Shown here piece by piece: positions 1-64,000 of a DNA stretch of 64,000 bases (within the stretch, counting starts at the first letter, position 1; each line of letters starts with the position of its first letter). Both the position numbers and the translations under genes were made by a program. The DNA is from Cylicocyclus nassatus (Eukaryota > Nematoda > Chromadorea > Rhabditida > Strongylidae), in contig CATQJL010000305.1 of assembly GCA_958299035.1 (NCBI GenBank), forward strand, positions 35,663,733 to 35,727,732, given 5' to 3'. The notes under the pieces are model-generated. The model was given only the letters and a program-made list of their open reading frames with translations. It was not told the DNA's origin and did no database searches.

Positions 1-1664
1 TGAGATTAAATGTATTTCTATCTTGAGAGGTGTCCTATCCCAAAAGTGGTCACGTGTTGTAAGGTCTGATGAAGAGTATAGAACAGATTCTCAATTAAGC
101 TCCTACAATTTTTTCCGTCTACCATTTGGAAAAGTGTCCTTTTACAGTTCTCGGAGCAATGAGTTATTTTCCTCCATGGGATATTAATTATTACCACAGA
201 CTCTTTGAGCTTATTAACGCAGTTGATAGTTGGCACCAACATTTTGTTGCATTCTCAAAAGTGCAAGGGCTAGGAAAAACAGAGTACGAGATATTATCAA
301 AAAGTTATGTGACCAAAAGGTGTGGCAAGCTTTTCGCTGGAATTTATTGGATTGTCTCATAATCAATGCGCATCTTTCTAACTTCTTCTTGAAAAAGCTA
401 ATTCTCAACGGAAAACCATTTTTCTCCAAAACTTTTTATAGTGCCCGAAAGGCCGATTATTCTGGTTTCTAGCACGTGCTTCCGTTTTCGCAAAACTTTG
501 CCAAAAATTCATGCCTTCGAAAACTTCCTCTCATTCCTCGCTCTAAATCTTCGAAAAGTAGACGGATTTTCCTTAAAAAAATATGCATAACAACTACGAA
601 GTTGTGTGCTACAGAATGCTTGTCAACATTAGGTTTTGGAGCAATTCCGAGCCGAGAAATCTCCTCTCAAACTTGGCCATTCGCTGAGGCCCATCTTTGC
701 TGCATGCAAATCTCAGGCAAAAAGCGATAGCACAAATTTTACTATGGGCACCTAGAGTAGACCTAGTACAACTGATGCTAGGACGCCAGCATTTCAGCGA
801 CTGAGAGAACAAAAAATAAAAAAGTAAAAACACAGTATTTTGGAATTTCCAAGATGCTGAAAAAAGTGGCTATTTTTGATTTTTTTTTGCAAAATTTTCT
901 CGTAAAAAATACCGTTAATTTCAAATTTCACTCGATTGCACAACCGACCATCGGCTATTGAGTGACCAAAGTTCGCGCGGACTTAGTACATTTGAGGGTA
1001 AGTTAAGCTCTTTCAAAATATGGGTCTCTATAAAAATGTTTGAGAATTTTTCGGGCTAGAAAATCTTTCTCAGAATGGCTACGATCCAACAAAAGCATGT
1101 TTATATAGTCGAAGGTTTGCTGTTTGTAGCAATCATACCCTCGATACATAGAGCCACATACTCTGGTAACCTTCACTTTTAGGGCTATGAGGGGACACAA
1201 CCTTCACCTAGAAAAAAACAGAAGTTATCCGGGGCTTCGCCCTGGATGTTATTGTTCTGACTATATCGAAACGTATGTTTATGGAGCAAATATAGAGAAT
1301 AATAATTTTAGCTTATTCCAGCAAAACCGAAAATTAGCGTTTTCATAGCCTTTTTTACGTTAAAAAGAAGGTTTTTGTGGAATTTTCGCCAGAATTCGGG
1401 ACAAAATTTCTCAGTTAACCTCTCAATTGACCAAAATAGAGTTTCAGAAGTTTAGGAAAGCTATTGGAGCTAAATTAAAACGACAGACTGCGCTTAATTC
1501 TCTGCGCATTCTTGCGCAGGGAACCGCGCATGAAAACGCTGGTCTATCTCGTTAATGAGTGATTTTGAAAGCCTGGGACGTTGTTAGTTCTCCTCGACGT
1601 GTCATGACGATCAGAATGATACATAATGTTGCAAGGTTTCGTCGAGACCCCGCGGAGATCTACG
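1..1664. other. Stretch with no recognised gene
   Basis: AT-rich DNA with only short chance ORFs in conflicting frames. No splice-consistent exon, RNA gene or repeat boundary was recognised here. Confidence 0.5.
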
Positions 1665-1759
1665 ACCAGAGCCAAATGCCCCGTCGGCTCTGGTCTGTCT
1701 CCGCGCGCTGCGCGCTACCTCGCTACCCCAAACGCGGGGCGCGGGCATTTGGCTCTGGT
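1665..1759. repeat. Short GC-rich inverted repeat
   Basis: ACCAGAGCCAAATGCC on the left is matched by its reverse complement ending at the right edge. The roughly 60 bp centre is GC-rich and contains a second partial copy of the GGCTCTGGT arm. This looks like a small hairpin or foldback element. No target duplication was resolved. Confidence 0.6.
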
Positions 1760-2572
1760 ACCCTTTTCTTCGTTGTTTCAAACATAATTTTAGCAAGCTA
1801 TATATCAAATTGAAGCTCTTGATCTCTACATTCACCCTGACAACGTCTCAAAACCACATTTTTTGATTTGAACGAGAAATCCGGCAAAAACCTTGTTATT
1901 TAGAATCTCTTGTTTTTCTCCTAGTTTAACTCTTTTCACGCGGTTATCGTGCACACTATAGAATTTGCTTCTGTTCATAATGCAGACAACCACCCAGCCC
2001 TTAGCTCTTCGATTATGGTAGAATTTTTTGCGAAAAATCGTAAAAAGTGCGTTTTTCTTTACCTTTTTCTGTTCCAGTGCTTTCGCATCGACTTTTTTCC
2101 AGCTTGGGCGATTGTTGCTCAGAACAATAAGCGCAACAATCCAGACAACGTCCCAGGAAACAGGAGCGTCAATGCGGGGGAATTTAAAGGACGCGTCAAA
2201 AATCAACCCCCCCCCCCCCTCCCGTGTTGCGAATTGCTGGTCCTGAAACGAAAACTTGCACTCTGAAAAGCCGCCAAATGAAAAATTTCAATTCTTATTA
2301 CAGCGTTTTTATCCGGTTTACAGCAGTTTCTTTTGCTTTTTATATCTGTTTTACTCATTTTCTCTTCTCTGATCTTCTTCAAACAACCTTCACTATTTAT
2401 GACGTCAGATGTCCAAACAACCTTCACTTTTGGCGCCCTGTCTCTAGACTATCAAAGGTATGGTAGCAATTTTCATTGCGCTCAAAAAGTTGGTTCTGAA
2501 AATGAATTATCTTGATCAGAATTTAAAAACCAAAAAACGTGCATCAATTATGAGACAATCTAATACTAGGTT
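1760..2572. other. Non-coding stretch with a poly-C tract
   Basis: No gene recognised. Near 2205-2222 there is a C tract followed by TCCCGTGTTGCG. The same junction (C tract, then TCCCGTGTT) recurs near 32080, so the tract probably belongs to a dispersed repeat and is not random. Confidence 0.4.
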
Positions 2573-3838
2573 GTAAAGAAAGTTCCGAGGCACTTTTGGA
2601 AAATTCATTTCCAAACGCATTTTTTCGGCGCTCGGTCGGACTTTAACATCGGTTTATACTGTTCAGTAGAATGAAGCCTAAAGTTTTCACTAGCCTTCTG
2701 ATTTTATCGATGCCAGGGCGTGACTGATTTACACATCAAGAAAAAAAACCTTTTTAACCATAAAAATTTCACAATTTTTCTTACTGCCATTTTTGTGCAA
2801 TTCAAACAATTTCGTCCAAATCATGGGTGATCTGATTGAGTCTCTGTTGACTACTGAACCGCAGCTGCACTCGAGTTTTGCGACTTGTCAGAAATTACAA
2901 GCTGTCGAACTTGCCTCTGACTGCATCTTTTTTCGCAGCTGGCGTCGCATCTTCGGGGATCGCCGGTATGTCAAGAGGCGCGATATTTATTGCCAGATGG
3001 ACACCATAGCGCATTGTAAGTGTTTTATAACATTCCAAAAGTATTTGAAATTTGAAAGGAGATATATTAGGTAGTTGCATAAGTTGTTCAATCTTAATAT
3101 TTTGGATTCAATTCAGAACATCACTTTTGAAGGTCAAAAACCCTTAAAAATGCGACTAAGAATTCGTAGATATTTCGTTCCGTTTTTCAACAAAAGCCAC
3201 CAAACTCGGCTAGTGGTAACCTCAGATAGAGAGTAAGCTAATGCACTTTATCCGGTACTTTTTGAACACTCGCATAGCACTAGGCGGGAGTTTTGAGCTA
3301 GTGACAGCCAGAGAAATCGCGCCTCTTGACCGTCTCCCGGATGATCGCCACGCCTGGATAATGGGTCCAAATGATGTGCAAGTCATTACCCCACCAATGT
3401 TGCCAGTAGTCAAAGTTGGTCCTTTCTGTGCAGAAATAGAAGAAAGTCACTTACTCGAAATATGGTGCATTTTTAGAGACAAAAAAATGACTGATTTTCC
3501 AAACTTTCTGGAAAAACTTTCTTTGCATGTGGTTGTTCAAAGGCTTAAATAATCTCCATAACAGCCCTAGCAGACTTCTATATAATTGCAGCATTTGAGC
3601 TCTCTAGCTTTCATCGTGTCTGAGATGATTCTGCACACAAACAGGCCACTTTTCGCGACGACCTTTTTCCCTTCTGCGCCTGCTGGTGGAAAGCAGTGAG
3701 ATGCTGAAAAGCCAGCAAGACAAAGTATGTTGTGGACAAAATTATCTTCGCAATGAAGTTTGTAGCTTCAAAAAAGAATCAATCTGCTTGAAGTTAAAAC
3801 CAAAAAAGATCTCGCAGGTGCCCGGGAACTTTCTTTAC
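2573..3838. mobile_element. Candidate TIR-bounded element, about 1.27 kb
   Basis: GTAAAGAAAGTTCC followed by a GGCAC-like stretch starts at 2573. The reverse complement (GTGCCCGGGAACTTTCTTTAC) ends at 3838, giving terminal inverted repeats of about 24 bp. Inside, a sequence beginning ATCGCGCCTCTTGAC occurs once on each strand (near 2960-2990 and 3315-3330), a second internal inversion. No transposase motif is visible, so this would be a non-autonomous DNA element. The target duplication is not clear. Confidence 0.45.
3241..3552 (+). CDS. Hypothetical ORF inside candidate element
   Basis: A 103-codon ORF from ATG to TAA inside the TIR-bounded element. The composition is not obviously low-complexity, and residues 15-60 read like real protein (GGSFELVTAREIAPLDRLPD). 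No catalytic motif, signal peptide or membrane segment was recognised. No splice partner could be placed. It may be a remnant of element-encoded protein or a chance ORF. Confidence 0.2.
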   Translation: MHFIRYFLNTRIALGGSFELVTAREIAPLDRLPDDRHAWIMGPNDVQVITPPMLPVVKVGPFCAEIEESHLLEIWCIFRDKKMTDFPNFLEKLSLHVVVQRLK

Positions 3839-4070
3839 GCCTGATATTTGATTTCCCCTGAAAGTCTTTCGCTATGACGCCCTCCTCTGGTGCTCTACGC
3901 AAAGCTTGCGTGTTTAAGGAAGAACATCGTATGGAATTCGTGAACAGCCGATGCTTCCTTACTCGCTATGCCTTTGATAGAAAACAGAGACTAATAGCAG
4001 TACCTTCTCTGAAAGAATATGATCTAGCACTATGAGTAGGTACAAATGTGCTGAAGTAAAAAAGTTCTTA

Positions 4071-4310
4071 CAGTAAATTTCGACCCGCTTTAGGCGGAAA
4101 TTGGACTGGCGGGAGTCCGCCTCGCAACAGCTCGCGCCGTTTCGCAGCTGCAGTATATCCTATCGTGCTGACAACCCATGTCTGCGTCTCTTCAATCTCC
4201 CTAGTCTTTGCTCGGCAAAATGCCAGCGCTATGCGCTCGCGAAGCCTCCAGCGATGCGCATGCGCTGCTCCACGTAAGAAGTCTCGCCTAATCCGGGATG
4301 AAATCGACTG
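4071..4310 (+). mobile_element. TA-flanked MITE, copy 1 of a tandem pair
   Basis: A 240 bp element flanked by TA (4069-4070 and 4311-4312). It starts CAGTAAATTTCGACCCGC and ends in the reverse complement of CAGTCGATTTCATCCCGG, so the termini are imperfect inverted repeats of the Tc1/mariner type. The interior is GC-rich, contains GCGCTATGCGCTCGCGAAG and has no coding capacity. Confidence 0.75.
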
Positions 4311-4312
4311 TA

Positions 4313-4546
4313 CAGTAAGTTTCGACCCGCTTTAGGCGGAAATTGGATTAGCGGGAGCCGCCTCGCAACAGTTCGCGCCGTTCCGCAGATACAGTCATTT
4401 CCTGCTGAGAGCTCACAGCCAGGGTCTCTTCATTCTCCTTAGTCCTTGCTTGGCAAAATGCCACCGCTATGCGCTCGCGAAGCCTCCTGCGATGCGCATG
4501 CGCTGCTCCACGTTAAATCTTTCGCATAATGGGATGAAACCGACTG
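4313..4546 (+). mobile_element. TA-flanked MITE, copy 2, head to tail with copy 1
   Basis: A 234 bp copy of the same family, directly after copy 1. It shares the single TA at 4311-4312 and is followed by TA at 4547-4548. Interior landmarks occur in the same order, with scattered substitutions. A third member lies at 61670-61910 in the opposite orientation. Confidence 0.75.
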
Positions 4547-4553
4547 TACAAGA

Positions 4554-5006
4554 GATGGACTTGGTCGAAGTGGCGTTTCCATACATAATGTATACTATCT
4601 TATAGAGCCTATCTTATAGTATGCTGATTTCAAAACTACTTTTTATCTGCAAAGCTCTTCTGGGAGGGGATATATGGCAATTTTTAGTGTAGAGTCGAAA
4701 GCGCCGCTACAATAAAATTTATGAGGACCTTAGTCCGTGAGCTCAGATGGGGCCATGATTACTACATAGGCATTTTATAGAACAAAAACCAATCCAATAA
4801 ACTTATGTCAGTCATTACTCCTTCCAAACACCGGAAAGACCTCAGCATTTATTTTTATCTCAGTCAAATCAGTGGATTTTTATCTCAAAAAATCCTGAAC
4901 TCCCCTCCCAGAAGCGCTTTGCAGATTTAAATAGCAAATTTGGAATCAGCGTTCCATGCTCTATAACATAGTATACATCACATAAGCGCCACCTCGACCA
5001 AGTATC
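4554..5006. mobile_element. Inverted-repeat element, about 450 bp
   Basis: ACTTGGTCGAAGTGGCG near the left edge is matched inverted by CGCCACCTCGACCAAGT at the right edge. The match continues inward for roughly 130 bp per arm, including a TATACTAT...TATAGAGC stretch and the reciprocal pair TCTGGGAGGGG / CCCCTCCCAGA. No ORF of note, so probably a non-autonomous foldback or MITE. Confidence 0.6.
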
Positions 5007-5063
5007 CTTCCCTTATTAATGAGGACTGTAAAACTTAAGTGTACAAATTTGAGCAACACAATA

Positions 5064-6610
5064 CAGTGCTGGACATAATTATACAGCCACTCTAGAAATC
5101 GTCGTAATTTTTGTTCTTGTCAATGAATCTGTCTGAAACTTTGCTGTATTGTGCGCATGTCAACCTACCATAACCCCTCAAAACGGCTTCCAGTCTTGTT
5201 GAGTTTGGACGGAGAAAAACGAAAAAAAATCGAAAAAGCCCTCTTTGAAAGCTGGACAAAATTATACAGCCACCTGGTTTTTCTAATCATTATCGCATTC
5301 GTTGACTCTCAAATTTTTTTGTACAATTACATCCCAAAATATGAAACATTTGCGACACTTACGGCCTGTCTTCCTACTCAAATAGAAGCAATCGCTGCAT
5401 TTCTTGCTTTTAAAAGCATTAAAAGTCAATCTCCTTCAACAAACAACTGCTTTAGAGAGTTTTCAAGCTCTTGTTCATTCCAAATGATTTTTGGAATCTA
5501 CTGACCCTTCTGGATAGATGAGGTGAAGAGCGCTTTCGTAAACTCTGCGTAATCGCTGATTTTGACAAACAGATTCCAACCTCACCATAGGGTTGACGCA
5601 CTTTTGCACCACGAAACTCGATTTTCAAGCGACAGAAAATACTGTAATGTAGCCATTACGACAGCCATACAACAGTGAACTCGTGTGCATGACTGGGAAG
5701 AAATTTCGGGACTGAGCACTCTATTCAGCCGCAGTTGACATTCACTGAATGTTGAGTGGAGCACCCTGTACAATCAAAGCCAACTCAGATCACGAGATAA
5801 AACCGGAGACGCTTAAAACTTCAAAATCTTAGCTAATCTCATTCATCAGGTGAAATATGACATGAAACACAGACGGAAATAAGGAGATCTAGGGTTATAT
5901 CGAATCTTCCGCTCGCAGGGAATTTTTGTGGAAAGTATTCCAGGTCTAAATCGCTACCGCATCATTAGGAAAAATCTGAAAGTTGTTGCGAAAGCTGTAT
6001 CCCCATGTAGACAATGTGATAAATCAAGTTCAGCACTTTTTGGACATTGCAAACTGAGTTTTGTGGTTTAAAAGCGTTCCAAGCCTATGTTGAGGATGGA
6101 GTCTGTCCGTCAAAATCAGCGATTACGCAGAGTTTACGAAAGCGCTCTTCACCTCATCTATCCAGAAGGGTCAGTAGATTCCAAAAATCATTTGGAATGA
6201 ACAAGAGCTTGAAAACTCTCTAAAGCAGTTGTTTGTTGAAGGAGATTGACTTTTAATGCTTTTAAAAGCAAGAAATGCAGCGATTGCTTCTATTTGAGTA
6301 GGAAGACAGGCCGTAAGTGTCGCAAATGTTTCATATTTTGGGATGTAATTGTACAAAAAAATTTGAGAGTCAACGAATGCGATAATGATTAGAAAAACCA
6401 GGTGGCTGTATAATTTTGTCCAGCTTTCAAAGAGGGCTTTTTCGATTTTTTTTCGTTTTTCTCCGTCCAAACTCAACAAGACTGGAAGCCGTTTTGAGGG
6501 GTTATGGTAGGTTGACATGCGCAAATACAGCAAAGTTTCAGACAGATTCGTTGACAAGAGCAAAAATTACGACGATTTCTAGAGTGGCTGTATAATTATG
6601 TCCAGCACTG
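5064..6610. mobile_element. Tc1/mariner-type foldback element, copy A
   Basis: A 1547 bp element flanked by TA on both sides (5062-5063 and 6611-6612). Its ends start CAGTGCTGGACATAATTATA, and CAGTGCTGG is a typical Tc1-like terminus. The two arms are nearly perfect inverted copies of about 540 bp around a loop of about 460 bp. Each arm carries the same 117-130 codon ORF in mirror image, but the related copy at 47935-49486 does not keep it open, so it is probably not a working gene. No intact DDE transposase is present. It probably depends on a transposase supplied elsewhere. Confidence 0.8.
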
Positions 6611-6612
6611 TA

Positions 6613-7374
6613 TGTTTTGTTGGATAACATTCCGTACATTAGTGTTTTGACTTGGAGTGCTAATTTATGTGCTGCACTTCTATCATTTCATGGCACGTGA
6701 GCAGCCAACACATGAGTCTCGGCATTCGATCACAAAAGATGGCAAGACGAATGATGGAGATAGGCTAACTCATTCTCCATGTAAATTCGCTCACATAGAA
6801 TGGCACGACAGATGACGAATACTACCTTATTCTACTAACCTATCCGAGACGCAAATCCCTAGAGACTTCACCGATGTCACTCAAAGCGTATACAGAAAAA
6901 ATTTGAACGAGTTTACTCTACAACTGCTTCTAACATCACAACTTGACTCGCGCATAACAAAAAAAGAGAAAGCCTTTTGGGATTTTGAGGAGAAAACAAC
7001 GAAAACATATCGCATACTGGCAAGCTACCTCACATGAACATAACACTATCGGCAGTACTTCAATAAATGATTCGTTCTTCACAACAAAACGAGTACGTAA
7101 AGCAATACTAAAATATACAACAACATGTAGATGTCGGGAGCGATTAGATATATGTACAAAGATATCTATGTAGCTAGTACGAGCTTCTGCTGAGAAAGAT
7201 ATAGCGATTAGCGCGGTTACGAAATGAGAGAGTTGAGGTGAAAATAGCTGAGAAAAATCAGCCATGAATCAAGCCGTCATGGCGGCAACGTTAGCGGATG
7301 AGATGAGACGAGAGCTGAGTGAAGAAGAGAATAGCCTAGCTGCTCTAGGAATGGTGTTCTTGAACTGGAGACGA
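6613..7374. other. Region 3' of the EGF-repeat gene
   Basis: No gene recognised. For the minus-strand EGF gene ending at 7375 this would hold the 3' UTR and downstream flank. No convincing AATAAA was placed. The overlapping plus-strand ORF at 7264-7524 covers the proposed last exon and is treated as a shadow. Confidence 0.35.
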
Positions 7375-7447
7375 TCACTGTCGAAAGACAGTAGCTGCAA
7401 TGCTGATCACCACCGTCATGGTGGCCATGACGCTGCATGTCGAACAT
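7375..7447 (-). CDS. EGF-repeat gene, last exon (hydrophobic tail)
   Basis: The acceptor TTTGCAG precedes 7447 and joins in phase 2 to the exon at 8111-8176. It reads TCSTCSV, then about 16 hydrophobic residues, then RQ and TGA. The phase match, clean acceptor and hydrophobic run support it. It is the least certain exon because it is short and lacks an EGF motif. Confidence 0.5.
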
Positions 7448-10400
7448 CTGCAAATCCTCGATTAGTGTCTTGTCATCTTATTTACAATTTCTCGCCTATA
7501 ATCAAGCATAAATTGCTCCTCTAGAGAAAACCGAATTCAACTTCGAAATCGATAACGAATTCGATTTTTTAGACATTTTGCGTGAGCATGCAAATTATGA
7601 ATATGCTCTACGTTATCTGGGATGATAAAAAATCTAGTTCTGTTGAACCTCAGATTCCCCCCCCCTGCATAGATTTATAACTTCATCTACTATTACATCT
7701 TCAAGCTGTTTCTGCAGGCCGTACATGTGCGCGTTTCAAAAACACTTTTTTTCATACTAACAAATCTTAACGTCCACAGCTCAGCCACTTAAAAAGATAA
7801 ATTCTCTGGCCGGAATTTTGAGAAATCTCTAAACTAGAACGTGCAGGAGTTACCCCAAAAAACTTTTCGGAGGGTGCCACAATTCATTCAAAAAAATTCT
7901 TTTCCCCTCCCCCGCCCCCCCCTCCCCTCTCGGCAGAAAATTCCTCGAACCACCGTTGATAGACAGACGTAGAAGCTTTCTTCAATGATTACAATGACAT
8001 TTGGAGAAATTCAATACATGTACGATCAACCATAAGCGCATATGCATCAGCAATGCTTCCGCATGAGAATTTTTTTCTTCATTAAAAAAGTACAAATAGG
8101 GTGCACTTACGTGAGTTGTCCTTTATGACATTTCTTTTCACAGACTTCTCCACCATAGCCCTCCTTGCATAAGCATCTAAAAAAATCATTGATCAATTCT
8201 GGTCGAAATAATCAAAAGAACTACTGCTGCAGTGAGAAAGTAAATAGAGACAAACAAGTAGTGGCGTAGCAAGAATTTCCGTTCGTGAAGAGGCGATAAA
8301 AAATTTTTTGTTGTTTTTTAAGAAGGGTTTTTTTTTGAAATTTCAAGATGCGTTAGTCACGCACTCCAAAAGATTTTTTGGCATGCCTCACAGAGTTTTT
8401 GTGGCCCATAACCCCAAATTTGCAGAAAAAGGGACGCGGCATGTGAGTGAGTTTCAATAATTTTGCGACCCATTCTCGGTGCCCTCCCCCCCCCCCTTCA
8501 GTACGTCATCGCATACAAGCGCTATAATTTTCGATCATTACATCATTATACAGGGTCGTCAAAAGTCTGGGAGCCTAACTTTGCAATATTTCAATTACAA
8601 AGGTACTAGTGGTTTTGATTCAAGATTTCATGCCACATAATGCTGCGGTCATCTACAAAATACACTTTTTCTAGCTGGAAATGGCTGCCATATGTTTTTG
8701 TAATACTGGATGTTACCAAACTAGTACTTTTGCAAAGCGAAAAAACCAGAATTTTTAGTATTTACAATTTTTGCATAGCTAGTGATGCTGTTAATATTTT
8801 ACAACACTTCGATGCATACAATTTAGAAAAGGCTTGGCGCTATTGGATCTTAGTTTTGCTTTTGCCAGGAGGTGTTCTTGCATAAACGGAAAATAAAAGT
8901 TAGCGAATGTTACCTACGTGCCAGTGGAAATCCGTCTTCAGAAGAAATTTAAAAGCTATAGAAGCGCATCAGGCACTGGGACCAAAGCTATATTTTTGAT
9001 ACGTCTTTTAAATTAGAATCTATTGAAATTCGGCCATGGAAACACTTTCTATACTTTTTGAACGATATTTAAGTTTTTGTCGCGCAACTGTAGCCAAAAT
9101 TCCGGTACGCGACGTATACATGCTTCTGATTAAAAATCCAATATTTTTATTCCTAAGCAAGCAAAAAATTCTTTTGGAAGTATGCTGTAGATAAAAGCTT
9201 GCACTATCGTGCTGCACGTTTGCCAAGGTGAAAGAAGCAGTTACTGTGAAGGTGTGGGGCAAAATTCATTACGACTACCTGCGTGGTGTGAAGGTGGACT
9301 TGCCAAGATTTTGTAAGGTTGCGTGGAAGCCAAAAGAGACAATTTTGCAATTCAAAAATTGGGCTGTATCTGCAATGGTTCGAATTAAGTGTGCGCCAAA
9401 TATTTCGTTTCCAGGTACTCCCCTTCTCATTTGTACGAAAAAGTGCTAAGCTCCCAAACTTTTGACGCACCCTGTGAAAGCATATTCAATTGTTATAACT
9501 GGATTCTACTGAAACAATAGCATGGATAAAAAATCTTTGCTCTGTTGAATTTACAGCATAATCTAATGACACGATCTGAATAAATTTCTTGTCAATAGTC
9601 CACGTTTCAGAAGTTATGCGCAACGTATCCAAAATTTGATACTTCTCCCTCAATCCCAAACGCATGGAAAACAAACAGATTAGTTGCCATGATTTATAGC
9701 AACACTTCGCCGATACGCCTGTCAAGTCTATTCCTCGGCTCAAACAGAGCCGATGTATGGCCTCATCAATCAGGTCAAAGGAGAGAATTTATTTTTGCTT
9801 GGCTCTATGAATCTGTCATGCGTTTTTGACAGATATGCCATTTCAAAATGATAGCTCATGATGATAACCGATATTCTCAATCGTAACGAATATCAATGAT
9901 GTGTTATCTTCGGGTACAATGGAGAATGCATACTTAGATGGAAGTATTTGGATGACTGATAGCGAGATGAGTTTAGCGTAATGCTTTCTAGAAGACCCTA
10001 TCATGTAAAAAATTACCCATCCAGCAAAATTTACGTTTGGTACCTAAAAATGTTTAGCGGAGTTTTTTTTTTTCGTAAAATACCATATTCAGCTAAAGAC
10101 CAACCGGAAAAATCCTGTCTTACAAATATGGTTTTATCTTTGAAAGCATAAGTAAGGCCCTTTTCTTCAATTGAAGTACAGTCGATTCATTTCATATGAT
10201 CATGTGTGTCACTGCACACATCGTCCAACTTTGGCGTCCCCATCCTAGAATTGCAGTCGCAAACACGCAAGATTTTGGACATTTCTTATCTCTTACGTCA
10301 CTTGAGGTGACTACTATCTAAGAAGGAAGGAAAACATTGGGAACATATCAGAAACACTCAACTGAAGGGTTGTGTCCTCCAAAAATTCTGGATGGGAACG

Positions 10401-13400
10401 CCAAAGGTGAACAGTGTGTGCAGTGACACACATGATCATATGAAATGAATCGACTGTACGCATGACTATTAAAAAAAACTCCGATGTTCAACATATGGAG
10501 AACTAGCATCGAGACCCATTATTAATGTGAGAAGCTGAACATGTATTACTTTTGACATTACGTAAGGCGCATGAAAAAGAAGTCATGCGCCATATGTTTG
10601 CTCTGTTGTAATTGTAGTAGTGATTAATGGGCGTGAAAATAAGTGTACATCAAGCCCCTGGAGCTCGCTCTCAAGATTATTAAAAAGCATGTGCTATGGA
10701 TGTATGGGCCATCGCCGAAAAGTGGAAGAAGTCACTCGTACAATGGATTAAGTTTTCTTGCTAATATGTGCTACTCCTGTTTCTTCACCTCTCAATAAAA
10801 TCCAATTATTCGGCCTACTTATACGCAACTGTGTTCAAGCAACGGAGAAAACCAAAAAAAATTCTAAGAAAAACAGTAGGTAGGCCCCATGACCGACCCA
10901 ATCCTGGGACATTAGCGAAAATTCTACTCTTATTGAGTCACTTGGATATCATTTCTTTATATAACACTGTGCCATCCGCGCGATTGTTTGGAACAGTTTC
11001 AAATCTCGCAACCAAGCACCCTGTTTAAAAAAACACGATTGTTTTTCACCGCCACAAACAGATGATGACATAAAGATGACACTACTTTGGTAAATGTTCT
11101 CTCGGACCAATTTTTAAAAAATCGCAACTTTTTGCTCAGCTACAATCAACATATCAAAAAGGATATCATTTTTACATTCCTGAAATCAATTGGGAAACAT
11201 CAAGGGACATGCGACTCATTCGTATGTCCGTTTGTTTCGGTAGAACTACGTATTGAAAGTTTCTATGGAAGTTTATCGAGAACTCAGGAACAGGTTATGT
11301 GGATGGGAGATTGTAAGGGCGATTTTACCAACTGCCATTAATGGCAGAAAAGTTCGTTCACCTTCAAAGACAAATTTTGAAATTGCCAGATGAAGTAAGT
11401 ATCTATGTCAAATAGACATCCAATGCTAAATTCTGCATTTCAGTTTGCAATTTGCAATTCCAAACTTAAGGCCTGAAGAGAATATCGATGTAACTAACTA
11501 CTGTCATCTTCAACATATTCTGATCTACTTATCACAATCTGTTGATTGTTGTGCAGTCAAAATTGATACAGCGGCTACAAGACTAAACTTAGATTCACTT
11601 CCTCGTTCCCAAAGGTGCTTTGAAATTATTCAAAAACAACTCTTGCTAGCCATGCATGAAAGTATTGTTCCTCAGCCGATCAGATTTGCAAGCATATTGG
11701 AAGGATACGTATAGTGAGAAATTTTCTCCATTGTAACGGAGCTCAAAAACATCCAAAATAATTACGACATACTTGTGATTTTGCAATTCGCCTCCGTTCA
11801 TGCAGCCGATGATCTTGTCGCAGTTGTCGCCTTCGAAGTACTGAGTGCAAACACAGTGATCCACTTGATTGCGGAATCGTTTGTCTTGTCCTGAACGATT
11901 CATATATTGAAATCCTTTGAGTATAACGCCACACCACGATTAGCTCGTTTTTTATCGAATACCATAGTTTTCACAACTGTCTTGGCTAGATGCCAAACGA
12001 AGACACTATCTATAAGTTCTAGAAAAACGATTTGGCGTATGTTCGAAATCCTATGACAGAACAACCTTCATACCTTCATAAAAGCCAGGTGTTGTTACAC
12101 TCAATTAGGCCCCTGTAAATCTAATTTATTTTTCACAACCGTTTGGAGATCAGTGGAGAAATTTTCTCTCTATGATTTACAAGATGAAGCACCTGACCAA
12201 CAACGACAAGAACAGCCAGAAACAAAGTTTGAATCTCCCGCAAAACAAATTTGGAGTCTGCTCTAATTTTCAAGATTTGGGTTTCATTTGTAGAATTACC
12301 TACAAATTTCCATATAAAAATAGCATTTTGTTTTTAAAGCTTCCAAAGCTCCAGTGACGCCGGAAATTTTCTTCCTGTGTGGCCTGATTTGATCTGCCAC
12401 CAAATCTGTATTACTGTTGTAAGCAAAACTTTCGAAGACTTGGCGAAAATGAGTTGTTCTATTTCTTGCACCGTCCAACAGAATCGCTTCGGCAGCCTTA
12501 TGATTCCCTTTAAAACGAAAAATCTCGCATAATTTTACATAGATTCCTATATGGGTGCTTTTGAAAATTTGAAGCTTTTTCTGATAGTCATCGCATGCTT
12601 GAATTCTAATTCTCCTGCGAACGGAGCATCATACAAAATTTTTCTAGATTCAACTAGCAGCTCAAACTGTAGGAAAAGAATCTTTAGCAGCGCATACAGT
12701 CAAACCCCTCTCAGATGTTAGGAAAACCGCGCATAACATCTTCAATAGCACGACATGTGTATCCCATTCCGTCCGAATGAGCTTTTCATAACAATAACAA
12801 CTCGTACAATCATTCAGCACAACATAATTTGAACAGCACAATGATGTGTTCTCAGTCCTATTTGTTGCCAAAATGGTGGCTATAAAAGCATAATGAATGG
12901 GGAATGTGTACAGCCCAAACATATAAACCAAGTATGAGCTGAATTGATTGCTTGGTAGTCAGTAGTTTGATACACCGGGAGTCTAGAGAGCATTATCCAG
13001 AAAGCCTAAACAAATTTTTTAATAATCAACCCGGGCCCCATGAGATATCATGTTGCTGAATTTTCGCATAAGATGTGGGCTCCAGGTATGGATTCTCGGA
13101 ATTTTCTGTTAAGATGGTAAGTAATTCAACATGGGTAAAAAACGGAGAAGATCATGTAGCAGAATATAATCCTGGCTGCATAGATTTCATGAAAGTTTCA
13201 AAACACGTTCCTTTTAGAAATCACCTACTGATCTTTAAAGGCAGCGTCCAGGCAGATCTGGACCTATGGGGATTTTACGTGGAAAGTACTTTTAAGGCCC
13301 TGACTAAGGCACTGCCCAAGTGGCAGCGCAGGTAGTGCTCTAACGGCTGAGATAATCCCCTCGAAACTGGACCCCGCAATCGTATTCGCATGGATTCATG

Positions 13401-16400
13401 GCAGTTTCGCGCCAGGATCTACGCTTTGCGCCATGAATCCATGCGTGATACGATCGCGGGGTCCAGTTTCGAGGTGATTATCTCAGCCGTTAGAGCACTA
13501 ACTGAGCTGCCGGTTGGGCAGTGGCTTAGTTAGAGCCCCAAAATTACTATCCACGTGGCATCCCCAGTGTTCAGACTTGCCTGGACGCTGCCTTTAACCT
13601 TGGTCGAAAGAACGTGGATACGCAAAAATTAGGAGTCCTGGTCACTACACAGACTCTCTTCAATAGTAGTTTTGAAGGAAGAAGAGTACGTGTGGATAGA
13701 AATGTACAGAAAAAAAATGTAGTTTCTGTCATATAACCTACCGAATTTCGTCTTTCGCCAGCATGCCAACCTTTCACAGTAGCGTCCATCCCAGGGAACC
13801 TTAAAAATGAAAAGATGAAAAAATCTTCATGGCAAACTTATACATATTGGTAAGATTGCTACAAACAGTTTCAAAATACCAAAGAAGCGAGAAAAAATGC
13901 GTCTCATACATTCTCATGAATACACAACTTCAGTGCAGGCTCCACTAAAAGTTCATGGCAACTAAGAAATTATCAAAATGGCAGGCACACTTGAAATATG
14001 AAGATGGAAATCTCAAAGCAAATGAATCATCGAAAAAATGAATTATCAATGGTCCCACCTCACAGATGCATTCAATCTCTTTTCTTCCAACGGCAAGTGT
14101 TCCACCATGCTGGCAAACATTCGCAGTACATCTGCAATATCCAATTTCTGAGCTTTACTTACTGCACAAACCCAAGGCAATTGAAACCAGGTAATTTATA
14201 CGATGATTGAGAACTTACACTTTGCCATGGAGTGCATGTCCTTCGGGACAGCCTTCAAACTCGTTACAAATCGGTCCTTTCCATTTCGGCTCGCAAACGC
14301 ATTTTCCGCCTACCATGTGGGCATGCACTGGAATGGAATTTTTATTGGGGATAGATTTCACTTGATTTGTATTGCACTATAAACAACATCGCCAGTAGGG
14401 ATCACAAAACAACAAAATGCGTACTTTAATTTCCTTAGTCGAACAAAATATGCGAGAATCTTTGCCATATACAGACTGTTTTCGCTAAGGAAGCAAAGTC
14501 TACCAAGTTGATATTAATGTGTTGATGTAGCGACTATTTCTATTTTGACCTACACACAAGTCTTATTTAACCTGAAAATGCTCCAAAAATGTAGCAAAAG
14601 CTGGATCGTCTTAGACTTTGCTTGTCTTGTCAGCTTCATTGAAGCTTTACTTCGGAATTCTGAAGCTAGCTTGACTTCCCGATGTTTGTTACCTTGAGGT
14701 CACAAGAGGGTTTCGTGCCAGCAAAAATCGAATACTTCCGCAGAAGTGGGGAAGGTTGAAAATCCTATACACATCAGACTGAGGAGTGAATCCTGATTAC
14801 AAAGTCTTGCCACATAGTAATTTTTCTTCGGAAGTTACGCCAAGTAGACGATAAAGGCTTTCTCATATCCCCAGATATTTCGCACTAGATCACGTCGGCA
14901 CGAGGTGGCTGGTTGAAAATGCAATAAAAAAAACGAAGTCCCCCTTGATTTCTGCGGATTCTTACGAAGTTCCCTTCGACCCTAGGCCATAATCCCTAAA
15001 AAATCTCCAAATAACGAAACGTTGACTAAAAAAAACGTTGCAAATTTTGGCTTTTCGGCCACAAAAACGAAACTCCCTTTGCTTTTTGTCCAAAACGGTA
15101 TCCAGCTTACTTATAAACCACCTGTGCGAGCCTTGCACTAGATGTTTAGCCCAACAAACTTAATGCCCTTGAAATCGGCATTCTCCGAAAACCACATATT
15201 TTTTGTAAACTAACAGCTATCAAAGCGCTATATTTTTCACCGTAATAATACACTGATGAAGACTGATTGGTAATGTTTTCATACTGTAAGTTAAAGCTAG
15301 CCCTATAGTCTGCTAAAGCTATTCGGACAATTATATAACACTGCTTACATGATTTTTTAGAGACGCCATATGTTATCTATTGGTGGCGGAACAGCGCAAA
15401 TCTCCCTTGAGAATGGTGACAATCGAAGAAATTTTCCACAGCTATTCGACTTCCGAAATTTGAGACTTCAGCTTCTTTCCCGTGGAAAGAAGCAAGCCAC
15501 GAAAGCGACATTTCGGCACGGGAAGATCAGCGTTGCCCGATTTGAAAACTAATTAGAACAGGAGCAGAATTTTTACAAGAATAGTATAATGTCTGTCGAG
15601 TTCCAAGGATTCTCTCCCTTATTTGAGCCTCCGTCGTACACAAAGATGTCTTATCCTACTGCTATCTGGGGATTGCATGAAAAGCAAACATACCACATGC
15701 GATATTACACCGGTGAACGAATAAAAAACTGTGGACTGCTCAAATTTCGTCTGATTCTCCAACCTCGTCATAAGCGCATTGTATGAGTTCGCAGAAATTC
15801 AACGAAGCTTCAAGACATATAAAAAGTCACCATTAAACAAATGGCGTCAGATGACGTCAGATGGAGTCATTCGAATATTTACTCACTTAGAATATTTGCT
15901 CACTTATCAAGTGACTCGAAAAACCAAGGTTATGAAAATTTAGACTGGATAGCGATGGCATCAAGACCTTTGTCAAGAAATTCGGTCTCGTTCATTTGCA
16001 GATTGTCGTTGGTCACAGTTATTGAAAAATTTGATCAGTTTATGCTGTCCCAGTAGTTGATATGAATTTTACGAGCCGCAGATGAAGCATAAGGAGTACT
16101 TTTTTCGCTTTTTTTATAACGGAAAATGACGAACCTACATGAAATAAACCACTTTCTTGCAACAAAAAGATTTGCATGGTAATTTTTGGAAAAAAAGAGA
16201 GGCACCCCTTAACGGTACTACAGATTAATGGGATTCAATACCCTTCTTCTTCCTTAACATCAAAACCAACAGAACATGTTATCGACGGTAAAACACATGA
16301 TATTTGCTTTTTTTCCTAATGGGTGTAGACGTGCTAATTTTGACCGAAAACTTTCTTTTAGAAAGACTATAATCCGAAATGATTTTGAAAAAATGATGAT

Positions 16401-19400
16401 TCGGATTCAGAACTTCTGCACCAAAGCCGAAGAATGTTCATAGTAAGTTGAATTGTTGAAAATGTCAGTTGATAAATGCCATTGACACTGTCAGCATGTT
16501 ACGCTTAGAATACGGTGAGTTTGCTGTCCACGAAAAATATCATTCATTACATTTCGGTTCATTTTCTTGACGCCCTTCTTGTCAAACGTGAAGGTTAATT
16601 TGTCAGATTTGTAAAATATGACGCGCAATATGCTCATTGCGTGCAATTACACAATTGAAAAAACCGCTACGTACATTCACTGAAACTGCTAAATCAACCT
16701 ATTGCCCCAGCTGTCAATCATTATTTGTTGCATTTCGGCGCAACCAGATAATTACTACATGCACAGAAAAAGGAACATTGTCAAAATGACTGATTATCTG
16801 AGCTGTGACTGGTACGACATGGCCCGAAAAGTGAATCGACTACGATATTCAGGAAATTCTGCAGATAAGGGTTTCGTTGAATTACGAACTCATTTGCGAT
16901 CAATTTTTTCGGAAAAGGCATGAGCAAACAGCTATGTAAGGACGTTCTGCAAGTAAGTGGATGAAGAACACGTGCAGAAAAATGACAAATGAAGAAAAAT
17001 TGAAAACAGATAAAATTAAGTGACAGATAAAGCAAAGAAATAGGACAACGTTTCAATAAAAACTAGCAAAGAGAAGTTGATTCGAAAATCAGATATTCAA
17101 GCGAAAATAAAAATTAAACAGACAAAATAATGACAGCTGATTCACTAAAAATGGAATATTAGTCGTTACCGTTGAATACTGACCGAAACATGGATTAAAT
17201 ATTGACGGAAGTATCAAACAAGGAAGATTCAAAGCGAATTTCACCATTTATGAATGCAAATTTCTAAACAGTTTCCATCGTTTTTTACTTTCCCTCTAGA
17301 TCTCACTTCACAATTCTGGTTCGCAGACCAGAGGTAGAAAACTCGCTGATTTTCCCTCCAAAAAAGCGCTTATTCATGACTTATCTAGTCTAGGCCTCAG
17401 TCCGGATTAGCTCAGTAACCCCTCCATAGCAAGATTATTCATCCCATCGCTGAATTGCTGTCAAATTTACACACTTGTTTACTTTGCCCCTCATAACAGC
17501 ATGTTAAAGCCGCTGTTTACTTTAGGACTTCTCCATTGGTCCCTGTTGATGCATGACTACACACTGATTCGTCCATGCAAAACAAATGCAAGACGAAGTG
17601 TTTTACCAATTGATGGCTTTCTGGATTGACAATATTCACGCAATGTGTCTTCAGACTGATTGAGTATTTTGATTACTAAAGAGGTGAGGCAGCGAAATGG
17701 AACAGAGTTCTAATCTTTTGCCAACCTACCCTCCCCTCATCCTTCCGAAAAGCTGTAAAGTTTTCGAAAGTAGCCTAGACAAATTATCAAATTGTGCAGA
17801 TGACTTGTTTTTACTTGCCTTGGGACAAATAAGCTTAGGGAAAAATATTTCCAAGGCGTAGTTGCTTGGACCACAATCTGAAAGAATCTCAAAAGACTTT
17901 CCGGACGGCGTGACCAGCGCAACGCTTTACATTCGAGAAGAAATTTTCGTCACCGTCCACCATCCCCCCCCCCTAAAACTTGTTCGGACATCCACTGCTA
18001 GGATCGTTCCAATAGTGAAATCTACGGATCTGTTTCTGGGCACATTAACTTTAGAACAGCAAACTTGATGGCTATAAACAGCATTTTTTTACCCTTTTAT
18101 TTATCCATGTATAAAGTCTAAGGGCGCAAAGACTAAAATTTCGTTTCTGCTCTATTCCCCCTACTGAACAGACTCCATTGTCTCGATGCCATATCCCATT
18201 ACACCTTCTCAGCTCTAAAATTCACAAAATTCTTGGACAGAAAAGGATTACAGAAGAGGGAGGAAGGGAAGATTAGCCGCGTCATGGCATCTAAGAAAGG
18301 ATGCCGTCATTCACGCTTCTTTCGAGAATGCCGTCATTCAAGCTTTTAAGTTCCAAATGCCGAAATCTTGTGCTGATCGAGGATGTGACATTAGCCAGTA
18401 ACCAACAAAAAAATTTTATGCAAGGCTAGCTTTCAAAATTCAAAGGCAGATGTCCCGGAAAATTTCGTTTTCCAGTTCTTCACCTTTTCGAAGCCTTCTC
18501 GTCATGAGAAGTCCATGAACGGGCTTTTTAGCGCGAAAATGGCAAAAATGAGCTTTTTCCAAAGCTTTCCAAGCCCGCAATCGGTGGAGAATACGTGCAA
18601 GTGGCGGGGTCCGGAATGAAGGATGCACGGTGTCACTGAATGCGGTCCTGACAAGCTTTGAAAAGGCTCATTCTCGCCATTTTAATGCGCTAAAAAGCCC
18701 ATATATGGATTTCTCATGACGAGAAGGCTCAAAAAGGTGAAAAACTGGAGAGCGAAATTTTGGACGCTGCCTTCAAAGAACAGGCATGGAAGTATGGGTT
18801 CGTAACGCAGTTCGTATACGCGCAAAGCTCGATTACTTACTTAATAATATATCTATATATTTTTACTTATCTATTTACTTGATGCAATCGCCAATTACAG
18901 GGTAGACTATATGTCGCCGAAAGTGGGAGGGTCCCGCGCGGACATTGCAGCAGATACTCAGCCTGTGCATGTATTGGAATGGGGTGGGGGAACAAAGCCG
19001 CCAGGTCCAGCCGCCTTTCGCGGCCAGCTGGTCCTTTCGCAGCGTTGTTGCATGTCGTTCCAGGACCAGCAGTCCGCGGAGGCGGCTGGACCTGGCGGCT
19101 TTCGTTCCCCCACCCATTGGAATGTGTACCTGTTGCAAACGGCGAGACCTTCCACTTTCGGCACATATAGTCCCCCACTTTCAATTACACAAAGCCCCCA
19201 CTGTGTCAGAACTAAATAACTTGCTTCACAGTTTGATAGATTGGTGGTCATGTGAAAGCCAGAGAATAAGGCCAATGAGTAGAGAGCAGACATTGTCCTG
19301 TCGAGATACAGTGAAGTTGCCTGCTTTCTCTCTCCCCCCCCCCCTCTCCTCCCCAACTATTCTCCTGGTGTCCGTAGCCGTTTCAGAAATGTTTTAGTGT

Positions 19401-21672
19401 GAGATAAACCGCTTCAAACTATATCAGACAGCAGAAAATAGTGCTTTCGAACTATTTGTTTCCGACCGCACTAATATAATCGTACGAAAGTGTGAGGACT
19501 CGACGCGCATGCCGCGCTAAATTTATGACCGTCGTCAAGCGCATTTCCCGTGGTCGCACAGAGTGGTGGCCGAGCGCGGGCGCATCCATCTCGGCGCGCT
19601 TGCAACAACGACGCGACAATCGGCTTTGATTTGCAAAGCGGGCAGGCGTCAGCCGATGACGGCACCGCCGTGACACCTCGCCGCTCGCTTTATGGCCGCT
19701 GATTCGTAGTGATAGCCGAGAAGAGCAGCGCTCACACATTATAGAACAACAATCGGAGGACTTCCCGCGACATACGATCATAAAGTGAGCTTCTGAGCAT
19801 GAAAATTGCAAAAATTTCGCAAGTCGAGCTCTGCGAGGAAAAGATTATGAGATACCCCGAAGAAAGTTTTACATGGTAAGTGTGGCTACCAATGTATGTA
19901 ACCTTTGATTCACTTGGCCTGGCGCCTGGAAGGCGGGGCTTTGTGACCTAATTAAGGCCGCTCGCGCCCGCGACGCAGTTTATGTCTCTTTCGCGCGCCT
20001 GCTCTCCCTTGAATAGCTCACGCCGCCAAGCCAGTTGCATCAAAGGGTAAGCCCCACGCCCCTTTTTTACTATTAGAGGTTAAAGGCCTGCAAAAATCTC
20101 AAAAAGCATCTCAAGATACTTTGGTGAGTGCGTGGCAATTTGAGAGAAATTTTTGCTCCCCCCCCCCCCCCTCCTGGACGGAAATCCTGCGACCGCCATT
20201 TGTATGAAATACCTCGCGCTGACAACACATGTGACCATAGAACGTGCAGTACAAAATTCTGTCTTCTACGGCCATTTATCACTCGCAAATGTTGTCGACA
20301 ATGCAGAGCAGTATAATTGTCGTCAAATGCCACTAGATCGAGATGGTAAATGTGACAGAACACGGATCTGCGATACAATTCAAACAAAATAAGGGACTTA
20401 GAGCGTATTTCTTCTACCTAACTAACGCTCTAGGTATATACAGCTAGATTACTTAGTCATTGGAGGTAACATATAGAAAAGAGATGCAACAAATTTTTGG
20501 AAAAATCAAAAACGTCTTCCCGAAAAAACAGATAGACAAATAACTAGATTGGAAAGCCAGTACAAAAATACTGTTTGCATCTATTACAGAACATGATTGC
20601 TCTTACGATAATGAATTGATCTGATAATGATTTGCAGTTTCAGCTACAAGATTTTTTTTTCACCTATATTATTTCATCCCTTGAGATTTTGAAGCGATGA
20701 AATTCTCTGATTATCGTTGCAACAACGAGATGATCACAATGCTTTCGATGTTCACTTCCTCCCACAAAAATTCCCCCTGCAAACTCGCTGCTGCAAATGC
20801 TGCGAATTAAGATGCGCTGCAAATATTTGATTTCACACTTCAGTTCATCTCTTGAGCAAAGAGTCAGTAAAAAACAAACGTTGTCAAGCTGGACAAAAAA
20901 CTTTGAAGAGAAAAGCAGAAAATTTTTGCAAACGGGCATGATTCGCTGTTTTGCTCAAATCAAAGTTTCTGTTCACAGACCAAAATTAAGCTTAAAAAGG
21001 CAAAACTCATCACATTTTGCTCTGCACAGAATTCCTGCGATTTGAAAGCAAATGGATTTCAGCCGCTATGAAAAAAACTGGAACCTATTGTGCAATCGAG
21101 TAAAACGAGATCTGGTGACTATTTTGGTTTAAACTTCTAGATTTATCCCACGCTGCGCTGGCTACAAAAGTCAAAATAGGGCATGAAATTGGTAAAATAC
21201 TATGACTTCATAGGAGAAGCACAACTGAAGCACAAACTGATACCAGTCCAGGTCAAGTTCAACGTTGAGAAGAAATCTTTAGAGGTCAAAATATCCTTCT
21301 AGTTGTGGTATAAGCTTTTTACGTCTATGAACAGATAAAGCTGAATTCACGTTTTTGTTCAAAAAGTTTAAATGAAAATGATCCTTTTACGACTGTGATT
21401 TATGTACATTTATGAAAATGATAATTGATGGATGTAACTGGCGATAGTCGTAACGAACGAAAAAACGGAAGAAAAAGAGCGAGTTGCGATTGAGCTGACT
21501 CACCTCGAAGATGTTTGCACTTGTATTCTTCATACTCTCGCATGGCCGCCGGGTCAGTGAGTTTCCACCGTTCGCACTCCTCCAAACTGCCGTTCATCAT
21601 GCCTAGGCCGAAGTACGAGTCGGAGCCACAGCTACCGACCGGAATGTCGCTGAACGGGGATATAGATTTCAT
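7375..21672 (-). CDS. EGF-repeat protein with hydrophobic C-terminus, seven exons
   Basis: Seven minus-strand exons (21504-21672, 14219-14327, 14059-14131, 13742-13799, 11773-11890, 8111-8176, 7375-7447) total 666 nt, exactly 222 codons including TGA, with every intron GT-AG and every phase matching. The product has a Cys-containing N-terminal part (CGSDSYFGLGMMNG), then about four EGF-like units recognisable by CxC plus a closing Gly-x-x-Cys: CVCEPKWKGPIC, CICEVPWDGRYC, CVCTQYFEGDNC and CLCKEGYGGEVC. It ends in a hydrophobic tail (VMATMTVVISIAATVF) with two residues before the stop, suggesting a membrane or GPI anchor. EGF arrays of this kind are extracellular. No signal peptide follows the first Met, and TTCAG at 21650-21654 could be an acceptor, so upstream exons are likely. 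No named orthologue was recognised. The longest intron, 7.2 kb, is full of MITEs. Confidence 0.7.
8111..8176 (-). CDS. EGF-repeat gene, exon 6
   Basis: Acceptor TTTTTAG and donor GTAAGT. It reads CLCKEGYGGEVCEKKCHKG, the second half of an EGF-like domain plus the first Cys of a following unit. It enters in phase 2 from exon 5 and leaves in phase 2. Confidence 0.8.
8263..8510 (+). repeat. Dispersed repeat with GTGGCGTAGCA start and poly-C end
   Basis: Starts near AGTGGCGTAGCAAGAATTTCC and ends in a long C tract (about 8487-8499). An inverted relative at 20157-20205 has a C tract followed by GGAAATCCTGCGACCGCCA. The pairing of a GGCG..GCA-ATTTCC block with a homopolymer C/G tract suggests one repeat family. 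Boundaries are approximate. Confidence 0.4.
8551..9474. mobile_element. Mariner-like TIR element, decayed
   Basis: A 924 bp element whose left end (after TA at 8549-8550) begins CAGGGTCGTCAAAAGT. The right end is the inverse of CAGGGTGCGTCAAAAGTTTG. CAGGGT...CAAAAGT is a mariner-type terminus. Short ORFs inside (8640-8885, 9228-9449) show no DDE/D signature, so this is a non-autonomous or dead copy. The right-hand TA has mutated to TG. Confidence 0.65.
9475..10176. other. Intronic stretch with no recognised feature
   Basis: AT-rich sequence inside the intron between EGF exons 5 and 6. No repeat boundary or exon was recognised. Confidence 0.4.
10179..10456. mobile_element. TA-flanked palindromic MITE, 278 bp
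   Basis: TA at 10177-10178 and 10457-10458 flank inverted arms that start CAGTCGATTCATTTCATATG and continue through GATCATGTGTGTCACTGCAC for over 40 bp with almost no mismatch. The two halves then converge imperfectly (CAACTTTGGCGTCCCCATCC against GGATGGGAACGCCAAAGGTG). No coding capacity. Confidence 0.8.
11341..11714 (+). pseudogene. Possible broken plus-strand gene fragment
   Basis: ATG at 11341 opens 18 codons (MAEKFVHLQRQ...) up to a good donor GTAAGT. A 49 nt intron-like stretch ends TTTCAG at 11443, followed by an ORF of about 87 codons to the TAG at 11712-11714. Joined as read, the frame breaks: TTTGCAATTTGCAATTCC contains a direct 7-base duplication (TTTGCAA), and one unit alone would restore the phase. 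I infer a coding fragment damaged by a 7 bp duplication. No family was recognised. It lies antisense inside an intron of the EGF gene. Confidence 0.3.
11773..11890 (-). CDS. EGF-repeat gene, exon 5
   Basis: Acceptor GTTCAG and donor GTATGT. It enters in phase 1 from exon 4 and encodes HCVCTQYFEGDNCDKIIGC, the end of one EGF-like unit and the start of the next (CMNGGEL). It leaves in phase 2. Sequence upstream of the acceptor also opens with an ATG in frame, but the splice is the better reading. Confidence 0.8.
12300..12614 (-). CDS. Unidentified coding-like exon nested in EGF intron
   Basis: A 315 nt minus-strand interval bounded by TTCGCAG and a GTAATT donor is open for 104 codons (1 nt leading, 2 nt trailing). 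It reads convincingly as protein, with segments such as DYQKKLQIFKSTHIGIYVKL and NHKAAEAILLDGARNRTTHF. The phases do not allow it to be inserted into the EGF transcript (phase 1 intron), so it would belong to another nested gene or a dead retrocopy. No family recognised. Partner exons were not found. Confidence 0.35.
13235..13597. mobile_element. Near-perfect hairpin MITE, about 360 bp
   Basis: Starts TTTAAAGGCAGCGTCCAGGCA and ends with its inverse. The inner arms (GTGCTCTAACGGCTGAGATAA, ACTGGACCCCGCAATCGTAT, ATGGATTCATGGC) are repeated inverted around a centre near 13420. The arms are about 170 bp. It lies in the intron between EGF exons 4 and 5. The GGCAGCGTCC terminus is shared with 18438-18777. 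Confidence 0.8.
13742..13799 (-). CDS. EGF-repeat gene, exon 4
   Basis: A 58 nt exon between TTTTAAG and GTAGGT. It reads VPWDGRYCERLACWRKTKF, closing one EGF-like unit (GxxC spacing) and opening the next. Phase 0 in, phase 1 out, matching both neighbours. Confidence 0.8.
14059..14131 (-). CDS. EGF-repeat gene, exon 3
   Basis: Acceptor ATTGCAG and donor GTGGGA. It encodes CTANVCQHGGTLAVGRKEIE followed by CICE, with the CxxGGT pattern typical of EGF-like domains. Joined to exon 2 it completes a Val codon. Confidence 0.8.
14219..14327 (-). CDS. EGF-repeat gene, exon 2
   Basis: Acceptor ATTCCAG and donor GTAAGT. It encodes KCVCEPKWKGPICNEFEGCP and HALHGK, an EGF-like closing segment plus the next start. 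It joins exon 1 in phase 1 across 7.2 kb. Confidence 0.8.
14328..18437. other. Large EGF-gene intron, left part
   Basis: AT-rich intronic DNA with short plus-strand ORFs (15370-15552, 15589-15786, 16702-16923) that have no recognisable domain and no clear splice partners. A C tract lies near 17965. No RNA gene recognised. Confidence 0.4.
18438..18777. mobile_element. Inverted-repeat MITE with GGCAGCGTCC-like ends
   Basis: CAAAGGCAGATGTCC on the left and GGACGCTGCCTTCAAAG on the right are inverse. The arms continue inward with AAAATTTCG, TTCACCTTTT and CTTCTCGTCATGAGAA paired to inverse counterparts over about 130 bp. The centre near 18600 is unpaired. Same terminal motif as the 13235-13597 hairpin. 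Confidence 0.65.
18905..19172. mobile_element. GC-rich palindromic MITE, 268 bp
   Basis: Starts GACTATATGTCGCCGAAAGT and ends with the inverse, then pairs almost throughout. GGGGGAACAAAGCCGCCAGG meets its inverse on the other side, centred near 19038. It is a potential long hairpin. Several overlapping ORFs on both strands here are by-products of the palindrome. Confidence 0.75.
19480..20060. promoter_or_regulatory. GC-rich island in long intron, possible promoter or enhancer
   Basis: About 580 bp much richer in G+C and CpG than its surroundings. It has GGCGGGG, CCCCACGCCCC and TAATTA motifs in the right half (19910-20060), after a CpG-dense left half (19490-19700). It lies in the 7.2 kb intron of the EGF gene. 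An internal promoter or enhancer is an inference from composition only. It could equally be an old GC-rich repeat. Confidence 0.3.
20157..20205 (-). repeat. Poly-C tract plus GGAAATCCTGCG repeat end
   Basis: A long C tract followed by GGACGGAAATCCTGCGACC. On the minus strand this reads TGGCGGTCGCAGGATTTCC then a G run, resembling the start of the repeat at 8263. Confidence 0.35.
21504..21672 (-). CDS. EGF-repeat gene, first exon visible
   Basis: Donor GTGAGT at the 3' side. It reads CGSDSYFGLGMMNG, then EECERWKLTDPAAMREYEEY and KCKHLR, leaving in phase 1. The ATG at 21670-21672 gives an uninterrupted frame, but no signal peptide follows it, and CCCCGTTCAG at 21650 could be an acceptor. This may therefore be an internal exon whose 5' partners lie beyond the retroelement array. 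Confidence 0.65.
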
Positions 21673-21714
21673 TTTGGAATGAGAAATCCACGAACTAAAT
21701 GGCTACATGGGGCC

Positions 21715-22200
21715 CTGCGCGGAAAAAAGCAACTTCTGCCGGCAACAAGTGCACGTTCACTATGACTATGAAGCGCACTTTCAATTTTGCGATCCATGGC
21801 CATTATTTACGCGCAGTTGTTGTCGTCATCGCAGAAGCACTTCAACAATATAACATGTATGGTAGGTCAACATGGTATGTGTGCGATGCTGCGCGGAAAA
21901 ATTCCAACGCTTACAGACAACATTTTATCGTGAAAGATGGCGATGGATGGCGCATTCCCAACTTTTGCGCAGCATGCCATTTTTACGCGCAAATGTTGTC
22001 TTCACCGCAGAAACATTATGGTGCTATAACATATACGATACGGTTTACATAGTGTCCTGCGGTCTAGCGTAAAGTTGTATTGTAATGCTGACAACAATTC
22101 TGCGTGAAAATGACCATGGAGCGCGCAGGGGCTTTGGTTCCACTGCCAATTCTTACGCGCAAGTGTTGTCGTCACCGCAGGAACACGCAACTATATTACC
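21715..22200. repeat. Three degenerate tandem units of about 170 bp
   Basis: A motif close to TTACGCGCAAATGTTGTC, followed by a CACCGCAG-like stretch, recurs near 21810, 21990 and 22155, with flanking similarity (GCGCGGAAAAA near 21717 and 21890). A looser relative sits near 20270-20300. This suggests an old minisatellite or divergent element copies. Confidence 0.45.
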
Positions 22201-24079
22201 CTATGCTGCTAAGTAGAACTGTACCTGATTTTGACGAGGAACGCGCCGGTGCTATCCTTCTGCTTCGGCCTTTCTGCCATAACAAACACCACTAAAGCTG
22301 CGTGCAACACCGCCAATGTCCTCATTTCGATGGTCTGGAAATTTTCAATAGACTAAAAGTGGAGAAAAATTCGGAACATGGCGACGACATGGGGAAAGAG
22401 ACAATAAAAGCGGCTAGAACCTTAAAAAAGCCTACTAAATGTCCGTCTATTCTGTTTAGAGACATGCAAGTTCTAGAAAAAACCAAATCAATAGTCCTTC
22501 TATTTCTTATAGTAAGCTAAGCGATCTTGGAGAAATAGCTACGAGTGACTGAATAACTTGCAAAAAACACCGAAGGTGAGATGTTTTTCAGTCTAATCGA
22601 GTCTCAACTCAGACTCATCAATCTCGAATGCAGCTATGAAGCATTTTTCTCCTCTAAAAGTGAGAAGAAGATGGACGGTTTGATCTGACATTAATGCACA
22701 GCGATATCGGTGAGTGAAGGACGCATTTCTGCGAGAAAAAAAGAAAAAAAGCAAACACAAACCTATAGCGGAAGAGATGCAAGGAAAAGTAAATAATGCA
22801 GAAACATCATAGTATTACATCATCAATAAGCCATATTTTCAAAACCAGAACTATCATCTCTCAACTGGATGATAAAAAAGAAGAACAAAAAGAAGGATGA
22901 GTACTGAAAGATAAGGGACAACCTCGATTTGCTAAATAACCTGAATCGTTATTCGTCTGAAGCTTTTTCCTAAGTCTGGAGCAACTCGGGTATAAATAAA
23001 TGCTCGAGACAAAGATATTTTGATAAAGAGCTATTTTAGAGAAATTTTAGAGCTCCGTAAAGGAAAAGATGTATTGGTAAGAAATACCCAAAAAATTACC
23101 TTCTGGTTCAAAACCCAATAAAGTATCGCTGAAGCTCTATAGGTTTCTTGGTTATCTTGCTATTTTGATCTGCCTCGCTGTTTTTAACCCTACCAAATGA
23201 GCAATGAGTATTTCGCCAGAAGATTAATAACATCCCGAATAGGACTTGGGTAGATGAGGATCGATAAGCATAAAAGGAAATGTGGCCTTTTTTCAAGCAG
23301 TTTTTTTTTTTCAGTGTTCAGCCCATATAACTAGAATTGAGCGCTGGAAGTGGATTTTTTTCCATAGCGGAAACGTTTCGAAGAGATGTACTTGCAGAAG
23401 TTTTTGTTGACATTTTTATTCTAAGCTTCTTTGTTAGAATATGGGGAACTGATGAACGAAAGAGGAAAAAAAATATTCGCTGAGCGAAGTGAATGGTTTT
23501 CACGAGCACACACTTCGTTTGAAGGATGTGAAAATAAATTCGGAAGCCTTTTCATTGAAATAGGAGTTCCAAGCAGGGCATAAAGGGGGAAACGAACTAA
23601 GATATCTCAGAATTTTCAATTTCCTCTCTAGTTGCAGTTATGTAAATTCAATGCAAATAAAAAGAAAGTATAATCCAAATATTAATATATAAAGTATGAT
23701 TCGAAAAATGGACGAATAATTGGATAATTTAAAACAGCTTCTTATTACTTTCTCAACGATTTGTTCTAAACAAAATTTATAGAAATCTGAATAGGTGAGA
23801 AGATTCTTCGCCCATCATCCTGTCTGCTCAATTTCCTCTTCTTGTTAATAATCTTTTAGAATAAACTAGAATTAGAAAAATAGAGCAGATCACTGCTAAC
23901 ATTAATTTTTTAAATCCTCTTGATCTACTGTTTGAAACTTTGTAAATTATATCTCTGCCTGGATTACAGATTTTCTAGAATCATAAAACACGAAATCCAA
24001 AAAACATGGAAAAACTTCCATTGGCGACAAAGCTCAATTTTATGATCAATTTGACGTTTCTAGAAAAATAGTTTTTTTT
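22201..24079. other. Stretch between repeats and Penelope-like array
   Basis: AT-rich with a poly-T tract near 23303. No gene or exon recognised. 5' exons of the EGF gene could lie here or beyond the retroelement array. Confidence 0.35.
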
Positions 24080-24139
24080 CTAATATTCTTCAGTACTGCT
24101 GTGCCAGACAGGTTTGGTAGGTGTTCTTTATTCCAATCA

Positions 24140-24180
24140 AGGCCTAACGTTTCGACGCCTTTCGTCTTCCTCAGAGGCCT
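24140..24180 (-). ncRNA. Hammerhead-ribozyme-like motif, unit 1
   Basis: On the minus strand, AGGCCT - CTGAGGA - A - GACG/CGTC stem - GAAA - CGTT - AGGCCT. The two palindromic AGGCCT blocks can form a 6 bp stem I, GACG/CGTC forms stem II, and CTGANGA and GAAA match the conserved core. Stem III is reduced to almost nothing, and one extra A follows the CTGANGA box. Hammerheads with minimal stem III are known from Penelope-like element pseudo-LTRs. Activity is untested. Confidence 0.6.
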
Positions 24181-24396
24181 GAAAATGGCTCAAAGCGTCA
24201 TCTGTGAAAAGAGGCCATCAAGCACCATCCTCATTCCTGCTAGTTCTCGATCTTCGCTCAACATCCCTACCGCAAAAATTGTCAGCGCCAGAAAATGAAC
24301 ATACCGTTGAGAACACCGCTATGTCAGTTTCCGCACCGGAAGTGATGGTCTTGGCGGAAGGACTAAACTATACTATAAATGCACATAGCATGTGAT

Positions 24397-27060
24397 CTAT
24401 AGATTGCATATCGATAAGAATGGAAGGAAGTCGTTGGTAACTGACAAACATTCATTCTTATTGTTCATTGCTGGATTCTTTGAAGAGATCCAGAATGCTT
24501 CCAGCGCCTTCCTAGCCGAGGTTTCCTTCTCATAGGTTAAGATTTCGCACTTTATATCGAAATCGGCTCCACCATGCGCTTCGTTCCTATGCCTGCCCAA
24601 CGGTGATAACAGGGTTTTACGCCTTTTATCTGCCAGATGTTCGTTTATGCGAGTACTAAGTGATCTTCCAGTTTCGCCAATATAGAGAGCATTGCAGCTA
24701 GGGCATTTCAATTGATAAACCACTCCCGCTTGTGCACAGTCACCTATTCTACCGTACGGACAGACTACGCATCTTTCTGTTATACAGTATCGATCGTAAA
24801 GTCTGTTTCGAACTAACTGCTTTTTGATATTGTCGTTTGGGATGTTCACTAAGACAACATCGTCTTGCAGTTGTGCGCGTATAATGCACTTTCGAAAAGC
24901 CGCACTGATGTTATCGGAAATAAATGGCAGGCACAGTGGGAGCTTATTATCACGAATGCGGTCACCATTTGCGTGATGTTGGATACGCGGTAGACAGTGG
25001 TAACCATTGCTGCAAGCAATCTGAGAGGCTAAACTTCGTGACTCGCATCGTTCTCTTTCTCCGGAGCACATCTGCATAGCTGTTTTGAACATATTCCCGA
25101 TCACTGCTCGTTTCGTAGATGCAGGATGCGCCGATCTTACATTGATAAGGATGTTCTTTGAGCTTTCCTTGCGGTACCACTTCATGCTAACAATGCCATT
25201 GGACAATTTGACCTGTGCGTTGAGGTAGGGGAGCCATCCGTCGTGCGGTATCTCTCGTGTAAGCTTTATGTACTGCGACTGCTGGTTGAGAATTTCGAAA
25301 CACTTGTCCATTTCGGACTGAGTGGACGTAAATATGCAGCAGTCATCGATGTAACGGCAGTACATCAGCGGCATGCGGGCTAGCACCGGTTCCTCGATTT
25401 TACTCATAAAGCAAATGGCGAGGACAGGGGCTAGCCTCTGACCCATAGCCAATCCGCGTATCTGGGAGTAGTACGTCCCAGACCATCTGAAGATGTTACA
25501 TTTCAAGCATTCGCTCACTAGGGTCATCGTCCGCCTTTTGCCAAGCCCAAAAGTATTGATGGTAGTGGCATATTTATCCAACATCTCTGAGAGCGCTTGC
25601 AAAGCTTGGTTGTTCTGCACATTAGTGTAGAGCGAAGTCACATCGAATGACTCGACTACAGTGCTCGAATCAAACTTGGCGCTTCGAAGCTTTTCTATAA
25701 AATCACGCGAGCTGGATAAATGTGCTGGTACTTTGGGTAGCAGTTGGCTCACAATTTTGTTCAAGAACCACGAAATTCGATCGGTGGGACCGCCTACGCA
25801 ACTAATAATCGGTCTAATTTTGTAAGTGTCCGCTGACATTGAACTCATGTCCCGCAAGGAAAGCTTGTGCGTCTTAACAAGGCTATAAAACACTGGACAG
25901 CTTGGAGACCTGAGTTTCAACCTGCTTATAAACCTGTCGTCGAGTCCCGCAGATTTAGCTATCGTGGTCCAAGCGTCATTCAACTTTCTATACTGTGATT
26001 GAAATTCTTTCGCAGAGACGACTCTATACGTGGTGGTGTCCGCCAGATGAGCTGCTGTTATTCGTCGATCCAACTCTTGAGGAATTACTACGAATTCGCC
26101 GCCTTTATCGCTTACAGACAATCGCACCGAACCGTTAGATACGAGTTCACGTATCTCTTTGAAACCCTGCCACTGTCTAGGTGTCAAGTTAGTCTGATGT
26201 TGATGTTTCGCTCTATTTAGAACTTCGAGAACACCAGAACATAAGAGACGGAACTTGATGTCTACCTCAGGGACGGGAGCAGGTTGTCTGTAAAACGACT
26301 GCGGGAAAGGAATTGAGGGTAGTAAGCTGTTGGCATCGCGAGCTGTTGCTGTTGGACCATCTTTGCATTTGCTGCGTAGTCTGAGAGTGTCTCTGAGTTT
26401 GTGCAGGCTTCCTACTATTTTGCGACAAGTCGCGGAGTTGACATTCTGCGCAGGAGAGAAGGAAGGGCCAAGGCTAAGAAGCTCGATGACATTGGAAGAT
26501 AATGGAATGTTCCCAATCACCGTGACCCTCGATGTAACTTCATTCTGATATGCATGTCCTTGAAAGCGGTGGTCGGTAATGTTATTTCTGTTACATGAAC
26601 AATTTTTGCAGAGATCAGTCAAGAGTCGATCGTACTTTGCACGGAGTTTGATTTTGATCCTAGATCGAATCGAATCACAGATTAGCTTTGAACCATCCTC
26701 AATCCTCCTCCAACGTTCACAAGGCAAGAGACGTTTACAAGCTTGTTCTTTTGCATAACATTTCAACAAGGTAGAATACAACAGTCTCCGTTTTTCTTTT
26801 ATGATAACATTCAAGATAGCTTGATAAATCTTCACTATCCTCGGATCATCTTCATCGAGAGCGCAAGTGTATCCTAGTCTCTTATCCTTGATGAAAGTGG
26901 GCAACACGTTCGTTCTCTTGCAACGTCGGAGGAATATCAAGGATTGGCGAAGAGCTATCGCTTTTTGTCGAAGCGACAGCGTTTCACGTGTCAAGCGGAA
27001 CATTGTCGGCGGTAAGTCTTCTAATAGTTTAAAAGTTCCACTTTCCTTAAACCTCGGCAT
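24397..27060 (-). CDS. Penelope-like RT/GIY-YIG polyprotein, unit 1
   Basis: An intact ORF of about 887 codons. In order (numbering the full 888-codon ORF): a basic N-terminal region, the DKG motif typical of Penelope-like elements (SVSDKGGEFVVIP, about 317-328), RT motif A (ESFDVTSLYTN, 471-481), motif B (RGLAMGQRLAPVLA, 537-550), and the catalytic YIDD (571-574). A Cys-containing linker (CVVC, 765-768) precedes a C-terminal GIY-YIG endonuclease with GVVY (780-783), YIGETGR (794-800), R806, H809 and an acidic partner near E855. The product would nick the target and reverse-transcribe the element RNA by target-primed synthesis in the nucleus. I take ATG at 27058-27060 as the start; the GTG before it sits on the unit junction. 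No frameshift or stop is present, so it could be active. Confidence 0.92.
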   Translation of the reverse strand: MPRFKESGTFKLLEDLPPTMFRLTRETLSLRQKAIALRQSLIFLRRCKRTNVLPTFIKDKRLGYTCALDEDDPRIVKIYQAILNVIIKEKRRLLYSTLLKCYAKEQACKRLLPCERWRRIEDGSKLICDSIRSRIKIKLRAKYDRLLTDLCKNCSCNRNNITDHRFQGHAYQNEVTSRVTVIGNIPLSSNVIELLSLGPSFSPAQNVNSATCRKIVGSLHKLRDTLRLRSKCKDGPTATARDANSLLPSIPFPQSFYRQPAPVPEVDIKFRLLCSGVLEVLNRAKHQHQTNLTPRQWQGFKEIRELVSNGSVRLSVSDKGGEFVVIPQELDRRITAAHLADTTTYRVVSAKEFQSQYRKLNDAWTTIAKSAGLDDRFISRLKLRSPSCPVFYSLVKTHKLSLRDMSSMSADTYKIRPIISCVGGPTDRISWFLNKIVSQLLPKVPAHLSSSRDFIEKLRSAKFDSSTVVESFDVTSLYTNVQNNQALQALSEMLDKYATTINTFGLGKRRTMTLVSECLKCNIFRWSGTYYSQIRGLAMGQRLAPVLAICFMSKIEEPVLARMPLMYCRYIDDCCIFTSTQSEMDKCFEILNQQSQYIKLTREIPHDGWLPYLNAQVKLSNGIVSMKWYRKESSKNILINVRSAHPASTKRAVIGNMFKTAMQMCSGERERCESRSLASQIACSNGYHCLPRIQHHANGDRIRDNKLPLCLPFISDNISAAFRKCIIRAQLQDDVVLVNIPNDNIKKQLVRNRLYDRYCITERCVVCPYGRIGDCAQAGVVYQLKCPSCNALYIGETGRSLSTRINEHLADKRRKTLLSPLGRHRNEAHGGADFDIKCEILTYEKETSARKALEAFWISSKNPAMNNKNECLSVTNDFLPFLSICNL

Positions 27061-27122
27061 CACTAATATTCTTCAGTACTGCTGTGCCAGACAGGTTTGG
27101 TAGGTGTTCTTTATTCCAATCA

Positions 27123-27163
27123 AGGCCTAACGTTTCGACGCCTTTCGTCTTCCTCAGAGGCCT
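27123..27163 (-). ncRNA. Hammerhead-ribozyme-like motif, unit 2
   Basis: Identical in sequence and position to the unit 1 motif, 2983 bp downstream. Cleavage at both copies would release unit-length RNA. Confidence 0.6.
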
Positions 27164-27379
27164 GAAAATGGCTCAAAGCGTCATCTGTGAAAAGAGGCCA
27201 TCAAGCACCATCCTCATTCCTGCTAGTTCTCGATCTTCGCTCAACATCCCTACCGCAAAAATTGTCAGCGCCAGAAAATGAACATACCGTTGAGAACACC
27301 GCTATGTCAGTTTCCGCACCGGAAGTGATGGTCTTGGCGGAAGGACTAAACTATACTATAAATGCACATAGCATGTGAT

Positions 27380-30043
27380 CTATAGATTGCATATCGATAA
27401 GAATGGAAGGAAGTCGTTGGTAACTGACAAACATTCATTCTTATTGTTCATTGCTGGATTCTTTGAAGAGATCCAGAATGCTTCCAGCGCCTTCCTAGCC
27501 GAGGTTTCCTTCTCATAGGTTAAGATTTCGCACTTTATATCGAAATCGGCTCCACCATGCGCTTCGTTCCTATGCCTGCCCAACGGTGATAACAGGGTTT
27601 TACGCCTTTTATCTGCCAGATGTTCGTTTATGCGAGTACTAAGTGATCTTCCAGTTTCGCCAATATAGAGAGCATTGCAGCTAAGGCATTTCAATTGATA
27701 AACCACTCCCGCTTGTGCACAGTCACCTATTCTACCGTACGGACAGACTACGCATCTTTCTGTTATACAGTATCGATCGTAAAGTCTGTTTCGAACTAAC
27801 TGCTTTTTGATATTGTCGTTTGGGATGTTCACTAAGACAACATCGTCTTGCAGTTGTGCGCGTATAATGCACTTTCGAAAAGCCGCACTGATGTTATCGG
27901 AAATAAATGGCAGGCACAGTGGGAGCTTATTATCACGAATGCGGTCACCATTTGCGTGATGTTGGATACGCGGTAGACAGTGGTAACCATTGCTGCAAGC
28001 AATCTGAGAGGCTAAACTTCGTGACTCGCATCGTTCTCTTTCTCCGGAGCACATCTGCATAGCTGTTTTGAACATATTCCCGATCACTGCTCGTTTCGTA
28101 GATGCAGGATGCGCCGATCTTACATTGATAAGGATGTTCTTTGAGCTTTCCTTGCGGTACCACTTCATGCTAACAATGCCATTGGACAATTTGACCTGTG
28201 CGTTGAGGTAGGGGAGCCATCCGTCGTGCGGTATCTCTCGTGTAAGCTTTATGTACTGCGACTGCTGGTTGAGAATTTCGAAACACTTGTCCATTTCGGA
28301 CTGAGTGGACGTAAATATGCAGCAGTCATCGATGTAACGGCAGTACATCAGCGGCATGCGGGCTAGCACCGGTTCCTCGATTTTACTCATAAAGCAAATG
28401 GCGAGGACAGGGGCTAGCCTCTGACCCATAGCCAATCCGCGTATCTGGGAGTAGTACGTCCCAGACCATCTGAAGATGTTACATTTCAAGCATTCGCTCA
28501 CTAGGGTCATCGTCCGCCTTTTGCCAAGCCCAAAAGTATTGATGGTAGTGGCATATTTATCCAACATCTCTGAGAGCGCTTGCAAAGCTTGGTTGTTCTG
28601 CACATTAGTGTAGAGCGAAGTCACATCGAATGACTCGACTACAGTGCTCGAATCAAACTTGGCGCTTCGAAGCTTTTCTATAAAATCACGCGAGCTGGAT
28701 AAATGTGCTGGTACTTTGGGTAGCAGTTGGCTCACAATTTTGTTCAAGAACCACGAAATTCGATCGGTGGGACCGCCTACGCAACTAATAATCGGTCTAA
28801 TTTTGTAAGTGTCCGCTGACATTGAACTCATGTCCCGCAAGGAAAGCTTGTGCGTCTTAACAAGGCTATAAAACACTGGACAGCTTGGAGACCTGAGTTT
28901 CAACCTGCTTATAAACCTGTCGTCGAGTCCCGCAGATTTAGCTATCGTGGTCCAAGCGTCATTCAACTTTCTATACTGTGATTGAAATTCTTTCGCAGAG
29001 ACGACTCTATACGTGGTGGTGTCCGCCAGATGAGCTGCTGTTATTCGTCGATCCAACTCTTGAGGAATTACTACGAATTCGCCGCCTTTATCGCTTACAG
29101 ACAATCGCACCGAACCGTTAGATACGAGTTCACGTATCTCTTTGAAACCCTGCCACTGTCTAGGTGTCAAGTTAGTCTGATGTTGATGTTTCGCTCTATT
29201 TAGAACTTCGAGAACACCAGAACATAAGAGACGGAACTTGATGTCTACCTCAGGGACGGGAGCAGGTTGTCTGTAAAACGACTGCGGGAAAGGAATTGAG
29301 GGTAGTAAGCTGTTGGCATCGCGAGCTGTTGCTGTTGGACCATCTTTGCATTTGCTGCGTAGTCTGAGAGTGTCTCTGAGTTTGTGCAGGCTTCCTACTA
29401 TTTTGCGACAAGTCGCGGAGTTGACATTCTGCGCAGGAGAGAAGGAAGGGCCAAGGCTAAGAAGCTCGATGACATTGGAAGATAATGGAATGTTCCCAAT
29501 CACCGTGACCCTCGATGTAACTTCATTCTGATATGCATGTCCTTGAAAGCGGTGGTCGGTAATGTTATTTCTGTTACATGAACAATTTTTGCAGAGATCA
29601 GTCAAGAGTCGATCGTACTTTGCACGGAGTTTGATTTTGATCCTAGATCGAATCGAATCACAGATTAGCTTTGAACCATCCTCAATCCTCCTCCAACGTT
29701 CACAAGGCAAGAGACGTTTACAAGCTTGTTCTTTTGCATAACATTTCAACAAGGTAGAATACAACAGTCTCCGTTTTTCTTTTATGATAACATTCAAGAT
29801 AGCTTGATAAATCTTCACTATCCTCGGATCATCTTCATCGAGAGCGCAAGTGTATCCTAGTCTCTTATCCTTGATGAAAGTGGGCAACACGTTCGTTCTC
29901 TTGCAACGTCGGAGGAATATCAAGGATTGGCGAAGAGCTATCGCTTTTTGTCGAAGCGACAGCGTTTCACGTGTCAAGCGGAACATTGTCGGCGGTAAGT
30001 CTTCTAATAGTTTAAAAGTTCCACTTTCCTTAAACCTCGGCAT
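27380..30043 (-). CDS. Penelope-like RT/GIY-YIG polyprotein, unit 2
   Basis: The second intact copy, with the same start, length and catalytic residues (DKG, FDVTSLYTN, YIDD, YIGETGR, H809). The only amino-acid difference I can see from unit 1 is Leu instead of Pro at residue 788, between the two Cys of the CxxC in the GIY-YIG entry (base 27684 is A where unit 1 at 24701 has G). Proline or leucine at this spot should not remove catalytic residues. Its pseudo-LTR context lies at 30046-30672, so in the usual model this would be the copy transcribed with an upstream promoter. Confidence 0.92.
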   Translation of the reverse strand: MPRFKESGTFKLLEDLPPTMFRLTRETLSLRQKAIALRQSLIFLRRCKRTNVLPTFIKDKRLGYTCALDEDDPRIVKIYQAILNVIIKEKRRLLYSTLLKCYAKEQACKRLLPCERWRRIEDGSKLICDSIRSRIKIKLRAKYDRLLTDLCKNCSCNRNNITDHRFQGHAYQNEVTSRVTVIGNIPLSSNVIELLSLGPSFSPAQNVNSATCRKIVGSLHKLRDTLRLRSKCKDGPTATARDANSLLPSIPFPQSFYRQPAPVPEVDIKFRLLCSGVLEVLNRAKHQHQTNLTPRQWQGFKEIRELVSNGSVRLSVSDKGGEFVVIPQELDRRITAAHLADTTTYRVVSAKEFQSQYRKLNDAWTTIAKSAGLDDRFISRLKLRSPSCPVFYSLVKTHKLSLRDMSSMSADTYKIRPIISCVGGPTDRISWFLNKIVSQLLPKVPAHLSSSRDFIEKLRSAKFDSSTVVESFDVTSLYTNVQNNQALQALSEMLDKYATTINTFGLGKRRTMTLVSECLKCNIFRWSGTYYSQIRGLAMGQRLAPVLAICFMSKIEEPVLARMPLMYCRYIDDCCIFTSTQSEMDKCFEILNQQSQYIKLTREIPHDGWLPYLNAQVKLSNGIVSMKWYRKESSKNILINVRSAHPASTKRAVIGNMFKTAMQMCSGERERCESRSLASQIACSNGYHCLPRIQHHANGDRIRDNKLPLCLPFISDNISAAFRKCIIRAQLQDDVVLVNIPNDNIKKQLVRNRLYDRYCITERCVVCPYGRIGDCAQAGVVYQLKCLSCNALYIGETGRSLSTRINEHLADKRRKTLLSPLGRHRNEAHGGADFDIKCEILTYEKETSARKALEAFWISSKNPAMNNKNECLSVTNDFLPFLSICNL

Positions 30044-30105
30044 CACTAATATTCTTCAGTACTGCTGTGCCAGACAGGTTTGGTAGGTGTTCTTTATTCC
30101 AATCA

Positions 30106-30146
30106 AGGCCTAACGTTTCGACGCCTTTCGTCTTCCTCAGAGGCCT
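30106..30146 (-). ncRNA. Hammerhead-ribozyme-like motif, unit 3
   Basis: Identical copy in the truncated unit, so three motifs lie at constant spacing. This one would lie near the 5' end of a transcript across the array. Confidence 0.6.
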
Positions 30147-30362
30147 GAAAATGGCTCAAAGCGTCATCTGTGAAAAGAGGCCATCAAGCACCATCCTCAT
30201 TCCTGCTAGTTCTCGATCTTCGCTCAACATCCCTACCGCAAAAATTGTCAGCGCCAGAAAATGAACATACCGTTGAGAACACCGCTATGTCAGTTTCCGC
30301 ACCGGAAGTGATGGTCTTGGCGGAAGGACTAAACTATACTATAAATGCACATAGCATGTGAT

Positions 30363-30672
30363 CTATAGATTGCATATCGATAAGAATGGAAGGAAGTCGT
30401 TGGTAACTGACAAACATTCATTCTTATTGTTCATTGCTGGATTCTTTGAAGAGATCCAGAATGCTTCCAGCGCCTTCCTAGCCGAGGTTTCCTTCTCATA
30501 GGTTAAGATTTCGCACTTTATATCGAAATCGGCTCCACCATGCGCTTCGTTCCTATGCCTGCCCAACGGTGATAACAGGGTTTTACGCCTTTTATCTGCC
30601 AGATGTTCGTTTATGCGAGTACTAAGTGATCTTCCAGTTTCGCCAATATAGAGAGCATTGCAGCTAAGGCAT
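30363..30672 (-). pseudogene. 5'-truncated C-terminal fragment of the same ORF (unit 3)
   Basis: Only the last hundred or so codons of the GIY-YIG domain remain, starting abruptly at 30672 within the CxxC region. The truncation joins a long T tract in the flank. It carries the same A as unit 2 at the Pro/Leu site (30667). In the family this partial copy is a structural part of the inserted element, not an independent dead gene. Confidence 0.85.
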
Positions 30673-33504
30673 AGGAAGTTTTTTTTTTTTTTTTTTCAAG
30701 CACAGTTTTTTTTCTTTTTGGATTTTCGGACATCTCGCGCTACATGAAAATGTTTAACTGTCTCAAAATGAGTGATTTTCAAAAATTCAAAGAGAAAGTA
30801 TGATAATCCAAAGTATTAAATGGATTGACAAATTGAACGAAATTATAGGATTATGATGGAAAACACCTAACTAAAATTACTTGAAAGAAGAGATTACCAT
30901 GCAGAAAGGCAGACAAGATACTATTGGTCTCACACAATGATGGAGATACATCGAAAACTTCCGTTAAGTTCTAGAGTCAACAATCCTAGCTATGTTGCAG
31001 AAGAGCACAATTTCTCGCAACACGCCTTTGCAAGCCGAATTCCCTCAGCCTGTTCTGTAATTAGATTTGCTTTTGACATCACGACCATTCAATTTCATTT
31101 CTATATGACGAGACAAGGAATGAGAGGGTAACCGAAAGCGAAGGAATTGCAAGAGCTTTAAGCGGATGAATGTAGAGGAAAAATGTTATAACGTTAACGC
31201 TCAAGTGAGAAAGAAGGATCGATTCAGACATTTTCAGCGAAGCTCAAATTGAGGGCTATCTATTCACTTACTTCTTTTTCGCTTTGGCAATAAAGGAATG
31301 TTGGGAAGGAACGATGCCTAGAACATATCCAGAGTTCCATAAATACTGAATGGCTTCAAATATTGGCCGAAAGGACCTCACATAAAACGAAAGATGAGTC
31401 AGACCATCTTGACAGCTTCGTGCAAACTATGCTAGCCATAACTTTTCATAGAGAAGTCCAAACAGCGCCAGGCACATTTGCAAAGAGTAGGTCATAAAAC
31501 CTTTGTACAGGGCTCGGCAGAGGTGGCTTGGTGAGCAAGCCGGATATCGTTTTTGGGACAAAAAGCAAAGGGGGTTTCGTTTCTGTGGTCGAAAAGATAC
31601 AAAATTTGCGACGTTTTTCTTGGTCGACGTTTCGCTTTTGGAGATTTTTCAGGATTATGGCTTGGGGTCAAATAGGACTTCGTAAAATTTCGGGAAGATC
31701 AAGGATACTTCGTCTTTTGCATTTTTCAAAAGCCACCTCGTGCCGAGCTCTGCATATGTACTGCAATTTTGGATTTTTCTGCAACGTCTTGAATTTGAGG
31801 GCCTAACTCAATATGATCAATGCTTGAGTGATATTCTTCATTCAATTTTATCTTTGCAGCTAATATTTGGGAGATAGCTAAGACAAATCCAAAAATAGAA
31901 GGATTATTCTTTCTGATTAAACTACAGCAAAGCAAATCTGTCCAGAGAGCGAAAAGCTACGATTTTTCGAAAATGAAACGACAGAGAATTCTAACCGACC
32001 TAATATTTCTTTTCATGACAAAACAAAATGAAAACAGAAAAGTTCTGCAAAACTGCACCTCCATCTCAACCAGCTCCTTCCCCCCCCCCCCTCCCGTGTT
32101 TTGTTGCAAGCGATAAGTTGCGAAGAGGATAAAAACTGTGAAATATGAACAAGCGGACAGTGGAAAACAACATGTGTTCGACATTTGCTTGAATGTGTTC
32201 TATGTCAAAGCATTATCTGCAACGAAAAAAATCTTGGTACAGCGAAACAAATCATAATCGCACAGTAAACAACGAATGTTTTAGAGAAGAGCAAATCTGA
32301 GGAAAATGTGACATGGGAATAACGAAAATGCACATGAATAAATGAATAACTATTGACGTATTCACTGCGATGAAACAGTCGGAATCTTACAACTTTTATT
32401 CAAGGCAATTTTTCTGACAATCTAGCGATTCAGAAAATGTCTCAAAATTTTTGGTGTATTTTTACATTTATGGTGTATTTTTACGCTGTATTCCTCGCGA
32501 AAAAGCGGTCCATAACTTATCGAGCAGTTTAAATTTGGAAATATAGTACGCGGAAATTTCTGAAAGATTTATTGCAAAATTTGCGATGAAGATTTTTTAT
32601 AGTCCAGCAAAAGGAATGATGAGAAAGTCATGAACTAGATACGTCCTATGGATCATTTTTTATTTATGACAATTAGCCGACAACTGGCTGCTAGCGAGTG
32701 TGCCAACTGGCTGAAAATGTGACCTGAGCTGGCACAGGCTTTGCCAGAAGCCTGAAGAAAGAAAAAACGGGCATAGCCGTGCTCCAGAGACGCTCAAAAA
32801 CACCGTTATGATATCATAACGAAGTCCACAGAGGAAACGAAGTGGACGAAGTCGTCAAACTCGAGAAATGCCTTTTCCGCCGAATAACGACCTCAAAAAC
32901 GATGACATGTTTGGGGAAATGCTAAGGTCTATGAACGAGTTCTCAAAAGATTATTTTCAAAGAAGACTAGTTTCTAGTACACCATATTCTCCCCTTAGAA
33001 CTTGGTCAGTATGTAAATATAAATTTCTCAGCCTTCGACGAAAGTTGCCATCTATTCAACGTGCTGACTTTTTTCCGATTCATTATTTGAAACTTATGTT
33101 TCAAAAGTAACTTCCTGAAATGAGTATAACGAACAGCAAAGAAAAATGAGTAGTGGAAAGATTCAAGCATTTTTGTTGAAGGATTTGCAACTTTTTTAAT
33201 GAGTACTCTGCCGCAGCGGCCGGTTTATAGCGTATCAATGCTATCCGAGACAAGCGGGAAAGGGGTGGGAAGAACTAAAATATAGAAAAGAATAATAGTT
33301 ATGTAAATAAAATCAAAATATAGTCATATTTGATATGACGACTACGTGTTGTCCAGTTCGTTATGAAAATTTTAGCTTTTCTTCTATTCTTATTTTGCCT
33401 ATAATGTGTGTCAACCACGTGCCCCTTTTCCGCAGCAACTACGCATCCGCAGCGCGTGGGTATGCGTGGCGATCTTCGATCAATGCGGCAAATTTGAATG
33501 CTTA
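30673..33504. other. Gene-poor stretch right of the retroelement array
   Basis: Begins with a long T tract. It then runs AT-rich with no recognised exon. A C tract followed by TCCCGTGTT near 32078-32100 matches the junction near 2210-2228. The ORFs at 31503-31806 overlap in two frames and look like chance. Confidence 0.4.
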
Positions 33505-34335
33505 GGGACCAGTCATACTTCGCCGAAAAAAGCCCAAAAAAGCACAAAAAGCCCGAAAAAGCCCAAAAGCGAAAGAACGTCCACCTCACGAGCGCGACAT
33601 TTGGCGCTGGAGTATTAGTTTCGGACAGATGTTGGATGCCAGAACAACTAAGTTCATTCACATTTATCATGACAAGTATTCCGAACCCACTCAATGTCGC
33701 TTGTCCAACGCGTCTTCAAAGCTATTTGCATGCGAACTTTCTTTTCCTCAATCTTTCTACCGCTAGTAGGATACATGTACAAGTTAATTACTTATGCATC
33801 TAGTCGTTGTTCGCACTCAAAAACCTTGCGACCTAGCGGTTGGCTGAGATAACTTGATTGATAAAACTGTGGTTGTTGCCATCATCATGTTTTTTGATCC
33901 ATGTTTTCAAAAGAGAAGGAGTTTTTATTAGGCTATCATCGGTGTGGAGTGTTGATATCATTGATCTGACGAGAAAAAAGAATGAGCGCGATTACGACCA
34001 AAACAACTTGTGTGACGCCTAGCAAAATCGTAATTTCTGATTTTGCTCACAACAATCTATTTTCGCTTATTTTTGTTGCTCCTCTCTATGCTCCTCTCTC
34101 CTCTCCTCTCTAGCTTTGAAGACGCGTTGGACAAGCGACATTGAGTGTGATCGGAATACTTGTCATGATAAATGTGAATGAACTCAGTTGTTCTGGCATC
34201 CAACATCTGTCCGAAACTAATGCTCCAGCGCCAAAAGCCGCGCTCGTGAAGTGGGCGTTCTGGCGCTTTTGGGCTTTTTTGGGCTTTTTCGGGCTTTTTT
34301 GGGCTTTTCTGGGCCTTTTTCGGCGAAGTATGACG
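33505..34335. repeat. Foldback pair with AAAAAGCCC-type simple repeat
   Basis: The left arm (33505-33722) and right arm (34108-34335) are inverse copies. Each contains GTCATACTTCGCCGAAAAA, an array of AAAAAGCCC-like units, and ATTAGTTTCGGACAGATGTT down to TTGTCCAACGCGTCTTCAAA. They are separated by about 385 bp of unrelated DNA. The KKAQKSPKKPEK-type proteins read here come from the simple repeat. A relative of the sequence just left of the array recurs near 59945-60035. Confidence 0.65.
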
Positions 34336-36480
34336 GGTCCCTTGGGCAGTACGCCCGCGAACGCGGCACAGCGCTCTAGCGTTCAAGCTGATCGGAAGAG
34401 GAGCTTATCGTTGACACAGGCTGTAGATTTGATGACAAAAAAATTGAAAGTCTGTCCCGGTAGACAGAATGGAGCTTATAATTTTCTGTACTTTCAAAGA
34501 TAACGCACTTCAAAATATTTCACAGGAGATGCTTCATCAAGGCGTATTTGCACTCAACTCTCAAAAAATGAGCCAAAACATTCTACAAAGTAAAAAAAAA
34601 TAGCGTTTACAAGGTCACTGGTTGAGAAAGATGGATAGAGTGAGAACAAAAATTCGTGCACGGTGTTGAAGGTAAGGATTTTGTCAGACAGAGTCAGGTA
34701 AGCGATAGGTAGAGACTTACGAAGTGCTTCTTGGACAGAAAACATATCCTTTTATTTTACTTAGAATGCTGAGCACAAAATCGGTTCCCACAGATAAACA
34801 AAGTCTAGTCGTGAATTTGAGAAATTTGAAAATTAGGGTTTGCACAGAGATAGGAGGATTCGTTTTTTCATGATCTACGAAACTAACAACATACAACTGG
34901 AAAGAAGGGAGAATCGTATAGCTAAATGAGTATGTAGGAGCATCCCAAACGAGTGGAATGTGAAACACAGAGGTGTGAGGTGAAAAGTGGAATAGCAAGT
35001 TTTTCTACCTTTCACAAAAACTTTCTGCCCAATGCATGGGCTCGCGAAATTTCCGCACTGTACTATCTCCGATAGCGGAAACATCGACTGCTAAATTGCA
35101 AAATTCTGGATGTCTGGTCCATCTACAGTAGAACCATCGTAACTTCGGAAATGACGATATGTAAGAAATCAATTTGATAGACTAGCATGCCAATGCACCT
35201 GTACATTTTGAATTTCGGTCAAATCTCCAATTTTGACCTACTGTTTATCCACCATAACGCAGATCGACATTCGAACAAAAATGTGATGTTTGCAATCAGC
35301 TTGTTAGATGACTTTAATCGAAAGATTTCGAGAGTACTTTTCTGAAATGCACACATTCAGATTTTAGGGCTCGGATAGCCGAGAAGACTCGTACGTCGAC
35401 TTCACAATAATTTGTTAATGATCGCAAAGAACCATTTGAATCAGTACCAGACAGAGTGGACCCTAAGCAAAAAACTGTGCAACAAGGGGTGAGAGCGTGT
35501 TGACAGCGCTCGTCGACAGGACCATCGAAGATACTCAGCTGGCTGAAGAGCAAACAACCCGACACCACCACACAAACCATCCACGGAAATCATAGTATCG
35601 TGAACAAAGACGAGGAGTGGGCAAGGGAGGAGGCAGCTGGGACGGGTGAGAAGTTCGAAACATGGAATAGCGGGTTTGGGCACTTAAACACTTGTGAAGG
35701 GGTGACAGCCCTATGTCGAAAGAGAGAATCAGCTCTTGACCGTGGGTCTCATCCAGAAACTTTGTTTTTAGAAGCCAAATACCCATCGATAGCACATTTA
35801 ACAAGAGAGGGGGAGGAAAGGGGAAGAAATGGAAAAGCCGGCTGCAGCTCTTAGTTTCCGTTTCCGTTTTTCCAACTGTTAGTTTCCGAACTCCGCGCAT
35901 ATCATGCTTTATTGCTAGAAATATGCATTAACAACGGCTGACAGAGAAAGTAACTGGCAGAAAAGAAAGGGAGGGAGAAATCACGAAAATTTTTGGGTAA
36001 TGCGTAACATGCTAATGAAGGATATTGTTCAATGCAAACAGGAAATTGGAAAAATTTAATGAAGATAACTGAGAAAGAATTTTTGGGGGTGTCACTAAAA
36101 GAGAGTGTGACTGACATTACCCTTCCATACAGGAGAATAACGTCACCGTTGATTTGATAAAATCATGCAAGCACTGGATGTTATTTTTTGAAACTGAGAA
36201 AATTTAAGACTCTTCGGGTGTGTGACCGGTACGAGCGTTCTTCACTGAAAGCGTGACGGATAAAGCTTTCTATACATTGACGTTCCTTTAGAAAAATTAA
36301 ATTAGAATCTAACATAGCTTTAAAGAAAATTCAAACTATTTGAAAAAGCTTTTCGCTGCGGATCCACTCGCATCGCAAACAACACAATTTTGACTCTTTA
36401 TTGTACAATACAGTAATTTCAAAAAAGAAAGCGATCACTAGCCATTGAACTCCCATTCAACTTGGAATTGGCAGCAGCAC
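34336..36480. other. Purine-rich gene-poor stretch
   Basis: No gene. Long plus-strand purine-rich segments (34550-35050, 35590-36110) generate minus-strand ORFs full of Phe, Ser and Leu that are compositional artefacts. Confidence 0.4.
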
Positions 36481-37210
36481 TCAAAGCCGAATGGAAGCAA
36501 AAGCCAGAAGAAAGAGTATAACGCTAGAAAATCGCAGCTTACATGCGAGATTGATGCTATTCAGGAGAATTTATTGGCGTAGCGATAAGGAAAAACTCCA
36601 GAAAAATGCCGAATCAATGCATGTTGGCTGGCAGCTGAAGTGAAAGCTGGGAGAAATAGATGAAAGAGATGCAAATGATGGAAAACGAGTGCTACGTAAT
36701 GCATGTATGGCTTTCTGTCCAAAAATAGACGTCGATAATGTCGGCGATGGGGACAATTTGCATGAAGTACGTGGCCCCGAAAAGCGAAGCCGCCGCAGCG
36801 AAATGCGAACGACAGATGCGAGAAAATTCGTCGTGAAGCTCTGCATATGCACAGACGAATGTGTGTACGACAGTATGGAAAAAGCCCGAGTGTTGGGACG
36901 GAACGAGGGGCAACCGAATGGCGCGAAGATACGAAAATTCGCGACAAAGCAACTCATGAAACAGCCCCGATTACACTAGCCAGATGCGTGAGAGTGAGCG
37001 AGCTGTGCTCGCAACCCGGAAAAACAGCGGGTGCTTCCGCTCGCCCGGATTTTTGAAGCTGCGAGCCGGCTGCTCAGCCCCGGCATGGCTTCATTAAGCG
37101 GGGGCGGAAACAGCGTAAGTGCTGCGCACGGTCCTCGACCATGAAGATGGACGGCAACAGAGGACCGAGCGCGCATGAACTACAACTCGATTTTCGGGCC
37201 TTTGTGGGAA
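36480..37210. other. GC- and CpG-richer patch
   Basis: Richer in G+C than its surroundings (for example 36770-36960 and 37050-37160). Overlapping long ORFs exist in several frames on both strands, which argues against any single one being coding. It may be regulatory or an old repeat. No exon was defined. Confidence 0.3.
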
Positions 37211-37582
37211 AGTCCTTGATCATGGCTCATTTGGGCAGGGATTAGAGCGACGGGATGAACGGAAACGAAATGCAATACTTAGAAATCGCGTGCACAGATT
37301 GAATGTCGCGAGAGAACGCTTACGTAGTGCATTAAAAGGATAAAAGCATGAGTAAGCACGATGTCGTCGCTCAAAAGCTTTGAGTAAGAAATTCAGCTGG
37401 TGGGGGGGGGTCGTTTTGAACCTGGTTGTAAGAAGACTCCTTGTAAAGTAAAAAAAAAACGCTAAGACGAGTGTAAGCGCAGCGCTATGCGGTCCTGACT
37501 TCAAAAATTCAATCACTGATTTCCTTTCGAGGATCTGCTTCGATATGCTGATCACGAAATTGATGCCCAATCTCGGCCTTGT

Positions 37583-37608
37583 TGCGAGGTTACGGTAGGT
37601 GTACGGTA
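37583..37608 (+). repeat. 26 bp direct repeat, copy 1
   Basis: Contains GAGGTTACGGTAGGTGTACG. An identical 26 bp block recurs at 37914-37929 and its left flank, a spacing of about 330 bp. Short direct repeats like this could be a footprint of an insertion or a local duplication. Confidence 0.6.
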
Positions 37609-37903
37609 GGGAACTAAAATCTTAGTGTTTTCCGAAAAAAGGTCATCTAGCCAGCTGATCACGAATACTACATACACATATCGTACATCTACCTTAGTCA
37701 TATAATCACCTCTTCGTTTTGGACATCTTAATTAAAAGGAAATTCTTTGAAAAACAGAAGATGCTTGAGTTTGAATGAACTCAATTCGGCGCTATTTGGT
37801 TATCCTACTTAATTTAAAAATTTAAATTTGATCCTGCTCAAATCTGGTTGGTGCTTTTCTATCTTCTGCGCGAAAGCGACTAAAGTCGCGCAATACATCT
37901 TTT

Positions 37904-37929
37904 TGCGAGGTTACGGTAGGTGTACGGTA
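37904..37929 (+). repeat. 26 bp direct repeat, copy 2
   Basis: Same block as at 37583-37608 (GAGGTTACGGTAGGTGTACG core at 37917). The flanking sequences differ. Confidence 0.55.
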
Positions 37930-38990
37930 TAGATCACAATCTCATTTGATGAAGCTACTCATGAACACTATATAAAGCAATTTTATTGCCTCATTGATAA
38001 ATTTACTAGAATACAAAAGCCAGCCTACTAACTTCAAGATCTCAAGAAGTAATATGAGATGAAAATTAAACAGTTATAAGGCAATGAGGTATTGAGCAAT
38101 AAACCAATACATTACTGACAATAAAATATGCTAAATGGATTATTTTATGAGATTAAATTGCAGTCCAGAAAGAAAGTGAAAGCAGTTGCGAAATTGAGGC
38201 ACATGGCATTCGGCTGCATTTATTGCATGAAAGAACTTGATGAAGAGCAATGGCTCCGAGAAACGTCACTCTCGCCGCTTGCAGTCAACGTCGATACTAG
38301 AATATTTTAGGGGAAAGAAGGGAATATAAAGTGTAAAGTTAGTATACACTTCGAATTAACATAATCAATGGGAATCGCGCATTCTAGAATTCTAGTTGTT
38401 GAATATTCAGGAACTTAACTGTCCTGGAAGAGAAACTTGAGCGAAAATTTCAGGATAATGGAAATGCGAAAATCAGCTAAAGTAAGAAGACTTGCCGAGC
38501 GACATTACATCAAAACTATTAGTCAAGCCAGGAGAGTTGTGATTCTTAAGAAAAATTTTCAAAAAGTCTATAGCATCGAAAAAAATTAACTTCAATCAAA
38601 ATTTACCTAGCATCATACGTGCCTTTGATAAAAAAAATGTTTATTGAAATATTAACATTAAACTAGATAATACCTTTTCATACGCAATTATATTCAGTTG
38701 TTGGTCTTCAATAGATAAAAACGTAGACGGTATTGAAGTCTGCACTTCTCTCATTATTTTGCTAATTAGGGATTCTGTCAATTGCTTACGGAGACGACAA
38801 AAAGCATATCAAATTACAGAAAGAGCTCTAGTAGAAAAATAAAAGCAGGTAAACAACTTGTGGATCAAATTTCTGAGCTTCGCAATACAAGTATAGAATA
38901 AATAGGCGATAACTCCGTATAGCTTTCGAGAGAGCAAAAATGGACCAAAAAACAGAAAGAGAAAAGTGAGGAATGAGATAAAAAGGTGAA
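37930..38990. other. AT-rich stretch, no recognised feature
   Basis: No exon, RNA gene or repeat boundary recognised. The hydrophobic minus-strand ORF at 38809-39225 reflects purine-rich composition. Confidence 0.4.
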
Positions 38991-40400
38991 ATAAAAGATT
39001 GAAATAATAGAGTTTCAATGCAAGAAGGTCATTGTTAGCGGGTCGGGAATTCGAACGAGACGACATGGCAAGGGGAACTCGAAAGGGACGACTAACTATC
39101 CGCAAATAGTGCGACGAGACGAGAGTGAAGGCCTTCAGAGTGGGCAGAAAAAGCGCAAAAGTTCGCGCAGGGGGGCACTCGAAGGGCGAAAAGCAGAGCG
39201 GCCGTGGGGCGTGTGAAGCCTCCATTATCCGATGGAGATGACGTCCCCAGAGAGGGAAGGTTGGGAGCTGGCTGGTGTGATTAGACGCACCTACGCTGAA
39301 TTAAGACTATAAGGGGGATCGATTCGCTGCGTGGTTGGTTGCTACGGGAGAGTTATACGGGACCATGATCGTGGAGGAGGAAGTGAGGAGAGGGGGTGGA
39401 ACCCGCGCGAAGGGAAAATTCAAAAGCAGCATCTTGGCGCCGAGCCAGAAATCGATAGCGGAACGCGGAGAACAGACTAGTTCTGACGTTGGTTTTTAGA
39501 CTCACGTAGCTGAAGACTAACGCAAGCACTCCGGACAGGAGCCTGAGCCTGATCAGGATGGTCTCGATGACCGTTTAGGCGTTGGCTGGTTGGCAATTGT
39601 GGTCGTGGATTATCGAGGAAACTCGACTGTTTCGAAAAATGTACCGCCCCCCGCATGTCACAGGCCTCGGTATCGATCTCGCGGATGGAGATGAGACTCA
39701 TGCGGACAACCGCACCCGCGACCCCGACTGGACCCAGCACGGGGCCTGCTTGACCCCGCCCCATGGAAACGTACCACCTCCACCAACACTGCTGAAAATA
39801 CGCGGGAAAACACACATGTCCCGAGCAGATATTTTTCCGCGGATCAACACCGCCGGATGCAGCCGACATCCACGGCTACGTGCGCTGAGTCTGGGAAAGC
39901 GGCAACATGCGGCGCGACTGACAGGCCAAGGCCATGAAAAACCCCGTCGAAGTGCCCCGCTGGAGCACACACAAAACAACAACAAGCGTTCGAAGAATAG
40001 CACTCAAGCGCTGGTGCTCTCGGACTCGGAAAATCCATATTCTTAATGACCGCTGCACACTGCAAAAGGCGAAGTCACTGGGCCTTGAAAGACCAACGAA
40101 AAGCGCCAACGGCGCACGGATCACGAAAGCAATTACTGAGGCGATCAAATTCGAATCGCCGGGCGTTGATTGCTTGAAATCGAGAAGAAATGCGCAAGTC
40201 ATCAACGCCACTGATGCGAAACACAACCACATGTATACAATCAACTCGCCGCTCGTGCATGTGCTTCTCGTTTCGTGTGGACGAGTTACTGCTCTTTCTT
40301 GAGCTTCGAACAATTTCACGCATTGAAGTGCACTCAGCTGGGAGACGGCTGAGATGAGAGAGAGAGGGATCTTGCTTGTTCAAAGGAGCAGGGGAGGTGG
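38990..40400. other. Second GC-rich patch with conflicting ORFs
   Basis: G+C- and CpG-rich, with ORFs of 100-154 codons in at least five overlapping frames on both strands (39477-40319). None shows a domain or splice partners. The composition resembles a CpG-rich regulatory region or an old GC-rich repeat. It falls off sharply after 40400. Confidence 0.35.
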
Positions 40401-43400
40401 GGAGTGAGCACGAAATAACAATTGAACTCGTTTTGTGCTTTATTATCGGATCTTGTCATTGGTACTAGAAAGGAAATATGCGTGACGAGATAATTGAAAA
40501 GAAAAAAACTTAATAGCTGTAATTAAATTAAATCAAATGTTTATCTTTCCCACTTTATTTTTATTTTTTTCCGCTATATTCTCTGTGTACCACTTACAAT
40601 TAAATCCTAAGTTGAAGAAAGAGTTTCCGGACATTTGCGGAAATCTTCCTGAAATGCTGTAACCTTGAGCAAGATGGGAAAAGGCAGTTTGACTGGTTTT
40701 CTTTAATTTTTTTGTTTGGTTCAGAAAATTAATAGCAAGAAGAAAAATTGTGAAATTTTTAACGTTGATATGTAAACCACGCGCACTTCTACATAAGCAG
40801 GAATTAATCATGTCATTAGAGCACTGGTTTTCTCCTATAGAAATCATGAAAAACTTTACGCTTGACAAAGTGCAAAAAAAAAGGATTTGAAAAATTAATT
40901 TCTAGGACTGGCAGAAATTTTTATCTACAAACTAATGCTCAATATAATACTTCGGAGATGTGTTTCTAGAAAAACAGAAATCTTGGTGACTGAGCTCTTT
41001 GTAATCAGTTCCATTTGTGAAAACGATTAAAAAGTAAGCGAAAAGTACGCCCAGAGATTATGTACCAAAACTAACAAGAGCTGGAAGAGCATAGATAACA
41101 GGCGTAATAGTAGAATATACCTCATTATCGCTGATCGTTGTTCAACAGCTGATTATCAGTTTGCAGAAGCTTAAGATAGCAGTCGTCTAATTTTGACAGA
41201 TAGAGTGATACATAAAATTTAGACCCACGACGACATGGTCCTACGAATATTTACACTGTCTCATAGTAACGCAGACGCATTGATCTTTCTATCAGAAGGC
41301 TTATCCAAGATGCTATGCTAAGGAATGGGTAATCATTATAAAATACTTTAACATTATGTGCGCTTTACTATTACAGTCCTTCTTCTGCCTCATCCTCCGA
41401 TAAAAACTATAAAATATTTAAAAGGCGTTTCTTCATACTATCTCTTCGATGTACTCAGCGTATAATTTACATAGTACAAATATCTTTAGAAATTTCGGGG
41501 CGATAGAAAAGCGGGCCAAATAGTAAGAACTGACACAAGTAGAGAATATGATTGATGGATGATGTAGTGACACTAGGTACCATTCAAGACTCAAAGAAAG
41601 ACAAAGGAGTTTGAACTGCTGCCATAAATGAAAGAAGAATAAAATTACTATCAAATCTGTTTGGCACAATTTTAAATATGATTCCTGATTCCTTATGAAT
41701 GCTATAAAAACAGCTCCAGACAGCAAGGCTGAATTTAGCATTTAAATAACCAAAAATCAAGTTCTTCAACCATGGAATGGAAAGGAAAGACGTCTGATAA
41801 TGAATTTTGAGAACTTCATCAATTTAGTCGGAACTCTAAACTTTTTCCCACACTTTTCCATATACCACAGAGCGTTTCCTCCTTCACTCGAAATTCATTA
41901 CGATTCTATATCCACTTTCCTTCGTGGCTACTGGAAAGCTATTTTCTTTCCCTGAGTGCTGTGACCAAAAAGTTCAACCTTCTCTGATGGTTCATTTTTT
42001 TATCCTATCAATCATTGTCGGTGTCATGATTCCATAGACGAATGAATAAAGAACAGTTCTAGACCCAAAGGATCATTCAGTTGAAGATTTCCGGCTATAC
42101 TTCGTATAGTATCAATCACATGCGGATGCGATTTATGACAGCACGATGAAACCTTCAAATCGGCTTTGGCGCTATTACAGCAATTGCAATTCGAATTATG
42201 ATGAGAGTCGCGTATGATAATGTTGGGTCATTTCCAATGGAGAGCAGAGATGAAAACGAGAAGCCGAGGGAGCCGAGATGGGTAGGAGATAATGCGAAGC
42301 AGTCGGAAATTGCTAGAGGCAGTCTTGGGCAGATAAGGCACTTTAGGAAAGGAGAGGGTGAAACTGAAGATTTCAGGATATTTGAGTAAGTAAGAATATA
42401 GAAGAAAATCCATACATCTGAAAGGTGGAAGAAGAGAGAAGAGCTAAAATCAATGAACTCCAGGTTCACTTCTTTACCACCATCGATAATGGCAACGCAG
42501 AGAAAAAAGAATTTTTTGCGATTCGACCGAGGTTGATGAGGACGACGATGTGGCAAGAGAAATAACCTTGAAAAGCACTCTATGAGAATAGAGCGACAGC
42601 TCGAATGTGCTGTACTTACAACTCGGTTGCTGTGAAAAGAACAAGAACACGATGAAAGAGCTTACATCCCCAACACATGACCTCTTCAGAGCAAGCAGAT
42701 GCTACGATCCTGTAATTATGCTACCCAACCGGCTGGTCGGGATGCTTGAGTGGAGTAAACTAGGTTGAGATCAATGTCATGAATTCATATTGGGTTACAT
42801 CGAATAGTATGAGCTATTGACGTAACCGCAGTATAAACTAAAACCACAGTATTAACTTTCAATGTACTTTCTTATTTTCTTTTTATTAGCATTGTAGATT
42901 TCCTCCTAAGCATTGTTCAAGCAATTTTCCTTTTACAGCAATAAGAGTACATTTATTAGCTCGTACTATAAGTGCTTTACATTCCAGGTATGATTTACCA
43001 CAATATGAAGCCAATTCTGTGTCGGCACCTCAAGCTCCACATTTCCTAGTTCGAAAAAGAAAAATATCCTATTTTTTAGTTTTTTGACCTATATCTCTCA
43101 AGACGTTTTTCTATGGGAAAATGAAAACGATAGGAGAGACATGAACAATCATAACAGCAAAAAGAGAAATATTCTTATATGACATTCAATACAACGAGAT
43201 CATTCTTTACTTTTGGACATTTCTCAAAAAAAAATTTTGATATAGGAGGGGGCACTCCCCATAATTCTGGCTCAGCTCTACTGTTAACAGTTGGGCTGAA
43301 GATTAACTAGAAAATGAAATTCAAAAGAATTCGCAGAAAAAGTTCTTGGCTAATTGTTAGGCAACATTACCACCAATGATTCGCAATACATAAACTTTTA

Positions 43401-46400
43401 AGAAACAGGGACTTTGACGCGAGAAGCAGCTTTTGTTGAATGCAAGCTTCGAAAGCTTACAATAACCGACTGAGGTAGGGAAATATCTGGTTTGGTAAGT
43501 AGCTATACTACGTAATTGGCTACAGCTTGAGTCAATCTAGCTTTCCGAACTCCACCAAATCCTGTACGACTTTATGTGCAAAACTCAGGAATCCTTTGCA
43601 CGAGGGTGTAGTAGATCAAGTAAGTTCCAAATCTTGAAACTGTAACTCTCTTGGCTTTGAAGCGATTTTGTGTCAGGTTTTGTGCAGCATGTGAATGATA
43701 TACTTAGCCTAAAATAGTGGCAAAACCGAAAAAAAAGCATTCTTGTGCTTCCTACACGATCCCTTTTCTTAAAATGTGTAAAGCACATTTCTAAACTCTA
43801 CCGACAATAGATTCAAGCTTCGAAGGTACAGCATATGTTGGAGTTCTTTGAACATGGGTACGCCTCATAGATGATCATAATGGAAACAAATTGTTAGCGA
43901 ATTGTTTATGTGGTTGAAAGGATTATCGGAACCAAGAAACAGATTCCGAGAGAGTGGCAGAAATTCGGCAGATACATCCAATAGAAAGGTTCTGTCTCGT
44001 ACGATGGGAGAAACAGGTACTACAAGCGGTGTTAGGCGGTTTAAGAGCCATTATGGGGCCCAAGTGAGCGTTTCATGTCAAGGTCCGTTGCGCAAGAGAG
44101 GGTCGCATGCGGTTTGCAGATTGCGGATTACGGGCAGGGCGATACGCGGGGCCCCTTGGGTCGGTTGAATGGCCGGTGTGCAGCGAAGCGGATGCAGGTA
44201 AACAAATTCAGAAGCACTCATTAGGCATGTCCTGCGCAGCCAACTCAATGCGACATCTGTCCGAGCATTGAAAGGTGGTTCTGCTGCGATTGCAGGGGGA
44301 AGGGGAGGGAGATTAGGAGGAGTGAAGAATCCGTAAAAACCGGCACTCCCATGGGACAAATAAGGCACCTGAACATCTAGAGCCCTAATCATTATTAATT
44401 GCCAGGGTGCGGCTGCAGTGGCCTAGAAAGGGCCACCGCCTTCAGCCAAGGTCGACTCGAGCATTCAGCAATATTGCTAATTATTCACACAAAACGTGCC
44501 GATCAAGTTTTGAAGCGGACCCGATGGCCGCAAGTTGGTTCCGGATGACTGGACAATCATTGAGTGAATAAAATGGTAATAGGCTTAGGTGAGAAACGTG
44601 ATAATAATAAGTCTTACCTTTTTTGTTTTCAAAAATTCGTTTCGAAATCTAACGTGGTTAGCTATCTTCGGAAGTAATCAAAAATCATATTGTTCACAAT
44701 AACTTTATGGGGTCTCCCTACTATGCACTGATTACAGAAAAATGAAAGAAATTGATTACACATGAGGAGATCATTTCAGGTATGCTGAAAAATCTAAATG
44801 ATAGCGGTAAAAATAAAGTCAGAATTGTTGGTACTGAAGTTATATGACCCACTTTAAAAAAGAAGTTTGTGCTGAATGGACGTTTCTACAAAGGGTTACG
44901 ATTTTCGAAAAAAAATTGTCAATCAGTTGTTCCCATTACCTCATAAATCGTAACTTTGGTGAACAATCAGCGCAAAGTTCTTTTAGTTCAAATAAATAGA
45001 CTATGAAACATAAGTAGAGATAGTTTCAAATTTTCAGAAGTTTTTTCAGTTTCTGGCGGTCAATCCAAAGTGATTGGAGCCTGAATGGTTTTCTTCTTCC
45101 ATTTTTCTCTTTCAGCGGGTGCTTATATAGAGCCGCCAAGGTTTCTTCGAAAAATGTCATTGTTTTTGTTCCTAGTAAAGTTGGAACCGAGCGAATCCGC
45201 TGATACTGCGCAAAAGTGCGATTTTTCAAAAATAAAATGACAGAACATTATGTCTAGCTTTATAATTCATCTGGGTCATTTTGCTTCAACTACATAGTTT
45301 CCTTTCAAACCCACAAATCATAGCAAAGTAGCATAGCTTACATGCGAGCCCGTCCCATACTCTTTCCTCCAATGCAGATGTTTCTGAAATAGGAAGCCAC
45401 TTCTTACATGTGTGATCCCAGAACTGAACCACATATTTGCAGATGTAGACTGGATGAAAGGTGCCTTACGTCTACAAACTCCAAGAATTGTCTTTTTCTA
45501 AACAATCGCTTGAAAAATCTTCATTCAACTTCTTGATACACATTACTTTTTGCAAAGAATTTTCCCCTTTCTTTTATTTTAGATTTTTGGCAAACTCCTT
45601 AGCAACTTCCCAACTACGGCCCAGATTCGTTCTGGCAGACATTTGCCATAGACCTCTTTAGGAAGAAACTTATTGAAAAGAAAAAAGAAAGGTTTTCTTT
45701 GGAGATAAAACGATAGTAGGAGTGCTCTCACAAAATTGTCTGGTGTATGGATATGTTGAAAATACCGAGAACAATTCGTATCGTATGTAAACGTAGCTAC
45801 TTCAGGTATCCCAATTATGCTATATGAAAGCCTCTGCTTCGTCAAGCTTTTGAAAAAGTACAGCTAAACGCTTAAGGTCATTCAAGTTTACCTTAAAAGG
45901 ACATCTTCGTTGAGAACATTGTCCACTGGGGAGCAGTATCCTTTTATTGAAAGGGTTGTTGTGAGCTAATTTATTGCGCAGCATTGGGCAAAGGGAAAGA
46001 CCAACAAACGAAACTAATCTTCGGATATGGTATCCACCTCGTTAAGTTTTTCCAGTGTCAGTGCAATTTATGATGGTCTAGTTCTATTAAGCAGACTGAT
46101 GAGGGAGAGCGTGAAAGAAAAAGGAGTAAAATATGTATGAAGAGTAGACCGATGGGAGCAAAGAGAGCTTTCACTTGCCGTAATTACTAAGTCAATTCTA
46201 AAAGAAAACTACCATGTAAAAAATTTGCAGAACAAAGGTTGTTTACCCGAATGAAACTAGACATGAAACTTGAACCTGCAAAATTTCCAACTGAAAAACC
46301 CCAGTTGAAATTTTTCACAGAGAAAGTGATTCAACATAGGGTCGCTGGACATTCCTTTCTTTTTGTGTTCTGAGAAATATACAGTATTTTGAACAATGAG

Positions 46401-47290
46401 AAAGCAAGCTAGACTACAAGGAAACTTTTCGCACACAATTTTGGACGCATACACGCAGCGTCATTTTTTGAACATGGTCATGAGGGACTGTCTCTAAAGA
46501 GATGAGAAGCCCTGCAAAATGTTCTTAATGCACGTGGTCAACTTTATATAAAAAGAGCCATAAGGTTGCCAGCGGAAACTTAGCGGGATAATTTCGCCGC
46601 AAGCGGCATTCTTTACTCCATTTTGCACCTTCATAGAGCTTCAAGTAACTCGCGTCTCTCCTCTGTACTAACCATCCATGAGGGGTATGCCCTCACCCCT
46701 CATGCTAGTTGCAGAAGTACATAAAGCATACATATACGCGCTGCTTGAAATTGTCAAAAGGTTGAGAAAATGACAAACTTCACCATCTATCAACATTCTG
46801 TTCCGGCCTGAACATAAAGAGAAAACATAACCTGTTATAAATGTAAGTTAATACCCTTTCAACATGAAATTGCAGAAAAAGCTTCATCGGTAAATAACTT
46901 GACACATTTACCCTTTGGACCAATCTTATTTGATACAAGAAGCTATTATTCAAGAAAGTCATCGAATCATTCAAAATAAAGCAAGAATGTAATGATTGTA
47001 TGCAACTTTGTGTTTGTAGTGCATATCGCCCATCCGGAAGTGATTATGGGCGCATTTGGTGATTTGAAATTCTACAGTGTGTATAAACGTATGCACTGTG
47101 TATCATGTATATGAGTACATGGCAGAATGTAATCCGTTACGTTATTTTCACTGAGCTAGAGTTGAAAATAATTCGAAGTTTTGGTTTACAACGATAAAAG
47201 TACAAACTTCAAGTGGCTTCTGAATGAATTGAAAGTCACACCGTAGTTCTTATCTTCAACAAACGACAGCTATTAGGTTTTCTCATAAGT
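40400..47290. other. Gene-poor stretch
   Basis: Mostly AT-rich with purine-biased segments (41430-41770, 42150-42560). A moderately GC-rich block at 43900-44560 has no recognisable ORF family. No tRNA, snRNA or exon was identified. Confidence 0.4.
46677..46705. repeat. Small perfect hairpin
   Basis: CATGAGGGGTATGCC followed by CTCACCCCTCATG can form a short stem-loop. Function unknown. It could be a terminator-like or random structure. Confidence 0.4.
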
Positions 47291-47309
47291 TTTTTCAATC
47301 TTGATTTTT

Positions 47310-49745
47310 ACAGCAATAAGTCACACATTTCTCAGTTCTGATTGAGGTGCAGGGTACCGTTCCATAGAGCAAAGAAAGCTCCATAGGATGACATGTAAGT
47401 GCTCGAACCAGATTCAGCACATCACGAGTTAGAAGCCGAAAGCTGAGAACTTCTGAATGCCCAGAAGATTGAAAATTCTCTATAAATATGTCCAAAAAAC
47501 TTACCACGTCCCAGACTCGCTCACGCATATACATTCCACACAACACATTCATATGTGCCCTTGCTGTATTTGTTTCTGTGCTAGAAACCGAGAAAACCAA
47601 GGTTTTCAAGCTTCGAAAAAAGCTAGGCTGCGCTGTTTTTAAGCAGGTTTATGTATACCAGAGGCCTTCAGTAATACATCGATAGATTTGCAGCTTTCCG
47701 AAAGCGTTAATTCTTAAGAAACGAATCTAGCTTTTTTGCCAAGGTAATTTATGTTGAAACTAACATTTCTCGGGAACTAGAGCTTATAGAAAGCTGGAAA
47801 TCTATGACTGTACTTCTAAAGACCTGTAGTATACATTTACGTTTGTGAAAACAGCGCAGCATCGCTTTTTTGGAGGCTTGATAATTTTTATTTTCTCGGT
47901 TTCTAGCACAGAAACAACACAGTGACAGCACATACAGTGCTGGCCATAATTATATAGCCACCCTAGAAATCGTCGTAATTTTCGTTCTTGTCAATGAATC
48001 TGTCTGAAACTTTGCTGTATTGTGCGCATGTCAGTCTTCCATGACTCCTCAAAACGGCTTCCAGTCTTGTTGAGTTTGAACGGAGAAAAACGTAAAAATT
48101 CGAAAAAGCCTCTTTGAAAGCTGGACAAAATTATATAGCCACCTGGTTTTTCTAATCACTATCGCATTCGTTGACTCTCAAATATTTGTGTACAATAATA
48201 CCCCAAAATATGAAACATTTGCAACACCTACGGCCTCTCATCCTACTCAAGTAGAAGCGATCACTGCATTTTTTGCTTTCAAAAGCACCAAAAATCAGTT
48301 TGCTTCAACAAACAACTGGTTTGAAGAGTTTTCAAGCTCTTGTTCATTTCAAATGATAATCATGGAATCTACTGACCGTTCTGGATAGATGAGGTAAAGA
48401 GCGCTTTCGTAAACTCTGCAATCGCTGATTTTGACGGACAGACTCCGACCTCACCATAGGGTTGAGGCACTTTTGCACCACAAACTTCGATTTCCAAGCA
48501 ACAGAAAATACTGCAATGTAGCCATCACGAAAGCCATACAACAGCAAACTCGTGTGCGTGACTGGGAAAAAATTTCGGGATTGAGCACTCTGGTTCAGCC
48601 GCAGTTGACATCCACTAAATGTTGAGTAGAGCACCCTGTACAATCAAAGCCAACTCAGATCACGAGCTAAAATAGGAGACGCTCAAAACTTCAAAATCTT
48701 AGCTAATCTCATTCATCGGATGAAATATGACGTGAAATACAGAGGGAAATAAGGAGATCTAGGGTTGTATCGAATCTTCTGCTCGCAGGGAAATTTCGCG
48801 GAAAGTATCTCAGGTTTAAATCGCTACCGCATCATTAGGGAAAATCTGAAAGTTGTTGCGAAAGCTGCATCCTCATGTAGGCAATGTAGTAAATCAAGTT
48901 CAGCACTTTGTGGACATTGCAAACTGAGTTTTATGATTTAAAAGCGTTTCAGCCCTATGGTGAGGTCGGAGTCTGTCCGTCAAAATCAGCGATTACGCAG
49001 AGTTTACGAAAGCGCTCTTCACCTCATCTATCCAGAACGGTCAGTAGATTAGATTCCATGATTATCATTTGAAATGAACAAGAACTTGAAAACTCTTCAA
49101 ACCTGTTGTTTGTTGGAGCAAACTGATTTTTGGTGCTTTGAAAGCAAAAAATGCAGTGATCGCTTCTACTTGAGTAGGATGAGAGGCCGTAGGTGTTGCA
49201 AATGTTTCATATTTTGGGATGTAATTGTACAAAAAAATTTGAGAGTCAACGAATGCGATAGTGATTAGAAAAACCAGGTGGCTTTATAATTTTGTTCAGC
49301 TTTCAAAGAGGGCTTTTTCGAATTTTTACGTTTTTCTCCGTTCAAACTCAACAAGACTGGAAGCCGTTTTGAGGAGTCATGGTAGGCTGACATGCGCACA
49401 ATACAGCAAAGTTTCAGACAGATTCATTGACAAGAACGAAAATTACGACGATTTCTAGGGTGGCTATATAATTATGGCCAGCACTGTATGAATGTGTTGT
49501 ATGGGTGTATATGCGTGAGCGAGTTTGGAATTTGGTAAGTTTTCTAAGGAAAAAGTTATAGAGAATTTTCTGTTTTGGGGCATCCGAAAAATCTGTTTGG
49601 CTTCTAACTCGTGATGTGCTGAAGCTGGTATAAACGCCTACACGCCATCCTGTAGAGCTTGCTTTGCTCTATGGAAAGGTATTCTGCATCCCAATCATAA
49701 TTGAGAAGTGTGTGACTTATGGCGGTAAAAAGCCAAAATTGGAAA
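47310..49745. repeat. Older palindrome interrupted by a Tc1-type foldback
   Basis: Sequence 47310-47560 is roughly the inverse of 49490-49740. Landmarks are CACACATTTCTCA, TCCATAGAGCAAAG, CACATCACGAGTTAGAAGCC and CTCGCTCACGCATATACA, which recur inverted right of the inserted element. A further inverse pair lies inside the left side (TTTCTGTGCTAGAAACCGAG near 47570 against 47895-47915). The younger TA-flanked element therefore landed inside a pre-existing inverted-repeat element. Confidence 0.65.
47935..49486. mobile_element. Tc1/mariner-type foldback element, copy B
   Basis: A 1552 bp element flanked by TA (47933-47934 and 49487-49488). The ends start CAGTGCTGGCCATAATTATA. It is the same family and layout as 5064-6610: long inverted arms, a loop of about 460 bp and no transposase. 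It differs from copy A by scattered substitutions and small indels, so the ORF seen in copy A arms is broken. Confidence 0.8.
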
Positions 49746-51104
49746 GACTTTTGAGGCAACCTAATATTATCCTGAGTAGTCATAGTACTGCAAATTCGGA
49801 GACTTAAATATTTACAACATTCGTATATTACAAACTGCAATTTCTGGTTGTAGGAACTCCAAATGCTTCGAATTCGGTGTCCAGTTATCTGACAATTGTT
49901 TTTTGTGAAAACTCAATGGGGGACCCCGATCAAGCCACTGTTCAAAGTGGTATTGATAGGGTTCCATTCATTGGTTAAAGTATAGACCAGTTCCGTACTC
50001 GAGAATCTAATTTGTGTACGGTACTAACAATAAGCAAGAATTTAACTTGGTCAAAATTCCATTGAGAATGAAATATATGAGATACCGCTCAAATAAGGTT
50101 TCATCTAACTTCTTGAATAGTGTCTACATGAAAGAGCGGTACACGGATTTGCCTAAACATTATGACGAGTCTCTTCGGAGAATGCGGAAACTTCACAGAC
50201 CTGAGAGCACTGTCCACGGTTCTCACACATTGTCTCAAAAATGTTTTTTTTGGGATTTCACACATTCTGAGTACCATATTTGGAAGAAAATAGAAGACGA
50301 AATTCTACCTGGACGCTGTCTTCAAGCCTTTTTCAAGAAAATTCCTGGATAAGGTGCCACCCTGTCTCCGAAGAAACCTCCATCGTAATTTGAAGTTGCA
50401 GGAGTTTTATTATAGGAATATAGGCACGTAGTAAAGCCCCATCAGGGCATTCCTCTTGAGGCGGACCGGAGGTGATCTCATCGCGCCTCAGCACACTGCC
50501 AGGGGAGCGATTGATTTCGAGCAGATCACTTACTGGACGATCGCGTCTTCAACGGTGGAACGTTTCTGTGTTTCATGTGTTACTAGTCGAATGGATAAGA
50601 CTAATGCGTTTAAAGCGGCATAGCCGTGGTTTGAGCGCGGCTAGCGGCACAGTTTTTGCTACTTGGCCTGGCGACCTTTGTAGCGGCCGTTATCGAAAAA
50701 TCGATGATAGCAGCTATCAGAGATTTCACCTAGCAAACAACGAGATAAAACAAATACACATTGTTTTGACATTTATACGTGGAAAACTACACTTGGCGAA
50801 AAATGAATAGAAAGGTAAATCTACATTTTTGTCATCTGAAGCGGTTCTTTAAGGAAAACAAGCAAAAACTGCAAGAAAAATGCACAAAAAACCTTTTTTT
50901 CCTGATTTCGTCGCGCAATCAGCTGTTCATCGATCCTCACTCACTTAGGCGCCCGAAACTCTGCAGTTTTGGGAGGTTTGCAACGCAAAAGAACGTCAGC
51001 TGCGACGTTTCGTAAGTTACTCGGGAGCAACTTATGGAGGTTTTCTCTGTGCTCTCCTCTTTAGCACAGTATTTACCTTATCTCGTCGCCCGTCATCTCC
51101 GATG
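49746..51104. other. Stretch with weak ORFs only
   Basis: The plus-strand ORFs at 50014-50352 and 50472-50810 (112 codons each) have no recognised domain. The first reads somewhat protein-like (MKERYTDLPKHYDESLRRMR) but has no splice context, and its end (CTGGACGCTGTCTTCAAG) resembles a GGCAGCGTCC-type MITE terminus. Treated as unsupported. Confidence 0.3.
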
Positions 51105-51265
51105 ACTCGGTCGGGAGCTGATCTCCCTTCCGGGCTTCATCTGAAGCTCACCTGTAGGGTGACCTTGCATACTTATACCACGGAAAGGTGGGCAGTTCTC
51201 ATCTCACACGACAAATTCTCATATGAGTGTCTCAGGGGAGATCATCTCCCGTGACCGAGCTTTAC
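51105..51265. repeat. Short inverted-repeat element
   Basis: CTCGGTCGGGAGCTGATCTCC at the left is inverse to GGAGATCATCTCCCGTGACCG at the right, around about 100 bp. Probably a small foldback. Confidence 0.5.
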
Positions 51266-51429
51266 TACGGGCCATAATAAGAAGCGCAGGAGGAGTTGCC
51301 GGCAACTTCGCGAGTTCAGGTTCCGGCATCCTGCCAGCAGCTCGTCGGAATTTGCGAGGTGGCAGCTACCGGTAGGTCATTGAGCACGAGAAATAGCGTG
51401 CTGTTTTGAGATAGAAATATGCCGACATC

Positions 51430-51488
51430 TGCCAGCACCTCGACGTGTGCCTACCACGTATGGTAGAGACACGTCGAGGTGCTGGCAC
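51430..51488. repeat. Near-perfect hairpin with 18 bp stem
   Basis: GCCAGCACCTCGACGTGT and its exact inverse ACACGTCGAGGTGCTGGC are separated by about 21 nt. Size and stem length would suit a small-RNA precursor or a miniature foldback. It lies about 270 bp left of the SL RNA cluster. Confidence 0.55.
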
Positions 51489-51760
51489 CTTGCTGGCGAA
51501 GTCTGTAAGCTTGAGTAATGTGACATATCACACGATTTGTGTCGAGCAAATAATTCATTCTACTTTCCATCAAAATGTTATCATTCTTGTCTTACTTTGT
51601 TTTCCTGCTCAGATCGATGCTATATATGAAAGAGGAGTCGCAAATTAACACATGAACTCAACAAGATCATTTTTTACCTTATCAATCTCTTTTGCAACAT
51701 TTCTGTCTCATCATGTTCCTATCAACCAGCTGATGTTTCAGGTGCAAAGTTCAACACACA

Positions 51761-52334
51761 CTCAGATAATCGCCGGGAGCAGGCGGTCCGCAAACTCGCG
51801 CTTTCCTCCTGGCGGTCAGCAGAATTTTGGGGAGTGACCTTGAGCGGGCGGCACTTCCTTTACTGTCGAATGTCCTGCTAGCAGGGCAGAATACAGAGTT
51901 TTTTGCGGGCACTCGTCAAATAATCTCTTTCAGCGAGCGCTGGCCAAACTTTCAGCAGGCACTCGGACTCTTTTTAAGCAGTTTTGGTCGTACGTCGAGC
52001 AAATGTGAGACTCTATGCTGCAGAGGTGCATCGATGGTTTGATTACTCAAGTTTGAGGTTTCCCAGCGGAAAGTACCTGACGGCTGTGCGGTCCTCCACA
52101 AAGGACCGCGCGGCCCTCAATAATTTTGCATATTCTCGCGGACAGTCCGCGAGAATGCGGCTACTGCTCCGCTGCTAATAAGGAAACCGCGATTGTTTTC
52201 CAAGCATTTGTCTAAAATTTCGCTAAAATTCTGCCAAATTTCTGCAAGCGGGCCGCAAGAAATCAGCGAACTATTTTCCCGGTGCCCGCTTGCTCAAAAT
52301 TCGCATGGCCGCCTGCCCCCTGCGATTATCTGAG
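51761..52334 (+). mobile_element. TIR element carrying an SL RNA-like gene, copy 1
   Basis: A 574 bp element whose left end CTCAGATAATCGCCGGGAGC is inverse to its right end (reading inward from the right: CTCAGATAATCGCAGGGGGC). The terminal repeats extend through AGGCGG, about 26 bp. The centre carries an SL RNA-like gene. Left of it is a block with ACTCTTTTTAAGCAGTTTTGG that is conserved upstream of copy 2 as well, possibly promoter. No protein coding capacity. This would be a non-autonomous DNA transposon with an RNA-gene cargo. Confidence 0.7.
52036..52158 (+). ncRNA. SL RNA-like gene, copy 1
   Basis: A 22 nt leader at 52036-52057, beginning GGTTTGATTACTCAAG and ending TTTGAG, differs from nematode SL1 at positions 6 (A to G) and 12 (C to T). 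The donor GT follows at once (52058). Then come GGCTGTGCGGTCC pairing with GGACCGCGCGGCC around TCCACAAA, an Sm-like site AATTTTG (52122-52128), and a perfect 10 bp terminal hairpin (TTCTCGCGGA, loop CAG). This leader, donor, stem, Sm site, stem order is that of SL RNAs used in trans-splicing. The first post-donor stem is weaker than in copy 2. Function not shown; it could be a transposed pseudogene. Confidence 0.7.
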
Positions 52335-52475
52335 ATAGAGTGTCACATTTGCTCAACATACGCCTGAAACTGCTTGAAAAAAGTCCGAGCGCCTGCTGAA
52401 AGTTTGGCCAGCGCTCGCTGAAAGAGATTATCTGACGAGCGCCCGCAGAAAACTCTGTATTCTGCCCCGCTAGCA
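52335..52475 (-). repeat. Orphan copy of the SL element's upstream block
   Basis: The minus-strand sequence matches 51885-52020 of copy 1 almost base for base (GGCAGAATACAGAGTTTT, CTCGTCAGATAATCTCTTTC, ACTCTTTTTTCAAGCAG). It stops where the SL leader should begin. It is thus a promoter-side fragment without its RNA gene. Confidence 0.65.
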
Positions 52476-53050
52476 CTCAGATAACCGCCGGGGGCAGGCG
52501 GCCATGCGAATTTTGAGCAAGCGCGCACCGGAAAAATAGTTCGTTGATTTTTTGCGGCCCGCTTGCAGAAGTTTGGAAGAAAGTTGGCAAAATTAAAGAC
52601 GAATGCTTGAAGAACAATCGCGGTTTCTTTATGGATTAGCTGCGGCGCAGTGGCCGCATTCTCGCGGACTTTCCGCGAGAATATGCAAAAATTTCGAGGG
52701 CCGCACGTTCCTTTGTGGAGGACCGCGCAACCCCCAGGTACTTTCCGCTGAGAGAAAGTACCTCAAACTTGAGTAATTAAACCAACGGTGACACCTCTGC
52801 CACACAGAGTCTTACCTGCGCTCGAACGCCCGAAAATACCTAAAAAGAGTCCGAGCGCTTGCTGAAAGTTTGGCCAGCGCTCGCTGGAAGATATTATTTG
52901 ACGAGCGCTCGCAGAAAATTCTGTATTGCTGCCCGCTGGCAGAACGCGGAAGTACCGCCCGCTGAAGGTTTGGCCACGCCCCAAAATTCTGCTGACCGCC
53001 TGCAGAAAAGCGCGAGTTTGCGGACCGCCTGCCCCCGGCGATTATCTGAG
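52476..53050 (-). mobile_element. TIR element carrying an SL RNA-like gene, copy 2
   Basis: 575 bp, the mirror orientation of copy 1, with CTCAGATAACCGCCGGGGGC at 52476 and the inverse CGGCGATTATCTGAG ending at 53050. All parts of copy 1 are present in reverse order. Equal length and conserved ends show that the SL gene and the TIRs move or duplicate as one unit. Confidence 0.7.
52657..52783 (-). ncRNA. SL RNA-like gene, copy 2 (closest to canonical SL1)
   Basis: The leader at 52762-52783 begins GGTTTAATTACTCAAG and ends TTTGAG. It differs from nematode SL1 only at position 12 (C to T). The donor begins GTACTTTC, and GGTACTTTC pairs with GGAAAGTACC, putting the donor in a stem as in known SL RNAs. 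Stem II (GGTTGCGCGGTCC with GGAACGTGCGGCC) has one mismatch. The Sm site reads AATTTTTG (52686-52693), a full consensus. The terminal hairpin TTCTCGCGGA/TCCGCGAGAA is perfect. This is the copy most likely to be functional. Confidence 0.75.
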
Positions 53051-53502
53051 CAGGACATTCGACAGTAAAGGAGGTACCGCCCGCTGAAGGTTTGGCCATA
53101 CCCCAAAATTCTGCTGACCGCCTGCAAGAAAACGCGAGCTTGCGGACCGCCTGCCGCTCGCGATTATCTGAGATGCTGCAGAGGTGTCATCGATGGTTTG
53201 ATTACTTAAGTTTGAGGTACTTTATCTTAGCGGAAAGTACCTGAGGGCTGTGCGGTCCTCCACAAAGGACCACGCAGCCCTCAATAATTTAGCATATTCT
53301 CGCGGACAATCCGCGAGAATGCGGCCAATGCGCCGCAACTAATCTATAGGAAAACCGCGATAGTTCTCCGAGCAATTGTCTGAAAATTGGCCAACATTCT
53401 TCCAAATTTTTCCAAGCGGGCCGCAAGAAATCAGCGAACTATTTTTCAGGTGCCCGCTTGCTCAAATTTCGCATGGCCGCCTACCTCCGGCGATTATCTG
53501 AG
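53051..53502 (+). mobile_element. Rearranged SL-bearing element, copy 3
   Basis: Starts with an inverted copy of the left-terminal block (53051-53170, ending GCGATTATCTGAG). It then runs directly into the SL RNA-like gene and the normal right part, ending CGATTATCTGAG at 53502. The upstream promoter-like block of copies 1 and 2 is missing, so this copy looks recombined. Confidence 0.65.
53194..53322 (+). ncRNA. SL RNA-like gene, copy 3 (likely decayed)
   Basis: The leader at 53194-53215 begins GGTTTGATTACTTAAG, with three differences from SL1 (positions 6, 12, 13). The donor is GTACTTTA. Stem II keeps GGGCTGTGCGGTCC / GGACCACGCAGCCC with one mismatch. The Sm-like site has become AATTTAG (53285-53291), which should not bind Sm well. 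The terminal hairpin is intact. The upstream block is lost. Confidence 0.65.
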
Positions 53503-55700
53503 TAAATGTGGCACAAACAGTATCTATGATCCATTTGACCGTGGGAATTCGCTGCAATATGCTGCCCATCCAAATCTTCAGACTCACAACTTCTTCTGGA
53601 AAGACTCTTGAACAGAAACGCTTATGAGTGGATTCTACGTCGTATCTGCCCATGTACACCGCAATTCGCATGGACACTAAACTACAACTAAACTAAGACT
53701 AAAGAGTTCATGTTTTTTAAGAGAATCTCATCGGTATCATTTTTAAGCGCAATGTTTCGTTTCAAAATCGTTAGCTGTCTAATTGACTATAAACCCTTTT
53801 TTCTAGGTATAAACTATTTTTTGAGTGGAAATATAAAAAAAGAATCATGCTTTGGAACCTAGAGCGCTGTGAGTCCGCTGTAATGAGCGAGTTCGCATCA
53901 TTTCGAACCCACTGCGACATGTTTTTGTGCAAATAACGGACAGTTGATAAATCGACATGACATTCTGCCAGCGCCGCATAAATTTAGGGAGTTGAGGGAC
54001 TATGCGAAGGGCATGACTATTCTGATTGACCACGGCGAAGTCTAACATAATTCACCAGAAAAGGAAATTCTGTAGTATCCGATCCTATACCTCTATGGAA
54101 TTTATTTGGAATCGAATTTAGAAAAAGATCACTTATTCCTCAATTGTTCTCATAAATCAATGAAAGCTATTTAGTTATGCGCTGACATTACGCATAATCT
54201 CCTCCAACCACTGTTTTCGAGCAGGATATTCACCGCAATGATCCTTATTGTTCTAATAGGCAAAAAGTTACAAAGATGTCTGAAAATGAGGACTTATAGT
54301 GAGATTGTGGACAGTGGTGTAGTAGAAAAATTGAGTTAGATGAGAATTGAATGAGTTTTAGAACAACGATGTTCAGGTATTTCGCTTACGAATTCTCGGA
54401 AGTCAAAGTGGAAAGAGGCAGTCAAGATGAACGATAGTTTGTGCCTGCCATATGCGTTGCGTAGGCCAAGTCTTTTACGAATCTTATATTTGAGGGTAGG
54501 GAACATTAGGTCACCGAAAGAGGAGGTCCACATACTTTGAGACACAGTTCTAAATTTATTGCTCCAAAAAGGAAGACTATAAGCGGCTTGACAACCGAAG
54601 GAGTACATACGTGTGCTTCTTTGCAGATACCGTTACCCCAAATTGGTTAATTTCATCGAGCTGCGTGTAAGTGGAAGCGTAAAACGCTGACTCTCAATCT
54701 ACCTTTCTTAATTGATGATCTCTGTTGCTCTGTTCCACGGCGCACGATTAGAACCTTGCGAAAGCACGACCTGTACCTACTGCCATTTCAGCGCCGCAGG
54801 CGTCGCGGTGACGGTCAGCCTCGTGCGTTGATGAATGAACGAAATATGAAGTTATAAGCAGAGTCAAGCGTGAGTTGTGGCATGTCACACCTTGGGGTCG
54901 CAGTGAGGTAGGGAGGAGGGGGGAGGAGGTGAGTCGTTATCGAGGTGATACTGATGTTAGCGATAACATGACATTCGTTAACGATGAGATATATAGGCAT
55001 CAGTTAAGCAAATTATGCATAATGCTAGCACTGATGTTTTAGCCTACCAACGCGTACGTACAGCAAGCATAGTAGAAAGCTCGAAAGCGTAAGAGCATCA
55101 TTTTCGTAATTAGCATGCCAAAACTCCTACGGGCCAGTTTAGCGAATTCTGATGTTTCAAAACATTGGGCCACCCAAGTGAGGTGATCATTTTCAATCAT
55201 GTTAACTTTGTTCTAAAGGTGAATAACTATTTTTGCACTTGTTACTTACTATTTCTTTGCTCACTGGAAATTCTACTTCAAATAACTTCTAAATTACGTA
55301 CTTGAGGGCAAGTTAAAATCTCATTTGTTGCATTTTCCGCTTCCATATCTCAATCTAGAGAAGACCAATCACAGATAACTTTTATGGAAGTTACGGGGCT
55401 TAGGCTATCAATTAGATTTTTTTTTTGTGATGTGGTTGTTCTGAGTTCTTTTCTTTAATTAGGTGCACCATGAGTGTATTAAAAAATTTGAAAAAAAAAT
55501 AAAAACTTCTCGCCGCCTTCCCTCGCGAACCACGTATAGCCCAAACACAGCATTACCGTATCCTATTATTTACGCAGTATTTTCCACTTGCATAGGTTAG
55601 GACAAACGACCGTATCTTTCTCAAGGATAAACGATTTAGAACGAAATTCTTGCTATGTAGAGAAGAGGGGTTAGCAATGGCAACGATATAAAAAATACAG
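53503..55700. other. Stretch with no recognised gene
   Basis: AT-rich DNA, no exon or RNA gene recognised. A moderately GC-rich section at 54720-54930 has no ORF with a recognisable domain. Confidence 0.4.
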
Positions 55701-55709
55701 ATTTGATGC

Positions 55710-55800
55710 ATTGAAGGTAGTCAATAGGATGTGGCACAACCTCTAAGGTGTGGCAGCCACAGCTTTTCTGAGGTTGTGCCACACCCTATTGACTTACCTC
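55710..55800. repeat. Short hairpin, about 90 bp
   Basis: GTCAATAGGATGTGGCACAA and its inverse (TTGTGCCACACCCTATTGAC) flank about 35 nt. A small foldback or MITE remnant. Confidence 0.6.
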
Positions 55801-56203
55801 CAAAGAAATTTTCAGAGAATAATACAGAACAAGTTCGATAGCATAAACATCGTAACTTCCACACCAGTTGTTGTTTCAATTTAATTCGTCTTCTATAATT
55901 TAAATAAGAACTACTGAAAGCACACCCTTCAGTGGCAAATTGGGACAAACTAAATTTAACTGGTTCTTAGCTCCATATGGCGGTTATTTAGATGGGATTG
56001 TATAAACAAAGCGGGATTTGCTATGTATTAGGTTGGTCAAAGTCAATGCGTTTTGCCAGTTCCCATCTTGGTGTGCTATAACTTCCAAAAAAAATCTACA
56101 TTTTCCAATGCATTGAAAACCATCAGAGGTGCAAACCTTTTGCAATACAGTTGATGTGCCAAGTGCCATCATCACGTCCACACACATTAAAGTCAAGTTG
56201 TAC

Positions 56204-57660
56204 GTTGGTGATATAAAGATCTATGGGATTTAAGGGGATGAGAACTCTCAGGAGGTAAGATACGCTCTGCAAGCATCGCTATGTAGACTTGCAGATTGGG
56301 CCTCTGCTTGGTGCTTACTGATCAACCTTGAAAAATCCTCTTCTATGCACCTAGGCAATGGACAAAAGCAGACGTACAAGTTGAATAGTGTGGACTTGAG
56401 ACAGAGTAGTTTCATCTATGATTTGGGTGTTCGTTTCAATGAGTCTCTGGATTTTACCGAGCATATTAATGAAACTGTTACCAAGGCATTTGGCTCGGTC
56501 TTCCGGATACTTCGAAATGTCCACACGGATAATCCAATGATTATGTTACGACTTTATAAATCTTTTGTTTTACCTAAACTTGAATACTGCTCACAACTCT
56601 GGAGTCCGAGTAAAGCTAAACATATTAAAAAGCTTGAAAGAGTTCAGAAAGTTTTTACTAGAATTGTGATAAGGAGATGTATCCCCGTTTGTTCCGCTCT
56701 GAGTTATCATGACCGCTTGAAGAAGCTGGGACTTGAATCTCTTGTTTGCAGAAGACTAAATCTGACCTCTTGTTTTGCTTCGGAATTCTGAAACGTGAAG
56801 TCACGTTAAATCCCAGCGATTACTGGATCTTTATGCCTGCTTACGATAAACACGGTCGTTTTAACTTGCATTACCCAAAAGTCGAGAGGAAACATGCCAA
56901 CCTGTTATTCAATCATATTTTTTGTCGGGGAGCTAGATGGTTACGGTGCATACCTCGCGAAGTTTTGAGTGCTGACGACTGTGAAGCGTTCAAAAGGAAA
57001 CTGAGGAAAGTTGGCATTTGCCAATTATTGAACAATTTTCTGTGATTGTCCCTAGTCTGTATTCATTACAGGTTTGCCTGTTTCTGGTCTATATCTTGCT
57101 GGCCCTCGCTTGTCGACTCATGTGTTTCAGACTTTGCTTTCCCCACATCGCTTTTACGACAGCCGCTTTCGTGAGGCTCTTTCCTACTACGTCGTTTCAC
57201 GATTTCATGTTCTTTTCGATTTGCTGTGTTCGTGTTTCTCGATTTATCGTGTTTGCTAATCATGCTCTGCTGGCGTGTCACCCACTTTCGGATTGAGCAA
57301 CAGCATTGGGCCCTGGGACCGTAGACAGCTGCGTTTCATGCATGGCTTTCCCAGAATAAGGCAGGTGTATCCAAGCGTCGGTGGTGTCAGGTTGGTGAAT
57401 ACCTGGCAGGAACCAATCGCAGACGTTTTGGACAGCCGGAAAAGTGGCAGTGGCATTCCCTAATGCCCACCACCTGACCTCCCTCGATCAAATAGAAATT
57501 TTTCTTTCTTAACACCTAGGCCTTTATTCGCTGTTTGTTTGTTCTGGTGAAAGGTGACAGGCTAGTCTCTTACTCTAGCAATGTTTTCGTTCACTCACCC
57601 AGGCTTTGGCACACGTTTTGCGTGTATGAAATAAATAAATAAATAAGTAAATAAATACAG
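56204..57660 (+). mobile_element. 5'-truncated CR1-like LINE
   Basis: The C-terminal RT part of a non-LTR retrotransposon, followed by a 3' UTR of about 580 bp and a terminal AAATA repeat (about 57629-57657). A missing 5' end plus a simple-repeat 3' tail is the normal outcome of LINE insertion for CR1-type elements. Confidence 0.75.
56231..57044 (+). pseudogene. LINE reverse transcriptase C-terminus, frameshifted
   Basis: The first frame runs from about 56231 to TGA at 56789 and contains the RT thumb-region block typical of CR1/jockey elements: DLGVRFNESLDFTEHI, RLYKSFVLPKLEYCSQLWSP and KLERVQKVFTRIV. It continues in another frame from about 56750 to TGA at 57043-57045 (KANLLFNHIF-like segment, CEAFKRKLRKVG). 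One indel near 56750-56790 separates them, and a stop at about 56228-56230 interrupts the upstream part. The catalytic FADD-type box is degraded (YVGDIKIYG). It is a dead copy. Confidence 0.8.
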
Positions 57661-59564
57661 CGCACATCCAGCTATACTCGCATCACGGGCAGAAAAATAA
57701 GGATTGATAAGCAGAAAAGTTTTTTCTGAAACCTCATTTTTGACTGCTCATAACTCCCTTCAATTGTTATTATAAATTATAAATAGTCCATCTTGTAACC
57801 ACGTAAGCCAATAGTATGATAGCGAAAAGGATCCGAACAAAGAAGATTTGCGATAAGGAAAAAAATAATCTAAACTTGTAGCTTTATTCAACACTTTTTT
57901 GTAAGCCTCAAAGTTTCAAAATATGGAGTCTTTCAATTTTCTGCGTTGAACAGCTAAACATTTTTAGAAGTGTCAACATGACGCCCAGCCTTAGGCTTAC
58001 AAATAAGATAAGCTTTGGCGATTGCACTCCTGAAAAAAAATCTGTGAACTGCAGAATGAACAGATCGACTACCCGTGTTGAAGCGCCAAAATTTCAGTCT
58101 GGGTAATTTCAATGAAAATATTAGAGAGCGCATAACGTATACAATTTGTATTACACATAGCAGCTGAATTCTCAAAAAAACTTCATTTCTTGAGTTTTGG
58201 CAAAAAAATAGATGCAATGAAATTCCGGTTTCGAAGTTGTGTAAAGCTCTATAAATTTGCAACTAATGAAGCTAGAAGACCGTCTTAAAACCATTAGATA
58301 AAGCGTAGAAAGGGCTTCTTGATAGTATGCGAAGTTTTTTTAAGGAGAAGGTTTTATGGAGAAAAAAAAAGTTGTTCTGAAACAAGCGCTAAAAACGCGC
58401 ATTATTTTGCACCAACCTAATATATAGCACCTAAGCACCTCAAAAGCAAAGTTAATCATGTCTAAAAACAATCTTTTACTTAGGTGGCTCTATAAAAGAT
58501 CGGAATTCGCTAAAACTTGGTAAGCAAGGGTTATTGGACACGTTGTTATGAATACGTTACTCCATGCTTCTTAGGGCCTCATGCTATGTACGATAGGTAG
58601 GTAGTATGCGCGGATGGGGGTCTCTTGAGACACTCAGCGAGGGGGGGATGCGTTTCCGGTCGTGTGTCTCACCTCCTGCTCGACCCTGATCGCAATTTTT
58701 GCAGCTTGCAGTTTATCGCTTGGAAACCCATCAAAAGAGCAATCAAATATCTTCATTTCAAAACTTCATTCAAAATGCACACATAAAAAAAACAGTCACA
58801 TAGGAGAATTTTTTAAAGCAACTTTATGACCAGAATCATTGAAAACTGCTATGAAATTTATAGAATTTCATGTACCTAATTCTGCTTATATATTCTCGAC
58901 CGTTGAGGTGGTGATTTGAAACGTTTCCGTGTAGTAAGGTGTATCTTCTGAGAACGGACTTGGCCAAGAACGGTGCACTACCTTAATGAATAGATTAGAG
59001 CGTTCAGAAGAGGGTTCCACTACTACTCTATATAAGTTGAAAAGTTGTGAAGCTATCTGGTGCTGCAAATTAAGAAGAAAAACGGGCTGAGAAAAAAGTA
59101 AAATTAAATAAAGTATGGCGATCCTCCTTGTCTAGTGCGCCATTAAATCGTCCTTTATAAATTTATGCTCGTTCGATTCCGATCATTTCACACCATCTTA
59201 TTGCCATATTTGCTTTTGAACGTTAATCGTGTACCTCTATGGCGTCTAGCTAGCTATCCAAGCGAAGTTGCACAGTACGACATCAGCTTTTCGGCTAAAA
59301 TATCAATGTATCTGATATGATTGGCGTTGTGTACGACAAGAAAGCAATTCTACTCTAAATTACTACGTTTTCTGCCCAATTTAAATACATTCAATACCCA
59401 TACATCGAATATTGACACTTGTCGTCCCATTTTGCTAGGATTATTCAAGCACTCCTTCTCCGGGTAACAGGCCTAGGCCAAAACACTGCCGCGTTTTGCA
59501 TGGATTCCTAAAGACCGTGACTCGCGAGATTTTATCTCATTCAAAGTCCGATATGAGCGGATAG
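57661..59564. other. Stretch with no recognised gene
   Basis: AT-rich, with no exon or RNA gene recognised. The sequence near 58610-58680 is slightly G-rich without a repeat boundary. Confidence 0.4.
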
Positions 59565-59858
59565 CAGACCCTCACCCAAGCTACTGCCAAAGTTCGGTCG
59601 AGTAATGTCACTTGCAAGGAAATTTTCGGTCGCAGACCTGATTGCGCAATGCTTTTGGGCTCCCGCTTGGCAGACTCGGTGACTACTTCAGTGTCAGTGG
59701 AAGCATTGATGATCTCAATTGGAAACACTATTGAAAAATCAGAGCATCTCTGGATTCATCGAAAAATGCAGGATTATGACAAAAAAAGAGGTTTTGCTGC
59801 ACACGTAAAAATTTATCAACCTTACCTTTTCTCAAATGAGCCGTCCACCTCTAAATAA
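59565..59858 (+). CDS. Unidentified coding-like ORF or terminal exon
   Basis: 98 codons open from after a TAG to TAA at 59856-59858. It reads like protein: VTCKEIFGRRPDCAMLLGSR, VSVEALMISIGNTIEKSEHL and RGFAAHVKIYQPYLF. No family recognised and no upstream splice partner placed, so it may be a 3' exon, a remnant or chance. Confidence 0.3.
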   Translation, partial: QTLTQATAKVRSSNVTCKEIFGRRPDCAMLLGSRLADSVTTSVSVEALMISIGNTIEKSEHLWIHRKMQDYDKKRGFAAHVKIYQPYLFSNEPSTSK

Positions 59859-59944
59859 ATCTAAGCGACTCATATTGCACTAACTTTTCATTCGAATGTG
59901 TTAGTAATCTGGACAACATCAAAAATATTTACAATCTGTAGCAA

Positions 59945-60035
59945 CAACGTCCTCTCTGCGCATCCGCAACACGTGGGCATTGCGCAGCTATCTTTGATCA
60001 AGGCGGCAAATTTGAATGCTCAAGTCATACTAAGC
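59945..60035 (+). repeat. Relative of the 33.4 kb foldback flank
   Basis: CGCATCCGCA, GTGGGCATTGCG and AAGGCGGCAAATTTGAATGC match 33435-33510 in the same order (CGCATCCGCAGCGCGTGGG, ATGCGGCAAATTTGAATGCT). The simple-repeat part is absent. Confidence 0.55.
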
Positions 60036-60586
60036 TTGTTCGCATGCGGATCAAACACACGAGCGATTCCGTGAGGAAGTTTTTTTTGCTGTATGTTGTT
60101 GCTGTATGCTTTATGTTGAACGCAAAATTTCAGCAGTGAAAAAGAAAATACGGCTAGGAGGACATTGAACTTCTATGGACAACAAACCCAAAAACAACGA
60201 AAGAGTACATGTTTAAAACCACAAGAAATCTGGCTCACATAATGTTGTGAGCTATAGATATTTGCTGAAGAATTTACGTGCGCTTACTGTTTCACTCACT
60301 CACCCTTCGGCTGTTACCTCCGAACTTGCGGACATCTCAACGGTGGGGTAAAAATGGATCTATCGCTTGTGAAGTTTTTTGCTTCGACATTGAGCTAAAG
60401 CCCAAACTAGCTGGGTTGACGGCATGTAGTGCTCTAATAATGTGCATAGTGCCTCACATGGTTTTTAGCCTGTGAACGACGAAGCGTCGAAAAGTTCGGT
60501 CAGCACGAAAGTTTGATACTTTTCCCTTATCAGGATTCATTTTTTTTCAAAAAAAACGTATTGCTTATTCTCTCGTATTTTCATAT

Positions 60587-61012
60587 TTGGTCCCAACTTC
60601 ACAAAAAGGAGTGTCAGCCTTCCTGCCACGTGTCAAAAAAATTGACATGTCATTTACATGTTTAAAGGCAGTGGATCGGCAAAACCCAACAACTCGGGAA
60701 TTTAACGCGGTAAGTTCCTTATCGCCCAACTATGAAAACAGTGCAATCCCAGTTGCACAGCATGCTTTCCCTGCCGAAAAAATCGCTCTCGAACTTACAC
60801 GCGCAGGCCAATCTTACACGCATCTGGACAAGTTGGCAATTTCCTTCTCACCATTGGAGGCTGCCCGCCGCAACGCTATAACCATTGGGTCCTGCCACGA
60901 TTTAGCGTCATCGGTGCTCCACTCGTCCAATACCAAAAGGAAGGGCATTAAAAACGCTCAGTTTCGCCGTTTTCAAGCTTTCAAAAGTGGATTTTCGGGA
61001 TCAGCGTATTGA
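60587..61012 (+). CDS. Hypothetical 141-codon ORF
   Basis: The longest ORF in the right third not explained by a repeat. It shows no recognisable domain, signal peptide or membrane segment. The composition is Ser/Ala/Lys-rich and the C-terminal part is basic (NTKRKGIKNAQFRRFQAFK). No splice evidence. It could be a single-exon gene, a retrocopy or chance. Confidence 0.25.
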   Translation: MVPTSQKGVSAFLPRVKKIDMSFTCLKAVDRQNPTTREFNAVSSLSPNYENSAIPVAQHAFPAEKIALELTRAGQSYTHLDKLAISFSPLEAARRNAITIGSCHDLASSVLHSSNTKRKGIKNAQFRRFQAFKSGFSGSAY

Positions 61013-61669
61013 AAAACTCCAGGTAAGCGCAAATTTGACTAGGTTGAGATTTGCCGAGCCACTGCCTTTACCAGGTTCAACCAAGAATTTGTTTCCCTAA
61101 GTAGCGACGTAGATTCAATCTGTTTTTTAGTCAATAGTGGCCCCATTTTTGATTAAGCAGTATCAAAAATGATCACTGTTATCATAATAACGTCATCTGT
61201 TATTAACAGATTGGACTTGCCCAGAATAGAGATAGGTAGAGTCCCATCATCTTACGCACGAAACAAGCAGTGGCGAGGAACTTCAAGCCATCATTTAGTA
61301 TAGTCTCATCTGGCTAAGTTTCGCAAGGCGAAAAGTTTGAAGAGAAAGACGATACTGAATCATTGCTGAAAACGATTAAGATGTTCTAATATAAGTTCTG
61401 GATTGTTTTGCTCTTACAGAAAACTATTAAACAATCAAACAGCTTCTAGGTGATCACAAATGCTCTTCTACCTTACCGGAAATGATTTCGAAAAATACAT
61501 GTCAAAATGGACCAAAACGTGTCAATATTTTTCTGCACGTGACAGAGAGGCAGTCCTCATGAAATCTATAAAAAATTGTTCTTAGACTAAAGAACGTCTT
61601 TTATGAGAGTTCTTTGAAAAAATGGGTCCGGGTAACGGAAAAATACCAAAAATTCTGCCACTACAACTA

Positions 61670-61910
61670 CAGTCGGTTTCATCCCGGATTAGGCGGAACA
61701 TCCCACAAGGAGAGGCGCGTACGCACCGCCGGAAGTCTCGCGAGCGCATAGCGCTGGCATTTTGCCTGTGCAGAGACTGAGGAGAAGGAAGAGACGCAGA
61801 CCTCGGTTCTCAGCACGATATGATGTACTGTAGCTGCGAAACGGCGCGAGCTGTTGCGAGGCGGACGCCCGCCAATCCAATTTCCGCCTAATGCGAATCG
61901 AAACTTACTG
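61670..61910 (-). mobile_element. TA-flanked MITE, same family as 4071-4546
   Basis: 241 bp flanked by TA (61668-61669 and 61911-61912). It begins CAGTCGGTTTCATCCCGG and ends in the inverse of CAGTAAGTTTCGATTCGC. The internal landmarks of the 4.1 kb copies occur in reverse (CTCGCGAGCGCATAGCGCTG, GCGCGAGCTGTTGCGAGGCG). Confidence 0.75.
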
Positions 61911-62240
61911 TATACGGTAAAACAGAAGTGAAGTACGCACATGGTCCAGATTAACTTTTTTTTTTCAAATTTCGTTGTTCACTCCTTCCTTCAAAACCGA
62001 AATTAGCATAAGAAGTTCAACATAGAGATGTGCAAATAAACCTTTGAGACATCAACGATTTCGAAACAATATCGTTTTCCGCACTTTTCGCCAAGTGCAG
62101 CCGACTTTATCACAAAGATCAATTCTTTCCTATAGTATACAAGAATCTGAACTAAGATACATATAAGATATGGAGTAAACAGCAGCTTGAAATCTTCCTT
62201 GTTTCAGTGTTTATTGAACCAATTGGGGAAGGCAGCTTAC

Positions 62241-62348
62241 CACTTGGGAACACTCTGTGTTGAACTTGAATTCCTCGATTATCGATTCTTCTACAGGAAG
62301 GCAACGCAAACGATTCATCACCCGTTTGTACTCTCGCTTATACTTGTT
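62241..62348 (-). CDS. GPCR exon: helix 8 and C-tail
   Basis: Acceptor TTTTAG. It encodes NKYKREYKRVMNRLRC and an acidic tail ending ECSQV at a GTAAGC donor. Reading through the donor instead gives VSCLPQLVQ and TAA at 62211-62213, overlapping an AATAAA. The transcript may therefore end there or splice on to a further exon. Confidence 0.75.
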
Positions 62349-63186
62349 CTAAAATACGAAGCATTGTTTATTGAGTAGTTCAACAGGACAATGAAATATA
62401 AGAAAATGTTTTCAAACTTACATTGTAGAGTCCATATATAATCGGATTTAAGCAAGAATTCGACATGGCAAGCCAATGTGCACAGAAAAAAACTACATTG
62501 ATGTACTTCCACCTGCAAGACCAATTGAAATGGGCGTATAAATGGTACTAGAATTGCTGCAAAGCTTACCCATTAATCTCTGGTTTGACCTCATTAAGCA
62601 GAAGGTATGACTCCAGTGGGAACCAACAGAGGGAGAAACAAGCCACCACAATCATTAGCATGTACATCAGCTGAAGGACGACAAGATCAAGAACGAAGCG
62701 TGAACGACAAAGAAGTGAATACCTTTCTATTTGACATGTCAGTGTTGATACTCGGCTGATTCAAATTCCTTGATTCATCTCCGCTCCTGACGGTCGATGT
62801 CCAGATCTGTATGAATCAAAGGATTTAATAATGCAAAGTGGAGAAGTCAAACCTGCCTTGATAGCTATCATAGTGTATGCTGTGTCTAGGATGATCATGG
62901 GCACGAAATAGTGTATGATTGTCAAATAGATATTGTAGATTTTCCACAGATTTTCTTCCGCATAAACCGGTCTACACTATAATAAGTAGACATGACAATG
63001 CGGCAATGACCGTTGCGTCAAAAATGTCCGGAGGGGGGGGGGGGGTAAGGGAAAGAAAGTAAGGAGAGGGATTCTTACCAAATGTAGAGCATCTGAGCCA
63101 TCCGTTAGAGAAGTTTCTGAGATGCTTTGGGATATTCGCAAGCAACTTTGGGATTTTGATTTAGGAGGGATGGCTTTGTAAAGAAG
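62241..63186 (-). CDS. Neuropeptide-type GPCR, 3' half (five exons plus one candidate)
   Basis: Minus-strand exons 62857-62976, 62723-62806, 62570-62670, 62422-62512 and 62241-62348 join in frame. They encode an extracellular Cys plus TM5 (CRPVYAEENLWKIYN, then IHYFVPMIILDTAYTMIAIK), a third intracellular loop (IWTSTVRSGDES), TM6 with CWFP (VVACFSLCWFPLESYLLL), TM7 with NPxxY (HWLAMSNSCLNPIIYGLYN) and helix 8 with a basic tail (NKYKREYKRVMNRLRC). CWxP and NPxxY are hallmarks of the rhodopsin family, and the layout fits NPY/RFamide-type neuropeptide receptors (nematode npr group), plasma-membrane receptors signalling through G proteins. TM1-4 lie outside the window or were not found. A possible preceding exon is 63079-63186. 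The exact ligand cannot be read. Confidence 0.85.
62422..62512 (-). CDS. GPCR exon: TM7 with NPxxY
   Basis: Acceptor TTGCAG and donor GTAAGT. It encodes WKYINVVFFCAHWLAMSNS then CLNPIIYGLYN. The NPIIY motif and the Asn-Ser before it are typical of TM7. Confidence 0.9.
62570..62670 (-). CDS. GPCR exon: TM6
   Basis: Acceptor CTTCAG and donor GTAAGC. It encodes LMYMLMIVVACFSLCWFPLE and SYLLLNEVKPEING. The CWFP kink motif marks TM6. Confidence 0.9.
62723..62806 (-). CDS. GPCR exon: third intracellular loop
   Basis: 84 nt, phase 0 on both sides, acceptor ATACAG and donor GTATTC. It encodes IWTSTVRSGDESRNLNQPS and INTDMSNRK. Only this frame is open. Confidence 0.75.
62857..62976 (-). CDS. GPCR exon: ECL2 Cys and TM5
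   Basis: 120 nt, 40 codons. Acceptor TTATAG. To keep the frame into the next exon it must end at AAG with a GC donor (GCAGGT). Using the nearby GT (62851-62852) adds 4 nt and gives an early TGA in the next exon. Confidence 0.8.
63079..63186 (-). CDS. Candidate upstream GPCR exon
   Basis: 108 nt open in phase 0 between GGAACAG and a GTAAGA donor. It reads LLYKAIPPKSKSQSCLRISQ and then SISETSLTDGSDALHL. It joins in frame to the Cys of the TM5 exon and could be extracellular loop 2, but there is no TM4 signature. Uncertain. Confidence 0.35.
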
Positions 63187-63865
63187 CTGTTCCTTGTGAA
63201 AAAATACTAGAATTCTTTGGATTTAATCTTGCCACGGTATAGATACTACTATACTAATTCAGTATACAAGTATATCTTTTTGATTACAGCATTCTATATA
63301 CTGACTCCCTATTCACATGCATGTTCTTCTCTTCAACCGAAATACTTGAAACTTAATTTAACTGAATTGCAAACTTAATACAGTCTTGTCGGATCAAGCT
63401 GCATCTGCTGAAACATGAGCATACTGCTATGTGAGATATTTTTATACAGAGATATGTTGATCAGCATTGGTTTTCAAAGTATGCTTCAAGTACCGTTCAC
63501 TCATATTCTCGACTTCCATGTTTTTGTCATTCTGGGTCCCTCTCATGTTCCTGAATCCGGATATCAAGTTATGCGAAAATCCCGACGATCCCGTTTCGCA
63601 AACCCGCAAGGGAAGCTTTCCGAAACGGTGATTGGTTGGGTGCGCACGGATGGGTGGGACGAACGTCACGCCGACTTGAAGGGGATGAGCTAACGTGTCG
63701 AATCAATCCATCGTCCGAAGCAATTTTCGAAGCAATCTTCTCGCTGAAGCAAGTTTCGGCAGCGTGAGTTGGGCAAAGATACATTTGGAGGTATCGCTAC
63801 TGTTAGGCATCAGAATCTATCGACACCGTTTTGGGTGGACGGTGGCTTTAAGATAAGAAGGTATA
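63187..63865. other. Stretch with no recognised gene
   Basis: Searched for TM1-TM4 exons of the GPCR on the minus strand without success. A G tract lies near 63027-63040 just left of the candidate exon. A moderately GC-rich segment at 63560-63690 has overlapping ORFs on both strands. Confidence 0.35.
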
Positions 63866-64000
63866 CTTAGGTAATCGCCGGGGGCGGGCGGTCAGCAAAC
63901 TCGCGCTTTTTCTGCAGGCGGTCAGCAGAATTTTGGGGCGTGGCCAAACCTTCAGCAGGCGGCACTTCCTTTACGGCCGCATATTTTTCCAGCGGGCAGC
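63866..64000 (+). mobile_element. Partial SL-bearing TIR element at window edge
   Basis: Begins AGGTAATCGCCGGGGGCGGG and follows the left part of copy 1 (GGTCAGCAAACTCGCGCTTT, GGCGGTCAGCAGAATTTTGG, GGCGGCACTTCCTTTAC) until the window ends. By analogy with copy 1, an SL RNA-like gene is expected about 275 bp from its left end, beyond the window. Confidence 0.6.

Follow-up and report, generated by a model that had tools for sequence, protein, structure and literature searches.

How SL genes multiply, leave 5S arrays, and diversify in nematodes is an open question. The SL1 genes of C. elegans are arranged together with 5S rRNA in a monomorphic tandem array (PMC1657053). The same source describes SL1 as largely invariant across the phylum, with SL1-like variants reported in several species. 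The window analysed here, the whole 64,000-nucleotide stretch from contig CATQJL010000305.1 of the strongylid Cylicocyclus nassatus, contains three sequences resembling SL1 RNA genes in elements bounded by terminal inverted repeats (TIRs). The locus raises the question of whether a spliced-leader (SL) RNA gene can be the cargo of a DNA transposon.

Leaders were located by comparing SL1 with each 22-base stretch of the window, on either strand, counting substitutions only. The canonical strongylid leader is printed for Haemonchus contortus (PMC7652881). Only three sites lay within 6 mismatches of SL1, with 1, 2, and 3 mismatches, and the next best site had 7. All three leaders are directly followed by GT and have T at position 12, where SL1 has C. 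Because it is common to all three copies, this variant is probably ancestral to the element family.

The first-pass annotation had placed the three genes at the same position inside three TIR elements, two of which were 574 and 575 bp long and in opposite orientation. The latter two, A and B, were recovered as described (Table 1). The third, X (whose gene is referred to as copy C), proved to be more complex: its gene does not lie in an element whose two ends are both in position, as the left half is inverted relative to the right half and split by B. Three simple side-by-side elements were rejected on the grounds that copy C has no left end in place. When its pieces were rejoined, X was a full element of 593 bases. 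The common position of the gene thus held for A, B, and rejoined X: the leader starts at base 276 of A, 268 of B, and 286 of X, and the cassette occupies the same central place in the three copies readable to that point. X shares 89% identity with A and 85% with B; between A and B, the identity is 87%. Over 26 bp, the left and right ends of an element match each other with 2 mismatches in A, 1 in B, and 4 in rejoined X. The element ends read CTCAGATAATCGC.

Table 1. Positions of the elements, leaders, and SL RNA-like cassettes, numbered from the first nucleotide of the window.
Feature	Position	Strand	Remarks
Element A	51761-52334	+	Intact, 574 bp, TIR to TIR; inserted in X, 2-bp duplication AT
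Leader of A	52036-52057	+	2 mismatches to SL1
SL RNA-like cassette of A	52036-52159	+	GT at 52058, Sm-like ATTTTG at 52123, terminal hairpin at ~52130-52156
Rest of left half of X	52335-52475	-	Parted from 53051-53172 by the insertion of B
Element B	52476-53050	-	Intact, 575 bp; inserted in left half of X, 2-bp duplication CA
SL RNA-like cassette of B	52655-52783	-	GTAC donor, Sm-like ATTTTTG; least damaged of the three
Leader of B	52762-52783	-	1 mismatch to SL1
Left end of X	53051-53172	-	~122 bp with TIR; inverted relative to right half
Right half of X	53173-53502	+	Third element of the first-pass annotation; right TIR at 53477-53502
Leader of X (copy C)	53195-53216	+	3 mismatches to SL1
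SL RNA-like cassette of X (copy C)	53195-53323	+	GT, broken Sm-like site ATTTA, stems largely intact
Fourth copy	63866-64000	+	Left end only; the window stops short of where the SL cassette would lie

Target duplications and empty sites, for which the first-pass annotation had proposed a search, were indeed found within the window. B interrupts X between CTAGCA and CAGGAC, with a duplication of CA, and the corresponding empty site, CTAGCAGGAC, is present in A. Similarly, A interrupts X between CTCTAT and ATGCTG, with a duplication of AT, and the empty site, CTCTATGCTG, occurs in A's own sequence. In alignments with both A and B, X has two extra bases at each insertion place. Thus, each insertion duplicated 2 bp. 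The outer flanks of X, CA and TA, show no matching duplication, such that 2 of the 3 testable insertions show one.

The nesting suggests an order of events at this locus. X would have inserted first, followed by A and B into X. The segment 51761-53172 would then have been flipped after both insertions, most simply via recombination of A's outer end with X's inverted end. It is also possible that the present order of 51761-53502 reflects a misassembly.

Further copies of the element were found outside this cluster. Near the end of the window, the fourth copy is 87% identical to the consensus over 131 bases (63866-63996) and has a different flank. A protein search using the left-half frame of B returned a single protein, P0083, from a 720-base ENA contig, with 90% identity over 66% of the query. 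By eye, the first part of P0083 is unlike the element. The likeness begins at the TIR, where ...T-QIIAGGRR corresponds to the left end of the element in another frame, and the protein ends in ...GVTVGLITQV-stop, exactly as the frame of B does. SL1 itself reads GLITQV-stop in that frame. Based on its own flank up to the TIR and the ending that it shares with B, P0083, which is known as a protein alone, represents a further copy of the element in another flank, and it is compatible with a leader in the corresponding position. Its source may be the same species or a near one. The dispersed copies with unlike flanks are the one at 63866 and P0083; the copies are few and their flanks were compared by eye. 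The original proposal that the SL RNA-like gene is carried as transposon cargo is supported, within the window and one protein, by nested insertions with 2-bp duplications, the empty sites in A, and the outside copy P0083.

Other searches for relatives gave no matches of note. A protein search using the right-half frame of B yielded 20 candidates, none with an E-value of 10 or better. Searching a viral contig collection with P0083 gave 7 pattern matches and no relative. The leader-plus-GT pattern had no matches in viral, bacterial, and archaeal sequence, nor did the TIR pattern in viral sequence, little being expected in such collections. In both intact copies, an open frame spans the left half of the element, encoding 90 aa in A (51770-52042) and 92 aa in B (52763-53041), and both frames stop at a TGA inside the leader. 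In addition, a frame of 124 aa (52812-53186) extends into B from the left end of X. The left-half open frames are probably a by-product of the GC-rich sequence.

With respect to class, the elements have ~26-bp TIRs, two 2-bp target duplications, nested insertions, and the cassette in all 3 readable copies. We consider it likely that they constitute a family of ~575-bp non-autonomous DNA transposons (MITE-class) whose ancestor captured an SL1-type RNA gene. The elements have no room for a transposase of their own: they are 574 to 593 bp long, and the stop-to-stop frames that touch them are 90 to 139 aa. No transposase was found in a Pfam scan of 10 of the 87 listed frames of the window, all 10 being frames other than those touching the elements. 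The elements would be moved by a transposase encoded elsewhere in the genome. Tc1/mariner elements target TA. As the duplications read here are CA and AT, not TA, they argue against assignment to this superfamily. Separately, the left half of the element (consensus 19-206; roughly 51779-51960 in A) contains five copies of GC(A/G)GGCG, counted on the consensus + strand, and two of the motif GGCCAAAC(C/T)TTCAGC. These repeats are possible subterminal transposase sites.

The cassettes have a common organization. The leader is followed by a hairpin and then by a long stem rich in GC; an Sm-like stretch, which is unpaired, separates this stem from a terminal hairpin. In B and C, the donor lies within the first hairpin; in A, a deletion has removed 5 bases from the 5' arm of that hairpin. 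The long stem has one mismatch in B. The Sm-like motif reads ATTTTG in A and ATTTTTG in B, but in C it is broken (ATTTA). Thus, the initial description of three SL RNA-like genes stands for the SL1-like leader, GT, GC-rich stem, and terminal hairpin, which were found in all three, while the Sm-type site is broken in one. The motif starts 65 to 70 nt past the leader. By default, SLIDR expects SL genes to have AT{4,6}G at 20 to 60 nt from the donor (PMC7986045); the cassettes have their motif farther away, and have it in two of three copies.

The predicted folds are consistent with this organization. Using the structure taken from B, every cell of the terminal hairpin is paired in all three copies, and the stems on both sides of the Sm site are present, with 112 of 115 cells paired. 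Folding of the RNA, another check suggested by the first-pass annotation, gave z-scores of -6.4 for A, -6.9 for B, and -8.6 for C, with none of 200 shuffles as stable in each case. The majority consensus of the three copies folded at -68.3 kcal/mol with an unbroken long stem. When the consensus was scanned in 9 windows along the element, using a custom shuffler and 60 shuffles per window, the z-score of the cassette window was -9.6 and those of the other 8 ranged from -3.6 to +0.9. An Sm-like motif with a perfect hairpin of at least 9 bp starting no more than 12 nt downstream occurs at 4 places on the two strands of the 64-kb window, 3 of which are these genes; this criterion was fixed after the copies were seen, and the motif was relaxed in order to include C. 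In the predicted folds of B and C, most of the leader is unpaired, whereas it pairs with the donor region in the Rfam SL1 structure.

Comparison with Rfam placed limits on the likeness to SL1. No Rfam family reached its gathering score anywhere in the window, 5S rRNA and SL1 included, and a 5S-SL1 array was rejected on this basis. In a permissive search, SL1 matched B with 18.0 bits (E = 3.5) and C with 16.8 bits (E = 6.4), as compared to a cut-off of 75; A was absent among the matches listed. The SL1 model aligned end to end with B and C in a collinear layout. Three unrelated Rfam families scored 18.2 to 19.6 bits in the same stretch. Because the SL1 scores are far under the cut-off and unrelated families score as high, the Rfam result is by itself no support beyond the collinear layout. 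The alignment revealed little likeness besides the leader, the Sm-like stretch, and the existence of the terminal hairpin. The cassettes are SL1-like by leader and architecture, and are not members of Rfam SL1 by score.

We evaluated whether the cassettes might still function. Read from the sequence, it is rather unlikely that some copies are live SL genes that would be transcribed and supply mRNAs with the variant leader GGTTTRATTACTCAAGTTTGAG, the transposon thereby spreading working trans-splicing donors. B does retain a leader with 1 mismatch, the donor, the Sm-like site, and three stems, and the T at position 12, being common to the three copies, is probably an ancestral variant. Moreover, degenerate SL1 leaders have been reported in H. 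contortus transcripts (PMC7652881), and a one-base variant of SL1 is in use in Meloidogyne javanica (PMC1657053). However, conservation of the cassette does not exceed that of the remaining element: 19 of 121 columns are variable within the cassette versus 87 of 439 outside (Fisher p = 0.36; three copies, with 34 gapped columns of 594 left out). For the leader alone, the value was 2 of 22 (p = 0.40; three copies). Selection on the cassette was thus tested and not supported. Two of the three copies have lesions, namely the 5-base deletion in the first hairpin of A and the loss of the Sm-like site in C, and B has its mismatch in the long stem. Changes on both sides occurred in none of 40 base pairs, although shuffles gave the same values and three sequences are uninformative in this respect. 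Finally, none of five leader variants was found in the literature search.

The SL exon of Ascaris acts as an internal promoter. A family that carries a working SL1-type RNA gene would perhaps drive its own transcription, and its transposition would seed and diversify trans-splice donors across a strongylid genome; for the elements described here, we consider this doubtful. If this were the case, SL genes would be freed from the 5S array and the leader repertoire would be partly encoded by transposons.

It is improbable that the elements captured only the 22-base leader, as a retrocopy from a trans-spliced mRNA, and that the hairpins are ordinary palindromes of the element. In flatworms, 597 discarded partial-leader loci lie in mobile elements and possibly derive from trans-spliced retrotransposon transcripts (PMC12582326), and the intron part of the cassettes is hardly like Rfam SL1 in sequence. 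Nevertheless, the leader in the present elements is complete and immediately followed by GT in all three copies, the downstream pair of Sm-like motif and hairpin occurs at one other place in the window only (by a criterion set afterwards), and, along the element, the fold minimum coincides with the cassette. A leader from a retrocopied mRNA was rejected, as the GT, Sm-like site, and hairpins come after the leader. An ordinary dispersed cluster of SL RNA genes, with duplications that contain inverted repeats by chance and with no transposition involved, would fit the proximity of the three genes and the fact that SL1 genes are not always in 5S arrays, the two being unclustered in Oscheius tipulae (PMC8022731), but is very improbable given the exact TIR borders, the nested insertions with target duplications and empty sites, provided that the assembly is correct there, the copies with other flanks (63866 and P0083), and a window without any Rfam family at gathering score, 5S rRNA included.

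Returning to the capture of an SL1-type RNA gene by a MITE-class transposon, the history of the family may be outlined as follows. An ancestral element would have taken up an SL1-type spliced-leader RNA gene that produced a transcribed SL RNA with well-paired stems. The present copies would be decaying to SL pseudogenes, B the least; at best, a variant SL1 RNA could still come from some of them, for example from B.

The window contains other repeats. A Penelope-like retroelement occupies 24080-30695, with head-to-tail units spaced 2983 bp apart. Two of its frames, 24397-27072 and 27380-30055, encode 891 aa each and look nearly identical, and a third, 30363-30695, is cut short; the units are either a tandem array or an assembly repeat. 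The first of these frames contains RVT_1 and GIY-YIG domains (Pfam). Of 7994 candidates scored for this frame, 82 proteins were listed; the highest scores among these belonged to Ancylostoma ceylanicum (69% identity over 91%) and H. contortus (59% over 100%), with Necator and Nippostrongylus lower, which points to a strongylid-like nematode as the source of the window. Two fold-back elements of ~1.55 kb, 5061-6614 and 47931-49490, have long complementary arms (79-99% by piece) and are 88-93% alike in the pieces listed. The frame at 6171-6566, from the first of these, had no Pfam match. A 300-bp palindrome at 13267-13566 has 119-nt arms that are 87% complementary. By eye, its inner part resembles a tRNA D-arm in reverse complement; ARAGORN found no tRNA. 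The CTGAGATAATC palindrome at 13347-13486 was inspected by eye and judged unrelated. Finally, a unit of ~238 bp is tandemly duplicated at 4069-4550 and has inverted relatives (83-86%) at 61668-61912, near the other end of the window.

A DNA transposon containing an SL RNA gene would be a concrete vehicle for the dispersal of such genes and a source of variant leaders. It also calls for caution in the annotation of SL genes, as a simple filter for a leader plus GT could accept such copies even where they are pseudogenes. In line with the first-pass annotation, which knew of no description of such cargo, the literature search yielded no recognised description of an SL RNA gene carried by a TIR DNA transposon; most subscription papers lay outside the search, and this is weak evidence of absence.

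Mobile elements have been tied to SL genes in other ways. SLACS and CRE are retrotransposons that target SL genes. In nematodes, NeSL is likewise tied to SL genes (PMC4640811), but elements of this type integrate into spliced-leader exons by reverse transcription, whereas here an SL-like gene lies inside a DNA transposon. A NeSL-type retrotransposon was rejected because ~575 bp leaves no room for a reverse transcriptase and neither A nor B is inserted in an SL exon. The Dada elements are DNA transposons linked to small RNA genes, as are those described here. However, the targets of Dada are U6, U1, and tRNA genes, where its insertion produces duplications of 6 to 7 bp (PMC3706591), whereas the RNA gene is cargo in the present elements and the duplications are 2 bp; membership in Dada was rejected based on the latter difference. 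In flatworms, SL leader sequence is also found inside repetitive mobile elements (PMC12582326), but as partial leaders only, as compared to the whole SL RNA-like gene observed here. In that survey, nearness to mobile elements counted against a candidate during filtering, and a rescue step followed. In a hypothesis paper that deals with retrotransposed RNAs, SL RNAs were suggested to have perhaps retained the ability to transpose (PMC4233971).

The cassettes and the elements each have a closest known counterpart. Nematode SL1 RNA genes (Rfam RF00198; C. elegans sls-1) likewise have a 22-nt leader, a GT donor, and a terminal hairpin, and their Sm-type site between stems has a counterpart in two of the three copies. 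The cassettes described here differ from them in lying within TIR elements, in having a longer and largely unlike intron part, and in their variant leader. MITEs and other non-autonomous TIR DNA transposons are likewise short, with TIRs, target duplications, no room for a transposase, and nested copies. What sets the present elements apart from these is their internal cargo, an RNA gene of the splicing machinery.
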